Source of the DNA: an uncultured Actinomycetes bacterium
GTDB lineage: Bacteria; Actinomycetota; Thermoleophilia; Solirubrobacterales; Solirubrobacteraceae
Direction of reading: 5' to 3'
Length of the DNA stretch: 49,370 nt
NCBI GenBank assembly: GCA_937888775.1
Contig: CALAQT010000289.1
Coordinates: forward strand, 1 to 49,370
Below are positions 1-49,370 of this stretch, piece after piece; positions within the stretch are counted from its first letter, which is position 1, and the number at the start of each line of letters is the position of its first letter. The notes beneath the pieces were generated by a model, which saw only the letters and a program-made list of their open reading frames with translations, did not search any database and had not been told where the DNA came from. A program made the translations under genes and the position numbers.

Positions 1-45
1 CCACCGAGATCTACACTCTTTCCCTACACGACGCTCTTCCGATCT
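1..45 (+). other. Illumina sequencing adapter left on the contig end
   Basis: These bases match the 3' 45 nt of the standard Illumina P5/TruSeq universal adapter, ending in the familiar GCTCTTCCGATCT. They are not genomic. Reading the opposite strand through the junction yields the well-known artefact peptide GRASCRERV. The genomic sequence starts at 46, in the middle of a gene. Confidence 0.97.
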
Positions 46-1242
46 CGGCGCGACAGCGAGCTTGGTGGCCTTCAGGGCCTTGGCGCGGAGCGCACGGTGG
101 GCGGCGAGCGCGGCGGTGGCTGCGCGGTGGGCGGCGGAGTCGCCGGCGCTGATCGGCTGCGCCTGCTCCTGGGCGACGACGGGTTCGCGTGCGGGCGTGC
201 GCGTCTGGACGCTCGCATACGTGCGTGCGATGTGATGAGCGTGGTGAGCGGGCACGACGGCGTGGTCGGCGGCGACTGCGCCCGCCGTGACGAGCGCCGC
301 GGCGGCGAGGCCGGCGACGGCCTTGGTGGCGAGCGCGCCCGCCCCGGCCGTCATGAGGCCGCCGGTGAAGCTCGCTCCGCCGGTCGCGGCGACTCCGGCC
401 GTGGCTCCCGCCCCGACCGTCGCACCGGCGCCGCCCGCGACGTGGGCACCGCCCGCCGAGGCGGTCGAGCCGAGCTTGGCGAGCAGCAGCTTCTTGACGA
501 GCAGCAGCGGGCCGACCGGCATGATCACGGCGAGCGCGTGGTTGTTGTCCTTCAGCTGCTTCTTGAAAGACATGCAGCGCTCGCACCCGCGCACATGGCG
601 GCGCGCGGGCGTGCTGAGCTTGGTGAGCCCCTCGGCGGTTTCGCCCAGCTCCAGGCGGACCTCCTCGCAGCTGAGCTGCCGCGCCTCGGCGGCCTCGGCT
701 AGTGAGATGCGCGCGCGCACGAGCAAGGACTTCACGGAGGGCACAGTGGTCTCCATGGCCTCGGAGATCTGTTCGTAGGAGAGCGCGTCGATCTCGCGCA
801 GCAGCAGCGCCGTGCGCTGGGTCTCGGGCAGATCATGCACGTCGGCGATGAGCTCGCGGAAGCTCTCCCTGCGCAGCACCTTGTCGCTCGTCGAGAGGCC
901 GTTCTCGGCGAAGTGGATGTCCATCGAGTCGACGCCGGTGGCGGTGGCGCGGCGCAGGTGGTTGAGCGAGCGGTTGCGCGCGATGCGGTAGAGCCACGGC
1001 CGCACGTTGATCGCGCGGTCGTCGGCGAGCACGGCGTTGAAGGCGGCGGCGAAGACCTCCTGGAGCACGTCCTCGGCATCCTCCTTGGAGGCGAGCATGT
1101 GCCGGCAGAAGGAGAGCAGGCGCGTGTTGTAGCGCGCGCACAGCGTCTCGAAGGCAGCATGCTGCCCGCGCCGCGTGAGCGCGATCAGCCGCTCATCCGA
1201 CTGCAGCCGCAGCAGCGCTGACGGACCCCTGAGGCCCGGCAT
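46..1242 (-). CDS. ECF-type sigma-70 factor with C-terminal zinc-finger and membrane tail (3' truncated)
   Basis: The frame is open from an ATG at 1242 to the adapter junction (399 codons, no stop), so the C-terminus is missing. Residues about 25-100 are sigma region 2 (DAEDVLQEVFAAAFNA, then RPWLYRIARNRSLNHLRR). Residues about 138-183 are region 4 (LPETQRTALLLREIDALSYEQIS, then the recognition helix). A zf-HC2-like HxxxCxxC follows (H216, C220, C223, with C192 upstream), then a hydrophobic stretch (AVIMPVGPLLLVKKLLL) and an Ala/Gly-rich segment with a second probable membrane helix. The family directs RNA polymerase to stress or envelope regulons. The zinc-finger tail resembles the anti-sigma domain usually made as a separate protein, so this looks like a self-inhibited sigma factor. 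Start choice: first ATG before the conserved region. Confidence 0.85.
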
Positions 1243-1567
1243 GGTGCCGGTATGTGTTAGGGCGGAAACCTCCACGGACCCTCCAATTGGCTTCGTCCAG
1301 AGCTAAAGACACCGTAGCGACCGAATAGTTGCGGGAGATAAAGACGCAGGCGGGGCTGAGAAACGCCGTGCAGCGCGGGCAATGGACACGCAGATGGGCC
1401 TGCGACGCGGGGTTTTCCCGCAATTGCGGGGCGGCAGCCGGGTGGGGGTGCGGCTCGCTCGCCGCTTGGGCGGTGTCGGTGGCGGGAGGGGCCACCCGGA
1501 CGTGTCCGTTGATTCAGCCGCTGCGCGGTGTCCCGGGATCGTGTCACCCGCACGATACGATCGCACC
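1243..1567. other. Divergent intergenic region between the sigma gene and tRNA-Leu
   Basis: No supported gene. It should hold the sigma-factor promoter (minus strand) and the tRNA-Leu promoter (plus strand). Open frames here have no recognisable domain and run antisense to or through the neighbours. Confidence 0.5.
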
Positions 1568-1651
1568 GCCCGGGTGGACAAACTGGCAAAGTCAGCGGAC
1601 TTAAAATCTGCCGCCCGTGAGGGCCTGCGGGTTCGAATCCCGTCCCGGGCA
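1568..1651 (+). tRNA. tRNA-Leu(UAA)
   Basis: It folds as a type II tRNA. The acceptor stem GCCCGGG/CCCGGGC has discriminator A at 1651. The anticodon stem GCGGA/TCTGC encloses loop CTTAAAA with anticodon TAA, followed by a long variable arm and a T arm with GTTCGAAT. CCA is not encoded. It reads UUA, a rare leucine codon in high-GC actinobacteria (the role of bldA tRNA in Streptomyces). The next gene begins 32 nt downstream. Confidence 0.95.
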
Positions 1652-1682
1652 CCTGCGAAGGGGAACGGGTAGAGTCGCGCGC

Positions 1683-3350
1683 ATGGCCACAGAGAGCGCT
1701 GAGCGCGCGCAGCAGACGAACACCTTCCACGGCGGGCGCCTGATCGCCCGCAGGCTCAAGGCTCACGGCGTGAGCAAGCTGTTCACGCTCTCGGGCGGGC
1801 ACCTGTTCTCGATCTACGACGGCTGTCGCGAGGAGGGCATCGACATCGTGGACGTCCGCCACGAGTCCACCGCGGCGTTCGCCGCGGAGGGCTGGGCGAA
1901 GGTGACGCGCGAGCCCGGCGTGTGCGCGCTGACGGCGGGGCCGGGCGTGACGAACGGGATGAGCGCGATGGCCTCCGCGCAGGCGAACCACTCGCCGATG
2001 GTGATCCTCGGAGGGCGCGCGCCGGCGATGCGCTGGGGGCAGGGCTCGCTGCAGGAGATCGACCACGTGCCGTTCGTGCGACCGCTGACGAAGCTCGCGG
2101 CGACGCCGGGGAGCACCGAGGAGATCCCCGGGCTCGTCGACGACGCGTTCGCCGCTGCGATCGCCCCGCACGGCGGTCCTGCGTTCGTGGACTTCCCGAT
2201 GGACTACGTGTTCATGGAGGCCGCTGAGCCCGAGCCCGCGGATGAGCCGGGCGCGACCGAGGCCGGCGGCAGGGGAGCTCCGGCGGCGTCGATCGAGCGC
2301 GCGGCCGAGCTGCTGCGCGCGGCGGAGCGTCCGGTGATCATGGCGGGCACCGACCTCTACTGGGGTCGCGGCGAGCAGGAGCTCGTGGCGCTGGCCGAGG
2401 CGCTGCGCATCCCCGTGTTCCTCAACGGCCTGGCGCGCGGGTGCATAGCGGCGGATCACGAGCTGTTCTTCTCGCGCGCGCGCCCGCAGGCGCTCAAAGG
2501 GTCCGACGTGGCGCTCGTGGTGGGTGTGCCGATGGACTTCCGCCTCGGCTTCGGCGCGTCCCTCGGCGAGGACACGGAGATCGTGGTGATCGACTCGGCC
2601 GAGCCCGACCGGCGCCATCCGCGGCCGGTGGCGGCAGAGTGCTACGGCGCGGTGGGCGCGACGCTCGCCGACCTGCGGGAGGCCGCGGGCGCGCGTGCGC
2701 TGCCGAGCGAGAGCTGGATCTCGGGGCTGCGCAGCGCCGAGACCGAGCACCGCGACGGCGAGCGCGCCGAGATGGAGGACCCCAGGGGCCCGCTGCACCC
2801 GATGCGCCTCTACGCGGAGCTCGCCTCCGTGCTCGACCGCGACGCGATCGTGATCGGCGACGGCGGCGACTTCGTCTCCTACGCGGGACGCGTCGTCGAC
2901 AGCTACCAGCCCGGGTGCTGGCTGGACCCGGGTCCCTTCGGCTGCCTCGGCTCGGGGCCCGGCTACGCGCTCGCGGCGAAGCTCGCGCGACCGGAGCGCC
3001 AGGTGGTGCTGCTGCTCGGCGACGGCGCGTTCGGCTTCTCGGGCATGGAGTTCGACACACTCGCGCGCCACGGCGTGAACGTGGTGGGCGTGATGGGCAA
3101 CAACGGCATCTGGGCGCTCGAGAAGCACCCGATGGAGTTCCTCTACGGCTACTCCGTCGCGGCCGAGCTGCGACCGGGGACGCGCTATGACCAGGTCGTG
3201 GAGGCGCTCGGCGGCCACGGCGAGCTCGTGGAGCGCCCCGAGGACGTGCGCGCGGCGCTCGAGCGCGCCTTCAGCGCGGGCAAGCCCGCGCTGGTGAACG
3301 TGCTCACGGACCCCACGGTCGTCTACCCGCGGCGCTCCAACCTCGCCTGA
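1683..3350 (+). CDS. ThDP-dependent enzyme of the acetolactate synthase / 2-hydroxyacyl-CoA lyase family
   Basis: 555 aa with the three-domain layout of ThDP enzymes. The N-terminal pyrimidine-binding domain (about 10-180) carries the catalytic Glu in [15 protein letters not shown] and the GPGVTNG loop. A central domain (about 200-340) follows, then the C-terminal pyrophosphate domain (about 385-530) with the metal/ThDP motif [12 protein letters not shown]...NN. Family members decarboxylate a 2-keto acid or cleave a 2-hydroxyacyl-CoA. Substrate cannot be read from the sequence: no regulatory ilvN-like subunit or ilvC lies beside it, so a biosynthetic acetolactate role is unproven. The ATG at 1683 is preferred over the in-frame upstream ATG at 1617, which lies inside the tRNA-Leu gene; a purine-rich GAAGGGGAACGGG precedes it. 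It converges with the ppx gene. Confidence 0.85.
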
Positions 3351-3394
3351 GGCGGCTCCGCCTGCCCAGGCGACGCCGCCCCGGCTCCGCGCGC

Positions 3395-4321
3395 TCAGCC
3401 CACGCCGGCCAGGCGCAGGGCGCCGCCGTAGAGGATGTCGTGCTCGGAGACCTCCACCTGCTCGAGCTCGAACGAACGCATGGCCTCGGAGAGGACGATC
3501 ATCCCCGCCACGATCGTGGGCGCGCGGTCGGGGTGCAGGCCCACGACCCGGCGGCGCTCCTCTTCGTGCATGTCCGCCAGGCGCGCGAGCAGCAGTTCGA
3601 CGGTGGCGAGCTCCAGCGTGTAGCCGTGCACGCGGGCGGGGTCGTAGGGGTCGAGCGCCTGATCGATCGCGGCCGCCGAAGTGGCGGTGCCGGCGACGGC
3701 GATGCCGAGGCCGACGGGTGCGCGCTCGGCCGCGGGCAGGCCCTCGAGCAGCGCTGAGCGCACGTCGCGCGCGAGAGCCTGGAGCTCGTGCGAGGCGGGC
3801 GGGTCGGTGTGGATGTGGCGCTCGCTCATGCGCACCACGCCCACGGGCAGCGAGACGTGGAAGCCAGCCTCGCGACCGCGGCCCACGATGAACTCAGTCG
3901 AGCCGCCGCCGATGTCGATCACGACCGTCGGCTCGCTCGGCGCGGCGCGCCCGGACATGGCGCCGAGGAAGGAGAGCTGGGCCTCTTCCTCGCCGCGCAG
4001 CACGCGCGCGTCGAGGCCGTAGTCCTCGCGCACCCTCGCGGCAAACTCCGCGCCGTTCGTCGCGTCGCGCACAGCGGAGGTGAGCACGGCCATGTTCGCG
4101 GAGCAGTTGTTCGCGTCGATCGCCTCACGGTATTCCCGCAGCCGCGCGAACACGCGATCGGAGGCCTCCTGCGAGAGGCTGCCCTCGGCGTCCACGCCGG
4201 CGCCGAGGCGCGTGACCTCCGAGCGCCGCAGCACTTCGGTCACCGCGCCGGTGACCTCCTCCACATCGGCGATGAGCAGCCTCGTGGAGTTCGTCCCTAT
4301 GTCCACCACCGCCACGCGCAC
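3395..4321 (-). CDS. ppx: Exopolyphosphatase / guanosine pentaphosphate phosphatase (Ppx/GppA family)
   Basis: 308 aa from a GTG at 4321. It shows the actin-like ATPase fold of the family: phosphate-1 motif VAVVDIGTNSTRLLIAD at the N-terminus, LTSAVRDATN, the EEEAQLSFLGA segment, phosphate-2 motif TVVIDIGGGSTEFIVG, and the adenosine-like motif GIAVAGTATSAAA. The length fits the short actinobacterial form without a C-terminal HD domain. It removes terminal phosphates from polyphosphate and/or pppGpp in the cytosol. The frame stays open upstream across tRNA-fMet, but those residues are not family-like, so the GTG start just before the DIGTNS motif is chosen. Confidence 0.92.
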   Translation of the reverse strand: MRVAVVDIGTNSTRLLIADVEEVTGAVTEVLRRSEVTRLGAGVDAEGSLSQEASDRVFARLREYREAIDANNCSANMAVLTSAVRDATNGAEFAARVREDYGLDARVLRGEEEAQLSFLGAMSGRAAPSEPTVVIDIGGGSTEFIVGRGREAGFHVSLPVGVVRMSERHIHTDPPASHELQALARDVRSALLEGLPAAERAPVGLGIAVAGTATSAAAIDQALDPYDPARVHGYTLELATVELLLARLADMHEEERRRVVGLHPDRAPTIVAGMIVLSEAMRSFELEQVEVSEHDILYGGALRLAGVG

Positions 4322-4422
4322 AGCGAGGATGCTAGAGGGGCGCGCAGCCCGAGGCGCTACGGGCGAGCGACCTCGCGCGAGCCGGCCCTTTGGCGCGTTG
4401 TTTGCTAGAACATGAGTAGCGA

Positions 4423-4498
<76 letters not shown>

Positions 4499-4501
4499 AA
4501 G

Positions 4502-4529
4502 AAAGGCCCTGGTAACCGGGGCCTTTTTT
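4502..4529 (+). terminator. Rho-independent terminator after tRNA-fMet
   Basis: An 8-bp stem AAAGGCCC/GGGCCTTT with a short loop is followed by a T run (TTTTTT). It lies 6 nt past the tRNA and on the island side of the junction, so it was probably brought in by the element. A similar hairpin follows copy 2 of the repeat at 32698. Confidence 0.85.
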
Positions 4530-5428
4530 CGTGGGTTGGGTCTGACGTCGGCTCGGCAAGGTTCCAATAGGGTTCCGTTTGCGCGTTCGCTGGAGCCGTT
4601 GGTGAGCCAGTGCGGAGCCACGGGGTGGGCGTCGGGGATCGCCATTGCCAGCATCGATGCCGTCGCCTCGATGTTGCTGGTCGCGTCCGTAAGAGCAGCG
4701 GCCGAGCGGCACTTCACCGAGCTGTTCGCGCTGCTGGACAGGACGATCGGCGGCTGAGGGCGACCCGGCGTCGCAGGCCGGATCCAGCTACCGCACGCGG
4801 ATCTTCTGCTGGCGGGGTGCTTGCGCTTGCCGGCGATCGTCTCGGTCGCTAGGCATTAGTCATTGGCGTGGTCGAGGGCCGTTGGCCGGCCGGTCGCAGC
4901 TTCAAACGCTGTCTCCCCGATAAGCCGAGAGTCGGAACGCCGTGAATATCCCGAACCGCTAACAGCGGGTGCCACAGCAACGAAATGCGCCTGGCGCCCC
5001 GTTTTCCGGGGCCTTTGCGCGCTCTCGGCCGCGTAGAGGACCACTCGCGTGGACTCTGTGTTTCGGTCGCACTGCTCACCGGACTGCTCACAGCCCATCC
5101 TGTGAGCAGTCCGCTGGGAGCAGTCCGGCAAGGCACGGCGGATCTCGATGCGACGCCGAGCCTCGGTCGCGTCCGGCACAACGGGCGAGTTCGACAGGAC
5201 CGGCAGGCCTCGGTGCCCCGGCTGAGCACGTGCTGAGCGTCTTTGGGGAATCGTTGCAGCCCGTACCGACCACGCTGCGTGACTTGGGCGTCTCCGTCCG
5301 CCGGTCCGGAATCGGACGCCCCGTGGCGACACCTTCGGTCTCGATAGGTGGGGGCTGCCCCATCCAGAAGGGCCGTAGCACCACGAGGCCACACTGTCCG
5401 TTAGATTGCGCGGTCGAGGAACCTTCGA
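4530..5428. other. Left end of island 1, no supported gene
   Basis: It contains an integrase-arm-like pair (AAGGTTCC followed by GGGTTCCGTTT, about 4555-4580) that resembles the sequence upstream of repeat copies 2 and 3. A GC-rich hairpin (GCCCCG/CGGGGC, about 5000-5015) and the inverted repeat at 5080-5113 also lie here. Open frames on both strands show no domain; a 73-codon frame at 4536-4757 might be a gene remnant. Confidence 0.5.
5071..5113. repeat. Perfect 14-bp inverted repeat plus ACTGCTCAC direct repeats
   Basis: CGGACTGCTCACAG (5080-5093) and its exact reverse complement (5100-5113) are separated by 6 nt. ACTGCTCAC also occurs at 5071-5079, 12 nt before the copy at 5083. A matching 12-nt-spaced pair sits beyond the other end of the PARIS-like operon (7994-8014). 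Possible roles are an operator for the downstream operon, a hairpin terminator, or the border of a small mobile cassette. Confidence 0.6.
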
Positions 5429-6799
5429 ATGGCGCATCTTCGGAAAATCACGATCGCCGGACTCTTCGGCCTCTACGATCACGACCTAGATCTGCGTCAA
5501 GATCCGCCGCTCACGATTGTCGCGGGGCCGAACGGCGTTGGGAAGACGACGCTACTGCGACTGACTACCGCGCTGCTCCGGGGCGCCTATCGAGAGCTGC
5601 TGCGGTACGAGTTCGGGACTCTCTCGGTTGAAAACGAGCTAGGCGCGACGATCGAGGTAGAACGCACGGCAGAGCGTGATCTGCCCAGCGAGGCAGCGCT
5701 ATTCACACTTCGATTCCGTCACGGCGTCGGGCCACCACAAGAGGCAACAATCGAAGTGCAGCCGCCGGTAGCTGACTTGATAGCGATGCCTGACTTCCTT
5801 GAGCACTACGACTCAGAAACGTTTGTCGACGTTCGCGATGGCGAACTGATCAGCGAAGACGATGTGCTGTTGCGCTGGGGTGGGCGGGTGCGCGAGCCGA
5901 TTCGCCCGCCGACGCCTCCGGACTGGTTTCACGCCGACGAATGGCGAGTCGACTTCATCGAGACAAAGCGGCTCGACACACTCCTCTCGAGTAGCCTAGT
6001 CGCGAGGCGGCCGGGTCCACGTCTGGGCCCGGGGGTCGCACATGTTGAACGCCGGGGATCACCAATCAACCGATACCTTCAGGTTGTTGCGAACTCTCTC
6101 GAAAATGCGCGTCTCGAGTCCGCGCGCATTAATCAGGCGCGTACAAGCACTGTGGCGCGGAGGCTGCTAGGCGAATACAGCAGTAAGACCGTCAACGTTG
6201 GGCGACTCCGTGAGCGGTACGCACAAGTTGAACGTCATGCGGCTGCCCTCACGGCAAACGGGCTACTCTCGGACAGCTTGGCGGCGCTTCCAGGGGGCAA
6301 GCTAAACCCGACGCAGAAGCGCTTCTTTGAGATGTTTCTCGACGACTTCGAGGCAAAGCTCGAGCCGCTCGATCCAGTGTCGGAAAAGCTCGAGCAGCTG
6401 AGATCCATCATCGGGCACAAGTTCTTGAACAAGGAGCTCGCAATCAGCCCCGAGCATGGCCTGACGTTCGCTGTTGAGCCCGCGGGCAACGAGATCGTCG
6501 CGGACTCCCTCTCGTCGGGGGAGCAGCACGAGCTGGCGCTGATTTCGCGTCTGCTCTTCGACGAGCGCGCTGGGACGACCGTCTTAATCGACGAGCCCGA
6601 GCTTTCGCTTCATGTCAGTTGGCAGCACGAGATGGTGGAGGACCTGCTGGAGATTGCGAGGGTGTCGGACGTGTCCTTCGTGCTCGCGACTCATTCGACC
6701 GCGATCATCAACAATCGTTGGGACATAGTTAATGAGCTAGGCCCACTCGATTTTTCTCCTGACGAGCGGGGGCAACACAAGACGAGTGTCGCGACGTAG
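5429..6799 (+). CDS. ariA: ABC-type AAA ATPase, PARIS AriA-like
   Basis: 456 aa. Walker A GPNGVGKTT lies at 33-41, very near the N-terminus as in the AAA_15/SMC-like group. A variable middle region (about 60-340) holds charged helical stretches. It is followed by the ABC signature LSSGEQ (361-366), Walker B LIDEPELSLH (386-395) and the switch histidine in ATHS (420-423). The downstream gene is a DUF4435 protein only 5 nt away, the arrangement of PARIS. In PARIS, AriA is known to form the ATPase scaffold that holds AriB and senses phage anti-restriction proteins. That assignment rests on architecture, length and partner, not on an alignment. Other two-gene OLD/Gabija-like systems are less likely because the partner lacks an OLD fusion or UvrD helicase. 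A TTA codon lies in the Walker B strand (6584-6586). Confidence 0.7.
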   Translation: MAHLRKITIAGLFGLYDHDLDLRQDPPLTIVAGPNGVGKTTLLRLTTALLRGAYRELLRYEFGTLSVENELGATIEVERTAERDLPSEAALFTLRFRHGVGPPQEATIEVQPPVADLIAMPDFLEHYDSETFVDVRDGELISEDDVLLRWGGRVREPIRPPTPPDWFHADEWRVDFIETKRLDTLLSSSLVARRPGPRLGPGVAHVERRGSPINRYLQVVANSLENARLESARINQARTSTVARRLLGEYSSKTVNVGRLRERYAQVERHAAALTANGLLSDSLAALPGGKLNPTQKRFFEMFLDDFEAKLEPLDPVSEKLEQLRSIIGHKFLNKELAISPEHGLTFAVEPAGNEIVADSLSSGEQHELALISRLLFDERAGTTVLIDEPELSLHVSWQHEMVEDLLEIARVSDVSFVLATHSTAIINNRWDIVNELGPLDFSPDERGQHKTSVAT

Positions 6800-6804
6800 G
6801 GGAG

Positions 6805-7671
6805 ATGGCGACGAGCCTCCAAACGGTCGTCGACCCTGTTGGGGACCTTGTCTCCCGCCTGCGACTCGACCGTTCTGCGCGAGCACGAGGCGCAGTCGTC
6901 GTGGAGGGACCGTCTGATCAACGTGCCTACTCGAGAGCCTTTGGCATCGACAGGCGAAACATCTTTCCCGCCGCGGGGCGGATCAATGTGCTTGGCGTCG
7001 CACGGGTATTAGCGGAGCGGCCCTTGAGTGGTGTGACTTGCGTTGTCGATCGCGACTTTGATGATGCCGCGTCTCGGCTCTCCGAGTTGGATTTCTTGGT
7101 CTTCTCTGATAACGCCGATATGGACATGATGTTGTTTGCGTCCGGGGTGTTAGATAGGGTGGTGGAAGCGTGGGGTACGCGAGCGAAGTTGAGGCAACTC
7201 GGAGGGACGGTCGCCCTCCGGACGCGCGTGTCGCAGTGCGTCGCGCCGCTATCAGCACTCAGGGCGGCGAACGTCGCCGAGCGATGGGGTGTCGCTTTCA
7301 GCACTTTGAAAGTCGTCGACGTAATCGATCAAGAGCTGCTAGAGCTAGAAATTCGCAGGGTGGCCGCAAAACTTGCTAACGCTCTTGTGTCGCCGGGCGA
7401 GCTGGAAGCGAGGAGTTCCGCTCAGCCGCCGACATGCCCCTCCACGGGGATGCCGCTGATGTCAGGCAAGGATGCGGCGGCGGCCGTGGATGCGGCGCTC
7501 AGGAAGCTCGTCGGAAACCTCTCGCATCAGCAGGTCAAGGACGGGGTGGTGGTTCGGAGCCTACGCGTGGGCGTCGGATATGGGGATCTCGCGGGTACCC
7601 CATTCGCCGAGCGCTTCGAGTCGGCCCTTGTGAGCGCTCTCGGACAGGCGACACCGGAGGGCGAGGGGTAG
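6805..7671 (+). CDS. ariB: DUF4435 / TOPRIM-like nuclease, PARIS AriB-like
   Basis: 288 aa with the acidic pattern of DUF4435: Glu in VVVEGPSDQRAY (E34, D38), then CVVDRDFDD (D82, D84, D86), then SDNADMDMMLF (D102, D105, D107), ordered as in a TOPRIM metal site. In known PARIS systems AriB is the toxic effector released from AriA after a trigger and cleaves host tRNA, stopping infection. The start ATG is 5 nt after the ariA stop with GGGGAG immediately upstream, so the two are translated together. Two TTA codons (7009-7011, 7150-7152) are present. The C-terminal third (about 190-288) is less conserved in type and contains a PPTCPSTGMP segment. Confidence 0.68.
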   Translation: MATSLQTVVDPVGDLVSRLRLDRSARARGAVVVEGPSDQRAYSRAFGIDRRNIFPAAGRINVLGVARVLAERPLSGVTCVVDRDFDDAASRLSELDFLVFSDNADMDMMLFASGVLDRVVEAWGTRAKLRQLGGTVALRTRVSQCVAPLSALRAANVAERWGVAFSTLKVVDVIDQELLELEIRRVAAKLANALVSPGELEARSSAQPPTCPSTGMPLMSGKDAAAAVDAALRKLVGNLSHQQVKDGVVVRSLRVGVGYGDLAGTPFAERFESALVSALGQATPEGEG

Positions 7672-7998
7672 GGGAGACGCCGGTGTCGGCTTCCTCGGAC
7701 TCGCGCTGGCCCCAGCCCTTGCCGACGTTTGTACGGTTCGCGGGGAGTCGTACGTGCCACGGCGCTAGTCGCGGTGCCGGTGGGGTGGGTGGAGCCTTTG
7801 GTCATCCTGATCTGGAATGGCCGCTACGAGGCGGACGCCCAGCCATGTCTCGGTGGCGCCAAGACGGCTGTCGTCGAAGGGATCTGCTCAACCTGAGGTG
7901 CGTTTGCTCTTTGCCTCCTCGTTGATGACCGTCTACGAGACTTCCACGGACCTCACGACTTGCAGGGTTTCTTGCCTGTCCCTGCGCGCCATGACTGC
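7672..7998. other. Intergenic region after the PARIS-like operon
   Basis: No supported gene. Its right edge carries two GACTGCT(C/A)ACA repeats (7993-8003 and 8005-8015) with the same 12-nt period as the pair at 5071-5091. They overlap the point where the adjacent truncated gene loses family likeness. Confidence 0.45.
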
Positions 7999-8157
7999 TC
8001 ACAAGACTGCTAACAAACCCACGATTTGCAGGTCGAGGGTGTGCTCTCCGTAGCCGAGCAGCCCCAAGACGGGCATGATCAGCTGGCTGGCGATCGTCGC
8101 CTCGGGCTTGTCGGCCCAGTCGACGGACGCGAGGCGTTGAAGTGTCGGGTCATCCAT
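7999..8157 (-). pseudogene. N-terminal remnant of a type I restriction-like protein
   Basis: 52 codons from an ATG at 8157. The segment ATIASQLIMPVLGLLGYGEHTL resembles the start of HsdR-like or Eco57I-like restriction proteins, where a short helical lead-in ends in LLGYG before the nuclease core. The frame then runs into the ACTGCTCAC-type repeats and stops, and no nuclease motif follows. It looks like a gene beheaded by insertion or deletion. The identification is tentative because so little remains. Confidence 0.35.
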
Positions 8158-8424
8158 TCGTAAGCGTCCTATCCGTGCAGCAAGCAGGGCACGGCCGTCA
8201 CCACGGATCTGACCCGGAGGGGAGACGCCTCCGGGCCTCGTCCGTGGTGCCTCGGCAACAACCCGAGTCGCCCGTCGTATCTCCCGCGAGTCGAGCCTCA
8301 CTACGAGAGAGGGATTCGACCGGCCACGACGCCCATCTATCGCCAACTCTACACTCATCGCAGGCGGAACGCGTACTCACCAAAGTCACCAACACACGTC
8401 CCATGCGATTGCTAGGATGCATTC
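8158..8424. other. Upstream region of the 1320-aa gene
   Basis: No gene. TAGGAT at 8413-8418 is a plausible -10 hexamer only 6 nt before the ATG at 8425, with no ribosome-binding site between, suggesting a leaderless transcript. This is inference from spacing. Confidence 0.35.
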
Positions 8425-11400
8425 ATGCCCGAAACCGACGAGAGCCTGCTTAACGTCCGCGAGACCGCCAGGCGTCTCAGCGTGCACGAGAACACGATCC
8501 GCAATTGGGCTCGGGACGGCATCCTGCCGTCGGCCCGCGTGCCCGGCTCGCGCTTTCACCGCTTCCGCCTCGAGGACGTCGAACGGCTCGTGCGCGAGCG
8601 AGGGAAGGCGGTCACTTCCGTCGAGCGCGAACGGCGGAGCGTCGGCCCTGAGCTCGTCACGGCCACCCAGCTCCACCAGTGGGCGGAGACCCGCGATGCT
8701 CAGGGTACCTTTCCCGAGCTGATCCGCCGGCTCGTCGCCGCCACCCCGGGCATCACCGGCCTCTCGCTGCGTTCCGGCGACGGCGTCTCGGTCCCGGGCT
8801 GGGATGGACGCGCGTCCTCCCAAGGCGCCGCCTACCTTCCCGACGGCGAGCTTCGCTTTGAGCTCGGCGTCGGGCGCGATCCCAAGCGCAAGGCCGACGC
8901 CGACTTCGAAAAGCGTACGCAGAGCCCGGCCGGCGCCGACCCCTCGGACGTCGTCTTCGTGTTCCTCACGCCACGACGCTGGGCCGGGGCGGAGGCCTGG
9001 GCCGACGCCCGCCGGACCCAGGGGGTGTTCGCCGACGTCCGCGCTATCGACGCTGACGCCCTCGAGGGCTGGCTACAGGCCGCCCCCGCGGTCCACTACT
9101 GGATCTCGGAGCAGCTGGGCCGCTCGCCGATCGACGTGCAGACGCTCGAGCGCTGGTGGACCCGGTTTCGAGCACGCACCAAGCAGCCCCTGCCCTCGGC
9201 GTTGTTTCTCGCTGGACGCCAGCCTCATGCGGAGGAGCTCGCGGCTTTCCTCGACGGGCCGCCAGGCGTGCTTGCGGTCCAGGCTGACTGGCACGAGGAG
9301 GCGATCGCGTTTGTAAGCGCCGCAATCGAGACGCGCGATGACCCCGCCCCGACGCTCCTCCTCTCCACTCCCGACACCTGGGAGCGGGTCCTGCGCGAGT
9401 CCCACGGCGCACGCCTGCTGCCTGTGTTCGCCGACCCCGACACGAGCGCGGTCGAGAGTGGCGAACATCACGTCATCCTCCCCCTCGGACGGGGAGAGGC
9501 CACGAGCGCGAGGAAGCTTGCCCTGCCACGCCCGGGCAGGATCGCGGCGGCCGAGGCCCTCCGCGCGGCGGACTTCCCCTACGCCGACTGCGACGACCTC
9601 GCCGCTCTGGCGCGCAGGAGCATGCCCTCATTCATGCGCCGGTGTGCCCGCGACACGCGCATCGCCCGGCCCTCCTGGGCCGAGCCGGCCAACGTCGCGA
9701 CAATCGCCCAGCTCGTGCTCCTCGGACGCTGGCGCACCACCGCCGGCGACACGGCGGTCGTCAGCAGCCTCGTGCAGCGCGACTGGGACTCGATCGAGCG
9801 CCTTCTCCTGCAGTGGCGCGAGAGCGACGACCCTCCGTTCGTCAAGTCCGGGAATCAGTGGCACGTGGCCTCTGCCGACGACGCATTCCTGTTCCTCAGC
9901 CCGAACCTCACCGCCGACGACCTCGAGCGCTGGCACGCGCTCGTCGCCGACGTGCTCCTGGTCGTCGATCCGCTGCTCGACCTTCCTCTCGATGAGAGGC
10001 CAACTGCCGGGCTGCGCGGCATCGAGCGCGAGCACTCACGCGAGCTTCGGGCCGGTCTCGCCGACGCCGTCGCCTTGCTCGGCGCTCTCGAGGACAAGCA
10101 GCTGGGCGACGGCAGGACCGGCGAAGAGCACGCCGCACGCGTCCTGCGCCAGCTCCTTCGTCAGGCCAACGCCGACGAGTCGGCACGCCTATGGGCCTCG
10201 CTCACTGATGTCCTGCCACGTCTTGCCGAGGCAGCACCGGAGGAGTTCCTCGAACTCCTCCGCGACGACCTCGCCCGCCCGGACCCGATCATGAGGCGCA
10301 TGTTTCAGGACCAGGAGCGCGACTCCTGGCTGATCGGTTCATCCCCGCACACCGGCCTCTTGTGGGCTCTGGAGACCGTCGCCTGGTCGCGCAAGCACCT
10401 GCTCGACGCATCCCGAGCTCTCGCGAGGCTCGCCGAGATCGACCCCGGCGGGCGACTCTCAAACCGTCCGTTGCGAAGCCTGCAGGCGATCCTCGTGGGC
10501 TGGATCCGCCAGACTGAGGCCCCCCTCGCCGAGAAGACGAACGCGATCCGCACGATCTGCCACGAACGGCCCGGAGTCGGCTGGGATCTCATCCTCGCCC
10601 TCTGGCCCGAAGCCCATGCCGTCATCACACCTCCCGCGTCTCCCGAGCACCGCGTGTGGGCCCCGGACACCAGAAGCGTCCCGATCGCCGACTGGGTGCA
10701 GTTCATTGCCTGCCTCCTCGAGAACGCCACCGAGCTTGCCGGACACGACGTCGAGCGCTGGGCCAAGTTGTCCGAGCGACTAGGAGCGCTGCCGCCCAAA
10801 CAGCGAACGGGGCTGATCGACGCTCTCGCCGACTTCGTACAGAGAAGCGAGCTCGCCGGCGAGGAGCGCCTCGCTCTGTGGGAGCGACTACGCAAGGAGA
10901 TCGCCCGCCACCGCAGGTTCGCCGCCGCTGACTGGGCGATGGACGAGCAGGTCCTTACCCGACTCGACGAGATCGCCGTCGTCCTGAAGCCCAGCGCCAG
11001 CGCCGAGCGCAACGCGTATCTATTCGACGGGCACCCGGACATCCCCGGCGTCGACGTGCTCGACCACACCCGCTACGACACCAAGCTCACAGAGCTCCGC
11101 GAACAGGCCGTCCGCGAGGTTGTCGCCGAGACCTCCATCGACGGGCTGCGCACGCTCGCACTGCGCAGCCCCGCCCCCCGTCACCTCGGCTGGCACATCG
11201 CGAAGCTCGCCCCTGAAGAGCTCACCCCCGACCTGCTCGCCTGGCTCGATTCCGACGAGGACGCCCTCCGTATCGTCGCGTCCCAGTGGGCCACTGCCAA
11301 CCTCTATGAGCAGGGCCCGCCGTGGCTGAGCAGGGCGCTTGCGCAGACCGCCGAGACCGCCACCGCACGGCGGACCGCCCTCGTGCTCAGCATGCCGCCC

Positions 11401-12387
11401 GTCCGTACGCTCTGGGACGCCCTCGCGCAGATCGCACCCGACCTCAGCGACACTTACTGGCGCCAGGCGCACGTCTGGCAGGTTCAGCCCGCCGACATTG
11501 AGCATGCCACCCGAGAGCTCCTCTCCCGCAACCGCGCCTGGATCGCCCTCGATGTGATCGGAGGACCCCTGCAGGGGCCAGACACCAACCTGAATGCGAT
11601 CAACCCCTCGCTCGTCTGCGATGTTCTCGACGCGGCCCTCACCGCCCCACCGAGCGAATCGCAGTCCCAGGTACCTGGCTACGAGCTCGGACTGCTGCTC
11701 GACTACCTTGAAGCGCAGGGCGTCGAGTCCCAGCGGCTCATCCAATACGAGTACGCGTTCTTCCGGGTTCTGGAGGACATCCGCAAGCCCCGAGCGCTGT
11801 TCGCCGCACTCGCCAACGACCCCGGCATGTTCGTCGAGCTCGCCTGCCGCGTCTACCGCGCAAACAACGAGCCACCACGCAAGCTGAGCGACGAGGAGAC
11901 CGCCCTCGCCACCCACTCGTGGTGGATCCTGCACGAGTGGCGAGAGCTCCCCGGGCGTCTCGAGAACCACGGGGTCGACGCCGAGCACCTCGGCACCTGG
12001 GTTAGTGCGGCGCGCGAGACGTTCGCCGAGCTCGACCGGGCTGAGATCGGCGACGAGCTCATCGGCCAACTCCTAGCCGCAAGCCCGGACGGCGAGGACG
12101 GTCTCTGGCCCGCCGAGCCCGTCCGGGATCTGCTCGAGAGCATCGCGAGCCCGCACCTCGAGTCCGGTGTCCATACCGGCGTCGTCAACGACCGCGGGTT
12201 TACGAGCCGCGGCGTGTTCGACGGCGGCGAACAGGAGCGAGACCTCGCCGCCCGCTACAACGAGCTCGCAACGCAAGCCTCCTCGAACTGGCCGCGGACG
12301 AGCCGCGTCCTCCGTCAGCTCGCTAAGAGCTACGAGCACGACGCCAGGCGCAACGACGAAGAAGCCGCCGTCAGGTCTAACACCTAG
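8425..12387 (+). CDS. Large HTH-led protein with nuclease-like N-domain and degenerate STAND-like core; candidate defence gene
   Basis: 1320 aa. Residues 8-60 are an excisionase/MerR-type helix-turn-helix (LLNVRETARRLSVHENTIRNW, then the FHRFRLEDVERLV wing). Residues about 95-215 hold GWDG (D127), then FELGVG (E146) with K154/K156, then DVVFVFLTPRRW, a spacing compatible with a PD-(D/E)xK nuclease. Residues about 255-400 (LAGRQPHAEELAAFL...) look like an NTPase module of the STAND type but without a GKT/S loop. The remaining 900 residues are helical repeats rich in Trp and Leu. No signal peptide or membrane helix is seen. I recall this overall type as a large uncharacterised family in bacterial accessory regions, but no function can be named. 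Alternatives are a phage-sensing Avs-like protein or a DNA-bound regulator. Confidence 0.6.
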   Translation: MPETDESLLNVRETARRLSVHENTIRNWARDGILPSARVPGSRFHRFRLEDVERLVRERGKAVTSVERERRSVGPELVTATQLHQWAETRDAQGTFPELIRRLVAATPGITGLSLRSGDGVSVPGWDGRASSQGAAYLPDGELRFELGVGRDPKRKADADFEKRTQSPAGADPSDVVFVFLTPRRWAGAEAWADARRTQGVFADVRAIDADALEGWLQAAPAVHYWISEQLGRSPIDVQTLERWWTRFRARTKQPLPSALFLAGRQPHAEELAAFLDGPPGVLAVQADWHEEAIAFVSAAIETRDDPAPTLLLSTPDTWERVLRESHGARLLPVFADPDTSAVESGEHHVILPLGRGEATSARKLALPRPGRIAAAEALRAADFPYADCDDLAALARRSMPSFMRRCARDTRIARPSWAEPANVATIAQLVLLGRWRTTAGDTAVVSSLVQRDWDSIERLLLQWRESDDPPFVKSGNQWHVASADDAFLFLSPNLTADDLERWHALVADVLLVVDPLLDLPLDERPTAGLRGIEREHSRELRAGLADAVALLGALEDKQLGDGRTGEEHAARVLRQLLRQANADESARLWASLTDVLPRLAEAAPEEFLELLRDDLARPDPIMRRMFQDQERDSWLIGSSPHTGLLWALETVAWSRKHLLDASRALARLAEIDPGGRLSNRPLRSLQAILVGWIRQTEAPLAEKTNAIRTICHERPGVGWDLILALWPEAHAVITPPASPEHRVWAPDTRSVPIADWVQFIACLLENATELAGHDVERWAKLSERLGALPPKQRTGLIDALADFVQRSELAGEERLALWERLRKEIARHRRFAAADWAMDEQVLTRLDEIAVVLKPSASAERNAYLFDGHPDIPGVDVLDHTRYDTKLTELREQAVREVVAETSIDGLRTLALRSPAPRHLGWHIAKLAPEELTPDLLAWLDSDEDALRIVASQWATANLYEQGPPWLSRALAQTAETATARRTALVLSMPPVRTLWDALAQIAPDLSDTYWRQAHVWQVQPADIEHATRELLSRNRAWIALDVIGGPLQGPDTNLNAINPSLVCDVLDAALTAPPSESQSQVPGYELGLLLDYLEAQGVESQRLIQYEYAFFRVLEDIRKPRALFAALANDPGMFVELACRVYRANNEPPRKLSDEETALATHSWWILHEWRELPGRLENHGVDAEHLGTWVSAARETFAELDRAEIGDELIGQLLAASPDGEDGLWPAEPVRDLLESIASPHLESGVHTGVVNDRGFTSRGVFDGGEQERDLAARYNELATQASSNWPRTSRVLRQLAKSYEHDARRNDEEAAVRSNT

Positions 12388-12425
12388 CAAGGGCGTGCAA
12401 GGACCCCGGCAGACGTGCGGGTGGG

Positions 12426-12752
12426 TCAGCCGCGCGGTTCGGCTCTACGGACGAGCTCGTTGATCATCGGCCGGCGGGTCTTGGGTGGCAGGCTGCGCAG
12501 GATTGCCGGCCGCTTGGCCGCCGGGAATATGCTCAGCATCTCAAGATCCCCGGTCACGGCCTGAAGCGCCGAGACCGCTTGGGCGAGCTCGTCGGACGGG
12601 GGCTGACGGTCGTGAAGCGCGAGCAGATGGTGGATAACCTGCACCGCGACAGCCTCGACTGGCGCGTCCTGGAACGTCCGCTCGGCAATCCTTCGCAGCG
12701 GGCGCGCGCCAGAACCCTCTGGCTTTGCGCTGATCTTGCGCGGAGACCACAA
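12426..12752 (-). CDS. Hypothetical small helical protein
   Basis: 108 aa at most, convergent with the 1320-aa gene and divergent from the relaxase. The C-terminal 70 residues read as regular helices (VQVIHHLLALHDRQPPSDEL, then MINELVRRAEPRG) with coding-like codon use. The N-terminal 30 residues are poor, so the true start may be an internal GTG. No domain is recognised. The position beside the relaxase and candidate oriT suggests an accessory mobilisation or regulatory protein; this is inference. Confidence 0.45.
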   Translation of the reverse strand: MWSPRKISAKPEGSGARPLRRIAERTFQDAPVEAVAVQVIHHLLALHDRQPPSDELAQAVSALQAVTGDLEMLSIFPAAKRPAILRSLPPKTRRPMINELVRRAEPRG

Positions 12753-12826
12753 GCAACCGGGCGGGCCGCCGGGCGCCTGTCAGCCCGCCCGCCCGCGCGG
12801 TCACGTTGGCTTCCGCGCCCGCCGGC

Positions 12827-12858
12827 GGACAGCACGAAGAACGGACAGCACGAAGAAC
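12827..12858 (+). repeat. Tandem 16-bp repeat upstream of the relaxase
   Basis: GGACAGCACGAAGAAC occurs twice head-to-tail with no gap. It is preceded by GC-rich near-inverted repeats (about 12755-12800). Relaxase genes of this class usually have their oriT just upstream, so 12753-12945 is the place to look for a nic site. Confidence 0.55.
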
Positions 12859-12900
12859 AGACCAGATGCACGGGTGTGCGGTCGCTGTGCGAGTGCTGTG

Positions 12901-12937
12901 CAATTCGTTGGCCGTTTTGGGGCGCTCAGGGTCATCA
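12901..12937 (+). promoter_or_regulatory. Leader shared with the excisionase gene, copy 1
   Basis: 37 nt containing CGTTGGCCGTTT and GGGTCAT, about 86% identical without gaps to 22676-22712 in front of the excisionase-like gene. Both end shortly before the proposed start codon. Conservation at the DNA level in front of two unrelated proteins suggests a common regulatory element. Confidence 0.6.
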
Positions 12938-12950
12938 CATATGTGATGAC
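12931..12950. promoter_or_regulatory. Perfect 20-bp palindrome over the relaxase start
   Basis: Half-site GTCATCACAT is followed directly by its reverse complement, and the relaxase ATG (12946) lies in the right half. A dimeric repressor bound here would block both transcription and translation start. The excisionase leader keeps the GTCAT half but not the palindrome. Confidence 0.6.
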
Positions 12951-15597
12951 GGCAGCGAGCATCCCTGCGTCCGGAGGCGGCGGCTACGCCCGCTACCTGG
13001 AGAGCAAGACGGTCGCACCCGAACGCGGGGACTACTACCTGACCCCGGACGGCGAGATGACCCAGGCGCCGGGTCGTTGGCTCTCCGATAGGGAGACGCT
13101 AACGAGGCTCGGGGTGCAGGCGGGCGAGCCGGTCGATGGTGCGGACTTCATCGCGTTGATGGATGGTCGCCACCCGGGCACCGGCAGGTGGCTGCGACCC
13201 GAGGGCGCCGGTGGCGGCAGGGGTGGCGGGATCGACGTGACGTTCAGCGCCCCGAAGTCCGTCTCGACGGTGTGGGCACTCGGCGACCCGTGGCAGCGCG
13301 AGCAGATCGAGGCCGCGCACGCCAGGGCAGTGGAGAGCGCGGTCGGGTATCTCCGCGAGCAGGTTCCGGTCGTGCGCCGCCGCTACGGCGGCCAGGTCGT
13401 GGAGGAGCACGCCAAGGATGTCATCGCCGCGGAGTACCGGCACACGACCGCCAGGGGAGTCAGCGGGGCGCAGGCCCCCGATCCGCAATTGCACAGTCAT
13501 GTCGTGATCAGCGGCGCGGTGAGGGAAGACGAGAGGATCGTCGCGATCGCTTCGCGGCCGATCTTCCGCTCGGCCCGCGAGCTTGGAGCGTTCTACCGCT
13601 CATCGCTCGCCGAGGAGCTGGCCGGGGAGGGCTATGAGATCGAGCGCGGGACGGGTAAGGACGGCCGGTACTTCGAGATCGCTGGGGTGCCACGCGAGCT
13701 GATCGAGGAGTTCTCAGGGCGCAGCCGCGAGGTCGCCAGAGCTGCGGAGCGTTTCCGTGCCCGCCACGGCCGGGCACCGGAGCGCGGCGAGCTACGCAAC
13801 CTGGCGCTCGAGAACCGCCGCGCCAAGGAGCTGACGACCCGCGGGGACCTGCAGCGGGTGTGGAGCCAGACGGGCCGTCGCCACGGGTTCGGGCCCGACG
13901 AGACCGTGCGTCTGATCGGAGCGCCCGAACTGCCAAAGGTCGAGCGTCCCGTCGCGGATCGCATCGAGGCGAGGCTGACCGAGCAGCACGCCGTCTTCCA
14001 GGCACGTGATCTGCACGCGGTAGCGCTGGAGCAAACAGCCGGCGAGATGCCACCGGAGCAGGCGCTTGCAGTAGCTCGCGAGATGGTCCGTGACCGGCGG
14101 GTGCTCACCCTGGAGGGCGGGCGGATGACGACGCTCGCCGTGCGCGCCCAGGAGCAGGCGATCGAGCGCCGTGCTGAGCTGCTCGCCCAGCCAACGGGCC
14201 GGGATGTCGGCGAGCGCGCTCGCGCAAACGCCGTGCGTGAGGTCTCCGAACGCATCGGAGGCCCATTGAGCCCGGAGCAGAATCACGCGCTGCGAGTCCT
14301 CACGGGTCCCGAGCGTGCCGCGGTGCTCGTCGGCCCGGCCGGAACCGGAAAGGGCGTGGTGATCGACGCCGCCGCCCGCGCCGAGCAGCACGCCGGCCGC
14401 CACACGATCGGGATCGCCGTGTCCGGGTCCACCGCTGAGCGGCTCGGAGCCGACAGCCCAGCACTAACCGACCGGACGCTGACGCTCGACTCGCTGGCCG
14501 CCCGCGCCAAGACGGGGACCGTCGAGATCGGCCGGGCCACGACGGTCTTCCTCGACGAGGCCGGAATGGTCGATCACAAGCGCATGGATGCCCTCACCGA
14601 GCTGGTCGAGCGCTCCGGAGCAAAGCTGATCGCCGTCGGTGACGGCAAGCAGCTCCCCTCGATCGGGCCGGGCGGGATGTTCGACCGGCTCGCCACCCAT
14701 ACCCCAACCGCAGAGCTCACCGACATCCGCCGCACCCAGGACCCCGACGAGCGCAGGGCATGGGCCGCCCTTCGGGCCGGCGAACCTGAGCGCGCGATGG
14801 CGCACTACTTCAGCCGCGCACAGCTGCATTTCTCGGACACTCGCGACGAAGCCGGTGAGGCGGCCATCCAGCATTGGATGACGCTCGCCGGGAAGCACGG
14901 CATACGCCAGGTCGCGTTGATTGCCGACGCCTCCAACAAGGAGATCGACCGACTCAACGCTCGCGCCCAGCACCTCCGGGCTGAGCGCGGCGAACTCGGC
15001 CACCGTGAGATCCCGCTCGGAGACACCCACTACGGGTTGCGTGAAGGCGACATCGTCGCCTTCACATCCCGACATCGCTCAGCGGGGCAGCCACGGGTGG
15101 AGAACGGAACCCGCGGCCAGGTCACACGCGTAAGCGATCACGGCGGCCTGATGGTGGAGCTGGACGGCTCAGGCCGTTCGGTGCGCCTCGCCGGCGAGGA
15201 CATTGACTCGCTGCGGCTCGGCTACGCCCAACACGTCTATCGCCAGCAGGGCGCAACGGTCGAGCGGACCGTCGTGGTGACCGGCGGCTGGCAGACGAGC
15301 AAGGAGAGCGCCTACGTCGAGGCTACCCGTGCACGCCAGGGGACCGACTGGTTCCTCGCGCGCGAGGAGCTCGGCAGCCAGGGGCAGGACGCCGACCGCG
15401 TCATGCAGCTCGCACGCAGGATGGGCACCAGCCGAGCGCAGACACCCTCGCTCGCCTACGAGCCCTACGACCCTGCGTTCGGCCCCGGCTACGACCTCGG
15501 GCCGCCGCGAATCCTCCGCGTCCCGGCCATCCTGATGCGCTCCAGCCGCAATCACGACCGCTCGATGGTCGACCGCAACGTCGATCGCGGACGCTGA
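12946..15597 (+). CDS. MobF-family (TrwC/TraI-like) conjugative relaxase-helicase
   Basis: 883 aa. The N-terminal relaxase domain (1-300) has candidate catalytic tyrosines (Y14, Y17 and the pair Y30-Y31) and the HUH metal site as H166 plus HSH (183-185) in DPQLHSHVVISG. The C-terminal helicase carries Walker A GPAGTGKG (about 461), Walker B FLDEAGM (about 534), VGDGKQLPSIGPGG, and motif VI-like VEATRARQGTDWF. It nicks oriT, stays covalently attached and unwinds the strand for transfer. The frame is open upstream to 12736, but family proteins start close to this MTAAS segment, so ATG 12946 (or GTG 12943) is chosen. No transfer ATPase or pore gene accompanies it, so it probably uses another element's machinery. 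Confidence 0.9.
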   Translation: MTAASIPASGGGGYARYLESKTVAPERGDYYLTPDGEMTQAPGRWLSDRETLTRLGVQAGEPVDGADFIALMDGRHPGTGRWLRPEGAGGGRGGGIDVTFSAPKSVSTVWALGDPWQREQIEAAHARAVESAVGYLREQVPVVRRRYGGQVVEEHAKDVIAAEYRHTTARGVSGAQAPDPQLHSHVVISGAVREDERIVAIASRPIFRSARELGAFYRSSLAEELAGEGYEIERGTGKDGRYFEIAGVPRELIEEFSGRSREVARAAERFRARHGRAPERGELRNLALENRRAKELTTRGDLQRVWSQTGRRHGFGPDETVRLIGAPELPKVERPVADRIEARLTEQHAVFQARDLHAVALEQTAGEMPPEQALAVAREMVRDRRVLTLEGGRMTTLAVRAQEQAIERRAELLAQPTGRDVGERARANAVREVSERIGGPLSPEQNHALRVLTGPERAAVLVGPAGTGKGVVIDAAARAEQHAGRHTIGIAVSGSTAERLGADSPALTDRTLTLDSLAARAKTGTVEIGRATTVFLDEAGMVDHKRMDALTELVERSGAKLIAVGDGKQLPSIGPGGMFDRLATHTPTAELTDIRRTQDPDERRAWAALRAGEPERAMAHYFSRAQLHFSDTRDEAGEAAIQHWMTLAGKHGIRQVALIADASNKEIDRLNARAQHLRAERGELGHREIPLGDTHYGLREGDIVAFTSRHRSAGQPRVENGTRGQVTRVSDHGGLMVELDGSGRSVRLAGEDIDSLRLGYAQHVYRQQGATVERTVVVTGGWQTSKESAYVEATRARQGTDWFLAREELGSQGQDADRVMQLARRMGTSRAQTPSLAYEPYDPAFGPGYDLGPPRILRVPAILMRSSRNHDRSMVDRNVDRGR

Positions 15598-15946
15598 CGG
15601 GGCCGCGTTGCCGACGGAACTAGGGGCAATCCCGTTTGCTTAATGCCGGAGCCGGCTTCCGCTCCTGGTAGCAAGGAGCGGCGAACCAAGGTCCGACCCA
15701 GGCTTTCGCGGCTCGTCCGCAGCGAGCGTGAGCGGGGCCCTCGCTTGGACGCTCGCTCGACCGCGAAACCGGTACTGCGGGGCTGTCGCGCCGGCGGTCG
15801 GCGTGTCGATGAGCACCGCGCTACCGGCGACCCCCCCCCGATCACCGCAACAGCCGCGCGCAGCGGCACTTCACGAAGCGCCGAGGCGACGCTAGCGGAG
15901 TCGTCAGTATGCGCACGCAGGCACGCTGGCGGGTTAGTCTCATGGT
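15598..15946. other. Gap between relaxase and ClpC N-domain gene
   Basis: No supported gene and no clear repeat. The open frame starting at 15643 is low-complexity in composition and runs out of frame through the ClpC N-domain gene. Confidence 0.45.
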
Positions 15947-16696
15947 GTGTTCGAGCGATTCACAGAACGGGCCCGGCAGGTGGTCGTTCTCGCGCAGGAG
16001 GAGGCGCGCACGCTCAAGCACAACCTCATCGGCACCGAGCACATCCTGCTCGGGTTGCTGCGCGAGGAGGAGGGGCTCGCCGCGCGTGTGCTGGAGAGCC
16101 TTGGCATCACCGTCGAGCGGGTGCGTATCGAGGTCATGCAGGTGGGGGCCGCCCCCGGCGAGGACGTCGCCTCCGGGCAGATCCCGTTCACGCCGCGTGC
16201 CAAGAACGTGCTGGAACTCGCGCTCCGCGAGGCGCTGAGCCTTGGCCACAACTACATCGGCACCGAGCACATCCTGCTCGGGCTGGTGCGCGAGAACGAG
16301 GGCGTCGCGGCGCGCATCCTGCTCGACTTCGACGCCGACTCGGAAAAGATCCGCAACGCGGTCCGCAGCATGATGCCCAGCCCCGGCACAGCCATGCGGG
16401 TCATGCACGACTTGGACAGGAGCTGGCTCGACTTCGCGCCGGCGGAGGCGTTCGATCTCGCCATGCACCTCGCCCCGCTGTCGAGCGAGATCAAGTTCGA
16501 GGTGCGCCTACACACAGACGAGGAGCCGACGTTTCGCGTCTCCTGCCTGTTGTTGGGAAACGATGACGTCCTGCGTAAGCTGGTGGCGCTTGAAGCCGTT
16601 GGCATCCGAGCAGTTCTCGACGGTGGTCACGCCGTCAGGCTGGGGCATCTGCACTGGCCCGTCGAGCCGGATACCACCGAAACGAGTGGCCAGTAA
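15947..16696 (+). CDS. Stand-alone ClpC N-domain protein without ATPase modules
   Basis: 249 aa from a GTG. Residues 1-70 (MFERFTERARQVVVLAQEEA, then GTEHILLGLLREEEG) and 80-140 (FTPRAKNVLELALREA, then GTEHILLGLVRENEG) are the two Clp_N repeats found at the start of ClpC/ClpA. No Walker motif follows. Instead a 105-residue region with no recognised domain (FDLAMHLAPLSSEIKFEVRL, then LGNDDVLRKLVALEAVGIRA) ends the protein. In ClpC the N domain binds adaptors and tagged substrates, so a free copy could act as an adaptor, substrate receptor or competitor for host ClpC. It is followed 21 nt later by an FHA gene, possibly one operon. Confidence 0.8.
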   Translation: MFERFTERARQVVVLAQEEARTLKHNLIGTEHILLGLLREEEGLAARVLESLGITVERVRIEVMQVGAAPGEDVASGQIPFTPRAKNVLELALREALSLGHNYIGTEHILLGLVRENEGVAARILLDFDADSEKIRNAVRSMMPSPGTAMRVMHDLDRSWLDFAPAEAFDLAMHLAPLSSEIKFEVRLHTDEEPTFRVSCLLLGNDDVLRKLVALEAVGIRAVLDGGHAVRLGHLHWPVEPDTTETSGQ

Positions 16697-16717
16697 GCCG
16701 TCGCGTCGATCAGTGGG

Positions 16718-17269
16718 ATGGACATGTGGGCCTGTGCGCGGGATACTCGCATCGTGTCTGCGCTCGGTCGTTCACGCCAGCGTCTTGCGGGGGTCTTGAA
16801 CTCGGCATTCGCCGAGGGTCTGCTGAGCGAGCAGACACATTCGTACCGGCTCGGACTGCTGTTTGCTCCTCGTCTGATCGACCCGCAGCGACTGGTCGGT
16901 GATCTCACGCTCCGCCGCGGCCGCTCGCGGCCAGGGGTCGTGGCACGGCGTGCTTGGGATGCCCTCGCTGCGAGTGTGCGCACCGCCGCCGGTTTCGGCG
17001 GATCCCCGGTGATGCCGCTGTTGCTTGTCCTGGACCAGGCCGAGAGCGACCGGCTGTTCGTCGGGCGCCATCCCGCATGCGACGTGGTTGTTGCCGATCC
17101 CAGCGTGTCGCGTCGGCACGCACAGCTCACATTTCGCGACGGCGTCTGGGTGCTCCAGGACCTCGCCTCGACGAACGGCACTATCGTGAACGGTGAGCGC
17201 GTGGGGCGCACCACGCTGCACACAGGTGATGTCGTCGAACTCGGGAATCAGGCGATCCAGATCGACTAA
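16718..17269 (+). CDS. DUF1707-FHA domain protein
   Basis: 183 aa. Residues 18-70 (RQRLAGVLNSAFAEGLLSEQ, ending LVGDLTLRR) match the DUF1707/SHOCT-like pattern common in actinobacteria. Residues 105-180 are a complete FHA fold: VGRHPACDVVVADPSVSRRHAQL with the phosphothreonine-contacting Arg, Ser and Arg-His, then DLASTNGTIVNGERV. It should bind phosphothreonine partners of Ser/Thr kinases. No kinase gene lies nearby. An internal ATG at 16724 (MWACARD) is an alternative start. Confidence 0.85.
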   Translation: MDMWACARDTRIVSALGRSRQRLAGVLNSAFAEGLLSEQTHSYRLGLLFAPRLIDPQRLVGDLTLRRGRSRPGVVARRAWDALAASVRTAAGFGGSPVMPLLLVLDQAESDRLFVGRHPACDVVVADPSVSRRHAQLTFRDGVWVLQDLASTNGTIVNGERVGRTTLHTGDVVELGNQAIQID

Positions 17270-17390
17270 GGCTCGCGAGTGCGACCCGGTCTCCTCTCGG
17301 GCTGTCAACGCGGCCGATCCCGGACCTAACCGGCCCTTCGCCGTATGGACGCCGCTCGTTCCTGGAGCCGGCGTCTGAAACACTCGGCGC

Positions 17391-18041
17391 ATGCGTCGCC
17401 CACGGTCACTCGCGAGGAGGCTGCGGAGTGGCTGCGTGGCAATCCTCGTCGCGGGCAGCCTGATATCGACGACCAGTGGATGTGGACGGGCCGCTGAGCC
17501 AGCGCCGCCGCAAGCCATTGGTCCGACCGGTGTTGCTGCGGAGAAGCTGGAAGCCCAGAGCTGCTCGGCCAAGAGATCGACCGACGGCCCGCGCGAGGTC
17601 CGTCACTGCGAATTCGAGTTACCGGACGGACGGCGATTCAACTGCAACATGGCGTCCTTTAAAGAATCAGCACCGACGGCGGGCGAGGTCGAGGCCAGCA
17701 AGTCATGCGTTGCCCTAGCTCCGGCTGCGTCAGCTACCGCGATCGAGGCCATTGCAAAGACGCAAGCCTGCCTGAGGAGCGACGGATTGGAAGTCAAAGG
17801 CGGTCCCGTCCCGCCCGCTGGACATGGTCCGGGCGGCCCAGAAGGCGAGCTCGTCGTTGGCGATGCGCTCATCGCTTTTTATGCCGATGAACGCTTCGCC
17901 CAGAGGGCTGAGCCCGAAGTCCTCCGCAATGCGGGCGGTTTGGGGGGAAAGCTCGAGCGCCGCGGCGCCGTCACAGTCCTGTGGATCCATCCACCCGCGA
18001 ACGACCTGCGCGCAAGGGTGCTGGCGTGCGTGTTCACGTAG
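17391..18041 (+). CDS. Putative lipoprotein, unknown function
   Basis: 216 aa. The N-terminus is a signal peptide: RRPRSLARRLRSG, a hydrophobic core CVAILVAGSLIS, then TTSGC as a plausible lipobox with Cys31. The mature part has four further Cys residues within 100 residues (SCSAKRS, HCEFEL, FNCNM, SCVAL) that may pair in the periplasm-facing space, and ends in VLACVFT. No domain recognised. The frame runs on cleanly with good codon use. Confidence 0.6.
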   Translation: MRRPRSLARRLRSGCVAILVAGSLISTTSGCGRAAEPAPPQAIGPTGVAAEKLEAQSCSAKRSTDGPREVRHCEFELPDGRRFNCNMASFKESAPTAGEVEASKSCVALAPAASATAIEAIAKTQACLRSDGLEVKGGPVPPAGHGPGGPEGELVVGDALIAFYADERFAQRAEPEVLRNAGGLGGKLERRGAVTVLWIHPPANDLRARVLACVFT

Positions 18042-18402
18042 GCGCCCTGATGACCCTCGGAGGACGTCAGCATCGGGCACAAGGCCCGCTGCTGCGCACG
18101 ACCTATTGTCACGACACCGGAAAGCTCCCGCGCTACCGCATCTCCCGCTAAGGAGGCGCATCAGTTGAGTCTTGCGAGACGACCGGAATGGACGAGCTCG
18201 AGTCGTCCAGCTCGGGCTCGCGACACGATCGCCTACGCCGGATGAAGCAGTCGTCCGGCCATCCTCAGCCGACGCGCTCGAACGCTGCCGGTCGAGACGC
18301 CCGCAATCCCACGCAAAATGGCAGGGCATGAGTTGGTCTTCTCGGTCCCAGCCGCGGTGACCCAGTAGCACCCGGCGGCAAGCGCGGGATACTCAAACGA
18401 GG
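18042..18402. other. Intergenic region with short dispersed repeat
   Basis: No gene supported. 18230-18250 (CGCCTACGCCGGATGAAGCAG) differs at two positions from 19210-19230, which lies in the spacer after the next lipoprotein gene. Confidence 0.45.
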
Positions 18403-19020
18403 ATGGATAGATCGCTCGGATCTCCGCGAGGTCTCGCGCCTTGCGCTGTCGTGCTTGGCGCGTTGCTCGGCTTGATCGCGTGCGGATCGGACCACAGCCA
18501 CGCCCCAACAACTCAGCCTCGGCAGGACGCGGTCGCGCGTCCCGGGTCAGCGGCGTACGCGTACGCCGCGTTTCGCAGGCCACCTCGTTTTGTCGATGCC
18601 CCGCCAGGCTGGGGAGTGCAGTCCGCCTCGCGCATGAGTCGGCTGATCGACAGCGGCAGCGCCTCGGGCATCCAGGCCTGGGGCGAGATCAACGCAGGCC
18701 AAGTCTGCGTGTACCTCGGGGCAAGGGGTCCACACTGGGAGAGCGCAACTTCGGGCGGTGGGTGCAATAGCGCCTCCCGGTTGGCAGGCGAGCCAATGAT
18801 CGCTGGCGTTCGAGCGCCCTTATCGCACGGTAACCCGGCGGTGCGTTCACTCCTCGCCGGGCTAGTCCCCGATGGCGTTCGCAGCGTGGTCGTTAAGTAT
18901 GCCGACGGAAGTTCCCAGAGCGTCCGCGTGCGCAACAACGGCTTTGCGCTGCGCATCACCTATAGACCGATTGGCTTCCGATGGATCGATAGCCACGGGC
19001 GCTCGCACCCCGTCCAGTAG
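18403..19020 (+). CDS. Putative lipoprotein, unknown function
   Basis: 205 aa. Signal peptide: MDRSLGSPRGL, then hydrophobic APCAVVLGALLGLIAC with lipobox LIAC at Cys27. The mature region has paired Cys (QVCVYLG, GGGCNSA) and a C-terminal beta-rich part (GVRSVVVKYADGSSQSVRVRN, NGFALRITYR, GFRWIDSHG) typical of small secreted immunoglobulin-like or sensor domains. No family assigned. Confidence 0.65.
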   Translation: MDRSLGSPRGLAPCAVVLGALLGLIACGSDHSHAPTTQPRQDAVARPGSAAYAYAAFRRPPRFVDAPPGWGVQSASRMSRLIDSGSASGIQAWGEINAGQVCVYLGARGPHWESATSGGGCNSASRLAGEPMIAGVRAPLSHGNPAVRSLLAGLVPDGVRSVVVKYADGSSQSVRVRNNGFALRITYRPIGFRWIDSHGRSHPVQ

Positions 19021-19401
19021 GTGCTACCCCTCGTGACCGTTGCGACCTGGGCATGGACACCACTTATCCGGCGTAGCGGTGCGCTCGCGGGAACATGCCC
19101 GTGAGTTGGACTGCCGCTTTGCCGTGCTATGCGAGCGCACCAACCGACGACGACCTGACGCTCGCTTGGGACGAATTGCGATCGCACCGACGGCGGGTGG
19201 GCACACGCCCGCTTACGCCGGGTGAAGCAGGCGTGATCAGGTCGTCAGCGCCTGCTCGCGTCGCGACGCGATAGTCAGCGGATGCAGCGAGAGGCGCCGC
19301 GGGGCGTTGGCGAGATCGCCGGCTCTGTGCGGCGACTTGAGTCGCTCCCTGGGCGCCGGGCCGCGCGCGCGTCAACCGGTGCTGTAGCGTCCTCGTTCGG
19401 C
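19021..19401. other. Intergenic region before degV
   Basis: No gene. It holds the second copy of the 21-nt dispersed repeat (19210-19230) and a 24-nt stretch (19195-19218) that matches 39051-39074 in island 2 at 21 of 24 positions. Confidence 0.45.
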
Positions 19402-20265
19402 ATGCCTTCAGTCGCGGTCGTCACCGACACTACGCACTACATCCCGCGCGAGCTCGCGGACAGCCTGGCAATCCACCAGGTCAGCCTGTACGTCAACTGG
19501 GAGGGCGGATCCGAGCACGAGCTGCAGATGGACGGCTTCGATGGCTTCTACGAGCGCCTGCGCACCGATCCGGTGCTGCCGAGCACCTCGCAGCCCTCGA
19601 TCGGCGACTTCCTTGCCGTATGGGAGCCACTGATCGAGGCTGGTCAGGACATCGTGTCCGTGCACCTGTCCGGTGGCATCTCCGGCACTTGCGAGGCAGC
19701 CCGTCAAGCGCACGGGCTGCTCGGAGAGCGCGGCCTCGGTGACCGCGTCGAGGTGATCGACAGCGAGACCGTCTGTGCAGGGTTGGGCCTGCTGGTGCTC
19801 GCCGCTTGCGCTGCCGCACGGAAAGGCGCCGACCAGGATGCCGTCGCGGCCCGCGTGCACAACGCACGCGCCGCGCTGAAGATCTGGTTCTGCCTGGATA
19901 CGCTCGAGTACGTGCGCCGCGGCGGGCGCATCGGCAAAGCCCAGGCCTGGCTCGGCAGCACGCTGAAGATCAAGCCGATCCTGTCGCTGCAGTATGAAGT
20001 CACGCCCGTCGAGCGCGTGCGCACCGCGAGACGCGCATTCGAACGTATGGTCCAGTACATGCGCGAGCTCCACGACAACGGAGCCGATGGCTGGGTGGTC
20101 CAGCACATCCAGGCCCACGAGCAGTCCCAGCGCTTGGTGCAGCGCGGGCGCGAGATCTTTGGCTCCGAGCCGGTCTTCGTCTCCGAGGTCGGACCGGTGA
20201 TCGGCACCTACGGAGGCCCGGGCATGATCGGCGTCGCCGGTATACCCCGCGCGCTGCTGGGGTGA
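19402..20265 (+). CDS. degV: DegV family fatty-acid-binding protein
   Basis: 287 aa, the usual DegV length. It has the opening strand VAVVTDTTHYIPRELADS, the lipid-headgroup contacts TSQPS (in the EDD fold) and HLSGGISGTCEAAR, DSETVCAGLGLLVLAAC, then FCLDTLEYVRRGGRIGKAQAWLGSTLKIKPIL and the C-terminal GPVIGTYGGPGMIGVA. The family presents fatty acids to acyl kinases such as FakA in other bacteria; no FakA-like gene is in this window. The start is ATG 19402, directly before the conserved strand; the upstream 40 codons are not family-like. It is an unusual cargo for an island and may be a second copy of a host gene. Confidence 0.92.
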   Translation: MPSVAVVTDTTHYIPRELADSLAIHQVSLYVNWEGGSEHELQMDGFDGFYERLRTDPVLPSTSQPSIGDFLAVWEPLIEAGQDIVSVHLSGGISGTCEAARQAHGLLGERGLGDRVEVIDSETVCAGLGLLVLAACAAARKGADQDAVAARVHNARAALKIWFCLDTLEYVRRGGRIGKAQAWLGSTLKIKPILSLQYEVTPVERVRTARRAFERMVQYMRELHDNGADGWVVQHIQAHEQSQRLVQRGREIFGSEPVFVSEVGPVIGTYGGPGMIGVAGIPRALLG

Positions 20266-20280
20266 GGAGCCTCCAGCCAC

Positions 20281-20421
20281 TTGGCCGGACGGGTCTCTAT
20301 TGAGGAGGTGCTCAAGCACTGGGAGGTCGAGCACGCGCTGCGTGAGTTTGCTGTCTCCGTGAAGGCCCTGATCGAGACCCAGGCCAGTGAGCACCCGCGC
20401 CGCTGCATCACCGCACCCTGA
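20281..20421 (+). CDS. Possible small ORF continuing the degV frame
   Basis: 46 codons in the same frame as degV, starting 15 nt past its stop: LAGRVSIEEVLKHWEVEHAL, then REFAVSVKALIETQAS. It reads like a real helix but has only a TTG start, with GAGGAG upstream. It may be a small protein, or a C-terminal extension lost by a stop mutation in degV. Confidence 0.3.
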   Translation: MAGRVSIEEVLKHWEVEHALREFAVSVKALIETQASEHPRRCITAP

Positions 20422-20861
20422 CCGCCACCCGCGGTGCGCCTATGCCCTGGCCACGCGAGGCCAGCGGACGGACGTGCGTCTTTCGCGTGACTGCGAACGT
20501 CGACGGCCAGCGGCATACGCCCGCGTGGGACGTGGCCCGAGCGTGCGAGCCGAATTGACGCCCACGCTCGGTCCTAGCGAGCGAGACCGCCCGCGGCGTC
20601 AGCCGCAGACCCCCTTTGCAGCGACAACAGGAGTCCCAACCCAGCCAACACCCGCGCCTGCTTGGGACGAGATGCATCACTGGCCGACGCCGTTGGCGTC
20701 GTTATCGCATCGCGCGAAGAGGGAGCACGGCACCAGGGTGCGACCGGGCACTGTCGGGGCGCTTAAAGGCCCTCCTGCCAGCCCTGGGCGTGTAGCGACT
20801 CTTGCGTCAGCTTTCCTGAGCTGCGGGTTCCACGCTCCTAGGCCCCCCAGTCGAGACGGCG
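20422..20861. other. Gap between degV region and NERD gene
   Basis: No supported gene. It contains 20774-20791, one member of an 18-bp perfect direct repeat flanking the NERD gene. Confidence 0.45.
20774..20791 (+). repeat. 18-bp direct repeat, left of NERD gene
   Basis: CCTGCCAGCCCTGGGCGT is identical to 21693-21710. The pair brackets the NERD gene about 900 bp apart, suggesting the gene moved as a small cassette. Confidence 0.6.
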
Positions 20862-21617
20862 CTATCCGGCAACGGCCTCCTCGGCAATGGACGCGACGGC
20901 AGCGGCGATCAGCTCGACTTGGACCTGGCTAAGCCGTTCGGGGCGACCCTGAATCCAGCTTCGGAGTCGCGGACCATGAAGAAAGACGCATCGGCCGTCG
21001 TCGACGAGGTCTTCGGGGAAGTCGGACCAGAATACGATGACTGCCTGCACCCAAGTGCGGTGCCCGGACCGTTGCTCGATGTCTTCCTTCAGACGTGCCG
21101 CTGCTGCGAGGGTACACGGCCGGATCCGATCAAAGGACGCGTCGGCGTCTGGGTCCAGCTGACGGCGGAGGTGCGGAACTCCACTGTGTAGCTCAACGAT
21201 GCCTCCCAGGTTCTTGCTGTCCAGCAGGAACACACCCGCACGTCCGACCGCGATGTGGTCGTAGTTGCCGTATCGAGCCTGCACGTCGTGGATGACCCGG
21301 AGATCATTCCGCTCGAGCGGCCTGAGTGCCTTTGCGGTCTTGCGCTCGCCTTCGGCGCCGTCCCGCCATGTCTCGATGTAGCGAGGGGGCGCGTCACGCA
21401 TCACCAGCCAAGCTCCCAGGAACGTCCCAGCGACCATCCCGGCGCCCCACGACAGTGCATGTCCATCGAGCACCAGGACCGCCAGCCCAGCCGCGATGAA
21501 TGGCCCAAAGACAACGAGCAAGATGGGGCGGATCTTGGATCTCCAGTTGTGCAGACCCCGCTGATACCGACGCTCCGCAAATCCCCCAGCGCCGGCCCCG
21601 TTCGTCCTGACGTTCAT
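20862..21617 (-). CDS. Membrane-anchored NERD domain protein
   Basis: 251 aa. Two membrane helices lie near the N-terminus (IRPILLVVFGPFIAAGLAVLVL and LSWGAGMVAGTFLGAWLV). They are followed by a NERD domain (about 88-200): GAEGERKTAKAL, NYDHIAVGRAGVFLLDSKNL, VQAVIVFWSDF. The GxxGE, D and Q/DSK residues match the restriction-endonuclease-like core of this family. NERD proteins are presumed nucleases or DNA-processing proteins, here facing the cytosol at the membrane. The 18-bp direct repeats on both sides suggest independent acquisition. It is transcribed in the same direction as the upstream xre gene. Confidence 0.75.
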   Translation of the reverse strand: MNVRTNGAGAGGFAERRYQRGLHNWRSKIRPILLVVFGPFIAAGLAVLVLDGHALSWGAGMVAGTFLGAWLVMRDAPPRYIETWRDGAEGERKTAKALRPLERNDLRVIHDVQARYGNYDHIAVGRAGVFLLDSKNLGGIVELHSGVPHLRRQLDPDADASFDRIRPCTLAAAARLKEDIEQRSGHRTWVQAVIVFWSDFPEDLVDDGRCVFLHGPRLRSWIQGRPERLSQVQVELIAAAVASIAEEAVAG

Positions 21618-21924
21618 AAGGCCCTATCGGCGTGCACCGCGCCAGGGGTGAGGCAAGGCAGTGCTCGAGCCGCGCGCGGGCGGCATCGGCGCCCTGCCAG
21701 CCCTGGGCGTAGCAAGGGGAGAGCCGCAGCCTGCGTGGCGCCTTCTTCCTCGAACCGGCGTAGCTGTTCCTTCGCGCGATTTGCGAGCGTCCGCTGAGCT
21801 TCGCTCCAGACTCCCCCTCCGGACGACGAACGGCAGCCAAGCCTACGCCCGACGCTGCGCTCGCTCTCCACGCCGAGCAACAGCGTGCGGCGGGGGTACC
21901 CCTCTGATGTCAACGGTATTGGAG
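21618..21924. other. Spacer between xre and NERD genes
   Basis: No supported gene. It holds the right 18-bp repeat (21693-21710). A minus-strand frame (about 21720-21820, VWSEAQRTLANRAKEQLRRF) looks mildly coding and could be a gene remnant. Confidence 0.4.
21693..21710 (+). repeat. 18-bp direct repeat, right of NERD gene
   Basis: Second copy of the repeat at 20774-20791, identical over 18 bp. Confidence 0.6.
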
Positions 21925-22137
21925 TTAGTGGACTTCGGCGAAAAGCTCTGAGGGTGTGGTGCTGAGCTCGGCTGCGAGACGCACGATCAGACCGAACGAA
22001 GGTGTCGACCTGCCGGTCTCGATCCGAGATATGTAGGTGTCCACCACGTCGACCTTGCGGGCGAGTTGGGACTGGCTGAGGCCACATCTCTCCCGTGCAT
22101 GGGCGAGATTGACACCGAACTGCTGCTCAGGCCCCAT
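21925..22137 (-). CDS. Xre/Cro-type small transcriptional regulator
   Basis: 70 aa, essentially one HTH_3 domain: FGVNLAHARERCGLSQSQLA, then RKVDVVDTYISRIETGRSTP, then FGLIVRLAAELSTTPSELFA. It is probably the island's repressor. It is divergent from the winged-helix/excisionase/integrase genes, with an AT-rich operator-like stretch (22155-22192) between. No extra sensor domain is present. Confidence 0.9.
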   Translation of the reverse strand: MGPEQQFGVNLAHARERCGLSQSQLARKVDVVDTYISRIETGRSTPSFGLIVRLAAELSTTPSELFAEVH

Positions 22138-22154
22138 CCCCGGGAGCCTACCCG

Positions 22155-22192
22155 TAAAAGTCGAGCACTTTTTGTACTATACTTTTTTGTGC
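22155..22192. promoter_or_regulatory. AT-rich divergent promoter/operator between xre and the int cluster
   Basis: A striking AT-rich stretch in GC-rich DNA. It contains TATACT (22178-22183), a good -10 on the plus strand, and TATAGT on the minus strand within the same bases. Two direct repeats ACTTTTTGT (22167-22175) and ACTTTTTTGT (22181-22190) are bracketed by GCAC/GTGC (22165, 22189). Overlapping divergent promoters controlled by the Xre protein are the likely reading. Confidence 0.6.
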
Positions 22193-22308
22193 CAGTCGCG
22201 TTGGTCGCACCGCCACCTCGGCTAGGCCGCCGCACAGACATCCACCACCAAGTGGCCCCGGCGCAGTTTGAGCTGCCCGGGGCCCGGCAAAGAAGGAGTG
22301 ACCCTTCC

Positions 22309-22572
22309 ATGCAAGATCAACCTAGCCAAGTTCTGGGCGAGGGCGACCCGCGGGTCGAACGAGCGATCATCCTGCAGTTCCTTCGCAACGATCACGAGCA
22401 CCGCTGGTCGCGCGCAGAGCTGGAGGTCGAGATCTCGAACGTCGAGCCGCTCGACATCGGCGACGCAGTCGCGAGACTCGATCACGACGGCATCGTGCGT
22501 GTCTCCGGCGAGTCAGTCTGGGCCGCTCGCGCGGTCAGGCGTCTGGATGAGCTCGGGCTGATAGCGATATAG
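22309..22572 (+). CDS. Small winged-helix DNA-binding protein
   Basis: 87 aa. The start is ATG 22309 with a strong ribosome-binding site (AAGAAGGAG, 22290-22298). The sequence reads as a winged helix: RAIILQFLRNDHEHRWSRAE, then LEVEISNVEPLDIGDAVARL, then HDGIVRVSGESVWAARAVRR. It is the first gene of the excision/integration cluster and is likely an accessory regulator or directionality factor. Confidence 0.7.
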   Translation: MQDQPSQVLGEGDPRVERAIILQFLRNDHEHRWSRAELEVEISNVEPLDIGDAVARLDHDGIVRVSGESVWAARAVRRLDELGLIAI

Positions 22573-22675
22573 GCGCTTCGGGATGCCCCAGCAGGCACGC
22601 AGCAGGAGGGTCGGTCGCTCCGACTGCGACGAGTCTCGCGCGACGCGCCAATGCCGTCCCTATCTACTCCTCGCC

Positions 22676-22712
22676 CAACTCGTTGGCCGTTTCGGGCCGC
22701 TCGGGGTCATTA
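22676..22712 (+). promoter_or_regulatory. Leader shared with the relaxase gene, copy 2
   Basis: It matches 12901-12937 over 37 nt with five or six substitutions (CGTTGGCCGTTTCGGGCCGC and GGGTCATTA). It ends 6 nt before the excisionase ATG. Confidence 0.6.
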
Positions 22713-22718
22713 ACGGGG

Positions 22719-22940
22719 ATGAACGGGACAGAACCGACAAGCGCCGCCGTAGCCGAGCCGATACTCGCCGAGGGGCCGCTGCTGTGTCCGCACGAAGCGG
22801 CCAGGCTCCTGTCCGTAAGACCGAGCTGGATCTACGAAGCAGTGCGCGCCCACCGGATACCTTGCCTGCGCGTCGGACGGCACATCCGCTTCACCCGCGC
22901 GATGCTCGAACAGTGGCTCGCCGAGCACGTCGACGGCTGA
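22719..22940 (+). CDS. xis: Excisionase-type HTH protein
   Basis: 73 aa; an HTH_17 (MerR-like) domain fills residues 20-70: LCPHEAARLLSVRPSWIYEA, then VRAHRIPCLRVGRHIRFTRA, then MLEQWLAEH. These proteins bend attachment-site DNA to favour excision by the partnered integrase, whose gene starts 42 nt downstream. The ATG 22719 is preferred to the upstream in-frame ATG because it follows the conserved leader. Confidence 0.85.
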   Translation: MNGTEPTSAAVAEPILAEGPLLCPHEAARLLSVRPSWIYEAVRAHRIPCLRVGRHIRFTRAMLEQWLAEHVDG

Positions 22941-22982
22941 TGCCCCGCAAGACATCCGACACCGACACAGCTGCTGCAGGCG

Positions 22983-24146
22983 ATGGGTAGGCGCTCCTAC
23001 GGCAGCGGTCGTCTCTTCGAGCGAGCCGACGCGGCTGGGCGGGTGAGCTGGTACGGCTCGTGGTGGTCCGGCGGCACGCGCGTCAAGCGCAAGATCGCCG
23101 CCAAGCGCACCCCGGGCACCGCGGACGGACTCACGCGTGCCCAGGCCGAGCAGGAGCTGCGCAAGCGCATAGAGCGGGACGTGATCGTGTCGGGCGCCGC
23201 CAGGCGCACGTTGGAGGAGGCCGGCGGCGCCTACGTCGATCATCTTGAGCACGTGATGGAGCGCAAGCGCTCCACGATCCAGGATTACCGGGGACATCTG
23301 CGACGTCATCTCGTGCCGTTCTTCGGCGAGCGGCCGATCGACAAGATCGAGCCAGCCCAGGTCGTGCAGTACCTCAAGCGCAAGCGCAGCGACGGCCTGT
23401 CCTCAAAGACCGTCCAGAACCACCTGAACTTCCTCCACGGCGTGTTCGCGTTCGCGATCAAGCGCGGCTGGGCACAGAGCAACCCGGTCGCCTACGTCGA
23501 TCGCCCCAAGAAGAACCGCTCTCCCCACCAACGCGTCCGATTCCTACAGCCACCCGAACTTGACAAGCTGATCGCCGCGGTGCCGGAGGACACCCTCGGC
23601 GGGATCGAGCGGGCGCTGTACCTGGCCGCCGCGCTCACCGGGCTGCGCCAGGGCGAGCTGCTCGCGCTGAAATGGCTCGACATCGACTGGCAGGTCGCGC
23701 GGGTACGCGTCGCCGACAACGTCACGCGCGGGCAGATGGACACCCCCAAGTCCCACGAAGGCCGATCGGTTCCGATGGCCGCGCGACTTGCCCGTGAGCT
23801 TGAAGACCTACGCCGACGCTCCCGGTTCCCCGCAGACAGGGATCTCGTCTTCTGCCACCCCGACACCGGGCATGTCCTCGACCCTTCCAAGATGCGCAAG
23901 CGCTTCAAGGATGCCCTCGCCGAGGCAGGCGTACACGAGATCACCTTCCACGAGCTCCGCCACACCTTCGGCACGCAGATGGCCGCCGCCGGCGCCCCGC
24001 TACGCGCGATCCAGGAGTGGATGGGCCACGCCGACGCGAAGACCACCGAGATCTACCGCCACTACGCGCCCGACCCATCCAATGGGGCGGCGTTCGTCGA
24101 ACGGGCATTTGGCAGCGGAGATCACGCTCCGTCCGACGCCGCCTGA
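22983..24146 (+). CDS. int: Tyrosine recombinase / phage-type integrase
   Basis: 387 aa. The arm-binding N-terminus (1-70, with GRRSYGSGRLFERADAAGRV) is followed by a SAM-like core-binding domain (about 75-165) and a catalytic domain (about 185-365). All active-site residues are visible: Arg in TGLRQGELLAL, Lys in PKSHEGR, His-x-x-Arg in FHELRHTFG, His in MGHADAKTTEIY, and Tyr in YRHY. It should integrate and excise island 1 at tRNA-fMet. Oddly, it lies about 8.5 kb inside the island rather than next to an attachment repeat. Confidence 0.93.
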   Translation: MGRRSYGSGRLFERADAAGRVSWYGSWWSGGTRVKRKIAAKRTPGTADGLTRAQAEQELRKRIERDVIVSGAARRTLEEAGGAYVDHLEHVMERKRSTIQDYRGHLRRHLVPFFGERPIDKIEPAQVVQYLKRKRSDGLSSKTVQNHLNFLHGVFAFAIKRGWAQSNPVAYVDRPKKNRSPHQRVRFLQPPELDKLIAAVPEDTLGGIERALYLAAALTGLRQGELLALKWLDIDWQVARVRVADNVTRGQMDTPKSHEGRSVPMAARLARELEDLRRRSRFPADRDLVFCHPDTGHVLDPSKMRKRFKDALAEAGVHEITFHELRHTFGTQMAAAGAPLRAIQEWMGHADAKTTEIYRHYAPDPSNGAAFVERAFGSGDHAPSDAA

Positions 24147-24231
24147 CTGAAACGGGTGCGCGTGCTACTCCAACCAGCCTGTCGAGCTGTACCCGTACCA
24201 TCCGGCACGTGCCGCTCAGAAACTTGGTCAG

Positions 24232-24471
24232 CTACGCCGCTTGGCGCTCGTCGGCGCGCAGCGCGTCGGGGAGCGCCATCTCGAAGCCGAGCTTCCGTAG
24301 CGCCGTGACGAGCGTGAGGAACTTCTCGCGCTTCTGCTCGGCGTATGCCGAAGGGTCATCAGCGAGTTCGGCGATGCGCACCGCGTGGTACTTGGCGTAC
24401 CACGCGCCAGCGGCGCGGAGTGCCTCAAGCTCCTCGGGTGCTAGTGCCTCGACGGTGATGGGCGTGTCCAC
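24232..24471 (-). CDS. Hypothetical small helical protein, divergent from the R-M gene
   Basis: 79 aa from a GTG at 24471. It reads as an all-helical protein: VEALAPEELEALRAAGAWYA, KYHAVRIAELADDPSAYAEQ, KREKFLTLVTALRKLGFEM. The longer frame upstream is antisense to the R-M gene and not coding-like. It could be a controller or accessory protein for the neighbouring restriction enzyme, but no HTH is evident. Confidence 0.55.
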   Translation of the reverse strand: MDTPITVEALAPEELEALRAAGAWYAKYHAVRIAELADDPSAYAEQKREKFLTLVTALRKLGFEMALPDALRADERQAA

Positions 24472-24546
24472 ATGTCGGACAGTAGCCCTGGCTTCGGATG
24501 CTTCTCTCGCTCGGGGTTCCGCCGCCTCGCTCGTTGCGGGATTCTG

Positions 24547-27500
24547 ATGTCCGCCGCGTCGATCTCGCCAGGACTCCAAGCTCTCGCGGCGCTGCTCGAC
24601 GAGCCGGCTGGGCGCTACCGGGAGCTCAACGGGGCACGGCACGTCGGGGAATACCTCGACCGCGCGAGAACCCGCGAGGATGAGGAGCTGCTCACGGAGC
24701 CCATTCTGGCGGCGCTCATCGAGCGCGTGCTCGGGTTTCCTACGGACGCCTACTTCCCGCAGCTGGGCCGCAGCGGCCTGAAGCCCGACTTCACGCCCAT
24801 CGACCTTGTGGCGCATCGGTTTGTGCTCGACGCCAAGAGCTCTACCCAGGATCTCGGGCCGCACGAGCGCCAGATCCGCGCATACATCGACCAGCGCCAC
24901 CTCGACTACGGGGTGCTGTTCAACCTCCGCGAGCTGAGGGTCTACCGGCGCGGCGCGAGCGGACACGATCCCAGCCTTTCCTTCGATGTTCGACGCCTTT
25001 GGCAGGTGGCTCACGGCGAGGCGCTCGACATCGACGAGGTCGATCGGTTCGTCCGCTTCTGTGGCCTATTCGGCTTCCGCGCGATGGGGGTTGACGAGAA
25101 GATCGCGCTTGTCGCAGAGGCCGAGCCCTGGCGTGAGCGGGCCGCCGTGGACGAGGCGCTCCAGATCGACGTGGAGTTCCTGGTCAGCCAGCTGCGCTCA
25201 CTTTCGAGGCAGCTCGCCGAGGACGCAGCCGCCCAGCACGACCGGCTCCTGGCTGATCTCGACCTCAACCCCGACCACGAGCAGCGGCTGCGCTTGGAGC
25301 TCGAGACACTCGCCCGGGAGATCGAGCCAGGCGTCGACATCACGGCCCTACCCACGACCGTCGCCGGCTATCGAGACGCAGATGGGATTGCTCGCCGTGC
25401 CTTCTCGCAATACCTGATGCGAGTCTCCCAGCTCGCCCTGACCCGCATCCTCCTCTACCGCTCCTGGGAGGACGCCGGCTTCGTCGAGGACTGCCTCTAC
25501 GACGGCGGCTTCGAGCACGTCTATGAGCGAATGGGGCACAACCTCCAGCGCGTGCTCGATGAGGCCTTCCAGCGCGGCCGTGCTCGCTACCGCTGGCTGT
25601 TCGGCGAGGACAACAACTACGACTGGTTCCGGCCACGGGACGAGGCGTTGGCTGATGTGCTCTACGCGCTCGTGCCATTTCCGCTCGCGCGCCTGGGCGC
25701 GGACGTGCTCGGTGGGCTGTACGAGTCCTACGTCGATGAGATCGACCGTGACCGACTCGGCCAGTTCTACACCCCGCGTGCGGTGGTCCGGTTCATGCTC
25801 GACCGCGCCGGGTTCGCCGGACCCGAGGGAGTCTTTCGGATCGAGGGGGACGAGCGGCACGAGCGGGCCATCTTCGACTTCGCTACCGGCTCAGGGGGCT
25901 TCCTCGTCGAGGCCGCCCGCCGTGTGATCGACGATGGTGGGCTTGATCTCAGCGACCCACGTGATCTGCGCGAGGGTCTTCGGTCGATCGTGCGCGGATT
26001 CCATGGCTGTGAGATCAGTCCCTTTCCGTACTACCTCACCGAGGTCAACCTGCTGCTGCAGGTCTCGCGTCTGCTCGGAAGATTGCGCGAGGTGGGAGAG
26101 GAGCCCGGCACATTCACGCTCGGGGTCGTACACACGGACTCGCTAGGTGCCCGTCGTGGCCCGGACGACAGCTTTGGTGAGCTCGATGCGACACAGCGCA
26201 AGGACGCCGCGCTGCTTGCGTCCGACGAGCGTTACGGGATCGTGCCGCTTGACGCGGCGAAGGAGCCGCGGTTTGCGGAGATTCGGAGGGACGGCGTCTT
26301 CGACCTTGTTGTCGGCAATCCGCCCTACGTGTCCGAAGCGGGTAACAAGGTCCTCTTCGATCGTCTGCGTGCACTGCCCGGCTGGAGCAGCGATCACCAC
26401 GGAAAGAGTGACTACCTCTACTACTTCCTTGCGATGGCCGCGGAGAAGCTTGCGCCCGGAGGCCGCCTCTGTGTCATCACCCCGGCTGGCTGGATGAACG
26501 CCGGCAATGCGGGCTGGCTGCGCGACCGACTTGCGTCGAGTCTGCGTCTCGACGAGCTGTATCTGTTCGGCAGCATGCGGCTCTTCGCTACCGAGCAGCA
26601 GGAGCGGGACGTGCGCGTGGGCATGAAGGCGCCGACCGTCGAGAGCGCCATCCTGATTGCCACGAAGGCGCAAGTGCCAGCGCGTCACCATCTTCGAGTC
26701 GTGCTCCTAGAGAACGAGGCTGAGGCTGCGGCTGCAATTACAGGCGACCACGACGCGCGCGTGAGCCCGCGAGAGCTGCTGCTCGAGGTGATGGCCCAGC
26801 GTGCAGCCGGCCGTGCTGGGCGCGCAAACGGGATACTCGTCCACAGCGTGGCGCAGCGGGACCTGCGCTCGGCGCAACCGTGGCCCGTCAAGCACGGGTC
26901 GCGTGACGTTGCGACGCGCGTCGTGGCCCATCTCCAGTCGCAGCTCGACGATAACGCTGCACCTGTCGAGCGACTCGGCGAGCGCTGGGTCGTCGCGTCA
27001 GGGATTGAGACCGGAGCGGATGCCTACACCGCGAGGGTGCAGAAACGTCTCGACGAGCAAACACGCTCAGATTTTGCGCGGCGTGGGTTCCGCACAGGAG
27101 CCCCAATTTTGCAGCTCCCGGCTGGGGCTGAGCGAGGTAGTCCGTGGCGTGATCATCCCGACCTGCTTGCCCGTGCTCCGGAGGCGCGCGCGATTCTTTA
27201 CGGGGCGATCGATGACGCGGACTACACCAGCTTGGTCTGGATCGGTCGCGACACTGAGCCGCCACGGGACATCATCGACGCCCTCGAGCCATGGCGAGAT
27301 GTGCTGCGAAGCCGTGCCGAGTTCGCCCGCAACTCGCGGCGCCGATGGTGGGAGACGGCATGGCCGCGCGATCGCGCTGCGTTGCGGGGTCCGAAGGTCA
27401 TTGCGCTCCATCGGACCGATCGCGGTCGATTCGCGGTCGATACGGATGGCTCGTGGCAGGCTGCGAAGAACGCAACGACCGTCACGTCACGCGATGGCGA

Positions 27501-28362
27501 ACTCCCGGTGGCGTATCTCTGCGGTCTCCTCAATAGCGAGCTGCTCGATCTCTGGTACGCGCTTCGCGGTCGAACGCCACGTGATGTGTGGAGGGACTAT
27601 GAGCCCAAACCGATGCAGGAGATTCCGTACCGACACGTCACGGTCCCGGAAGGGTGGTCGCCAGGCGGCGACGCTGCAAGGCTCATCAAGGCGCTGGCGG
27701 CCGGCGACAATCGGACAGAGCTTGGGCACTCCGCGACCGTCATGGCGGCCGTGGGCTCAGGGTCAGGCGACGCGGACGCAGTTGCAGCCATCGAGGCTCT
27801 CGTATTGGCCATCGCAGCCAACCGGCGGACGCTCCTACCATTCCGCTCGGTGGCGCCGGAGTTGCGGCGCGCGGTGAAAAATCCGTGGCGAACGCATGGA
27901 GTCGAGGTCGATCGTTCCGCCGTACTTGCTGAGTTGCCCGGGACGGCCGTGCGGTCTGTGCGCCTTGATCCTGAGCTCGCGGTGAACATCACGACCGACG
28001 GGGTGCTTGGTCGCCGCCATCTGGAGGACGACACGCTGGTCTTCACGCATTCACGTCGGGTAACAGCGCGCGTGGCCGGTCCGCACGACCGTCTCGCACT
28101 CCTGCAGGACCTGCTCGGCGCCGGCCGGCTGATGCCCGAGGATCTGCTCGCCGGGCGGATGCCTACCAGCCTCGGTGCTTTCAGTGAAGAGGTCGCGTGT
28201 CGGCAGGGCGAGATCGACGATCTGCTCGCGGTCGGGCGGGAGCTCGTGGAGATTGTCGAGCGCCTGGTATGCGCTCTCTACGGGGTTCCCGATGCCCTGA
28301 CGGATTTGGTGGTCGAGAGTGCGGTCACGCGAGCCGGTACCGTCGCCCAGCAAGAGGAGTGA
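24547..28362 (+). CDS. Single-chain restriction-modification enzyme (type IIG, Eco57I-like)
   Basis: 1271 aa. Residues about 50-130 form a PD-(D/E)xK nuclease: KPDF (D81) then FVLDAKSS (D95, K97) then QRHLDYGVLFNLRELRVYRR. A helical linker leads to the N6-adenine methylase core: GQFYTPRAVV (about 404), motif I FDFATGSGGFLVEAARR (about 443), motif IV VVGNPPYVSEAG (about 590). The last 400 residues contain the target-recognition region (WIGRDTEPPRDI, GELPVAYLCGLLNSELLDLW). One protein can therefore both modify and cut. PglX of BREX is similar in the methylase half but lacks this nuclease domain, and no pglZ or brxL is present. ATG 24547 is chosen; the frame opens at 24472 but those residues look non-coding. 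Convergent with mcrC. Confidence 0.85.
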   Translation: MSAASISPGLQALAALLDEPAGRYRELNGARHVGEYLDRARTREDEELLTEPILAALIERVLGFPTDAYFPQLGRSGLKPDFTPIDLVAHRFVLDAKSSTQDLGPHERQIRAYIDQRHLDYGVLFNLRELRVYRRGASGHDPSLSFDVRRLWQVAHGEALDIDEVDRFVRFCGLFGFRAMGVDEKIALVAEAEPWRERAAVDEALQIDVEFLVSQLRSLSRQLAEDAAAQHDRLLADLDLNPDHEQRLRLELETLAREIEPGVDITALPTTVAGYRDADGIARRAFSQYLMRVSQLALTRILLYRSWEDAGFVEDCLYDGGFEHVYERMGHNLQRVLDEAFQRGRARYRWLFGEDNNYDWFRPRDEALADVLYALVPFPLARLGADVLGGLYESYVDEIDRDRLGQFYTPRAVVRFMLDRAGFAGPEGVFRIEGDERHERAIFDFATGSGGFLVEAARRVIDDGGLDLSDPRDLREGLRSIVRGFHGCEISPFPYYLTEVNLLLQVSRLLGRLREVGEEPGTFTLGVVHTDSLGARRGPDDSFGELDATQRKDAALLASDERYGIVPLDAAKEPRFAEIRRDGVFDLVVGNPPYVSEAGNKVLFDRLRALPGWSSDHHGKSDYLYYFLAMAAEKLAPGGRLCVITPAGWMNAGNAGWLRDRLASSLRLDELYLFGSMRLFATEQQERDVRVGMKAPTVESAILIATKAQVPARHHLRVVLLENEAEAAAAITGDHDARVSPRELLLEVMAQRAAGRAGRANGILVHSVAQRDLRSAQPWPVKHGSRDVATRVVAHLQSQLDDNAAPVERLGERWVVASGIETGADAYTARVQKRLDEQTRSDFARRGFRTGAPILQLPAGAERGSPWRDHPDLLARAPEARAILYGAIDDADYTSLVWIGRDTEPPRDIIDALEPWRDVLRSRAEFARNSRRRWWETAWPRDRAALRGPKVIALHRTDRGRFAVDTDGSWQAAKNATTVTSRDGELPVAYLCGLLNSELLDLWYALRGRTPRDVWRDYEPKPMQEIPYRHVTVPEGWSPGGDAARLIKALAAGDNRTELGHSATVMAAVGSGSGDADAVAAIEALVLAIAANRRTLLPFRSVAPELRRAVKNPWRTHGVEVDRSAVLAELPGTAVRSVRLDPELAVNITTDGVLGRRHLEDDTLVFTHSRRVTARVAGPHDRLALLQDLLGAGRLMPEDLLAGRMPTSLGAFSEEVACRQGEIDDLLAVGRELVEIVERLVCALYGVPDALTDLVVESAVTRAGTVAQQEE

Positions 28363-28425
28363 ATCGCGCCGTGTCACACGAGCGCGAGGCTATGAACGCT
28401 GCCGCCAAGCAGACCCGTCGTGACC

Positions 28426-30054
28426 CTACCTCAGCTCCGACGACGTCAGGAGTTCTGCAATGAGCTTCGGTAGGCCGCTGCCCTGCTGTGAGCCGGGACG
28501 GCACGCAATTGCTCCGACGCCACGGAATCCATCTCGGTCGGGATCAGGGCGATCTGCCCAAGGCACGTCGTACTTGCGCGGCGCCGAGGCCGACCCTGGA
28601 TATAGGACCCACACGCTGTCGGCACCGATCGCGTCGCGGTAGGCATGCATCTTGTGGAGATCCCCCCGCCTGAACGTGTCGATAGGCGCGTCGGGCTCGT
28701 CGACGTCATCCCCGGCGAACGCGGCGAGGAGCTCACGCTTGAGCTTCGCGTCGAATAGATGCAACGCCCCCGCGGGTCCGCGGACCGTGATGTCGGGGCG
28801 CAGGCGGACCGAGTACGAGTGCCGTCCTCGCTTCGCCGGGATGCCAGGTGGTCGCGAGAAGGTGGCGTTGAAGAGAACGTCGACCGGGCCGCAGCGTGCG
28901 CAATAGCCGTACGGCACGTGGGTTCCGAGTGCAGTCGAGGCGAGCCGGCCCACAACGGCTCGCTCGCCGACCACCTGCTCAACGGCATCGACGACTTGGA
29001 AGTAGCACCAGTACTCGTAGATCAGTGCGGCGTCACGGAGCTCGAGTAGCGCTCGCATGTCGTGCGGCTCAACCAAGCGCGTGCGCGCCAGGAGGTCGCC
29101 GTAGCACCTGAGCAGCTCGCGGTAGCCCGGGCGGCCACGCAGGACGGTCGAGTGATGCGGCACCTCGCGCGCCGGCCGGAGCTGCTCGAGCGCGCGATGG
29201 CGCCGCCAGCGCTGCAACTGGTCGGCGATGCCGGCGGCCTCCTGCGCGTTGATCGTGCTCGTCGCGCGCCCGCTCGTGCGCGCGAGGCGCTCGAACTGGC
29301 GGGCGATGTCGGTCATCGCGTCCAAGGCGGCTACGACGAAGCGATTCTCAACGGTGTCGGTCGTGTGCTCCAGCGGACGTAGGCGAACGAACTCGGGCAT
29401 TCGCCCTTTTAGTCGTTGAGCTAGCAGATGACTGCTGAGCGGAGAATCTCGCGCGACGGATGCGAGCAGCTCTGGCTCGCTCTGGATCGCATGCAGCGTC
29501 GCGGCATCGATCCGGTCAGCGCGCCCGAGCGGGATCAGCCGTGGATCCTCGCTTCGGAGCGTTTCGTGGGGGCGCGCGAGGATGCGCTGGGCCGCACTCG
29601 GGAGATTGTGGGGCCCCCGAGCAGCCATGCTGTCGCGCAACAGCACATAGGCGTGGTAGAGCGCGTCAGGACCGATCCTCCGGTCGCGTGCGTAGGGGGC
29701 GGCAGTCGGCGTTGTCGCGCCGAATGGGAGAGACGCGAGTCGGTCGGCAACCACCTCCAGCATGTGCTCCACCGCGCCAGCACCGAGACGCTTGCTGCCG
29801 ACAATCAGTCGCCGGCCGCCGAGTTCGGCGGTGCCGATGAAATTTCCGAACTGCAGCACGCCCTCCGTGCCGCCGTATGGGATGGTCATGGCGCCCGACA
29901 GGACGTGCGGATCACTGCCGTGACCGAATCGGACGAGGTAGCGCTCCTCTGCCATCAGCTCTAGGGCGCCATCCTCACGCTTGCTCAGGTGGCCGCCTGC
30001 CGGTGCGACCAATTCATATGGGCCGCATTGCGAGCTCGCGACTGTCTCGGTCAT
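28426..30054 (-). CDS. mcrC: McrC-like nuclease subunit (DUF2357 / PD-(D/E)xK)
   Basis: 542 aa. The N-terminal half (about 40-300) has the DUF2357-like pattern (GVLQFGNFIGTAELGGRRL, then LEHTTDTVENRFVVAALDAM). The C-terminal nuclease has LRPDITVRG followed by LHLFDAKLKREL (Asp, then DAK) and a RGDLHKMHAYRDAIGA helix. It should be the cutting subunit driven by the GTPase of the upstream gene in a modification-dependent (type IV) restriction system. The start ATG overlaps the mcrB stop (ATGA), so the pair is translationally coupled. Confidence 0.8.
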   Translation of the reverse strand: MTETVASSQCGPYELVAPAGGHLSKREDGALELMAEERYLVRFGHGSDPHVLSGAMTIPYGGTEGVLQFGNFIGTAELGGRRLIVGSKRLGAGAVEHMLEVVADRLASLPFGATTPTAAPYARDRRIGPDALYHAYVLLRDSMAARGPHNLPSAAQRILARPHETLRSEDPRLIPLGRADRIDAATLHAIQSEPELLASVARDSPLSSHLLAQRLKGRMPEFVRLRPLEHTTDTVENRFVVAALDAMTDIARQFERLARTSGRATSTINAQEAAGIADQLQRWRRHRALEQLRPAREVPHHSTVLRGRPGYRELLRCYGDLLARTRLVEPHDMRALLELRDAALIYEYWCYFQVVDAVEQVVGERAVVGRLASTALGTHVPYGYCARCGPVDVLFNATFSRPPGIPAKRGRHSYSVRLRPDITVRGPAGALHLFDAKLKRELLAAFAGDDVDEPDAPIDTFRRGDLHKMHAYRDAIGADSVWVLYPGSASAPRKYDVPWADRPDPDRDGFRGVGAIACRPGSQQGSGLPKLIAELLTSSELR

Positions 30055-32282
30055 TCGAGCGCGGCGACAAAACCAGTGTCGCTGAGCCGGTCGAGCATGC
30101 GCAAGAGCTTCCGGGCGCTCCCCGGGAATCGCAGTGACGACGCCTCAGCTACATCGGCCGGATGCAATCGCTTGCTGGCCTCGGTCCGCACGGCTTCCAC
30201 ATTGATTGGAGACGTCTGATCGACCGGGATGCAGTAGGCGAGCAGTTGTCCCAGCGGCTCCTCCAACTCGCGGCCGCCTGAGAGCTTGGGCAGGATCTTC
30301 TGCTGAAGCTGTAGATCGAACGCGGCGCGCACGATCTCGTCGGCGTCGCCTGCAGCCTTCTCTAGCGCGTGACCGACGAAGGCGCTGACCTCGGCGATAA
30401 CGCGATAGCCGAAGTGCAGGTTGAATCGGGCGAGTAGAGCGTGCACGTCCTCGAGTGCCCCGGTGAAGTTCGGAATCTCGTGCGCTGCAGCGGACGGCGC
30501 CAGGGCCTGCTCGCGGGCGGTGCAGAGCCACGAGGGGTCGATGCGACCCTCGTTCAGGCGGAGACCCCGATGGGCGCCCTCGATTGGGTGTCCGAGTGCG
30601 CGCTCGACGTCGATGTCGCTGAACTCGATCACGTTGGCCCGGTCGAGCACCTTGGGGCTGAACGCGTGAGTCGTCTCGTCGATGTTCACTGTGCCGACAA
30701 AGCTCACATTCGGCGGGATGTCCAGCTGCGCGGGGACCTCATCATGTCCGAGGGCCAGCATCTCCTCCTCAACGCCGGGCGACATGAGCTCAATCGGCTC
30801 ACCGCTCTCAAGGGCACTGAGAAAGTCGGAGAAGTAATACTCGACACGGGCGAGGTTCATCTCGTCGAGCACGACGAGGTAGGGCTGGCCAGGGTCGTCG
30901 GCGGCGCGCAGGAGCAGATCAATGACCGCCGTGCGGTTGTACGAGCTGGTCAAGGGGTTGAAGAAGCCCACCAAGCCTCGAGGGTCGGTCCAGTCGGAGC
31001 GGACCGCGACCAAGCGATGGCGCTCGGATGAGGAATTGATCTCCGTCGTCGTTCCCCTGACCAAGTTCAACGAAAGATCGACATCGGCCTGCTCACTGAG
31101 ATCCAGATGCAGAAGATCCCCCGGCTTGGCATGCGCGCTCAGCCATTCCTGGGTGTCCTTGCGGAAGAACAGCAGCCAGAGCTGCCGGCTCGCATCCTCG
31201 AACCCTAGATTGTTCAACCGCAGTCGACCGATGGAGCCATCCTGCAGCCTCGCGCGAATGATCTTGGAGGTCCCGCGCGCTGGGAGTCCCAAGCGAGCGT
31301 CGAGGATGCTTCGTGTCTCGGCGTTGAGCGTGGAACGACCACGCTTGAGCTTCGGCGCTGTCAGACGAATGTACGCATTGTTTGCGTCTGACGTGGGAGG
31401 TGCGACCTCGATCTGCTCGTCATCGCCTGTGGACTCGAGATAGCGGGCGAGACCAAGCGCGATCTGCGTCTTGCCGGTGCCCGAGATGCCACTGAGGATC
31501 ACAAATCGCTTGGTCGCGAGGCTCAATACCAGCGAGGTGACGACCTCATCGGGGAAGTACAGTCCTTGGACGCGATAGCTCGTATACAAGTTGGTGGCCC
31601 GCCGCTCAGGCGGCGCCTCTTTGCTGGTAGTTGGGGGCACCGCCGCGTCCGATGCCGGAGCACCCTTGCCGAGTCGCCAGAGTAGGTGCTCGACGCCCCA
31701 TGTCGTGGTGTCGAGCCGCTCCTTGAGCTCTTGGATGAGGGCGTTATAAGCCGTGTAGAGCGGAGGTTGAGGCAGACTGGTGTCTAGTAGGTCTTGCTGC
31801 TCGAGGACGTTCCGCGAGTTCGGGTAGAAGATCGGCCATCGCTCCCGGTCGAGCAGCTCCCAGAAAAACGACACGAAGAAGTTGATTCGCCCTCGACCGG
31901 GAGCAGCCCCCGCCGTCTCGGCGCGAGCGCGCGCGCGATCGACGCATGCTAGGAACGCTTGGAGCTTAGCCTCGGCGTCCTCGGGGGTGTTCGGCGCGGT
32001 AAGCGCGGCGCGCAATCCCTCCGCGAGATCTGACGGCTCCCCGGTTTTGACGAGCTGATTGAAGAACATCTGCCCCGTACCCCGAAACCCCCACCACGCC
32101 TGCGTCTTGCTGAGACTGTCGATGTGCCCACGCAACGTCGGGACATCGGAGGTGCCGTCCAGGAAGGAATCGAGCGCCTGGCGGTAAGACAGCACAGCGC
32201 CCTCCCTCAGCTCATCCCACTCCTTGTACTGAGCCGCGATGTCATGCGAGCGCCATTGCTCCTGAAGCTCGGCAATCCCCAT
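30051..32282 (-). CDS. mcrB: McrB-like AAA+ GTPase with an inserted domain
   Basis: 743 aa from ATG 32282; the frame continues upstream to 32453 but those residues are Arg-rich and non-conserved. Residues 1-210 form a helical N-terminal module (QAWWGFRGTGQMFFNQLVKT, FFWELLDRERWPIFYPNSRN). The AAA+ core has Walker A GISGTGKT (265-272), Walker B LVVLDEMNLARVEYYFSDFL (469-488) and the McrB-type GTVNIDETTHAFSPKVLDRA (530-549), where Asn-Ile-Asp replaces the usual NTAD. Between Walker A and B lie about 200 residues, roughly twice normal; 302-410 look beta-rich (NAYIRLTAPKLKRGRSTL, IIRARLQDGSIGRLRLNN) and may be a recognition domain. It powers DNA translocation before McrC cuts. Confidence 0.82.
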   Translation of the reverse strand: MGIAELQEQWRSHDIAAQYKEWDELREGAVLSYRQALDSFLDGTSDVPTLRGHIDSLSKTQAWWGFRGTGQMFFNQLVKTGEPSDLAEGLRAALTAPNTPEDAEAKLQAFLACVDRARARAETAGAAPGRGRINFFVSFFWELLDRERWPIFYPNSRNVLEQQDLLDTSLPQPPLYTAYNALIQELKERLDTTTWGVEHLLWRLGKGAPASDAAVPPTTSKEAPPERRATNLYTSYRVQGLYFPDEVVTSLVLSLATKRFVILSGISGTGKTQIALGLARYLESTGDDEQIEVAPPTSDANNAYIRLTAPKLKRGRSTLNAETRSILDARLGLPARGTSKIIRARLQDGSIGRLRLNNLGFEDASRQLWLLFFRKDTQEWLSAHAKPGDLLHLDLSEQADVDLSLNLVRGTTTEINSSSERHRLVAVRSDWTDPRGLVGFFNPLTSSYNRTAVIDLLLRAADDPGQPYLVVLDEMNLARVEYYFSDFLSALESGEPIELMSPGVEEEMLALGHDEVPAQLDIPPNVSFVGTVNIDETTHAFSPKVLDRANVIEFSDIDVERALGHPIEGAHRGLRLNEGRIDPSWLCTAREQALAPSAAAHEIPNFTGALEDVHALLARFNLHFGYRVIAEVSAFVGHALEKAAGDADEIVRAAFDLQLQQKILPKLSGGRELEEPLGQLLAYCIPVDQTSPINVEAVRTEASKRLHPADVAEASSLRFPGSARKLLRMLDRLSDTGFVAALE

Positions 32283-32543
32283 GATCCGCGAGCCTACCCG
32301 GCCCGACCTGCGAACGCGAGCGACGCCTTGTACCGATCGGGCCTCTCGTTCGGTGCGAGGGACCCTCTCAGTCGCCGCCTCGGACGGGCATCGGGCCGCC
32401 TCAGCAACTAGCGTGTCGTCGAACACTGGAATTGCCGTGAAGCAGGCATCCACTCATCCAAAGTGGCGCTGGTGCTCTCCGCGTCGTTGCTCGTGCGACG
32501 AGACCTGGTCCCTGGCGCCTGGTCCCGGTGATACAGGCTCCCT
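32283..32543. other. Right end of island 1 upstream of mcrB
   Basis: No gene. It should contain the mcrB promoter (minus strand). Confidence 0.4.
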
Positions 32544-32649
32544 GAGGTTCCATTCAAGGTTCCGTTTTGAGCAAATCCGGCCCCACCGAACCCGAGCTAA
32601 CCCCAGCAAACACGGGTGATCTGGCCCTACCTGACCCCCCTTGGGCGAC
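32544..32649 (+). promoter_or_regulatory. Integrase arm-site region beside repeat copy 2
   Basis: It begins GAGGTTCCATTCAAGGTTCC and runs to the attachment repeat. It is clearly homologous (roughly four of five positions) to 44098-44203 beside copy 3, and the GGTTCC pair also occurs near copy 1 (about 4558). Spaced short direct repeats beside an attachment core are typical integrase arm sites. Confidence 0.65.
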
Positions 32650-32693
<44 letters not shown>

Positions 32694-32697
32694 TCAG

Positions 32698-32723
32698 AAA
32701 AGGCCCGCAAATGTGGGCCTTTT
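32698..32723 (+). terminator. Hairpin terminator after repeat copy 2
   Basis: 9-bp stem AAAAGGCCC/GGGCCTTTT around an 8-nt loop. It mirrors the terminator after copy 1. Either it is the original terminator of the tRNA gene, pushed downstream by island 1, or it came with island 2. Confidence 0.75.
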
Positions 32724-33225
32724 CGCTGTTCACGGGGCTTGAGCGTTCGGCTTGAATCGCCGCGGGGTAGCAGGTTTGGGTAGCACTTAGCCCGCCTCGG
32801 AGCCTGTTTTTGCGGTTTCGCCGAGGAACACGATCATGCCTGGCTTCGCCATGGCGAAGCGGAAGTCCGCCGAACGGATCACGAGACGCGTGCTCCTCGT
32901 CCGTTGCGCTAGCGGGAGGCGCCGGTGTGGACGCGCTCGCTTATCGCCGCGAGCGGCAGCGAGCGCGGCCGCGCCGGCTGCGACGTTCATCAGCGGCGGT
33001 GCGTCTCCGTCTCGCTCGCTGTCTGAGGGTCCGAAATCTCGTCCGCCGAACCCTTCGGTTCGGTCCCTACAGCGGTCCACGGGCGCGGGGGCCATCTACC
33101 AGCATGCGGAGGTCTCGGTCCGTAGTTGCCCACATTGGATGCGCGGGGTTCTTCGGTGCTCGTGCGGGCCGCGCCGTAGCAATTGTAGTGTTGAGTCTCG
33201 GTATCCGGCAGAAAGGTGGCAGTAG
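32724..33225. other. Gene-poor left end of island 2
   Basis: No gene can be supported. GC-rich, with several overlapping open frames on both strands lacking any domain. AGAAAGGTGG just before 33226 is the ribosome-binding site of the next gene. Confidence 0.45.
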
Positions 33226-33927
33226 ATGAAGCGCATGTTCAATGGCACAAGTGGGCACCGGACGGTTCGATCGGTACTGCACTCAGCGGTAACACTTGGG
33301 GCGGCGTCAGCGTTGTTGGTGACCGGTTTGATGTTCGTCTCCGCAACTCAAGCATCCGCTTCTTCCAGCGTGATCGCCGGGGTCGATTACGGCCCGCTGG
33401 TCGGGCTGATCGGCACCTGGAAGAGCGCCCCCAACGGCGGCGTGGATGTCGCCCCCGGGCAGGCGGGCTCGAAGGTGGGCAAGGGCAAGCCCGCAGTCTC
33501 GCCTTATTACGAGACGATTACGTACACCCCCGCTGGCGAAGCGGTCAATGCGAGCGAGCAGCATCTGGCGGCGCTGTATTACCGCCAGCAGGTATTCGAA
33601 AAGAGCACCAACAAGCAGTTCCACGACCAGACCGGGTATCTGATCTACGACAAGAAAAATCACAAGGTCTATGACACGTTCTGCATTCCTCGCGGCGTCT
33701 GCGTCGTGGCCGAGGGCGCTCCCGGCACCAAGATGACACTCAAAACCCAGAGCAAGGGCGTGGCCGAGACCCAGTTCATGCTCAAGACGGACCGCACGCA
33801 GGCGTTTAGTGTCACCTTTACGCTGTCCGGAAACACGCTGAAATACAAACAGACAACGGATTTGCAGGTGTACGGCAAGCCTTTCTCCCACACCGATTCC
33901 GACACGCTGAAGAAGACGGGTGGCTGA
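33226..33927 (+). CDS. Secreted lipocalin/nitrobindin-like beta-barrel protein
   Basis: 233 aa. Signal peptide: HRTVRSVLHSAVTLGAASALLVTGLMFVSATQASA with an ASA cleavage site. The mature part opens with DYGPLVGLIGTWKS, the start typical of nitrobindin/FABP-like heme or lipid barrels, then YYETITYTPAG, FHDQTGYLIYDKKNHKVYDT and alternating beta strands to the end. Ligand unknown. The codon use is less GC-biased than in neighbouring genes. The C-terminal end is altered by a 17-bp tandem duplication (33907-33940) that creates the present stop. Confidence 0.65.
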   Translation: MKRMFNGTSGHRTVRSVLHSAVTLGAASALLVTGLMFVSATQASASSSVIAGVDYGPLVGLIGTWKSAPNGGVDVAPGQAGSKVGKGKPAVSPYYETITYTPAGEAVNASEQHLAALYYRQQVFEKSTNKQFHDQTGYLIYDKKNHKVYDTFCIPRGVCVVAEGAPGTKMTLKTQSKGVAETQFMLKTDRTQAFSVTFTLSGNTLKYKQTTDLQVYGKPFSHTDSDTLKKTGG

Positions 33928-33940
33928 AGAAGACGGGTGG
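33907..33940 (+). repeat. 17-bp tandem duplication at a gene end
   Basis: CTGAAGAAGACGGGTGG occurs twice in a row. It ends the upstream gene at GGC TGA and runs into the adhesin-repeat fragment. Confidence 0.85.
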
Positions 33941-34371
33941 TTGCGTCCTTTAACGTGGTGTATCGGATCTCGGTGAGCGTGTCGCCGCAACTGGCGACGG
34001 TCACCGGATCGGCTACCGTTACCGGCAACAACGGAACGGTGACCTACACCCAGAGCACCGGCAGCACCTACCTGACCGTTTCGAGCACACGGGTGCCGGT
34101 CTTGACGACCGGCACCCTGGTGGCGGGCCCCTACACCGCCACCGGCACGACGAGTGACCCTAACGGCGACAGTGGAACGTTCACCTACACCCTCACCGTT
34201 GGCACGATCACCCAAAGCGCGCCCACCACGGGCTCGGTGACGACGACCGGATCGGCTACCTTCACCCACCAGCTCGCCGTTACCGGCAACAACGGAGCGG
34301 TGAGCTACACCCAGAGCACCGGCACCCCGCAACTGACCGTCTCTAGCACCGGTCTCGTGGTGCGCATCTAG
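33937..34371 (+). pseudogene. Fragment of a repetitive surface protein (Ig-like repeats)
   Basis: 144 codons with two copies of a module: VTGNNGTVTYTQSTGS then YTATGTTSDPNGDSGTFTYT, and LAVTGNNGAVSYTQSTGTPQ then LTVSSTGLV. Such Thr/Gly-rich repeats occur in large secreted or surface-attached proteins. No signal peptide or anchor is present and it starts right at the tandem duplication, so it is an isolated internal piece. Confidence 0.6.
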
Positions 34372-34420
34372 CAGCGATCCTCGTATTGCATCAGTCGTTC
34401 AACCAAATCAGGAGCCATAG

Positions 34421-34834
34421 TCATCCCCCGTGAGTTCCTCTAGGTAGCCCAGGATGCTGGCGCGAACGGTTTGCGTCGTTGGGTTGTCCGAACCGCAAAA
34501 GCGCGCGGACATGGCTGCCGTCAACCACAGATGTGGACCAGTCGATCCTTCCTGCGGCGTTCAGCCGTCGCAGCAGCTCCCGATGCAACCGCTCCCACAC
34601 CCCAGCAGCCTGCCATGCGGCGAGCCGCCGGTGTGCGGTCGCTGGGGAGCAGCCCATCTCCGCCGGAAGATGCCGCCAGGCGATCCCAGTGAAAAGAACG
34701 AACACGATCGCGTTGAAACACACACGGTCATCGACACGCGGACGGCCGCCACGTGGATCAGGAGGATGATCCGGGAGCAGCGGCTGCACCGCCTCCCACA
34801 GCTCGTCCCGCACCCGCCAAACCGAGCCCGCCAT
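34421..34834 (-). pseudogene. IS5-type transposase, N-terminal half
   Basis: 137 codons from the ATG at 34834. The DUF4096 domain is clear: WRVRDELWEAVQPLLPDHPP, FNAIVFVLFTGIAWRHLPAE, ATAHRRLAAWQAAGVWERLH. The first DDE strand follows (WSTSVVDGSHVRAL), then the family pattern is lost and the catalytic remainder is missing. Non-functional remnant. Confidence 0.8.
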
Positions 34835-34843
34835 GGACACCTC

Positions 34844-34869
34844 CTCACTGGGTTATGTCACCCAATGAG
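34844..34869. repeat. Inverted repeat upstream of the IS5 fragment
   Basis: CTCACTGGGT and ACCCAATGAG, 10-bp arms with one mismatch around 6 nt. Possibly an insertion-sequence end or a hairpin. Confidence 0.4.
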
Positions 34870-34974
34870 GTTCGTCCACCAGCACCCGAACCCTCCCCCG
34901 AGAGGTATTGAGACAGCTTCTTATTGGCGTACCGGGAGTTCGAATCCCCCCCCTCCCGGGGGCGAGATGCAGTA

Positions 34975-35279
34975 AGCGCCGCCATCCCACCCCGGACGGG
35001 TGCCTTTGCGCTTGCCGGCGTCGGGCGGGATCAGAACCTGGATCCCGCGGTTGATGATGTTCTGCATCTGGCGCTGATGCCGGTAGCCGGCATCGGCGAG
35101 TAACACTCGCGGCGTCTCGTTCACACCGGCCGCCTCCAGCTCGCTCTGGGTGGCGTTGAGGATCGGCTCGAGATGCCCGAAGTCTGGTGGGTCGACCGTG
35201 ACCTCGGCAGCGATCACGATCTGATTCTCGGCCGCCGCTGCCTGCGCGTTGTAGCCCTGGATGTAGCCACGCGTGGCCG
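34975..35279 (-). pseudogene. IS1182-type transposase, internal fragment
   Basis: In frame: GYIQGYNAQAAAAENQIVIA, then AEVTVDPPDFGHLEPILNAT, then VLLADAGYRHQRQMQNIINR and PPDAGKRKGTRPGWDGG. This matches the DDE-core region of IS1182-family transposases. Both ends are missing; at 35280 it abuts a ppsA fragment on the other strand. Confidence 0.75.
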
Positions 35280-35834
35280 ATGAAGAGGGTGCGCGAGGAG
35301 ATGGGATTCACCAACGTCATCCTCATGCTCCCCTTCGTGCGCCGCGTGGACGAGGCCGACCGGGTCCTGGCTGCGATGGCCGAGCTTGGCCTCGAGCGTG
35401 GCAAGAACGGCCTGGAGATCTACGTCATGTGCGAGATCCCCAACAACGTCATTCTCATCGACCGGTTCGCCGAGCGCTTCGACGGCTTCTCGATCGGCTC
35501 CAACGATCTCACGCAGCTCACGCTCGGGGTCGACCGCGACAGCGAGATCGTCGCGTTCGACTACGACGAGCGCGACGAGGGCGTCAAGGAGATGATCCGC
35601 CTGGCCGTCGAGGGGTGCCGCCGAAACGGCATCCACTCCGGGCTATGCGGCCAGGCGCCGTCCGACTACCCCGACATGGCCGAGTACCTGGTCGAAATCG
35701 GCATCGGCTCCATGAGCCTCAACCCGGACACGGTGCTCAAGACCACCCGGCAGATCCTAGAGGTGGAGCAGCGTCTGGGACACGCGCCGCCTGCTGAGGG
35801 GGACGGACATGAAGGCACGGCCTCGGTGACCTGA
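35280..35834 (+). pseudogene. ppsA: Phosphoenolpyruvate synthase C-terminal fragment
   Basis: 184 codons of the PEP-utilising C-terminal barrel: VILMLPFVRR, MCEIPNNVILIDRFAERFDG, FSIGSNDLTQLTLGVDRDS (substrate-binding Asn/Asp) and the reactive Cys in GLCGQAPSDYP. The swivelling His domain and ATP-grasp domain are absent, so it cannot work alone. It is cut exactly at the transposase fragment. Confidence 0.85.
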
Positions 35835-35975
35835 GGACAGCTGCCGGCCATCGCGCTCCACGACCCGCAGCCAGCGCAGCCGAATCGTCTTCCACCCACT
35901 CGACGGAGCACGACGATGTTGCAGCGCCGAATCCGGATCCCCGGATCGGGCGTGCGGGATGCCCCGGATGACGTA

Positions 35976-37709
35976 TCAGTGTGCGCCTGCGATCGGCGAG
36001 GGCACCTCGATCGCGATCGCGAGCTTTGGCTGGCCGGTTCCTTCGCGCTTTGATTCATACATGGCGTTGTCGGCTTGAGCGACGATGGCGTCGGCGTCGG
36101 CGCCTTCGCCACTGGACCAAGCCACTCCGATACTGACCTGCACCACGATGTTGCCCTTCACCACACAGACCTCCTCGCGCTGGGCTTGAGCCAGGCGCTC
36201 GGCGAGCTTAATTGCTTGGTCGGGACCGCCTATATCCGGGCACACCGCAAGGAACTCGTCGCCACCGATGCGACCGACCATATCCCCATCTCGTACGACA
36301 CCTTGCAGCCGCTGCGCAACGATGCTCAACAATTCGTCACCGGCAGCATGACCGTGCTGGTCATTGACCGCCTTGAAGGAATCGAGGTCAACGAACACCA
36401 CGGCGCGTTCGGCTTGGCGTTGGCCGCTTGCGATATTCGCCTCGAGAGCGAGCATGATGGACGCGCGGTTGTAGCAACCGGTGAGCTCATCAAACGTCGC
36501 CCGCCTCTTGAGCTCCTCCCGCATGCGCGCACTGTCGGTTATGTCCGCCACACAGGCGATGGCTCCGTTGATCGTCCCGTCGTCCTGGCTGAGGGCGCGC
36601 AAGCTTATGGCGCAGAAGCGCAACTCGCGGCTGGGTGACAGACGCAGCTCGACCTCGATGTCAGCGTGCAATCCCTCGCCGAGAACCTCATCGAGGGCCC
36701 GGTCCAGCGTCGGCCGGTCCGCGTCGGTGACGTGGGCCAGCTGCGCCTCCACGGTGTCCGCTCGCTCGACGCCGAGGATCTCGTGAAGTCGGTCATTGGT
36801 ATAGACGATCTGACGGTCCGCGTCGACTTGAAAGAGACCGACCGGAATCGCCTCGGCAAGGCCGTCCAGCAGTTGCTCACGGGCTCTGAGTTCTTCGTGG
36901 GTGGCCATCTCGTCTGAGATGTCGACCATCTCGCTGACGACACAGCGGTGGTCGGGGTCGTCGAGCAGGTTGTGGTTCGTGACCTCAAGCCAGACCCAGG
37001 ATTCGTCCCGGCGACGGTGTCGCAGGCGCACCCGGCGTCCGGGGCCGGGGGACGCGAGCATCTCCATCCAGTTCTCGATCGCCAGCGCGTGGTCGTCCGC
37101 GTGGATGAACTCGATTGAGCGGCGACCTTCCATCTCCTCGGCGCTCCAGCCCAGGATCTGGGTCATCGCCTCATCGACCTTGACGATGAAGCTGCGCTCG
37201 TCCTTCCAGAGGGTGGCGAATCGGGGCGTGACCTCCGGAATTTCGCGGGCCTGAAGGACGAGGCTGTCGGCTGGATCCGCAGGGGCAAACACGGCCAGGA
37301 CCACGCCGTGGGTCTCGCGGAGGTCAAGCCCATGGAACATGACCGTGGTGTCAGGATGGCCCGCCAGGTGAGCCGGGCACCGGGCGGTCCCCACGGCCAG
37401 GACTTGGTCCCATGTCGTGAGCAGCCTCACGCGATCGTCATGAATCACCAAGTCCAGACCCGAGCGAGCCTCCAGGACAGGATTGTGCTGTAGAGGGACT
37501 GACTCGGGCATCGCAACCGAGACGCCGTCGTGCCTGAGCGCGGCGGCCGGCGCCTCCGGATACAGAGCCAGCAGCGACGTGAGCAGCATCTCCAAAGCCC
37601 TGGCATCCAGGTGCTCTTCGTGTTTCCGATCGAACGCATCGTGAGCGAGATCCATGGTCTCAGGCCGAGCCTTCGGCGGCGGCGGAGCTTGGGTTTGGGC
37701 GTGCGGCAT
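35976..37709 (-). CDS. PAS-PAS-GGDEF diguanylate cyclase
   Basis: 577 aa, soluble. The N-terminal 120 residues have a GAF/LuxR-sensor-like pattern (PLQHNPVLEARSGLDLVIHD). Two PAS domains follow (about 165-275, with WSAEEMEGRRSIEFIHADDH and a PAC segment; about 285-410, with VGLFQVDADRQIVYTNDRLH). The GGDEF domain (about 415-577) has FDELTGCYNRAS, the inhibitory RxxD (RDGD) five residues before an intact GGDEF, and QADNAMYESKREG. It makes c-di-GMP from GTP in response to a PAS-sensed signal. ATG 37709 is taken as start; the upstream frame is Arg-rich and non-conserved. Confidence 0.88.
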   Translation of the reverse strand: MPHAQTQAPPPPKARPETMDLAHDAFDRKHEEHLDARALEMLLTSLLALYPEAPAAALRHDGVSVAMPESVPLQHNPVLEARSGLDLVIHDDRVRLLTTWDQVLAVGTARCPAHLAGHPDTTVMFHGLDLRETHGVVLAVFAPADPADSLVLQAREIPEVTPRFATLWKDERSFIVKVDEAMTQILGWSAEEMEGRRSIEFIHADDHALAIENWMEMLASPGPGRRVRLRHRRRDESWVWLEVTNHNLLDDPDHRCVVSEMVDISDEMATHEELRAREQLLDGLAEAIPVGLFQVDADRQIVYTNDRLHEILGVERADTVEAQLAHVTDADRPTLDRALDEVLGEGLHADIEVELRLSPSRELRFCAISLRALSQDDGTINGAIACVADITDSARMREELKRRATFDELTGCYNRASIMLALEANIASGQRQAERAVVFVDLDSFKAVNDQHGHAAGDELLSIVAQRLQGVVRDGDMVGRIGGDEFLAVCPDIGGPDQAIKLAERLAQAQREEVCVVKGNIVVQVSIGVAWSSGEGADADAIVAQADNAMYESKREGTGQPKLAIAIEVPSPIAGAH

Positions 37710-38140
37710 GGAATCAGATCCGGTAATGCCCCGCGGACGATGCTGCAGGCAGGTTTTGCGTGTCCGATGCGAGCCGATGATCGACCTGAGCCCGCTCAAG
37801 CTGGAGCGATCCAGCGAATCCTGGACGATTGGAGTGGACGCCACTTGGCGTCCAGAAGGGAGTCGACATGGCGAAGGGCAAGCGTTTGCGCCGGAGTTTT
37901 CGCCAGAGGGGCGGGCCGCGCGAGCGTAACTGGGAGTGCGCGCGTCCGCATCAGGGCAGAGCCACAGGCCGAGGGGGCAACTACGGGGCCCTGGCCCGTG
38001 CAGGGCTTTCGCATTGCTGCAAGAGCGGGCGCGCGCACCGCCTCCGCCGTAGCGCTTTGGACGAATACGAGGCGTCGGGCCGGGCTGTCGTCGCGCTCTC
38101 GCTTTCGCGGAAAGCGAGCGTGTTTTGCGAGGCACTCAAA
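37710..38140. other. Spacer between GGDEF and excisionase-like genes
   Basis: No supported gene. It holds a 9-bp hairpin (CTCGCTTTC/GAAAGCGAG, 38098-38118) 22 nt past the end of the excisionase-like gene. Confidence 0.45.
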
Positions 38141-38395
38141 TCAGCCGCCCTCGGGGCCTGCGCCTGTGGCCTCGCCGAGGAGGAGGGCTTCGACGTGCTG
38201 GCGCACATAGAGCCGTCTGCGGCCGATCTTGCGCGATGGGAGAGTGCCCTGGCGCGCGAGGTGTTCGACGGTGCTTGTCGGCATGTGCAGGAGCTCGGCG
38301 ACCTCGCAGGCGGTCAGCACGTCGGCGGCGGTGAGGGGGCGGTGCGCTGTCGAGTCCGTTTGGGCGGGCGTCCCGCTGTAGAGGGAGGCGCTCAT
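38141..38395 (-). CDS. Excisionase-like HTH protein
   Basis: 84 aa with an HTH_17 domain: LTAADVLTACEVAELLHMPT, then STVEHLARQGTLPSRKIGRR, then LYVRQHVEALLL. It resembles the island 1 excisionase in fold but has different residues and no integrase beside it. It may be the orphaned directionality factor of island 2 or a small regulator. Confidence 0.75.
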   Translation of the reverse strand: MSASLYSGTPAQTDSTAHRPLTAADVLTACEVAELLHMPTSTVEHLARQGTLPSRKIGRRRLYVRQHVEALLLGEATGAGPEGG

Positions 38396-38443
38396 GGTGT
38401 CTCTGGGCTGTTCGCGTTCATGTTGCTATTGACCGCGAGTGAA

Positions 38444-38751
38444 CCGCCTGGCTGCACGAGTTCTTCGCCTTTGGCACCAGCAAGGGCCACATCGCCTCCG
38501 AGCTGCTCGAGCACACGGACCGCAGCAACCCCCTATTCGACAGCAACCGCGCCCGAGTGATCGCCGCCGGCCGGCCGCTTCTCACCGCCGCACAACACGC
38601 ACATGAAGTCCGCGACGACCTCACGCTCGAGCAAATCCTCGACATGATCATCGCCATCGCCACGATCCCCGCCGACCCCCGCTACCTCGAGCCCATCCTC
38701 CAAACCACACTCGACGGCCTTCGCCCGCCGAACGATGTGGAGCCCACGTAG
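38444..38751 (+). pseudogene. TetR-family regulator, C-terminal remnant
   Basis: An open frame directly after a TGA, without a good start, reads WLHEFFAFGTSKGHIASELL, then AGRPLLTAAQHAHEVRDDLT, then LEQILDMIIAIATIPADPRY. This is the ligand-binding part of a TetR protein; the HTH is gone. The excisionase-like gene lies on the other side of the break. Confidence 0.65.
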
Positions 38752-39205
38752 GACAACCTCCTCTTCGGGCCCGTTGAGCCAGTTCTGGGCTGAGGCCTCA
38801 GCCGTGCGCACGCTGGCTATCACGGTCCCTTTGCTCGGCCAGCTTGTCCTCGAGCAACGGCTGTCGCCACAGTTGCTTGCGGTCGCTGGACTGGTAGCTC
38901 GGCGACACGGCGATCGGGATCCAGCAAGGCGACCCCGGGATGACCCTGGCTCCGGCAGTCATGGGACTGGTCCACCTCCTCAGCGCACGTGCCGTCGTGC
39001 GCTGACTCGCCTTCGACCGGGCGCTCAGGCGCTCGATCGCGTCGGCTGACGGGTGGCCACACGCCGACTTACGCGACGCAATGCGCAAGTGGTCGCGCCC
39101 CCGCGTGTCAGTGCTCGCCCTCGTCCCTTGCGAGAGCGACGATCGTGCCGCGGAAGACTGCTCCTCGTCGACAGACCAGGTGTCTGCTGCTCGCATCGGC
39201 CGGCG
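38752..39205. other. Gene-free stretch in island 2
   Basis: No domain in any frame. 39051-39074 resembles 19195-19218 in island 1 (21 of 24 positions). Likely decayed DNA. Confidence 0.45.
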
Positions 39206-40132
39206 CTAGCGTTGGAAGTAGTGGCCTTGATCGAGGTCCTCGATCAGGCCAGGGTTGGTTGGTTGCCAGCCGAACAGCTCGCGGGTCAGCGCGCTGGAGG
39301 CTGGGGCATCGATGGCCACAAAGGTCCCCAGCCAGGCGAAGTGCTCGCCTGCGTCCTCCGGGGCGATGGAGACGACCGGGAGGTTGAGATGCCGTCCGAT
39401 GACCTCCGCGATGTCGCGGACCGGCACGCCTTCGTCTGCGACGGCGTGCAGCGTCGATCCCGCGGGGGCCTTCTCGACCGCAAGTCGGAACAGGCCCGCG
39501 GAATCGCGCCTGTGCACGGCGGGCCAGCGGTTGGCCCCGTCGCCGATGTAGCCCGAGACGCCCTTCTCGCGAGCGATGGCAACCAGGGTCGCCATGAAGC
39601 CGTTGTCTCCGTCGCCGTGGTTCGTCGGGGGCAGCCGTACGATCGATGAGCGAACATCGCGGGAGGCGAAGGAGAGCGTCAGCTCGGCGGTGGCCAGCCG
39701 AGTGCTTGGGCCAGCGCCGAAGCCAGCCCGAGCAGGGTCGGGAGCATGCCCGTCCTGCTCGGTCGCCACGCGCCCCGGCGTGAGCCCGAGCAGTCCCGAG
39801 GCCAGGACGAACGGCCGATCTGAGCCCGCAAACGCCTCGCCGAACGTCTCTACGGCGCGGCGATCGGCGTCGGCAGCGCCCTGGAAGTCCCCCGAGAAGG
39901 CGAGTTCGTGCTTGAACGCGAGGTGGATCACGCCATCGGAGGCGGCAGCCGCGCTCCCCAGACTGTCGAGATCATCGAGTGTGCCGCGATGCACCTCGGC
40001 ACCGGCGGCGGTGAGGGCAGCGGCCGAGGCCTCCGAGCGAGCCAGGCCGAGGACCTGATGGCCCGCGCCGATGAGCTCGGGGACTACGGCGGAGCCGATC
40101 CAGCCGGATGCGCCGGTGACGAAGATACGCAT
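39206..40132 (-). CDS. NAD(P)-dependent epimerase/SDR family oxidoreductase
   Basis: 308 aa. It begins with the Rossmann motif MRIFVTGASGWIGSAVVPEL, then DGVIHLAF and the TDR/atypical-SDR pattern ATAELTLSFASRDVRSSIVR with PPTNHGDGDNGF. The usual YxxxK is replaced, as in extended/atypical SDRs. Substrate unknown. ATG 40132 has GGAGG 8-12 nt upstream, better than the ATG at 40147 which overlaps that site. It is divergent from a TetR gene with paired operator-like repeats between, so probably under its control. Confidence 0.85.
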   Translation of the reverse strand: MRIFVTGASGWIGSAVVPELIGAGHQVLGLARSEASAAALTAAGAEVHRGTLDDLDSLGSAAAASDGVIHLAFKHELAFSGDFQGAADADRRAVETFGEAFAGSDRPFVLASGLLGLTPGRVATEQDGHAPDPARAGFGAGPSTRLATAELTLSFASRDVRSSIVRLPPTNHGDGDNGFMATLVAIAREKGVSGYIGDGANRWPAVHRRDSAGLFRLAVEKAPAGSTLHAVADEGVPVRDIAEVIGRHLNLPVVSIAPEDAGEHFAWLGTFVAIDAPASSALTRELFGWQPTNPGLIEDLDQGHYFQR

Positions 40133-40179
40133 GAGAGAGACCTCCATTGGTCGACCGTCCTCACTGGGAGGACAGCGCG

Positions 40180-40229
40180 ATGTCAGTTACTGTCATCAAC
40201 ATAGCAAGGATCATGTCAGCCACTGTCGT
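40180..40229. promoter_or_regulatory. Paired operator-like repeats between SDR and TetR genes
   Basis: ATGTCAGTTACTGTCAT (40180-40196) and ATGTCAGCCACTGTCGT (40213-40229) match at 14 of 17 positions, 33 nt apart, each with partial dyad symmetry (TGTCAG/CTGTCA type). Their place in a 113-bp divergent spacer suggests binding sites for the adjacent TetR protein. Confidence 0.65.
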
Positions 40230-40245
40230 CAGCTAGACTCGACGC

Positions 40246-40812
40246 ATGGGTCGATGGAAGCCAGACGCGCGCGGCCGGCTCATGCAGGCTGCGTTTGCGC
40301 TCTACGGTGAGCGCGGGTTCGAACAGACCACCGTGGCGGAGATCGCGCAGCGGGCGGGGCTCACCGAGCGAACGTTCTTCCGACACTTCGCCGACAAGCG
40401 CGAGGTCCTGTTCTCCGGCGCCGATGCACTGCAGGAGCTCCTCGTCAGCACGGTCATGCAAGCGCCCGCTTCCGCCGCGCCGATCGAGGCGGCAGCGGCG
40501 GGCCTCGAGGCCGCCGCTGCTGCCATCCAGGAGGGAGGAGATCTCCCGCGACAGCGTCAGGCCATCATCGCTGCGAGCGCAGAGCTTCAAGAGCGCGAGC
40601 TGATCAAGCTCGCATCGCTCGCCTCGGCGCTCGCCGAGGCGTTGCGTCGACGCGGCATCAAAGACCCAGCCGCGAGTCTCACTGCCGAGGCGGGGATCGC
40701 CGTCTTCAGAATCGCGTTTGAACGCTGGGTCATCGACACCGGTACCCAGGACTTCCCGCAGCTGATCAGGGAGTCGCTCGAGGAGCTGAAGGCCGTGATC
40801 GCGGGCCAGTAA
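40246..40812 (+). CDS. TetR-family transcriptional repressor
   Basis: 188 aa. HTH at 8-55: GRLMQAAFALYGERGFEQTT, VAEIAQRAGLTERTFFRHFA, DKREVLF. The C-terminal half is helical and Ala-rich (ligand domain), ending VIDTGTQDFPQLIRESLEEL. It probably represses the divergent SDR gene and itself through the repeats at 40180-40229, released by an unknown small molecule. Confidence 0.92.
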   Translation: MGRWKPDARGRLMQAAFALYGERGFEQTTVAEIAQRAGLTERTFFRHFADKREVLFSGADALQELLVSTVMQAPASAAPIEAAAAGLEAAAAAIQEGGDLPRQRQAIIAASAELQERELIKLASLASALAEALRRRGIKDPAASLTAEAGIAVFRIAFERWVIDTGTQDFPQLIRESLEELKAVIAGQ

Positions 40813-41478
40813 TCACTGGCTGAGCGCGAAGTTCGACTCGCCCCCAGAGCAGCGAGGACTCGAACCGCCACGGAACTCGGGTCAGGGCCGCGTCGCCAGA
40901 CGAGCGCTCAGTCTCGGCGTGAGCCAGCGACGGGTCCTCGAGCTCGATGGCGCAAACCATCGGTCACGTCGGTAGCGCGGTTCCGCTAGCGGATGATGCG
41001 GACAAAGACGCCGGTTGCGCCGGCGCCTGCGGGCACCACGAACGCGAGAGCGAACACCACGACCACCGCCGCCGCAGACTGCGCGAACCGAGGGCGCACG
41101 CACCGAGGACCGCGGTCGCTCAACAACTGTATGCCCTTTGCCTCCACACCGACCACGCTACTCCACCCGTGCAGCGTCCCCGAGCCGAGCACCCGCAGCA
41201 GCTCCAACGGCTGACCTGTTCGCATCGCTCAGATCCGGCCGCAGGAACACCGGATAGAGCCGGCCCGGCGCTGACGAGCACCGTCCTCGGGACCGGGTCA
41301 GCCTCGACTGAGCCAGTCCGCTACTGTGTCCGGCCGCTGTTCTGCTGGCCAGTGACTCGCCGGACTTGGGACCCGAAAGGGCCTATCGCATGACGTTGGG
41401 CACCCGCCGCTGCCATGGGCGCGCGACCCGTCGTGTGATGATGACTATCCCGTTGAACGACAGACCGGAGCTGATGCG
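40813..41478. other. Gene-free stretch in island 2
   Basis: No supported gene. A minus-strand frame ending near 40986 has one hydrophobic stretch (AAAVVVVFALAFVVPAGAGA) but nothing else recognisable. Probably decayed. Confidence 0.45.
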
Positions 41479-42273
41479 TTGGCATATGCAATTGAAGCCG
41501 AGCCGATCGAGACGATCCCTGTGACTTCCGCTGCTGAGCGGGCTGTCGCCGACCTGCACGCCATCGGCGCCTCGACAGCGATCGCTGAGCGTGTCCGCGA
41601 TTCGGTTCCGCTCTGGTTCCATACGTTCGCGCTCGCACCGGGGGTCTACACGCCTGGGGTCGCAAGGGATCACGGTTACCGCGTCAAGGTGCTTGACGAA
41701 GATCGCTTTGCGGGGCGCAGCGTGCTTGACGTCGGCGCGTTCGATGGCTTCTACAGCTTCCTCGCAGCGGCCCGCGGTGCAAGCCGCGTCGTGGCGGTCG
41801 ACAATGAGCAGTACGTCGATTGGGTGCAAGCCCGCTTCGGGGTGGAGCTGTCGGGAGGCGCCGGCTTCCGCGCAGTCGCCGAGCTGATCGAGTCGCTCGT
41901 CGAGTATCGCCGTATGGACGCCCTGGATGTGTGCGAGCTTCACGAGCGCTTTGACGTCGTGCTGTGCTTCGGGATCTTGCACCGCGTGACCGACCCGATC
42001 GCGCTGCTGCGCGCGCTCGCGGACGTGCTCGCTCCTGGTGGTGAGGTCGTGCTCGAGACCTACGGGTCGCGACTGGCTGCCGACGCCCCAGCGATTGAGG
42101 TTCACGAGCCGGGCGACGTTTACTCACGCGACGACTTCGTCTACTGGGGCTTCTCCCCGGAGGCCCTTCGCCGACTGGGGCGGATCGTTGGCCTCGACGG
42201 ACTGGAAGTCGTCGAGGAGCTCGACGTCGACGGCCACCCGCGGATCCTCGCTGTACTTCGAGCGGCCGCCTGA
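41479..42273 (+). CDS. SAM-dependent methyltransferase (CmoB/DUF1698-like)
   Basis: 264 aa, opening with TTG 41479 (GACCGGAG upstream). Motif I is SVLDVGAFDGFYSFLAAARG (81-100), motif II RVVAVDNEQ, motif IV FDVVLCFGILHRVTDPIALL and motif VI LAPGGEVVLETY. A pre-core segment (WFHTFALAPGVYTPG) resembles the DUF1698/CmoB group, but no cmoA is nearby and actinobacteria generally lack that tRNA pathway. Substrate undetermined; it may act on a small metabolite or sugar. Confidence 0.8.
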   Translation: MAYAIEAEPIETIPVTSAAERAVADLHAIGASTAIAERVRDSVPLWFHTFALAPGVYTPGVARDHGYRVKVLDEDRFAGRSVLDVGAFDGFYSFLAAARGASRVVAVDNEQYVDWVQARFGVELSGGAGFRAVAELIESLVEYRRMDALDVCELHERFDVVLCFGILHRVTDPIALLRALADVLAPGGEVVLETYGSRLAADAPAIEVHEPGDVYSRDDFVYWGFSPEALRRLGRIVGLDGLEVVEELDVDGHPRILAVLRAAA

Positions 42274-42295
42274 CCGCGGCCACAGCAGCTCGCCC

Positions 42296-43045
42296 TCAGG
42301 CCGCCATCGATGTCGCGGCGAGCTCGCGGTGCAGCGCCGCCGGTCGATCGGTGGTGATCGCGTCGACGCCGAGAGCAGCGGCACGCACGGCGAGCGCGGC
42401 GTCGTTGACCGTTCCCGTCGTGACGCTCAGACCCTGCGCCTGTAGGCGCTCGACGAGCGCAGGGTGCAGGAGAAAGTGCTCGATGCAGACGCCGCCGACG
42501 CCCGCGGACGCCGCCCACCGCGCGAGCGCGGCGGGCATGTAGTCGGCCCATGCGATCAGCCGCGTCGCCATCCCTTGGCGCGCGGCCTCTTCGCAGGCGG
42601 CGGTATGGAACGAGAGCACCTCCACACGGTCGCGGTCCGCTCGTCTTCTCGCGACCCGGCAGACCGCGGCGGCGCTCGCCCGCGCGAGAGCAGGATCGCC
42701 GTAGCTCTTCACCTCGACCTGCACCGGCAGCTCACGCGGCGCGCCGTCCAGCAGCTCCTCGAGCAGCATCGGCGTCTCGCTTGTCGGGGCGCCGTCACGG
42801 TCGCGCAGGCGGGCACGCCGAAGGTCGCTCCAGAGCGCCTGGTGTGCCCAACCGCTGAACGTCGTAGCGCCGCTCAGCCAAGGGTCGTGCAGCAGGACCA
42901 GCCGTCCGTCGGCCGTCAGACAGGCGTCGGTCTCAAGGCCCCCGACCGGACCGGCGAGGGTGACATGCATAGCTGCCCGTGAGGAGTCGGGCCCAGACTC
43001 GCGACCGAGGCGGTGCGCATACAGCGGCGGCAGCGTCGCCATCAA
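42296..43045 (-). CDS. Glycerophosphodiester phosphodiesterase
   Basis: 249 aa. GDPD barrel with the catalytic set visible: AHRLG (His-Arg), GGLETDACLTADG (Glu-x-Asp), LVLLHDPWL (His) and VQVEVKSYG (Glu, Lys), then C-terminal GVDAITTDRPAAL. It hydrolyses glycerophosphodiesters to glycerol-3-phosphate and an alcohol. No signal peptide, so cytosolic like UgpQ. The region between the first His-Arg and Glu-Asp is slightly longer than usual. Confidence 0.88.
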   Translation of the reverse strand: MMATLPPLYAHRLGRESGPDSSRAAMHVTLAGPVGGLETDACLTADGRLVLLHDPWLSGATTFSGWAHQALWSDLRRARLRDRDGAPTSETPMLLEELLDGAPRELPVQVEVKSYGDPALARASAAAVCRVARRRADRDRVEVLSFHTAACEEAARQGMATRLIAWADYMPAALARWAASAGVGGVCIEHFLLHPALVERLQAQGLSVTTGTVNDAALAVRAAALGVDAITTDRPAALHRELAATSMAA

Positions 43046-43379
43046 CTGAGTGTGCCTCGCCGCTCGCGCTCACATGTCGCGCGTCGGTGACCAATCCGTT
43101 ATCGCGTCGTGAACACGCCGATGAGGTCGACCGCGCCACGCCCACCCCCAATCGGGGGGACCCCATTGCGGCCGCCGTCTCTGCGTTCCACCGCTCAGCT
43201 CGTGGCTGAGCAGGCGGCTGACCTGCAGGTCGTGCTGTGTCGCCCACACTTCTCGAGGCGGCGCTCGCGAGGTGTGACCGCCGCGGAAGGGGGATCCCGG
43301 TCCTCGGCCGACCACCCATTGAGGCATCATGGGGAGAGCAGAGTGCCAAGAGTCTCCCGACCGGCAGGGGGTGGTTGCG
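43046..43379. other. Spacer before the MNT/HEPN pair
   Basis: No supported gene. It may hold the promoter for the toxin-antitoxin pair. Confidence 0.4.
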
Positions 43380-43706
43380 GTGAGTGCAGTGGCAGTCGAA
43401 GCGATGATCGAGCGCGCTGGGCGCGCCTTGATCGACGCAGCGCCCGCGCCGGCGAAGGTGGTCCTCTTCGGCTCGCATGCTCGCGGAGACGCTGACGACG
43501 GGAGCGACCTCGACTTCCTCGTCATCGAGGCCGAGGTGGGGGACCGTCTCGCTGAGACAGTCAGGCTCCGACGTGCCCTTGGGGACCTTGGCGCCCCGGT
43601 TGACGTGATCGTCATGGACGCAGCGCTCGCGGAGCGGCGTTCGAAGGTCCGGGGCACAATGGTGGAGCGCGCTCTGCGCGAGGGGCGCGTTGTCGCCGAG
43701 TCCTGA
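43380..43706 (+). CDS. MNT-type nucleotidyltransferase antitoxin
   Basis: 108 aa from GTG 43380 with AGGGGG about 8 nt upstream; a longer frame starts at ATG 43329. The minimal nucleotidyltransferase signature is intact: VVLFGSHARGDADDGSDLDF (GSxxRG, D-x-D) and a third Asp in PVDVIVMD. In HEPN-MNT modules this protein adds AMP groups to the HEPN toxin to silence it. It overlaps the HEPN frame by 17 nt. Confidence 0.8.
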   Translation: MSAVAVEAMIERAGRALIDAAPAPAKVVLFGSHARGDADDGSDLDFLVIEAEVGDRLAETVRLRRALGDLGAPVDVIVMDAALAERRSKVRGTMVERALREGRVVAES

Positions 43707-44095
43707 GCAGGTCGAATACGCCGAGGTGCTGCTGCGCCGTGCAAACGGCGATCTCTATGTCTGCAGCGCGCTCTCGGACGACGCGGAGGTTGACGACGGG
43801 GTCCTTGGGCTTCCACGCTCAACAGGCTGTGGAGAAGGCGCTGAAGGTCGCCCTCGTGCTCGCCGACGTCGAGTTGCCGCGTACGCATGACCTCGAGTTC
43901 ATCGCGAAGCTGGTCCGCGAAGCGGGACTTGATCTCCCTGCGAGCTTGTCAGGCACCGAGTGGTTGACTCCCTGGGCAGCCGAATTTCGCTACGACGAGC
44001 CAATAGTGCTCGATCGGGCCGCGGCTCTGTCAATAGCCCAGCATGCCGTCGCCTGGGCCGGGTCGCTGCTCGCCCAGCGGTCAGGCGAGGGATAA
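43690..44095 (+). pseudogene. HEPN-domain toxin partner, frameshifted
   Basis: The first frame (TTG 43690) gives SPEQVEYAEVLLRRANGDLY then DDGVLG. After about 43810 the HEPN continues one base out of phase: FHAQQAVEKALKVALVLADV, then LPRTHDLEFIAKLVREAG and LDRAAALSIAQHAVAWAGSL. Removing one C near CTTGGGCTTCC joins them into a normal-length HEPN protein. It is either a disabled toxin or a sequencing/assembly error. HEPN toxins are usually RNases inhibited by their MNT partner. Confidence 0.7.
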
Positions 44096-44097
44096 CG

Positions 44098-44203
44098 AAG
44101 GTTCCATTCAAGGTTCCGTCTTGAGCGAATCGGACCCCGCCGAGCCCGACCCAGCCCCAGCAACCACGGGCGACCAGACCCAACCCGACCCTCCTTCTGC
44201 GAC
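44098..44203 (+). promoter_or_regulatory. Integrase arm-site region beside repeat copy 3
   Basis: It starts AAGGTTCCATTCAAGGTTCC and is homologous along its length to 32544-32649, keeping the same distance to the attachment core. Confidence 0.65.
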
Positions 44204-44247
<44 letters not shown>

Positions 44248-44325
44248 CGAAACATCCGCGACCGTCTATCGCATCGAAGAACGCTGGGATCTAGACGCAC
44301 CGCCGGTCGACTTTGTAGCGTGAGG

Positions 44326-44442
44326 CTAGGTGTTCTGCCCTGAGAGGTCCAGAACGCGGGTGATGGGTGGCCGGCTGCCGATCCCGCTGTGGTTCCTGGT
44401 GGTGTTGTAGTGGATCAGCCAGTGGGGTAGCGCTGCTGCCCG
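44326..44442 (-). pseudogene. IS481-type transposase, C-terminal fragment
   Basis: In frame on the minus strand: [20 protein letters not shown], then GIGSRPPITRVLDLSGQNT and stop. This is the typical end of IS481-family transposases. The rest is missing; it is joined to an IS30 fragment of opposite orientation. A related but different copy begins at the right edge of the window. Confidence 0.75.
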
Positions 44443-44449
44443 GGCGCAG

Positions 44450-44672
44450 AGCCCGTGGCAACGCGGCACCAATGAGAACACCAACGGTCTGCTCCGCCAG
44501 TACTTCCCAAAGGGAACCGATCTCACAAGGCACACCATCGAGGACCTCGCCGCGGTCGCCGCGACACTCAACAGCCGGCCGCGCAAGACACTCCAATGGA
44601 GAACGCCGGCCGAGACACTCGACGAGCAACTACGATCAGTTCAACGAAACGCCGTTGCAAGCGCCGGTTGAA
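44450..44672 (+). pseudogene. IS30-type transposase, C-terminal fragment
   Basis: In frame: [20 protein letters not shown], then [20 protein letters not shown], then [20 protein letters not shown]. This is the conserved last quarter of IS30-family transposases (with the final catalytic Glu in NENTNG). The element ends about 60 nt before the MFS operon. Confidence 0.88.
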
Positions 44673-44733
44673 TCCGCCCTCGGGTAGGATATCGACTGAT
44701 CGGGTTAGCTAGACGATGGAGGAGGCCGACCCA

Positions 44734-45951
44734 GTGAGCGCCAACCGGCAGCCACCGCAGGGCCAGCGAGACGGCGGGGAGATGCGCGCGCTCCTCGCCC
44801 TCATCTCGGCCCTGATGTTCCTGGAGCTGTTCTTCTTCGCTGTCCTCTCGCCCCTGCTCCCTGGGCTTAAGCAGGAACTGGCGATCTCGACCTCTCAGGC
44901 GGGCATCCTTGTTGCCGCCTACGCCCTCGGCGCTTTGGCCGGAGCGATACCCGCCACCCTGCTAGCGGTGCGCGCCGGCGCGAGGACGACGGCGCTCGGC
45001 AGCCTCGCCGTGTTCGGAGTGATGAGCATTGCCTTCGGCGTGGCCAAGAGCTACGACGCTCTGCTGGCAGCACGCTTCATCCAGGGGGTAGCCGGCGCCG
45101 GCTGTTGGACGGCCGCGATGGTGTGGCTGCTCGAGACTGCCCCGGTCGAGCGCCGAGGCGAACTGCTCGGCTACGCCTTCGGGGTCAGCGAGGCTGGCGC
45201 GATCGCGGGTCCGGCGATCGGCGGCGTGGCGGCATCGGCGGGCCGCGGCTGGGTCTTCGGCTCGGTCGCGGCCGTGAGCATAGTTCTGGCCTTCGCGACG
45301 ACCCGTTTTGCGTCTCCTCCCCAGCCGCCGCGGAGCGAACGGCGCCTGCAGCTCCGGACGATCCTCTCGTCCTCGACCGTCAGGAACGCGATGTGGATCG
45401 CGATCCTCCCCGCCATCGTCCTCGCCGCTGTGAGTGTGCTCGCGCCCCTGCGCCAGCACCAGCTCGGAGCCGGCGCCACCGAGATCGCGCTCACGTTCGC
45501 GGCGGCCGCGCTGGTGGGCATCGTGGTCCGCCCGTTCTTCGGCCGCTGGTCGGATCGCACCGGCCCGGGAACCCCGATCCGTGTCGCCCTGATCGCGAGC
45601 GTGCCGATCGTGTTGGTCATCCCGTGGGTGAACAGCAGGTGGGCGCTGGCGCTGCTGGTGATCGGGGCCCTCACGGTCACGGGCCTGATGTGGGCGCCGC
45701 TGATGGTGATGCTGTCCGATGCCTGCAGCGCCGCCGGGGTCAGCCAGATAATGGCCGTCACAGTCATGGACCTGACCTGGCCACCGGGTAACGCGCTCGG
45801 CTCGAGTGGCGGTGCGGCGATCGCCCAGGCGGCCGGCGAACGCGTCGCGTATGCGGTGATCGGCGCCGGCCTTCTGGCTGGAGTGCTGGCGCTGCCACGC
45901 GGAGCCGCCAGAGTCCCGCCGCCACTCACGACTCCGCAGGCTGGCGCGTGA
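44734..45951 (+). CDS. MFS transporter
   Basis: 405 aa with 12 predicted membrane helices. It has the usual cytoplasmic loop after TM2-3 and FGRWSDRTGPGTP between TM6 and TM8. GTG 44734 is favoured because GGAGGAGG lies at 44718-44725, about 8 nt upstream; the ATG at 44716 would place that site inside the gene. The stop overlaps the next gene's GTG (GTGA). Linked to a hydratase and a lyase for acyl-CoA intermediates, it may import a C4-C5 dicarboxylic or branched organic acid. Substrate is inference from context. Confidence 0.85.
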   Translation: MSANRQPPQGQRDGGEMRALLALISALMFLELFFFAVLSPLLPGLKQELAISTSQAGILVAAYALGALAGAIPATLLAVRAGARTTALGSLAVFGVMSIAFGVAKSYDALLAARFIQGVAGAGCWTAAMVWLLETAPVERRGELLGYAFGVSEAGAIAGPAIGGVAASAGRGWVFGSVAAVSIVLAFATTRFASPPQPPRSERRLQLRTILSSSTVRNAMWIAILPAIVLAAVSVLAPLRQHQLGAGATEIALTFAAAALVGIVVRPFFGRWSDRTGPGTPIRVALIASVPIVLVIPWVNSRWALALLVIGALTVTGLMWAPLMVMLSDACSAAGVSQIMAVTVMDLTWPPGNALGSSGGAAIAQAAGERVAYAVIGAGLLAGVLALPRGAARVPPPLTTPQAGA

Positions 45952-46949
45952 GCGTCGCCGAGACCCCGGCCCCGCTTCCGGCGCCGTATTTCGAGGATCT
46001 CTCGGTCGGCCAGGTCGACAGGTCCGCGCCGGCGGCGACGCTAACGGACGGCATGGCGGCGGTTCACCAGTCGATCGTCGGCGATCGCCTCGCCCTGGCT
46101 CTGGACAGCGAGATGGCGCGCCGTGTGCTCGGGACGGATTCGACGCTCGCCCACCCCGCGCTGGTGTGGGACCTGGCGATCGGCCAGTCAACCGGGCTGA
46201 CGGGACGGGTGGTCGCAAACCTCTTCTACCGCGGCCTCGCCTTCCGCTGGGCCCCCGTGATCGGCGACACCCTGTCGACCGCGACCGAGGTTGTGGCGCT
46301 GCGCGAGACGTCGCGGAAGGCGGGCCGGGCGCCGACGGGCCTCGCCGCTCTGCGCGTCCGCACCACCGATCAGGAAGGCCGCTCAGTGCTCGACTTCTGG
46401 CGCTGCGCGATGCTGCCGCTCCGCGAGCACGACGCGACGACAGGAGCGGCGGACTCGTTGGACGCGATACCGGCCGAGCTGCCGGAACGCACACTGACCG
46501 AGGCGGTCGCGACCTGGAACCTCGAGGGGCTTGGCGATGGCCGACTGCTGAGCGCGCCCCCCGGGACGCGCTGGCGCTCCCACGCCGGCGACGTCGTCAG
46601 CTCGGCTCCGGAGCTCGCGCGACTCACACTCAACGTGGCAGCCGTGCACCACGACGGAGCCTCCAAGTCGGCTGAGCGCCTCGTCTATGGCGGCCACACG
46701 ATCGGCCTCGCGGCCGCGCAGGCCTCCCGCGCCCTGCCGGAGATCCTGACGATCGTGGCCTGGCACTCCTGCGACCATCTCGCGCCGGTGCGAGAGGGAG
46801 ACACGCTGCGCAGCGAGATCGAGCTCGAGCGCGTGGACCCCCTTCCCGCCGGCGGCGCGCTCGCACACCTGCGCTCCAGGGTCAATGCGGTCCGCGGTCC
46901 GGAGGACGTGCCGGTCCTCGACTGGCGATACGTGGCGGTCGTGGCGTGA
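45948..46949 (+). CDS. MaoC-family acyl-CoA dehydratase/hydratase (mesaconyl-CoA hydratase type)
   Basis: 333 aa, two hot-dog halves. The N-terminal half (10-160) has FEDLSVGQVDRSAPAATLTD and HPALVWDLAIGQSTG, with RGLAFRWAPVIGDTLSTATE. The C-terminal half (about 185-333) has LTLNVAAVHHDGASKSAERL, VYGGHTIGLAAAQASRAL and HLAPVREGDTLRSEIELERV. Size and double layout resemble mesaconyl-C1-CoA/beta-methylmalyl-CoA hydratases. With a CitE-like lyase fused by a GTGA overlap downstream, the pair could hydrate an unsaturated C5 acyl-CoA and cleave the product to acetyl- or propionyl-CoA plus a keto acid. Confidence 0.75.
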   Translation: MSVAETPAPLPAPYFEDLSVGQVDRSAPAATLTDGMAAVHQSIVGDRLALALDSEMARRVLGTDSTLAHPALVWDLAIGQSTGLTGRVVANLFYRGLAFRWAPVIGDTLSTATEVVALRETSRKAGRAPTGLAALRVRTTDQEGRSVLDFWRCAMLPLREHDATTGAADSLDAIPAELPERTLTEAVATWNLEGLGDGRLLSAPPGTRWRSHAGDVVSSAPELARLTLNVAAVHHDGASKSAERLVYGGHTIGLAAAQASRALPEILTIVAWHSCDHLAPVREGDTLRSEIELERVDPLPAGGALAHLRSRVNAVRGPEDVPVLDWRYVAVVA

Positions 46950-47794
46950 GCGACGAGGAGACCGGTCAGCTCCGCTGGCTGCCCAGCGCCTGGATGTTCG
47001 CCCCCGCGGACGACTCACGCAAGCTCGACTCCGCACTGCGCTCTCGTGCGGGCGTGGTCGTGGCCGATCTCGAGGACTCGATCGCGCCGGGACGCAAGGA
47101 CGAGGCGCGCGAGATGGCCAACGCATTCCTTCGTGACGGCGGAGATGTGCGGCGGGTCGTGCGCATCAACGACCCGCGCACCGATGCCGGCGAGCGCGAC
47201 CTGGCTCGGCTGGCCGGTGACGGCGAGCCGATCCTGATGGTGCCCAAGGCCACGCTCGAGACTGTGCGGACCGCGCGCGGGGCCCATGCCCGGGTTGTGG
47301 CGCTCGTCGAGTCTGCGCGGGGGGTGCTGGAGGTCGACGAGATCGCAGCCGTCCCGGGCGTGGTCGCTGTCGCGATCGGCACCATCGACCTGTCCGCCGA
47401 TCTCCGCCTGAGCGAGCTGCCGGACGGCCTCGAGCTCCTGCATGCGCGCAGTCGGGTGGTCCTGGCCTGCGCCGCGGCGGGCATACCGGCGATCGACGGG
47501 GTGCACCTCGCCATTCGCGACACCGCGAGCCTGCGAGGGGAGGCGGAGCGCGCGCGCGCGCTCGGCTTCTCCGCCAAGCTCTGCATCCACCCCGCTCAGC
47601 TGGAGGTTGTCGGCGAGGCGTTCGCGCCGTCGGACGAGGAGATCCGGCGGGCGCACGCGATCGTCGCGGCGTATGAGCGCAGCCTCTCAGGGGACATGGG
47701 GGTCGGTGTCGCCGACGGCGAGATGGTCGACCTCGCGACCGTCCGCCGCGCCGAGCGGATCCTGAGCGCCGAGCCGGACTTCTCGGGGTCCTGA
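46946..47794 (+). CDS. CitE / malyl-CoA lyase-like HpcH/HpaI family lyase
   Basis: 282 aa. Family markers: SAWMFAPADDSRKLDSALRS, VVVADLEDSIAPGRKDEARE, RRVVRINDPRTDAGERDL (substrate Arg), ALVESARGVLEVDEIAAVPG (metal Glu), AIGTIDLSADL (metal Asp) and FSAKLCIHPAQLEVV. It cleaves or forms a 3-hydroxyacyl-CoA such as citramalyl-, beta-methylmalyl- or malyl-CoA. No citrate lyase alpha or gamma subunit is nearby, which argues against true citrate lyase. GTG start overlaps the MaoC stop, so the three genes form one coupled operon. Confidence 0.85.
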   Translation: MSDEETGQLRWLPSAWMFAPADDSRKLDSALRSRAGVVVADLEDSIAPGRKDEAREMANAFLRDGGDVRRVVRINDPRTDAGERDLARLAGDGEPILMVPKATLETVRTARGAHARVVALVESARGVLEVDEIAAVPGVVAVAIGTIDLSADLRLSELPDGLELLHARSRVVLACAAAGIPAIDGVHLAIRDTASLRGEAERARALGFSAKLCIHPAQLEVVGEAFAPSDEEIRRAHAIVAAYERSLSGDMGVGVADGEMVDLATVRRAERILSAEPDFSGS

Positions 47795-47838
47795 GCGCGC
47801 CGCTGCGTCTAGCTACTTGCTCCGGATAAACGACTGAA

Positions 47839-47878
47839 CCGAAACGGCCGCGCTCGTTGTCGGGCGCGGCCGTTTCGG
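47839..47878 (+). terminator. Strong hairpin after the CitE operon
   Basis: Perfect 15-bp stem CCGAAACGGCCGCGC/GCGCGGCCGTTTCGG with a 10-nt loop, 45 nt past the lyase stop and just inside the IS end. No T tract. It may end transcription from the operon, or shield the transposase from outside transcription. Confidence 0.6.
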
Positions 47879-47967
47879 GCAAATGGTTTTCTGCTCTGGT
47901 CGAGCGGTGGTGATGTTCTCATCTGGTCCGGATGGCGAGGGGTGTCAAGGTTGTAGGCGAGGATCGC

Positions 47968-49227
47968 TCAGGCGCTCCAGGCGCGAACTCCGGGTGCTCC
48001 CTTCAGGCGGGAGCGGCGCAGTCCGTAGCTGCGCTTGAGGTGGCTGGTCCTGCCCTCGGCGCCGGTGCGGTATCGGGCGAGCCGTCTTTGTGTTCGTCTG
48101 GAGCCTGGTTGTTGGCGGCCAGCGATGAACACCCGCTCGGGCGCGAGCCGCTCGAGCTCGCCTGTTGTGTCGGGCAGGAGCTTGCTCTCGGGCGGGTTGC
48201 CCGGCGCGGTGGACGCCGGCAGGATGAATCCGCGTGCTCCGCGCCGGGTGTGTGCTGTCACCTCGCAGATCTGCAGCACATAGCCGAACTCGTTTGGCTT
48301 GCCGAGCTTGCCCTTGCGGATCGGGCGAGCATCGGGGTCGAACATCGACACCAGCCGGTCGGTGATCGGCTTCCCTTCGATCCTGAGCTTGATCTGTGCG
48401 GCGACTCGTTCAGGGCGATCGGCTGCCTGCTCCAGGCTCGAGATCGCTGCAAGCTTTCGCTGTGCGCCGCGGCCATGCGCTCGCCGACGCGCCGTCGCCA
48501 CCATTCGTCTGGCTTCGCTGATCGACCGCCTCAGCAGTTGTCCGGCCTGATCGGTCAGGGCCAGGACCTGTGCTTTGCGCTCCCCGGTGCGCCGTCCCAT
48601 CGTGCGCGAGATCGCTCTCAGATGACGCCCCAGCGCCCTGCTGCGATCCCGCACCCGCCCAGCGTCCTTGCCGATCAGCCCGGTCAGTTTGCGGGCCTCG
48701 CGCGCGAGCGTCCTGGCTCCGTCCAAGCTCAATGCCGCGTCGCTTGGATAGCGCACATCGGCCTCCACGACGGTCGAGTCGATCCTCACCGCTCTCGCGC
48801 GAAAGCGTGTCTCGTGCTGCGCCTTGGCGATCACATAGCGAGTCAGATCCTCCACGACCCCGCCACCGAGCCGGCGTGTGAGCTTGCGAACCGTCGACTC
48901 GTGCGGAACTCGCTCCCCGAGAGCGATCAGACAGAACCGCCGCAGATGCAGCGAGTCGGAGACCTCCCGCACCAACGTCTCGTATCCCCACCCCGTGCGC
49001 GCCTCGACGATCATCAAACGCACGTACACATCCATCGGGATCGACGGGCGACCATGACAGACCGCCTCCCGACGCCAATCCGCTGCGATCGGCTCCAGCA
49101 GCCGCCGGTCGCTCAACAGCACATTCAACGCCGCCAAATCCTCCGGCAGTTCCTTCACCTCGCCCGGCAACACCTCGTCCCACAACGACTCGACCTGCCC
49201 GCCCGAAAGCCGCAGCATCAACACCAT
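47968..49227 (-). CDS. ISNCY-family transposase (ends at an apparent nonsense codon)
   Basis: 419 aa. DUF772-like N-terminus: RPSIPMDVYVRLMIVEARTG, WGYETLVREVSDSLHLRRFC, VPHESTVRKLTRRLGG. The DDE core includes RAVRIDSTVVEADVRYPSDA, a long helical insert, GYVLQICEVTAHTRR, GRQQPGSRRTQRRLARYRTG and RTSHLKRSYGLRRSRLKG. The stop TGA (47968-47970) falls where family members have Trp; beyond it the frame stays open with the expected AILAYNLDT and runs 53 more codons to a TAG inside the left terminal repeat. It is probably a slightly damaged copy. Confidence 0.85.
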   Translation of the reverse strand: MVLMLRLSGGQVESLWDEVLPGEVKELPEDLAALNVLLSDRRLLEPIAADWRREAVCHGRPSIPMDVYVRLMIVEARTGWGYETLVREVSDSLHLRRFCLIALGERVPHESTVRKLTRRLGGGVVEDLTRYVIAKAQHETRFRARAVRIDSTVVEADVRYPSDAALSLDGARTLAREARKLTGLIGKDAGRVRDRSRALGRHLRAISRTMGRRTGERKAQVLALTDQAGQLLRRSISEARRMVATARRRAHGRGAQRKLAAISSLEQAADRPERVAAQIKLRIEGKPITDRLVSMFDPDARPIRKGKLGKPNEFGYVLQICEVTAHTRRGARGFILPASTAPGNPPESKLLPDTTGELERLAPERVFIAGRQQPGSRRTQRRLARYRTGAEGRTSHLKRSYGLRRSRLKGAPGVRAWSA

Positions 49228-49310
49228 CCCCGACTAGAAAAGCACCCATTTGCAGGGCACATTCTCCTAAACAAGCCGGACAGCACCCCGACCATTTCCG
49301 GGGCAAGTAG

Positions 49311-49370
49311 CTAGTTGTCCTGCCCACGTAGGTTGTGAACGCGGCTGATGGGTGGCCGGTTGCCGATCCC
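49311..49370 (-). CDS. IS481-type transposase, C-terminus (runs off the window)
   Basis: In frame to the window edge: GIGNRPPISRVHNLRGQDN and stop, the IS481 family tail. It is in the same orientation as the fragment at 44326-44442 but differs in sequence. The stop codon lies inside the outer repeat of the ISNCY element. Confidence 0.7.
   Translation of the reverse strand, partial: GIGNRPPISRVHNLRGQDN

Follow-up and report, generated by a model that had tools for sequence, protein, structure and literature searches.

A nuclease-fold protein with a P-loop-less STAND module on a tRNA-Met integrative element, an apparent remote relative of PD-lambda-4A

What is the function of a solitary gene for a protein of 1320 residues that lies among defence genes on a contig of an uncultured Actinomycetes bacterium? 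The window, i.e., the whole stretch of 49,370 nucleotides of contig CALAQT010000289.1 analysed here, had been proposed from its letters to encode an undescribed defence system at this place. The features described had been partly right, and the interpretation receives partial support. The protein appears to be a remote relative of PD-lambda-4A and has an Avs-type architecture. We lean towards regarding it as a single-gene antiviral nuclease receptor of the PD-lambda-4A/Avs kind that has lost its NTPase switch and is autoregulated by its own HTH domain. The features of the locus are collected in Table 1.

Table 1. Features of the window discussed in the text
Feature	Positions	Strand	Comment
Gene of the HTH / nuclease / degenerate STAND / winged-helix / HEAT-like protein, 1320 aa	8425..12387	+	
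BldC/excisionase-type winged HTH, residues 6-60	8440..8604	+	
PD-(D/E)xK-type nuclease domain, residues 78-236	8656..9132	+	
D127, invariant	8803..8805	+	
E146, invariant	8860..8862	+	
K156, nearly invariant lysine	8890..8892	+	helix after the E146 strand
Degenerate STAND/AAA+ module, residues 244-412	9154..9660	+	without Walker A
Winged-helix part, approximately residues 425-500	9697..9924	+	from secondary structure; boundary approximate
HEAT/ARM-like alpha-solenoid, approximately residues 501-1320	9925..12384	+	probable sensor
9-bp direct repeat ACTCACCAA/AGTCACCAA	8375..8392	+	upstream of start; probable operator of own HTH
TAGGAT, putative -10 box	8413..8418	+	6 nt before ATG (leaderless layout); by eye
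Left 44-bp att repeat	4455..4498	+	3' half of tRNA-Met (4423-4496)
PARIS-like pair	5429..7671	+	AriA 5429-6799, AriB-like DUF4435 6805-7671; DUF4435 match below Pfam cut-off
TrwC relaxase/helicase of the 28.2-kb element	12736..15597	+	
Tyrosine integrase of the 28.2-kb element	22983..24146	+	
N6/Eco57I-type methylase	24472..28362	+	
DUF2357/PDDEXK_7 protein and partner	28426..32453	-	28426-30054; partner matching PDC-M26A, 30051-32453
Right 44-bp att repeat	32650..32693	+	exact copy; closes the 28.2-kb element

The open reading frame is a genuine gene, and its domain order and folds were established by computation. AlphaFold models of the protein have pLDDT values of 90 and 93. The N-terminal domain, predicted to be an excisionase-type HTH, indeed has a BldC-like winged HTH fold (6ama, 33% identity over 54 residues). 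The middle of the protein has the layout of the STAND/AAA+ fold, with an AAA+ alpha/beta core and, after it, a winged helix. The helical-repeat body is a HEAT/ARM-like solenoid. The top Foldseek matches of the model of residues 1-650 are Avs4 and Avs5. These Avs/AVAST proteins likewise combine a nuclease or other effector, a STAND module, a winged helix and a helical sensor; however, Avs has a P-loop and a TPR sensor, whereas the window protein has no P-loop and a HEAT-like sensor, and its whole-model TM-scores are low (0.26 of the query for Avs4).

The proposal that the N-terminal part folds as a nuclease was borne out: it contains the alpha-beta-beta-beta-alpha-beta core of the PD-(D/E)xK superfamily, and the nearest folds are FokI and MspJI. 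Two members of the predicted triad, D127 and E146, are invariant across 87 aligned sequences, but the conserved lysine in the same alignment is K156 and not K154. The canonical position of the ExK lysine, two residues after E146, is occupied by G148. A relocated catalytic lysine has precedent in this superfamily.

The family is sparsely distributed, yet wide across phyla and often plasmid-borne. Residues 80-1320 have at least 456 protein matches (E<=1e-3), a lower bound because 7995 candidates were scored. The tblastn search returned 22 plasmid records (11 conjugative, 5 mobilizable and 6 non-mobilizable), with hosts including Rhizobium, Shewanella, Cupriavidus, Arthrobacter and Adhaeribacter, and one phage record with a match coverage of 31%. 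In an alignment-based scan, 376 stretches of species genomes matched and 262 relatives were identified among them; viral contigs yielded 12 relatives, one of them the HTH alone. The 80 species-genome relatives that were kept (L007-L086) belong to Actinomycetota, Bacteroidota, Pseudomonadota, Bacillota, Chloroflexota, Acidobacteriota, Planctomycetota and other phyla. A wHTH-solenoid profile (E<=1e-3) matched in 4/198 sampled genomes of Actinomycetota, 13/296 of Bacteroidota, 7/321 of the class of genome G020 and 10/289 of the class of genome G016, each count including the gene-bearing centre genome and a few weak or broken matches.

According to four custom HMMs (nuclease, degenerate STAND, winged-helix part and solenoid), most fetched members have the layout nuclease-STAND-winged helix-solenoid. 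The parts nevertheless recombine, and effector swapping was observed computationally. A TIR domain replaces the nuclease in L057 (PF13676, 28.7 bits against a cut-off of 28). Ten loci (L088-L092, L097, L100, L102, L105 and L107), several of them near-identical to one another, lack the STAND module and begin with an unnamed N-domain. In L112 and L113, a HEPN-like RNEHYH domain, recognized by eye, has its own ORF, which shares 11 nt with that of the body, and L095 and L099 have no fused effector and a small HetE-N gene upstream (PF20701, E 5.6e-33 and 1.5e-40). Conversely, the same nuclease domain (custom HMM, E 1e-33 or better) stands at the front of 15 nuclease-STAND-TPR proteins (P0141-P0155), whose sources, where named, are mostly Azospirillum-like; in 13/15 of them a precomputed PF13374 match, which we take to indicate a TPR family, is found in place of the solenoid.

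PD-lambda-4A (PADLOC PDLC03990/PDLC03991) shares with the window protein the order of an N-terminal PD-(D/E)xK-like domain, a STAND position and a long alpha-solenoid, and its relative L159 has, by eye, an N-terminal HTH-like stretch as well. No PADLOC PD-lambda-4A model matched the window protein, even at E 1; among the seven variants scanned, L087 alone touched the model PD-Lambda-4_A (E 3.1e-4). In hhalign comparisons with PD-lambda-4A, whose E-values refer to a single template, the solenoid scored 96.3% over 543 columns and the nuclease 86.6% over 139 columns. The winged-helix part reached 5.8%, and the degenerate STAND part just 0.8%, i.e., no sequence homology; reversed-sequence controls gave 0.1-0.3%, and the solenoid against the Azospirillum-type family gave 0.3%. 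Direct HMM scores against PD-lambda-4A relatives are low, 18.5 and 19.5 bits for the two best solenoid matches and 11-14 bits for four nuclease matches (hmmsearch E-values refer to 9 sequences). The nuclease alignment pairs GWDG with the D of PD-lambda-4A, E146 with the Q of its Q-x-K and G148 with its lysine. Judged from these profiles, the nuclease and the solenoid look like remote homologues of PD-lambda-4A, with the P-loop lost. The differences are that PD-lambda-4A keeps Walker A and, by eye, the Q-x-K motif, whereas the window protein has no P-loop and its lysine is at K156. Moreover, the PADLOC PD-lambda-4 model has a second gene, B, while no recurring partner stands beside the window-protein family (neighbour clusters, 78 loci). 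PD-lambda-4 reportedly protects E. coli against phage. A table in PMC10952713 lists it under P-loop NTPases.

The nearness of the nuclease fold to FokI and MspJI suggests a restriction-like enzyme, in which the HTH, the degenerate STAND module or the solenoid would read foreign (e.g., modified) DNA and the nuclease would cut it, with neither a receptor step nor cell death. A nucleic-acid-receptor role for inactive STAND modules, proposed in section 19 of PMC8195603, would fit this. We nevertheless consider such an enzyme unlikely, though it is the strongest of the rival explanations: no methylase partner recurs in the 78 loci, the effector slot also accepts TIR and HetE-N, neither of which reads DNA, and the body resembles PD-lambda-4A and Avs.

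STAND receptors are regarded as ATP-driven switches. The claim that the STAND-like module has no working P-loop held throughout the family: Walker A was found at the P-loop site in 0/140 proteins of full architecture, with positive controls of 15/15 Azospirillum-type proteins and 8/8 fetched PD-lambda-4A relatives covering that region. Thus, the window protein should not depend on binding ATP itself for its activation. The degenerate and the active (Azospirillum-type) STAND modules align at 18.7% over a 22-column GR motif only, and R265 and R405 are well conserved in the family of the window protein. Dead STAND modules, with a proposed role as nucleic-acid receptors, are described in the iSTAND, iSTAND2 and nSTAND2 systems (Kaur et al. 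2020, PMC7159879; 2021, PMC8195603). The N-terminal effectors there are also swappable, including TIR and, in nSTAND2, HEPN, but the systems consist of several genes, with a MoxR-vWA or active STAND partner, unlike the single window protein with its own nuclease. An NTP switch could still be supplied in trans if the protein assembled into a hetero-oligomer with an active STAND/AAA+ protein from another locus. Such an arrangement was proposed for the nSTAND2 pair, one partner of which lacks activity and bears HEPN or GT4 effectors (PMC8195603, section 15). The conservation of R265 and R405 would agree with this. However, neither a MoxR-vWA nor an active-STAND partner is among the recurring neighbours, no conserved ATPase lies adjacent (neighbour clusters cover at most 5 of the 78 loci), and the ten loci mentioned above do without any STAND module, so we give this possibility a somewhat smaller chance than the restriction-like enzyme.

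The gene is cargo of the 28.2-kb tRNA-Met integrative element, together with other defence genes, including the DUF2357/PDDEXK_7 gene and its partner, which are presumably McrBC-like. A third exact copy of the 44-bp repeat lies at 44204-44247, and an 11.5-kb segment follows the element. Defence genes (abortive-infection, restriction or similar) were named near the gene in 8/16 plasmid neighbourhoods (L002, L004, L100, L145, L146, L148, L149 and L150), an uncontrolled count from 16 of the 22 plasmid records, 15 of them annotated, with flanks of 6-15 kb. In the vicinity of 20 chromosomal loci, PADLOC matched AbiEi/AbiEii, HamA, GajB-like, SoFic and PDC families and a type II restriction enzyme with methylase, among others; in 20 control regions from these genomes, helicase and ATPase models predominate. 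The tally is suggestive rather than clean: the control regions, too, matched 54 models, compared with 122 around the loci. No neighbour cluster occurs in more than 5 of the 78 loci, so the gene is a single-gene unit on mobile DNA. The clusters shared by the most loci comprise an integrase and an ABC transporter (both by eye), rhizobial AbiEi/AbiEii and a recombinase.

Carriage on an integrative element and on plasmids, half of them conjugative, with AbiE and toxin-antitoxin genes among the neighbours, could also point to a role in competition among mobile elements (anti-plasmid, anti-integrative-element or element-stabilising) that is not primarily antiphage. We find this improbable, as PD-lambda-4A is said to be an antiphage protein and most known defence systems likewise travel on mobile elements.

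The fused HTH most likely serves as an autoregulator, as judged from upstream sequences. The BldC family, which has the same HTH fold, binds 9-bp direct-repeat sites, each subunit covering 9 bp (PMC5859096). BldC is a free regulator of 68 residues, whereas the window HTH is fused to an effector-sensor body of 1250 residues, and the BldC consensus AATTxxxxC differs from the window repeat. At a period of 9, this repeat (ACTCACCAAAGTCACCAA, 8375-8392) agrees with itself at 8/9 positions (p 0.002, with 400 dinucleotide shuffles as background), and it is probably the operator that the HTH of this protein would bind. Within the window, the 15-mer at 8378-8392 is not repeated exactly; its sole other match is on the opposite strand at 43579, with 3 mismatches. 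Within 60 bp upstream of each locus, 9-bp direct repeats with p<=0.05 were found in 14/18 BldC-class loci (the window included), which are not independent because some are close kin (L015/L016, L008/L020) and several of whose upstream regions are mutually related, vs 1/20 loci without an HTH and 1/15 Xre loci. By eye, BldC-class upstream regions carry (A)GTCCACAA/AGTCCACAA just ahead of a TAnnnT box 6 nt from ATG, and the TAGGAT-type layout recurs in many HTH_17-class relatives. Such a layout, with its putative -10 box, would suit the suggested leaderless gene. In the Xre class, TCATAT/ATATGA is present at the start in 16/19 loci vs 1/18 (BldC-class) and 4/20 (no HTH), a count weakened by the different base composition of the classes; inverted repeats with p<=0.05 are found in 5/19 vs 0/18 and 0/20. 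Each HTH class thus seems to be paired with a distinct site at its own promoter, the arrangement expected of an autoregulator. MADS MAD1 (PADLOC mad1) does not match the protein as a whole: similarity is confined to the 55-residue HTH, and NCBIfam MAD1 scores 18 bits, below its cut-off of 80.

The N-termini of 114 rows, labelled by pattern and by eye, comprise 18 of BldC/HTH_17 type, 18 of Xre type, 5 of HigA type, 1 other MerR-like, 4 other extensions, 53 with none and 15 without nuclease. On a FastTree tree of 107 rows (7 near-copies dropped; some long branches meet), the HTH label needs 11 changes and the nuclease/other label 3. A transcription regulator of STAND-HTH type, such as MalT, with a decayed nuclease would explain an HTH that ends a STAND-like body and the repeats at its own promoter, but it is highly improbable given invariant D127/E146, the 53/114 rows that keep nuclease and body without an HTH, and the swapped effectors.

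The antiphage activity, ligand, DNA cutting, autorepression and NTP-independent activation that we infer for the antiviral nuclease receptor would fit together as follows. The HEAT-like solenoid would sense a component of the invader, and ligand binding would cluster or unlock the N-terminal PD-(D/E)xK domain. The nuclease would then cut DNA and halt the infection, probably sacrificing the cell. The P-loop-less STAND module may act as a scaffold or as a surface for nucleic acid or a ligand. The BldC-like HTH would bind the 9-bp repeats just upstream of its own leaderless promoter and keep the dangerous nuclease low.

More tentatively, the family may represent a class of NLR-like receptors without an NTP switch, with the P-loop eroded in the main branch. 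Since the module is missing altogether in other members (the ten loci and those with HEPN-like or HetE-N effectors), ligand binding by the solenoid alone would trigger the attached effector. The interchangeable promoter-binding domain (BldC, Xre or HigA) would be matched to an operator at the start of the gene and set its expression, and clustering driven by infection could pull the HTH off the promoter, raising expression when needed. If this is true, NLR-like bacterial immunity can work without an NTPase of its own, and comparison with PD-lambda-4A would make the role of the NTPase directly testable. A fused class-specific autoregulator would then be a simple way of silencing a suicidal nuclease.

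In the window, the 3' half of tRNA-Met occurs three times as an identical 44-bp stretch; the copies delimit a 28.2-kb integrative element, followed in tandem by an 11.5-kb segment. A PARIS-like pair lies on the same element as the 8425-12387 gene. The element's methylase contains N6_Mtase/Eco57I domains and shows a weak likeness to mad2 of MADS (E 9.6e-21). It is adjoined by a DUF2357/PDDEXK_7 gene and the partner of the latter, which has PDC-M26A, a candidate family, as a match at E 3.6e-44.

Among relatives of the 8425-12387 gene, rhizobial members are adjoined by a divergently oriented AbiEi/AbiEii pair (L004, L145, L146 and L056). A member on a Shewanella baltica plasmid bears the annotation "HigA family addiction module antitoxin", which evidently stems from its N-terminal HTH. 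In locus L048, a 404-aa nuclease-STAND fragment directly precedes a full-length copy of the gene.

The same nuclease as in the window protein is borne by a P-loop STAND in Azospirillum. In two genomes (L112 and L113), a HEPN-like N-part is split from the solenoid body by an identical 11-nt overlap, which may reflect either coupled genes or a programmed frameshift.

Coordinates of features in the window and in loci with relatives
Locus	Feature	Position	PADLOC
Window	tRNA-Met 3' half	4455-4498, 32650-32693, 44204-44247	
Window	PARIS-like pair	5429-7671	AriA E 8e-22, AriB E 2e-6
Window	Methylase, DUF2357/PDDEXK_7 gene, partner	24472-32453	
L004	AbiEi/AbiEii	10093-11609	
L145	AbiEi/AbiEii	4094-5609	
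L146	AbiEi/AbiEii	4091-5625	
L056	AbiEi/AbiEii		
L152	S. baltica member	152-4264	
L048	Fragment; full-length copy	9989-11203; 11231-15079	
L101	Azospirillum nuclease-STAND	8350-11547	
L112	HEPN-like N-part; solenoid body	2-520; 510-3095	
L113	HEPN-like N-part; solenoid body	7524-8168; 8158-10740
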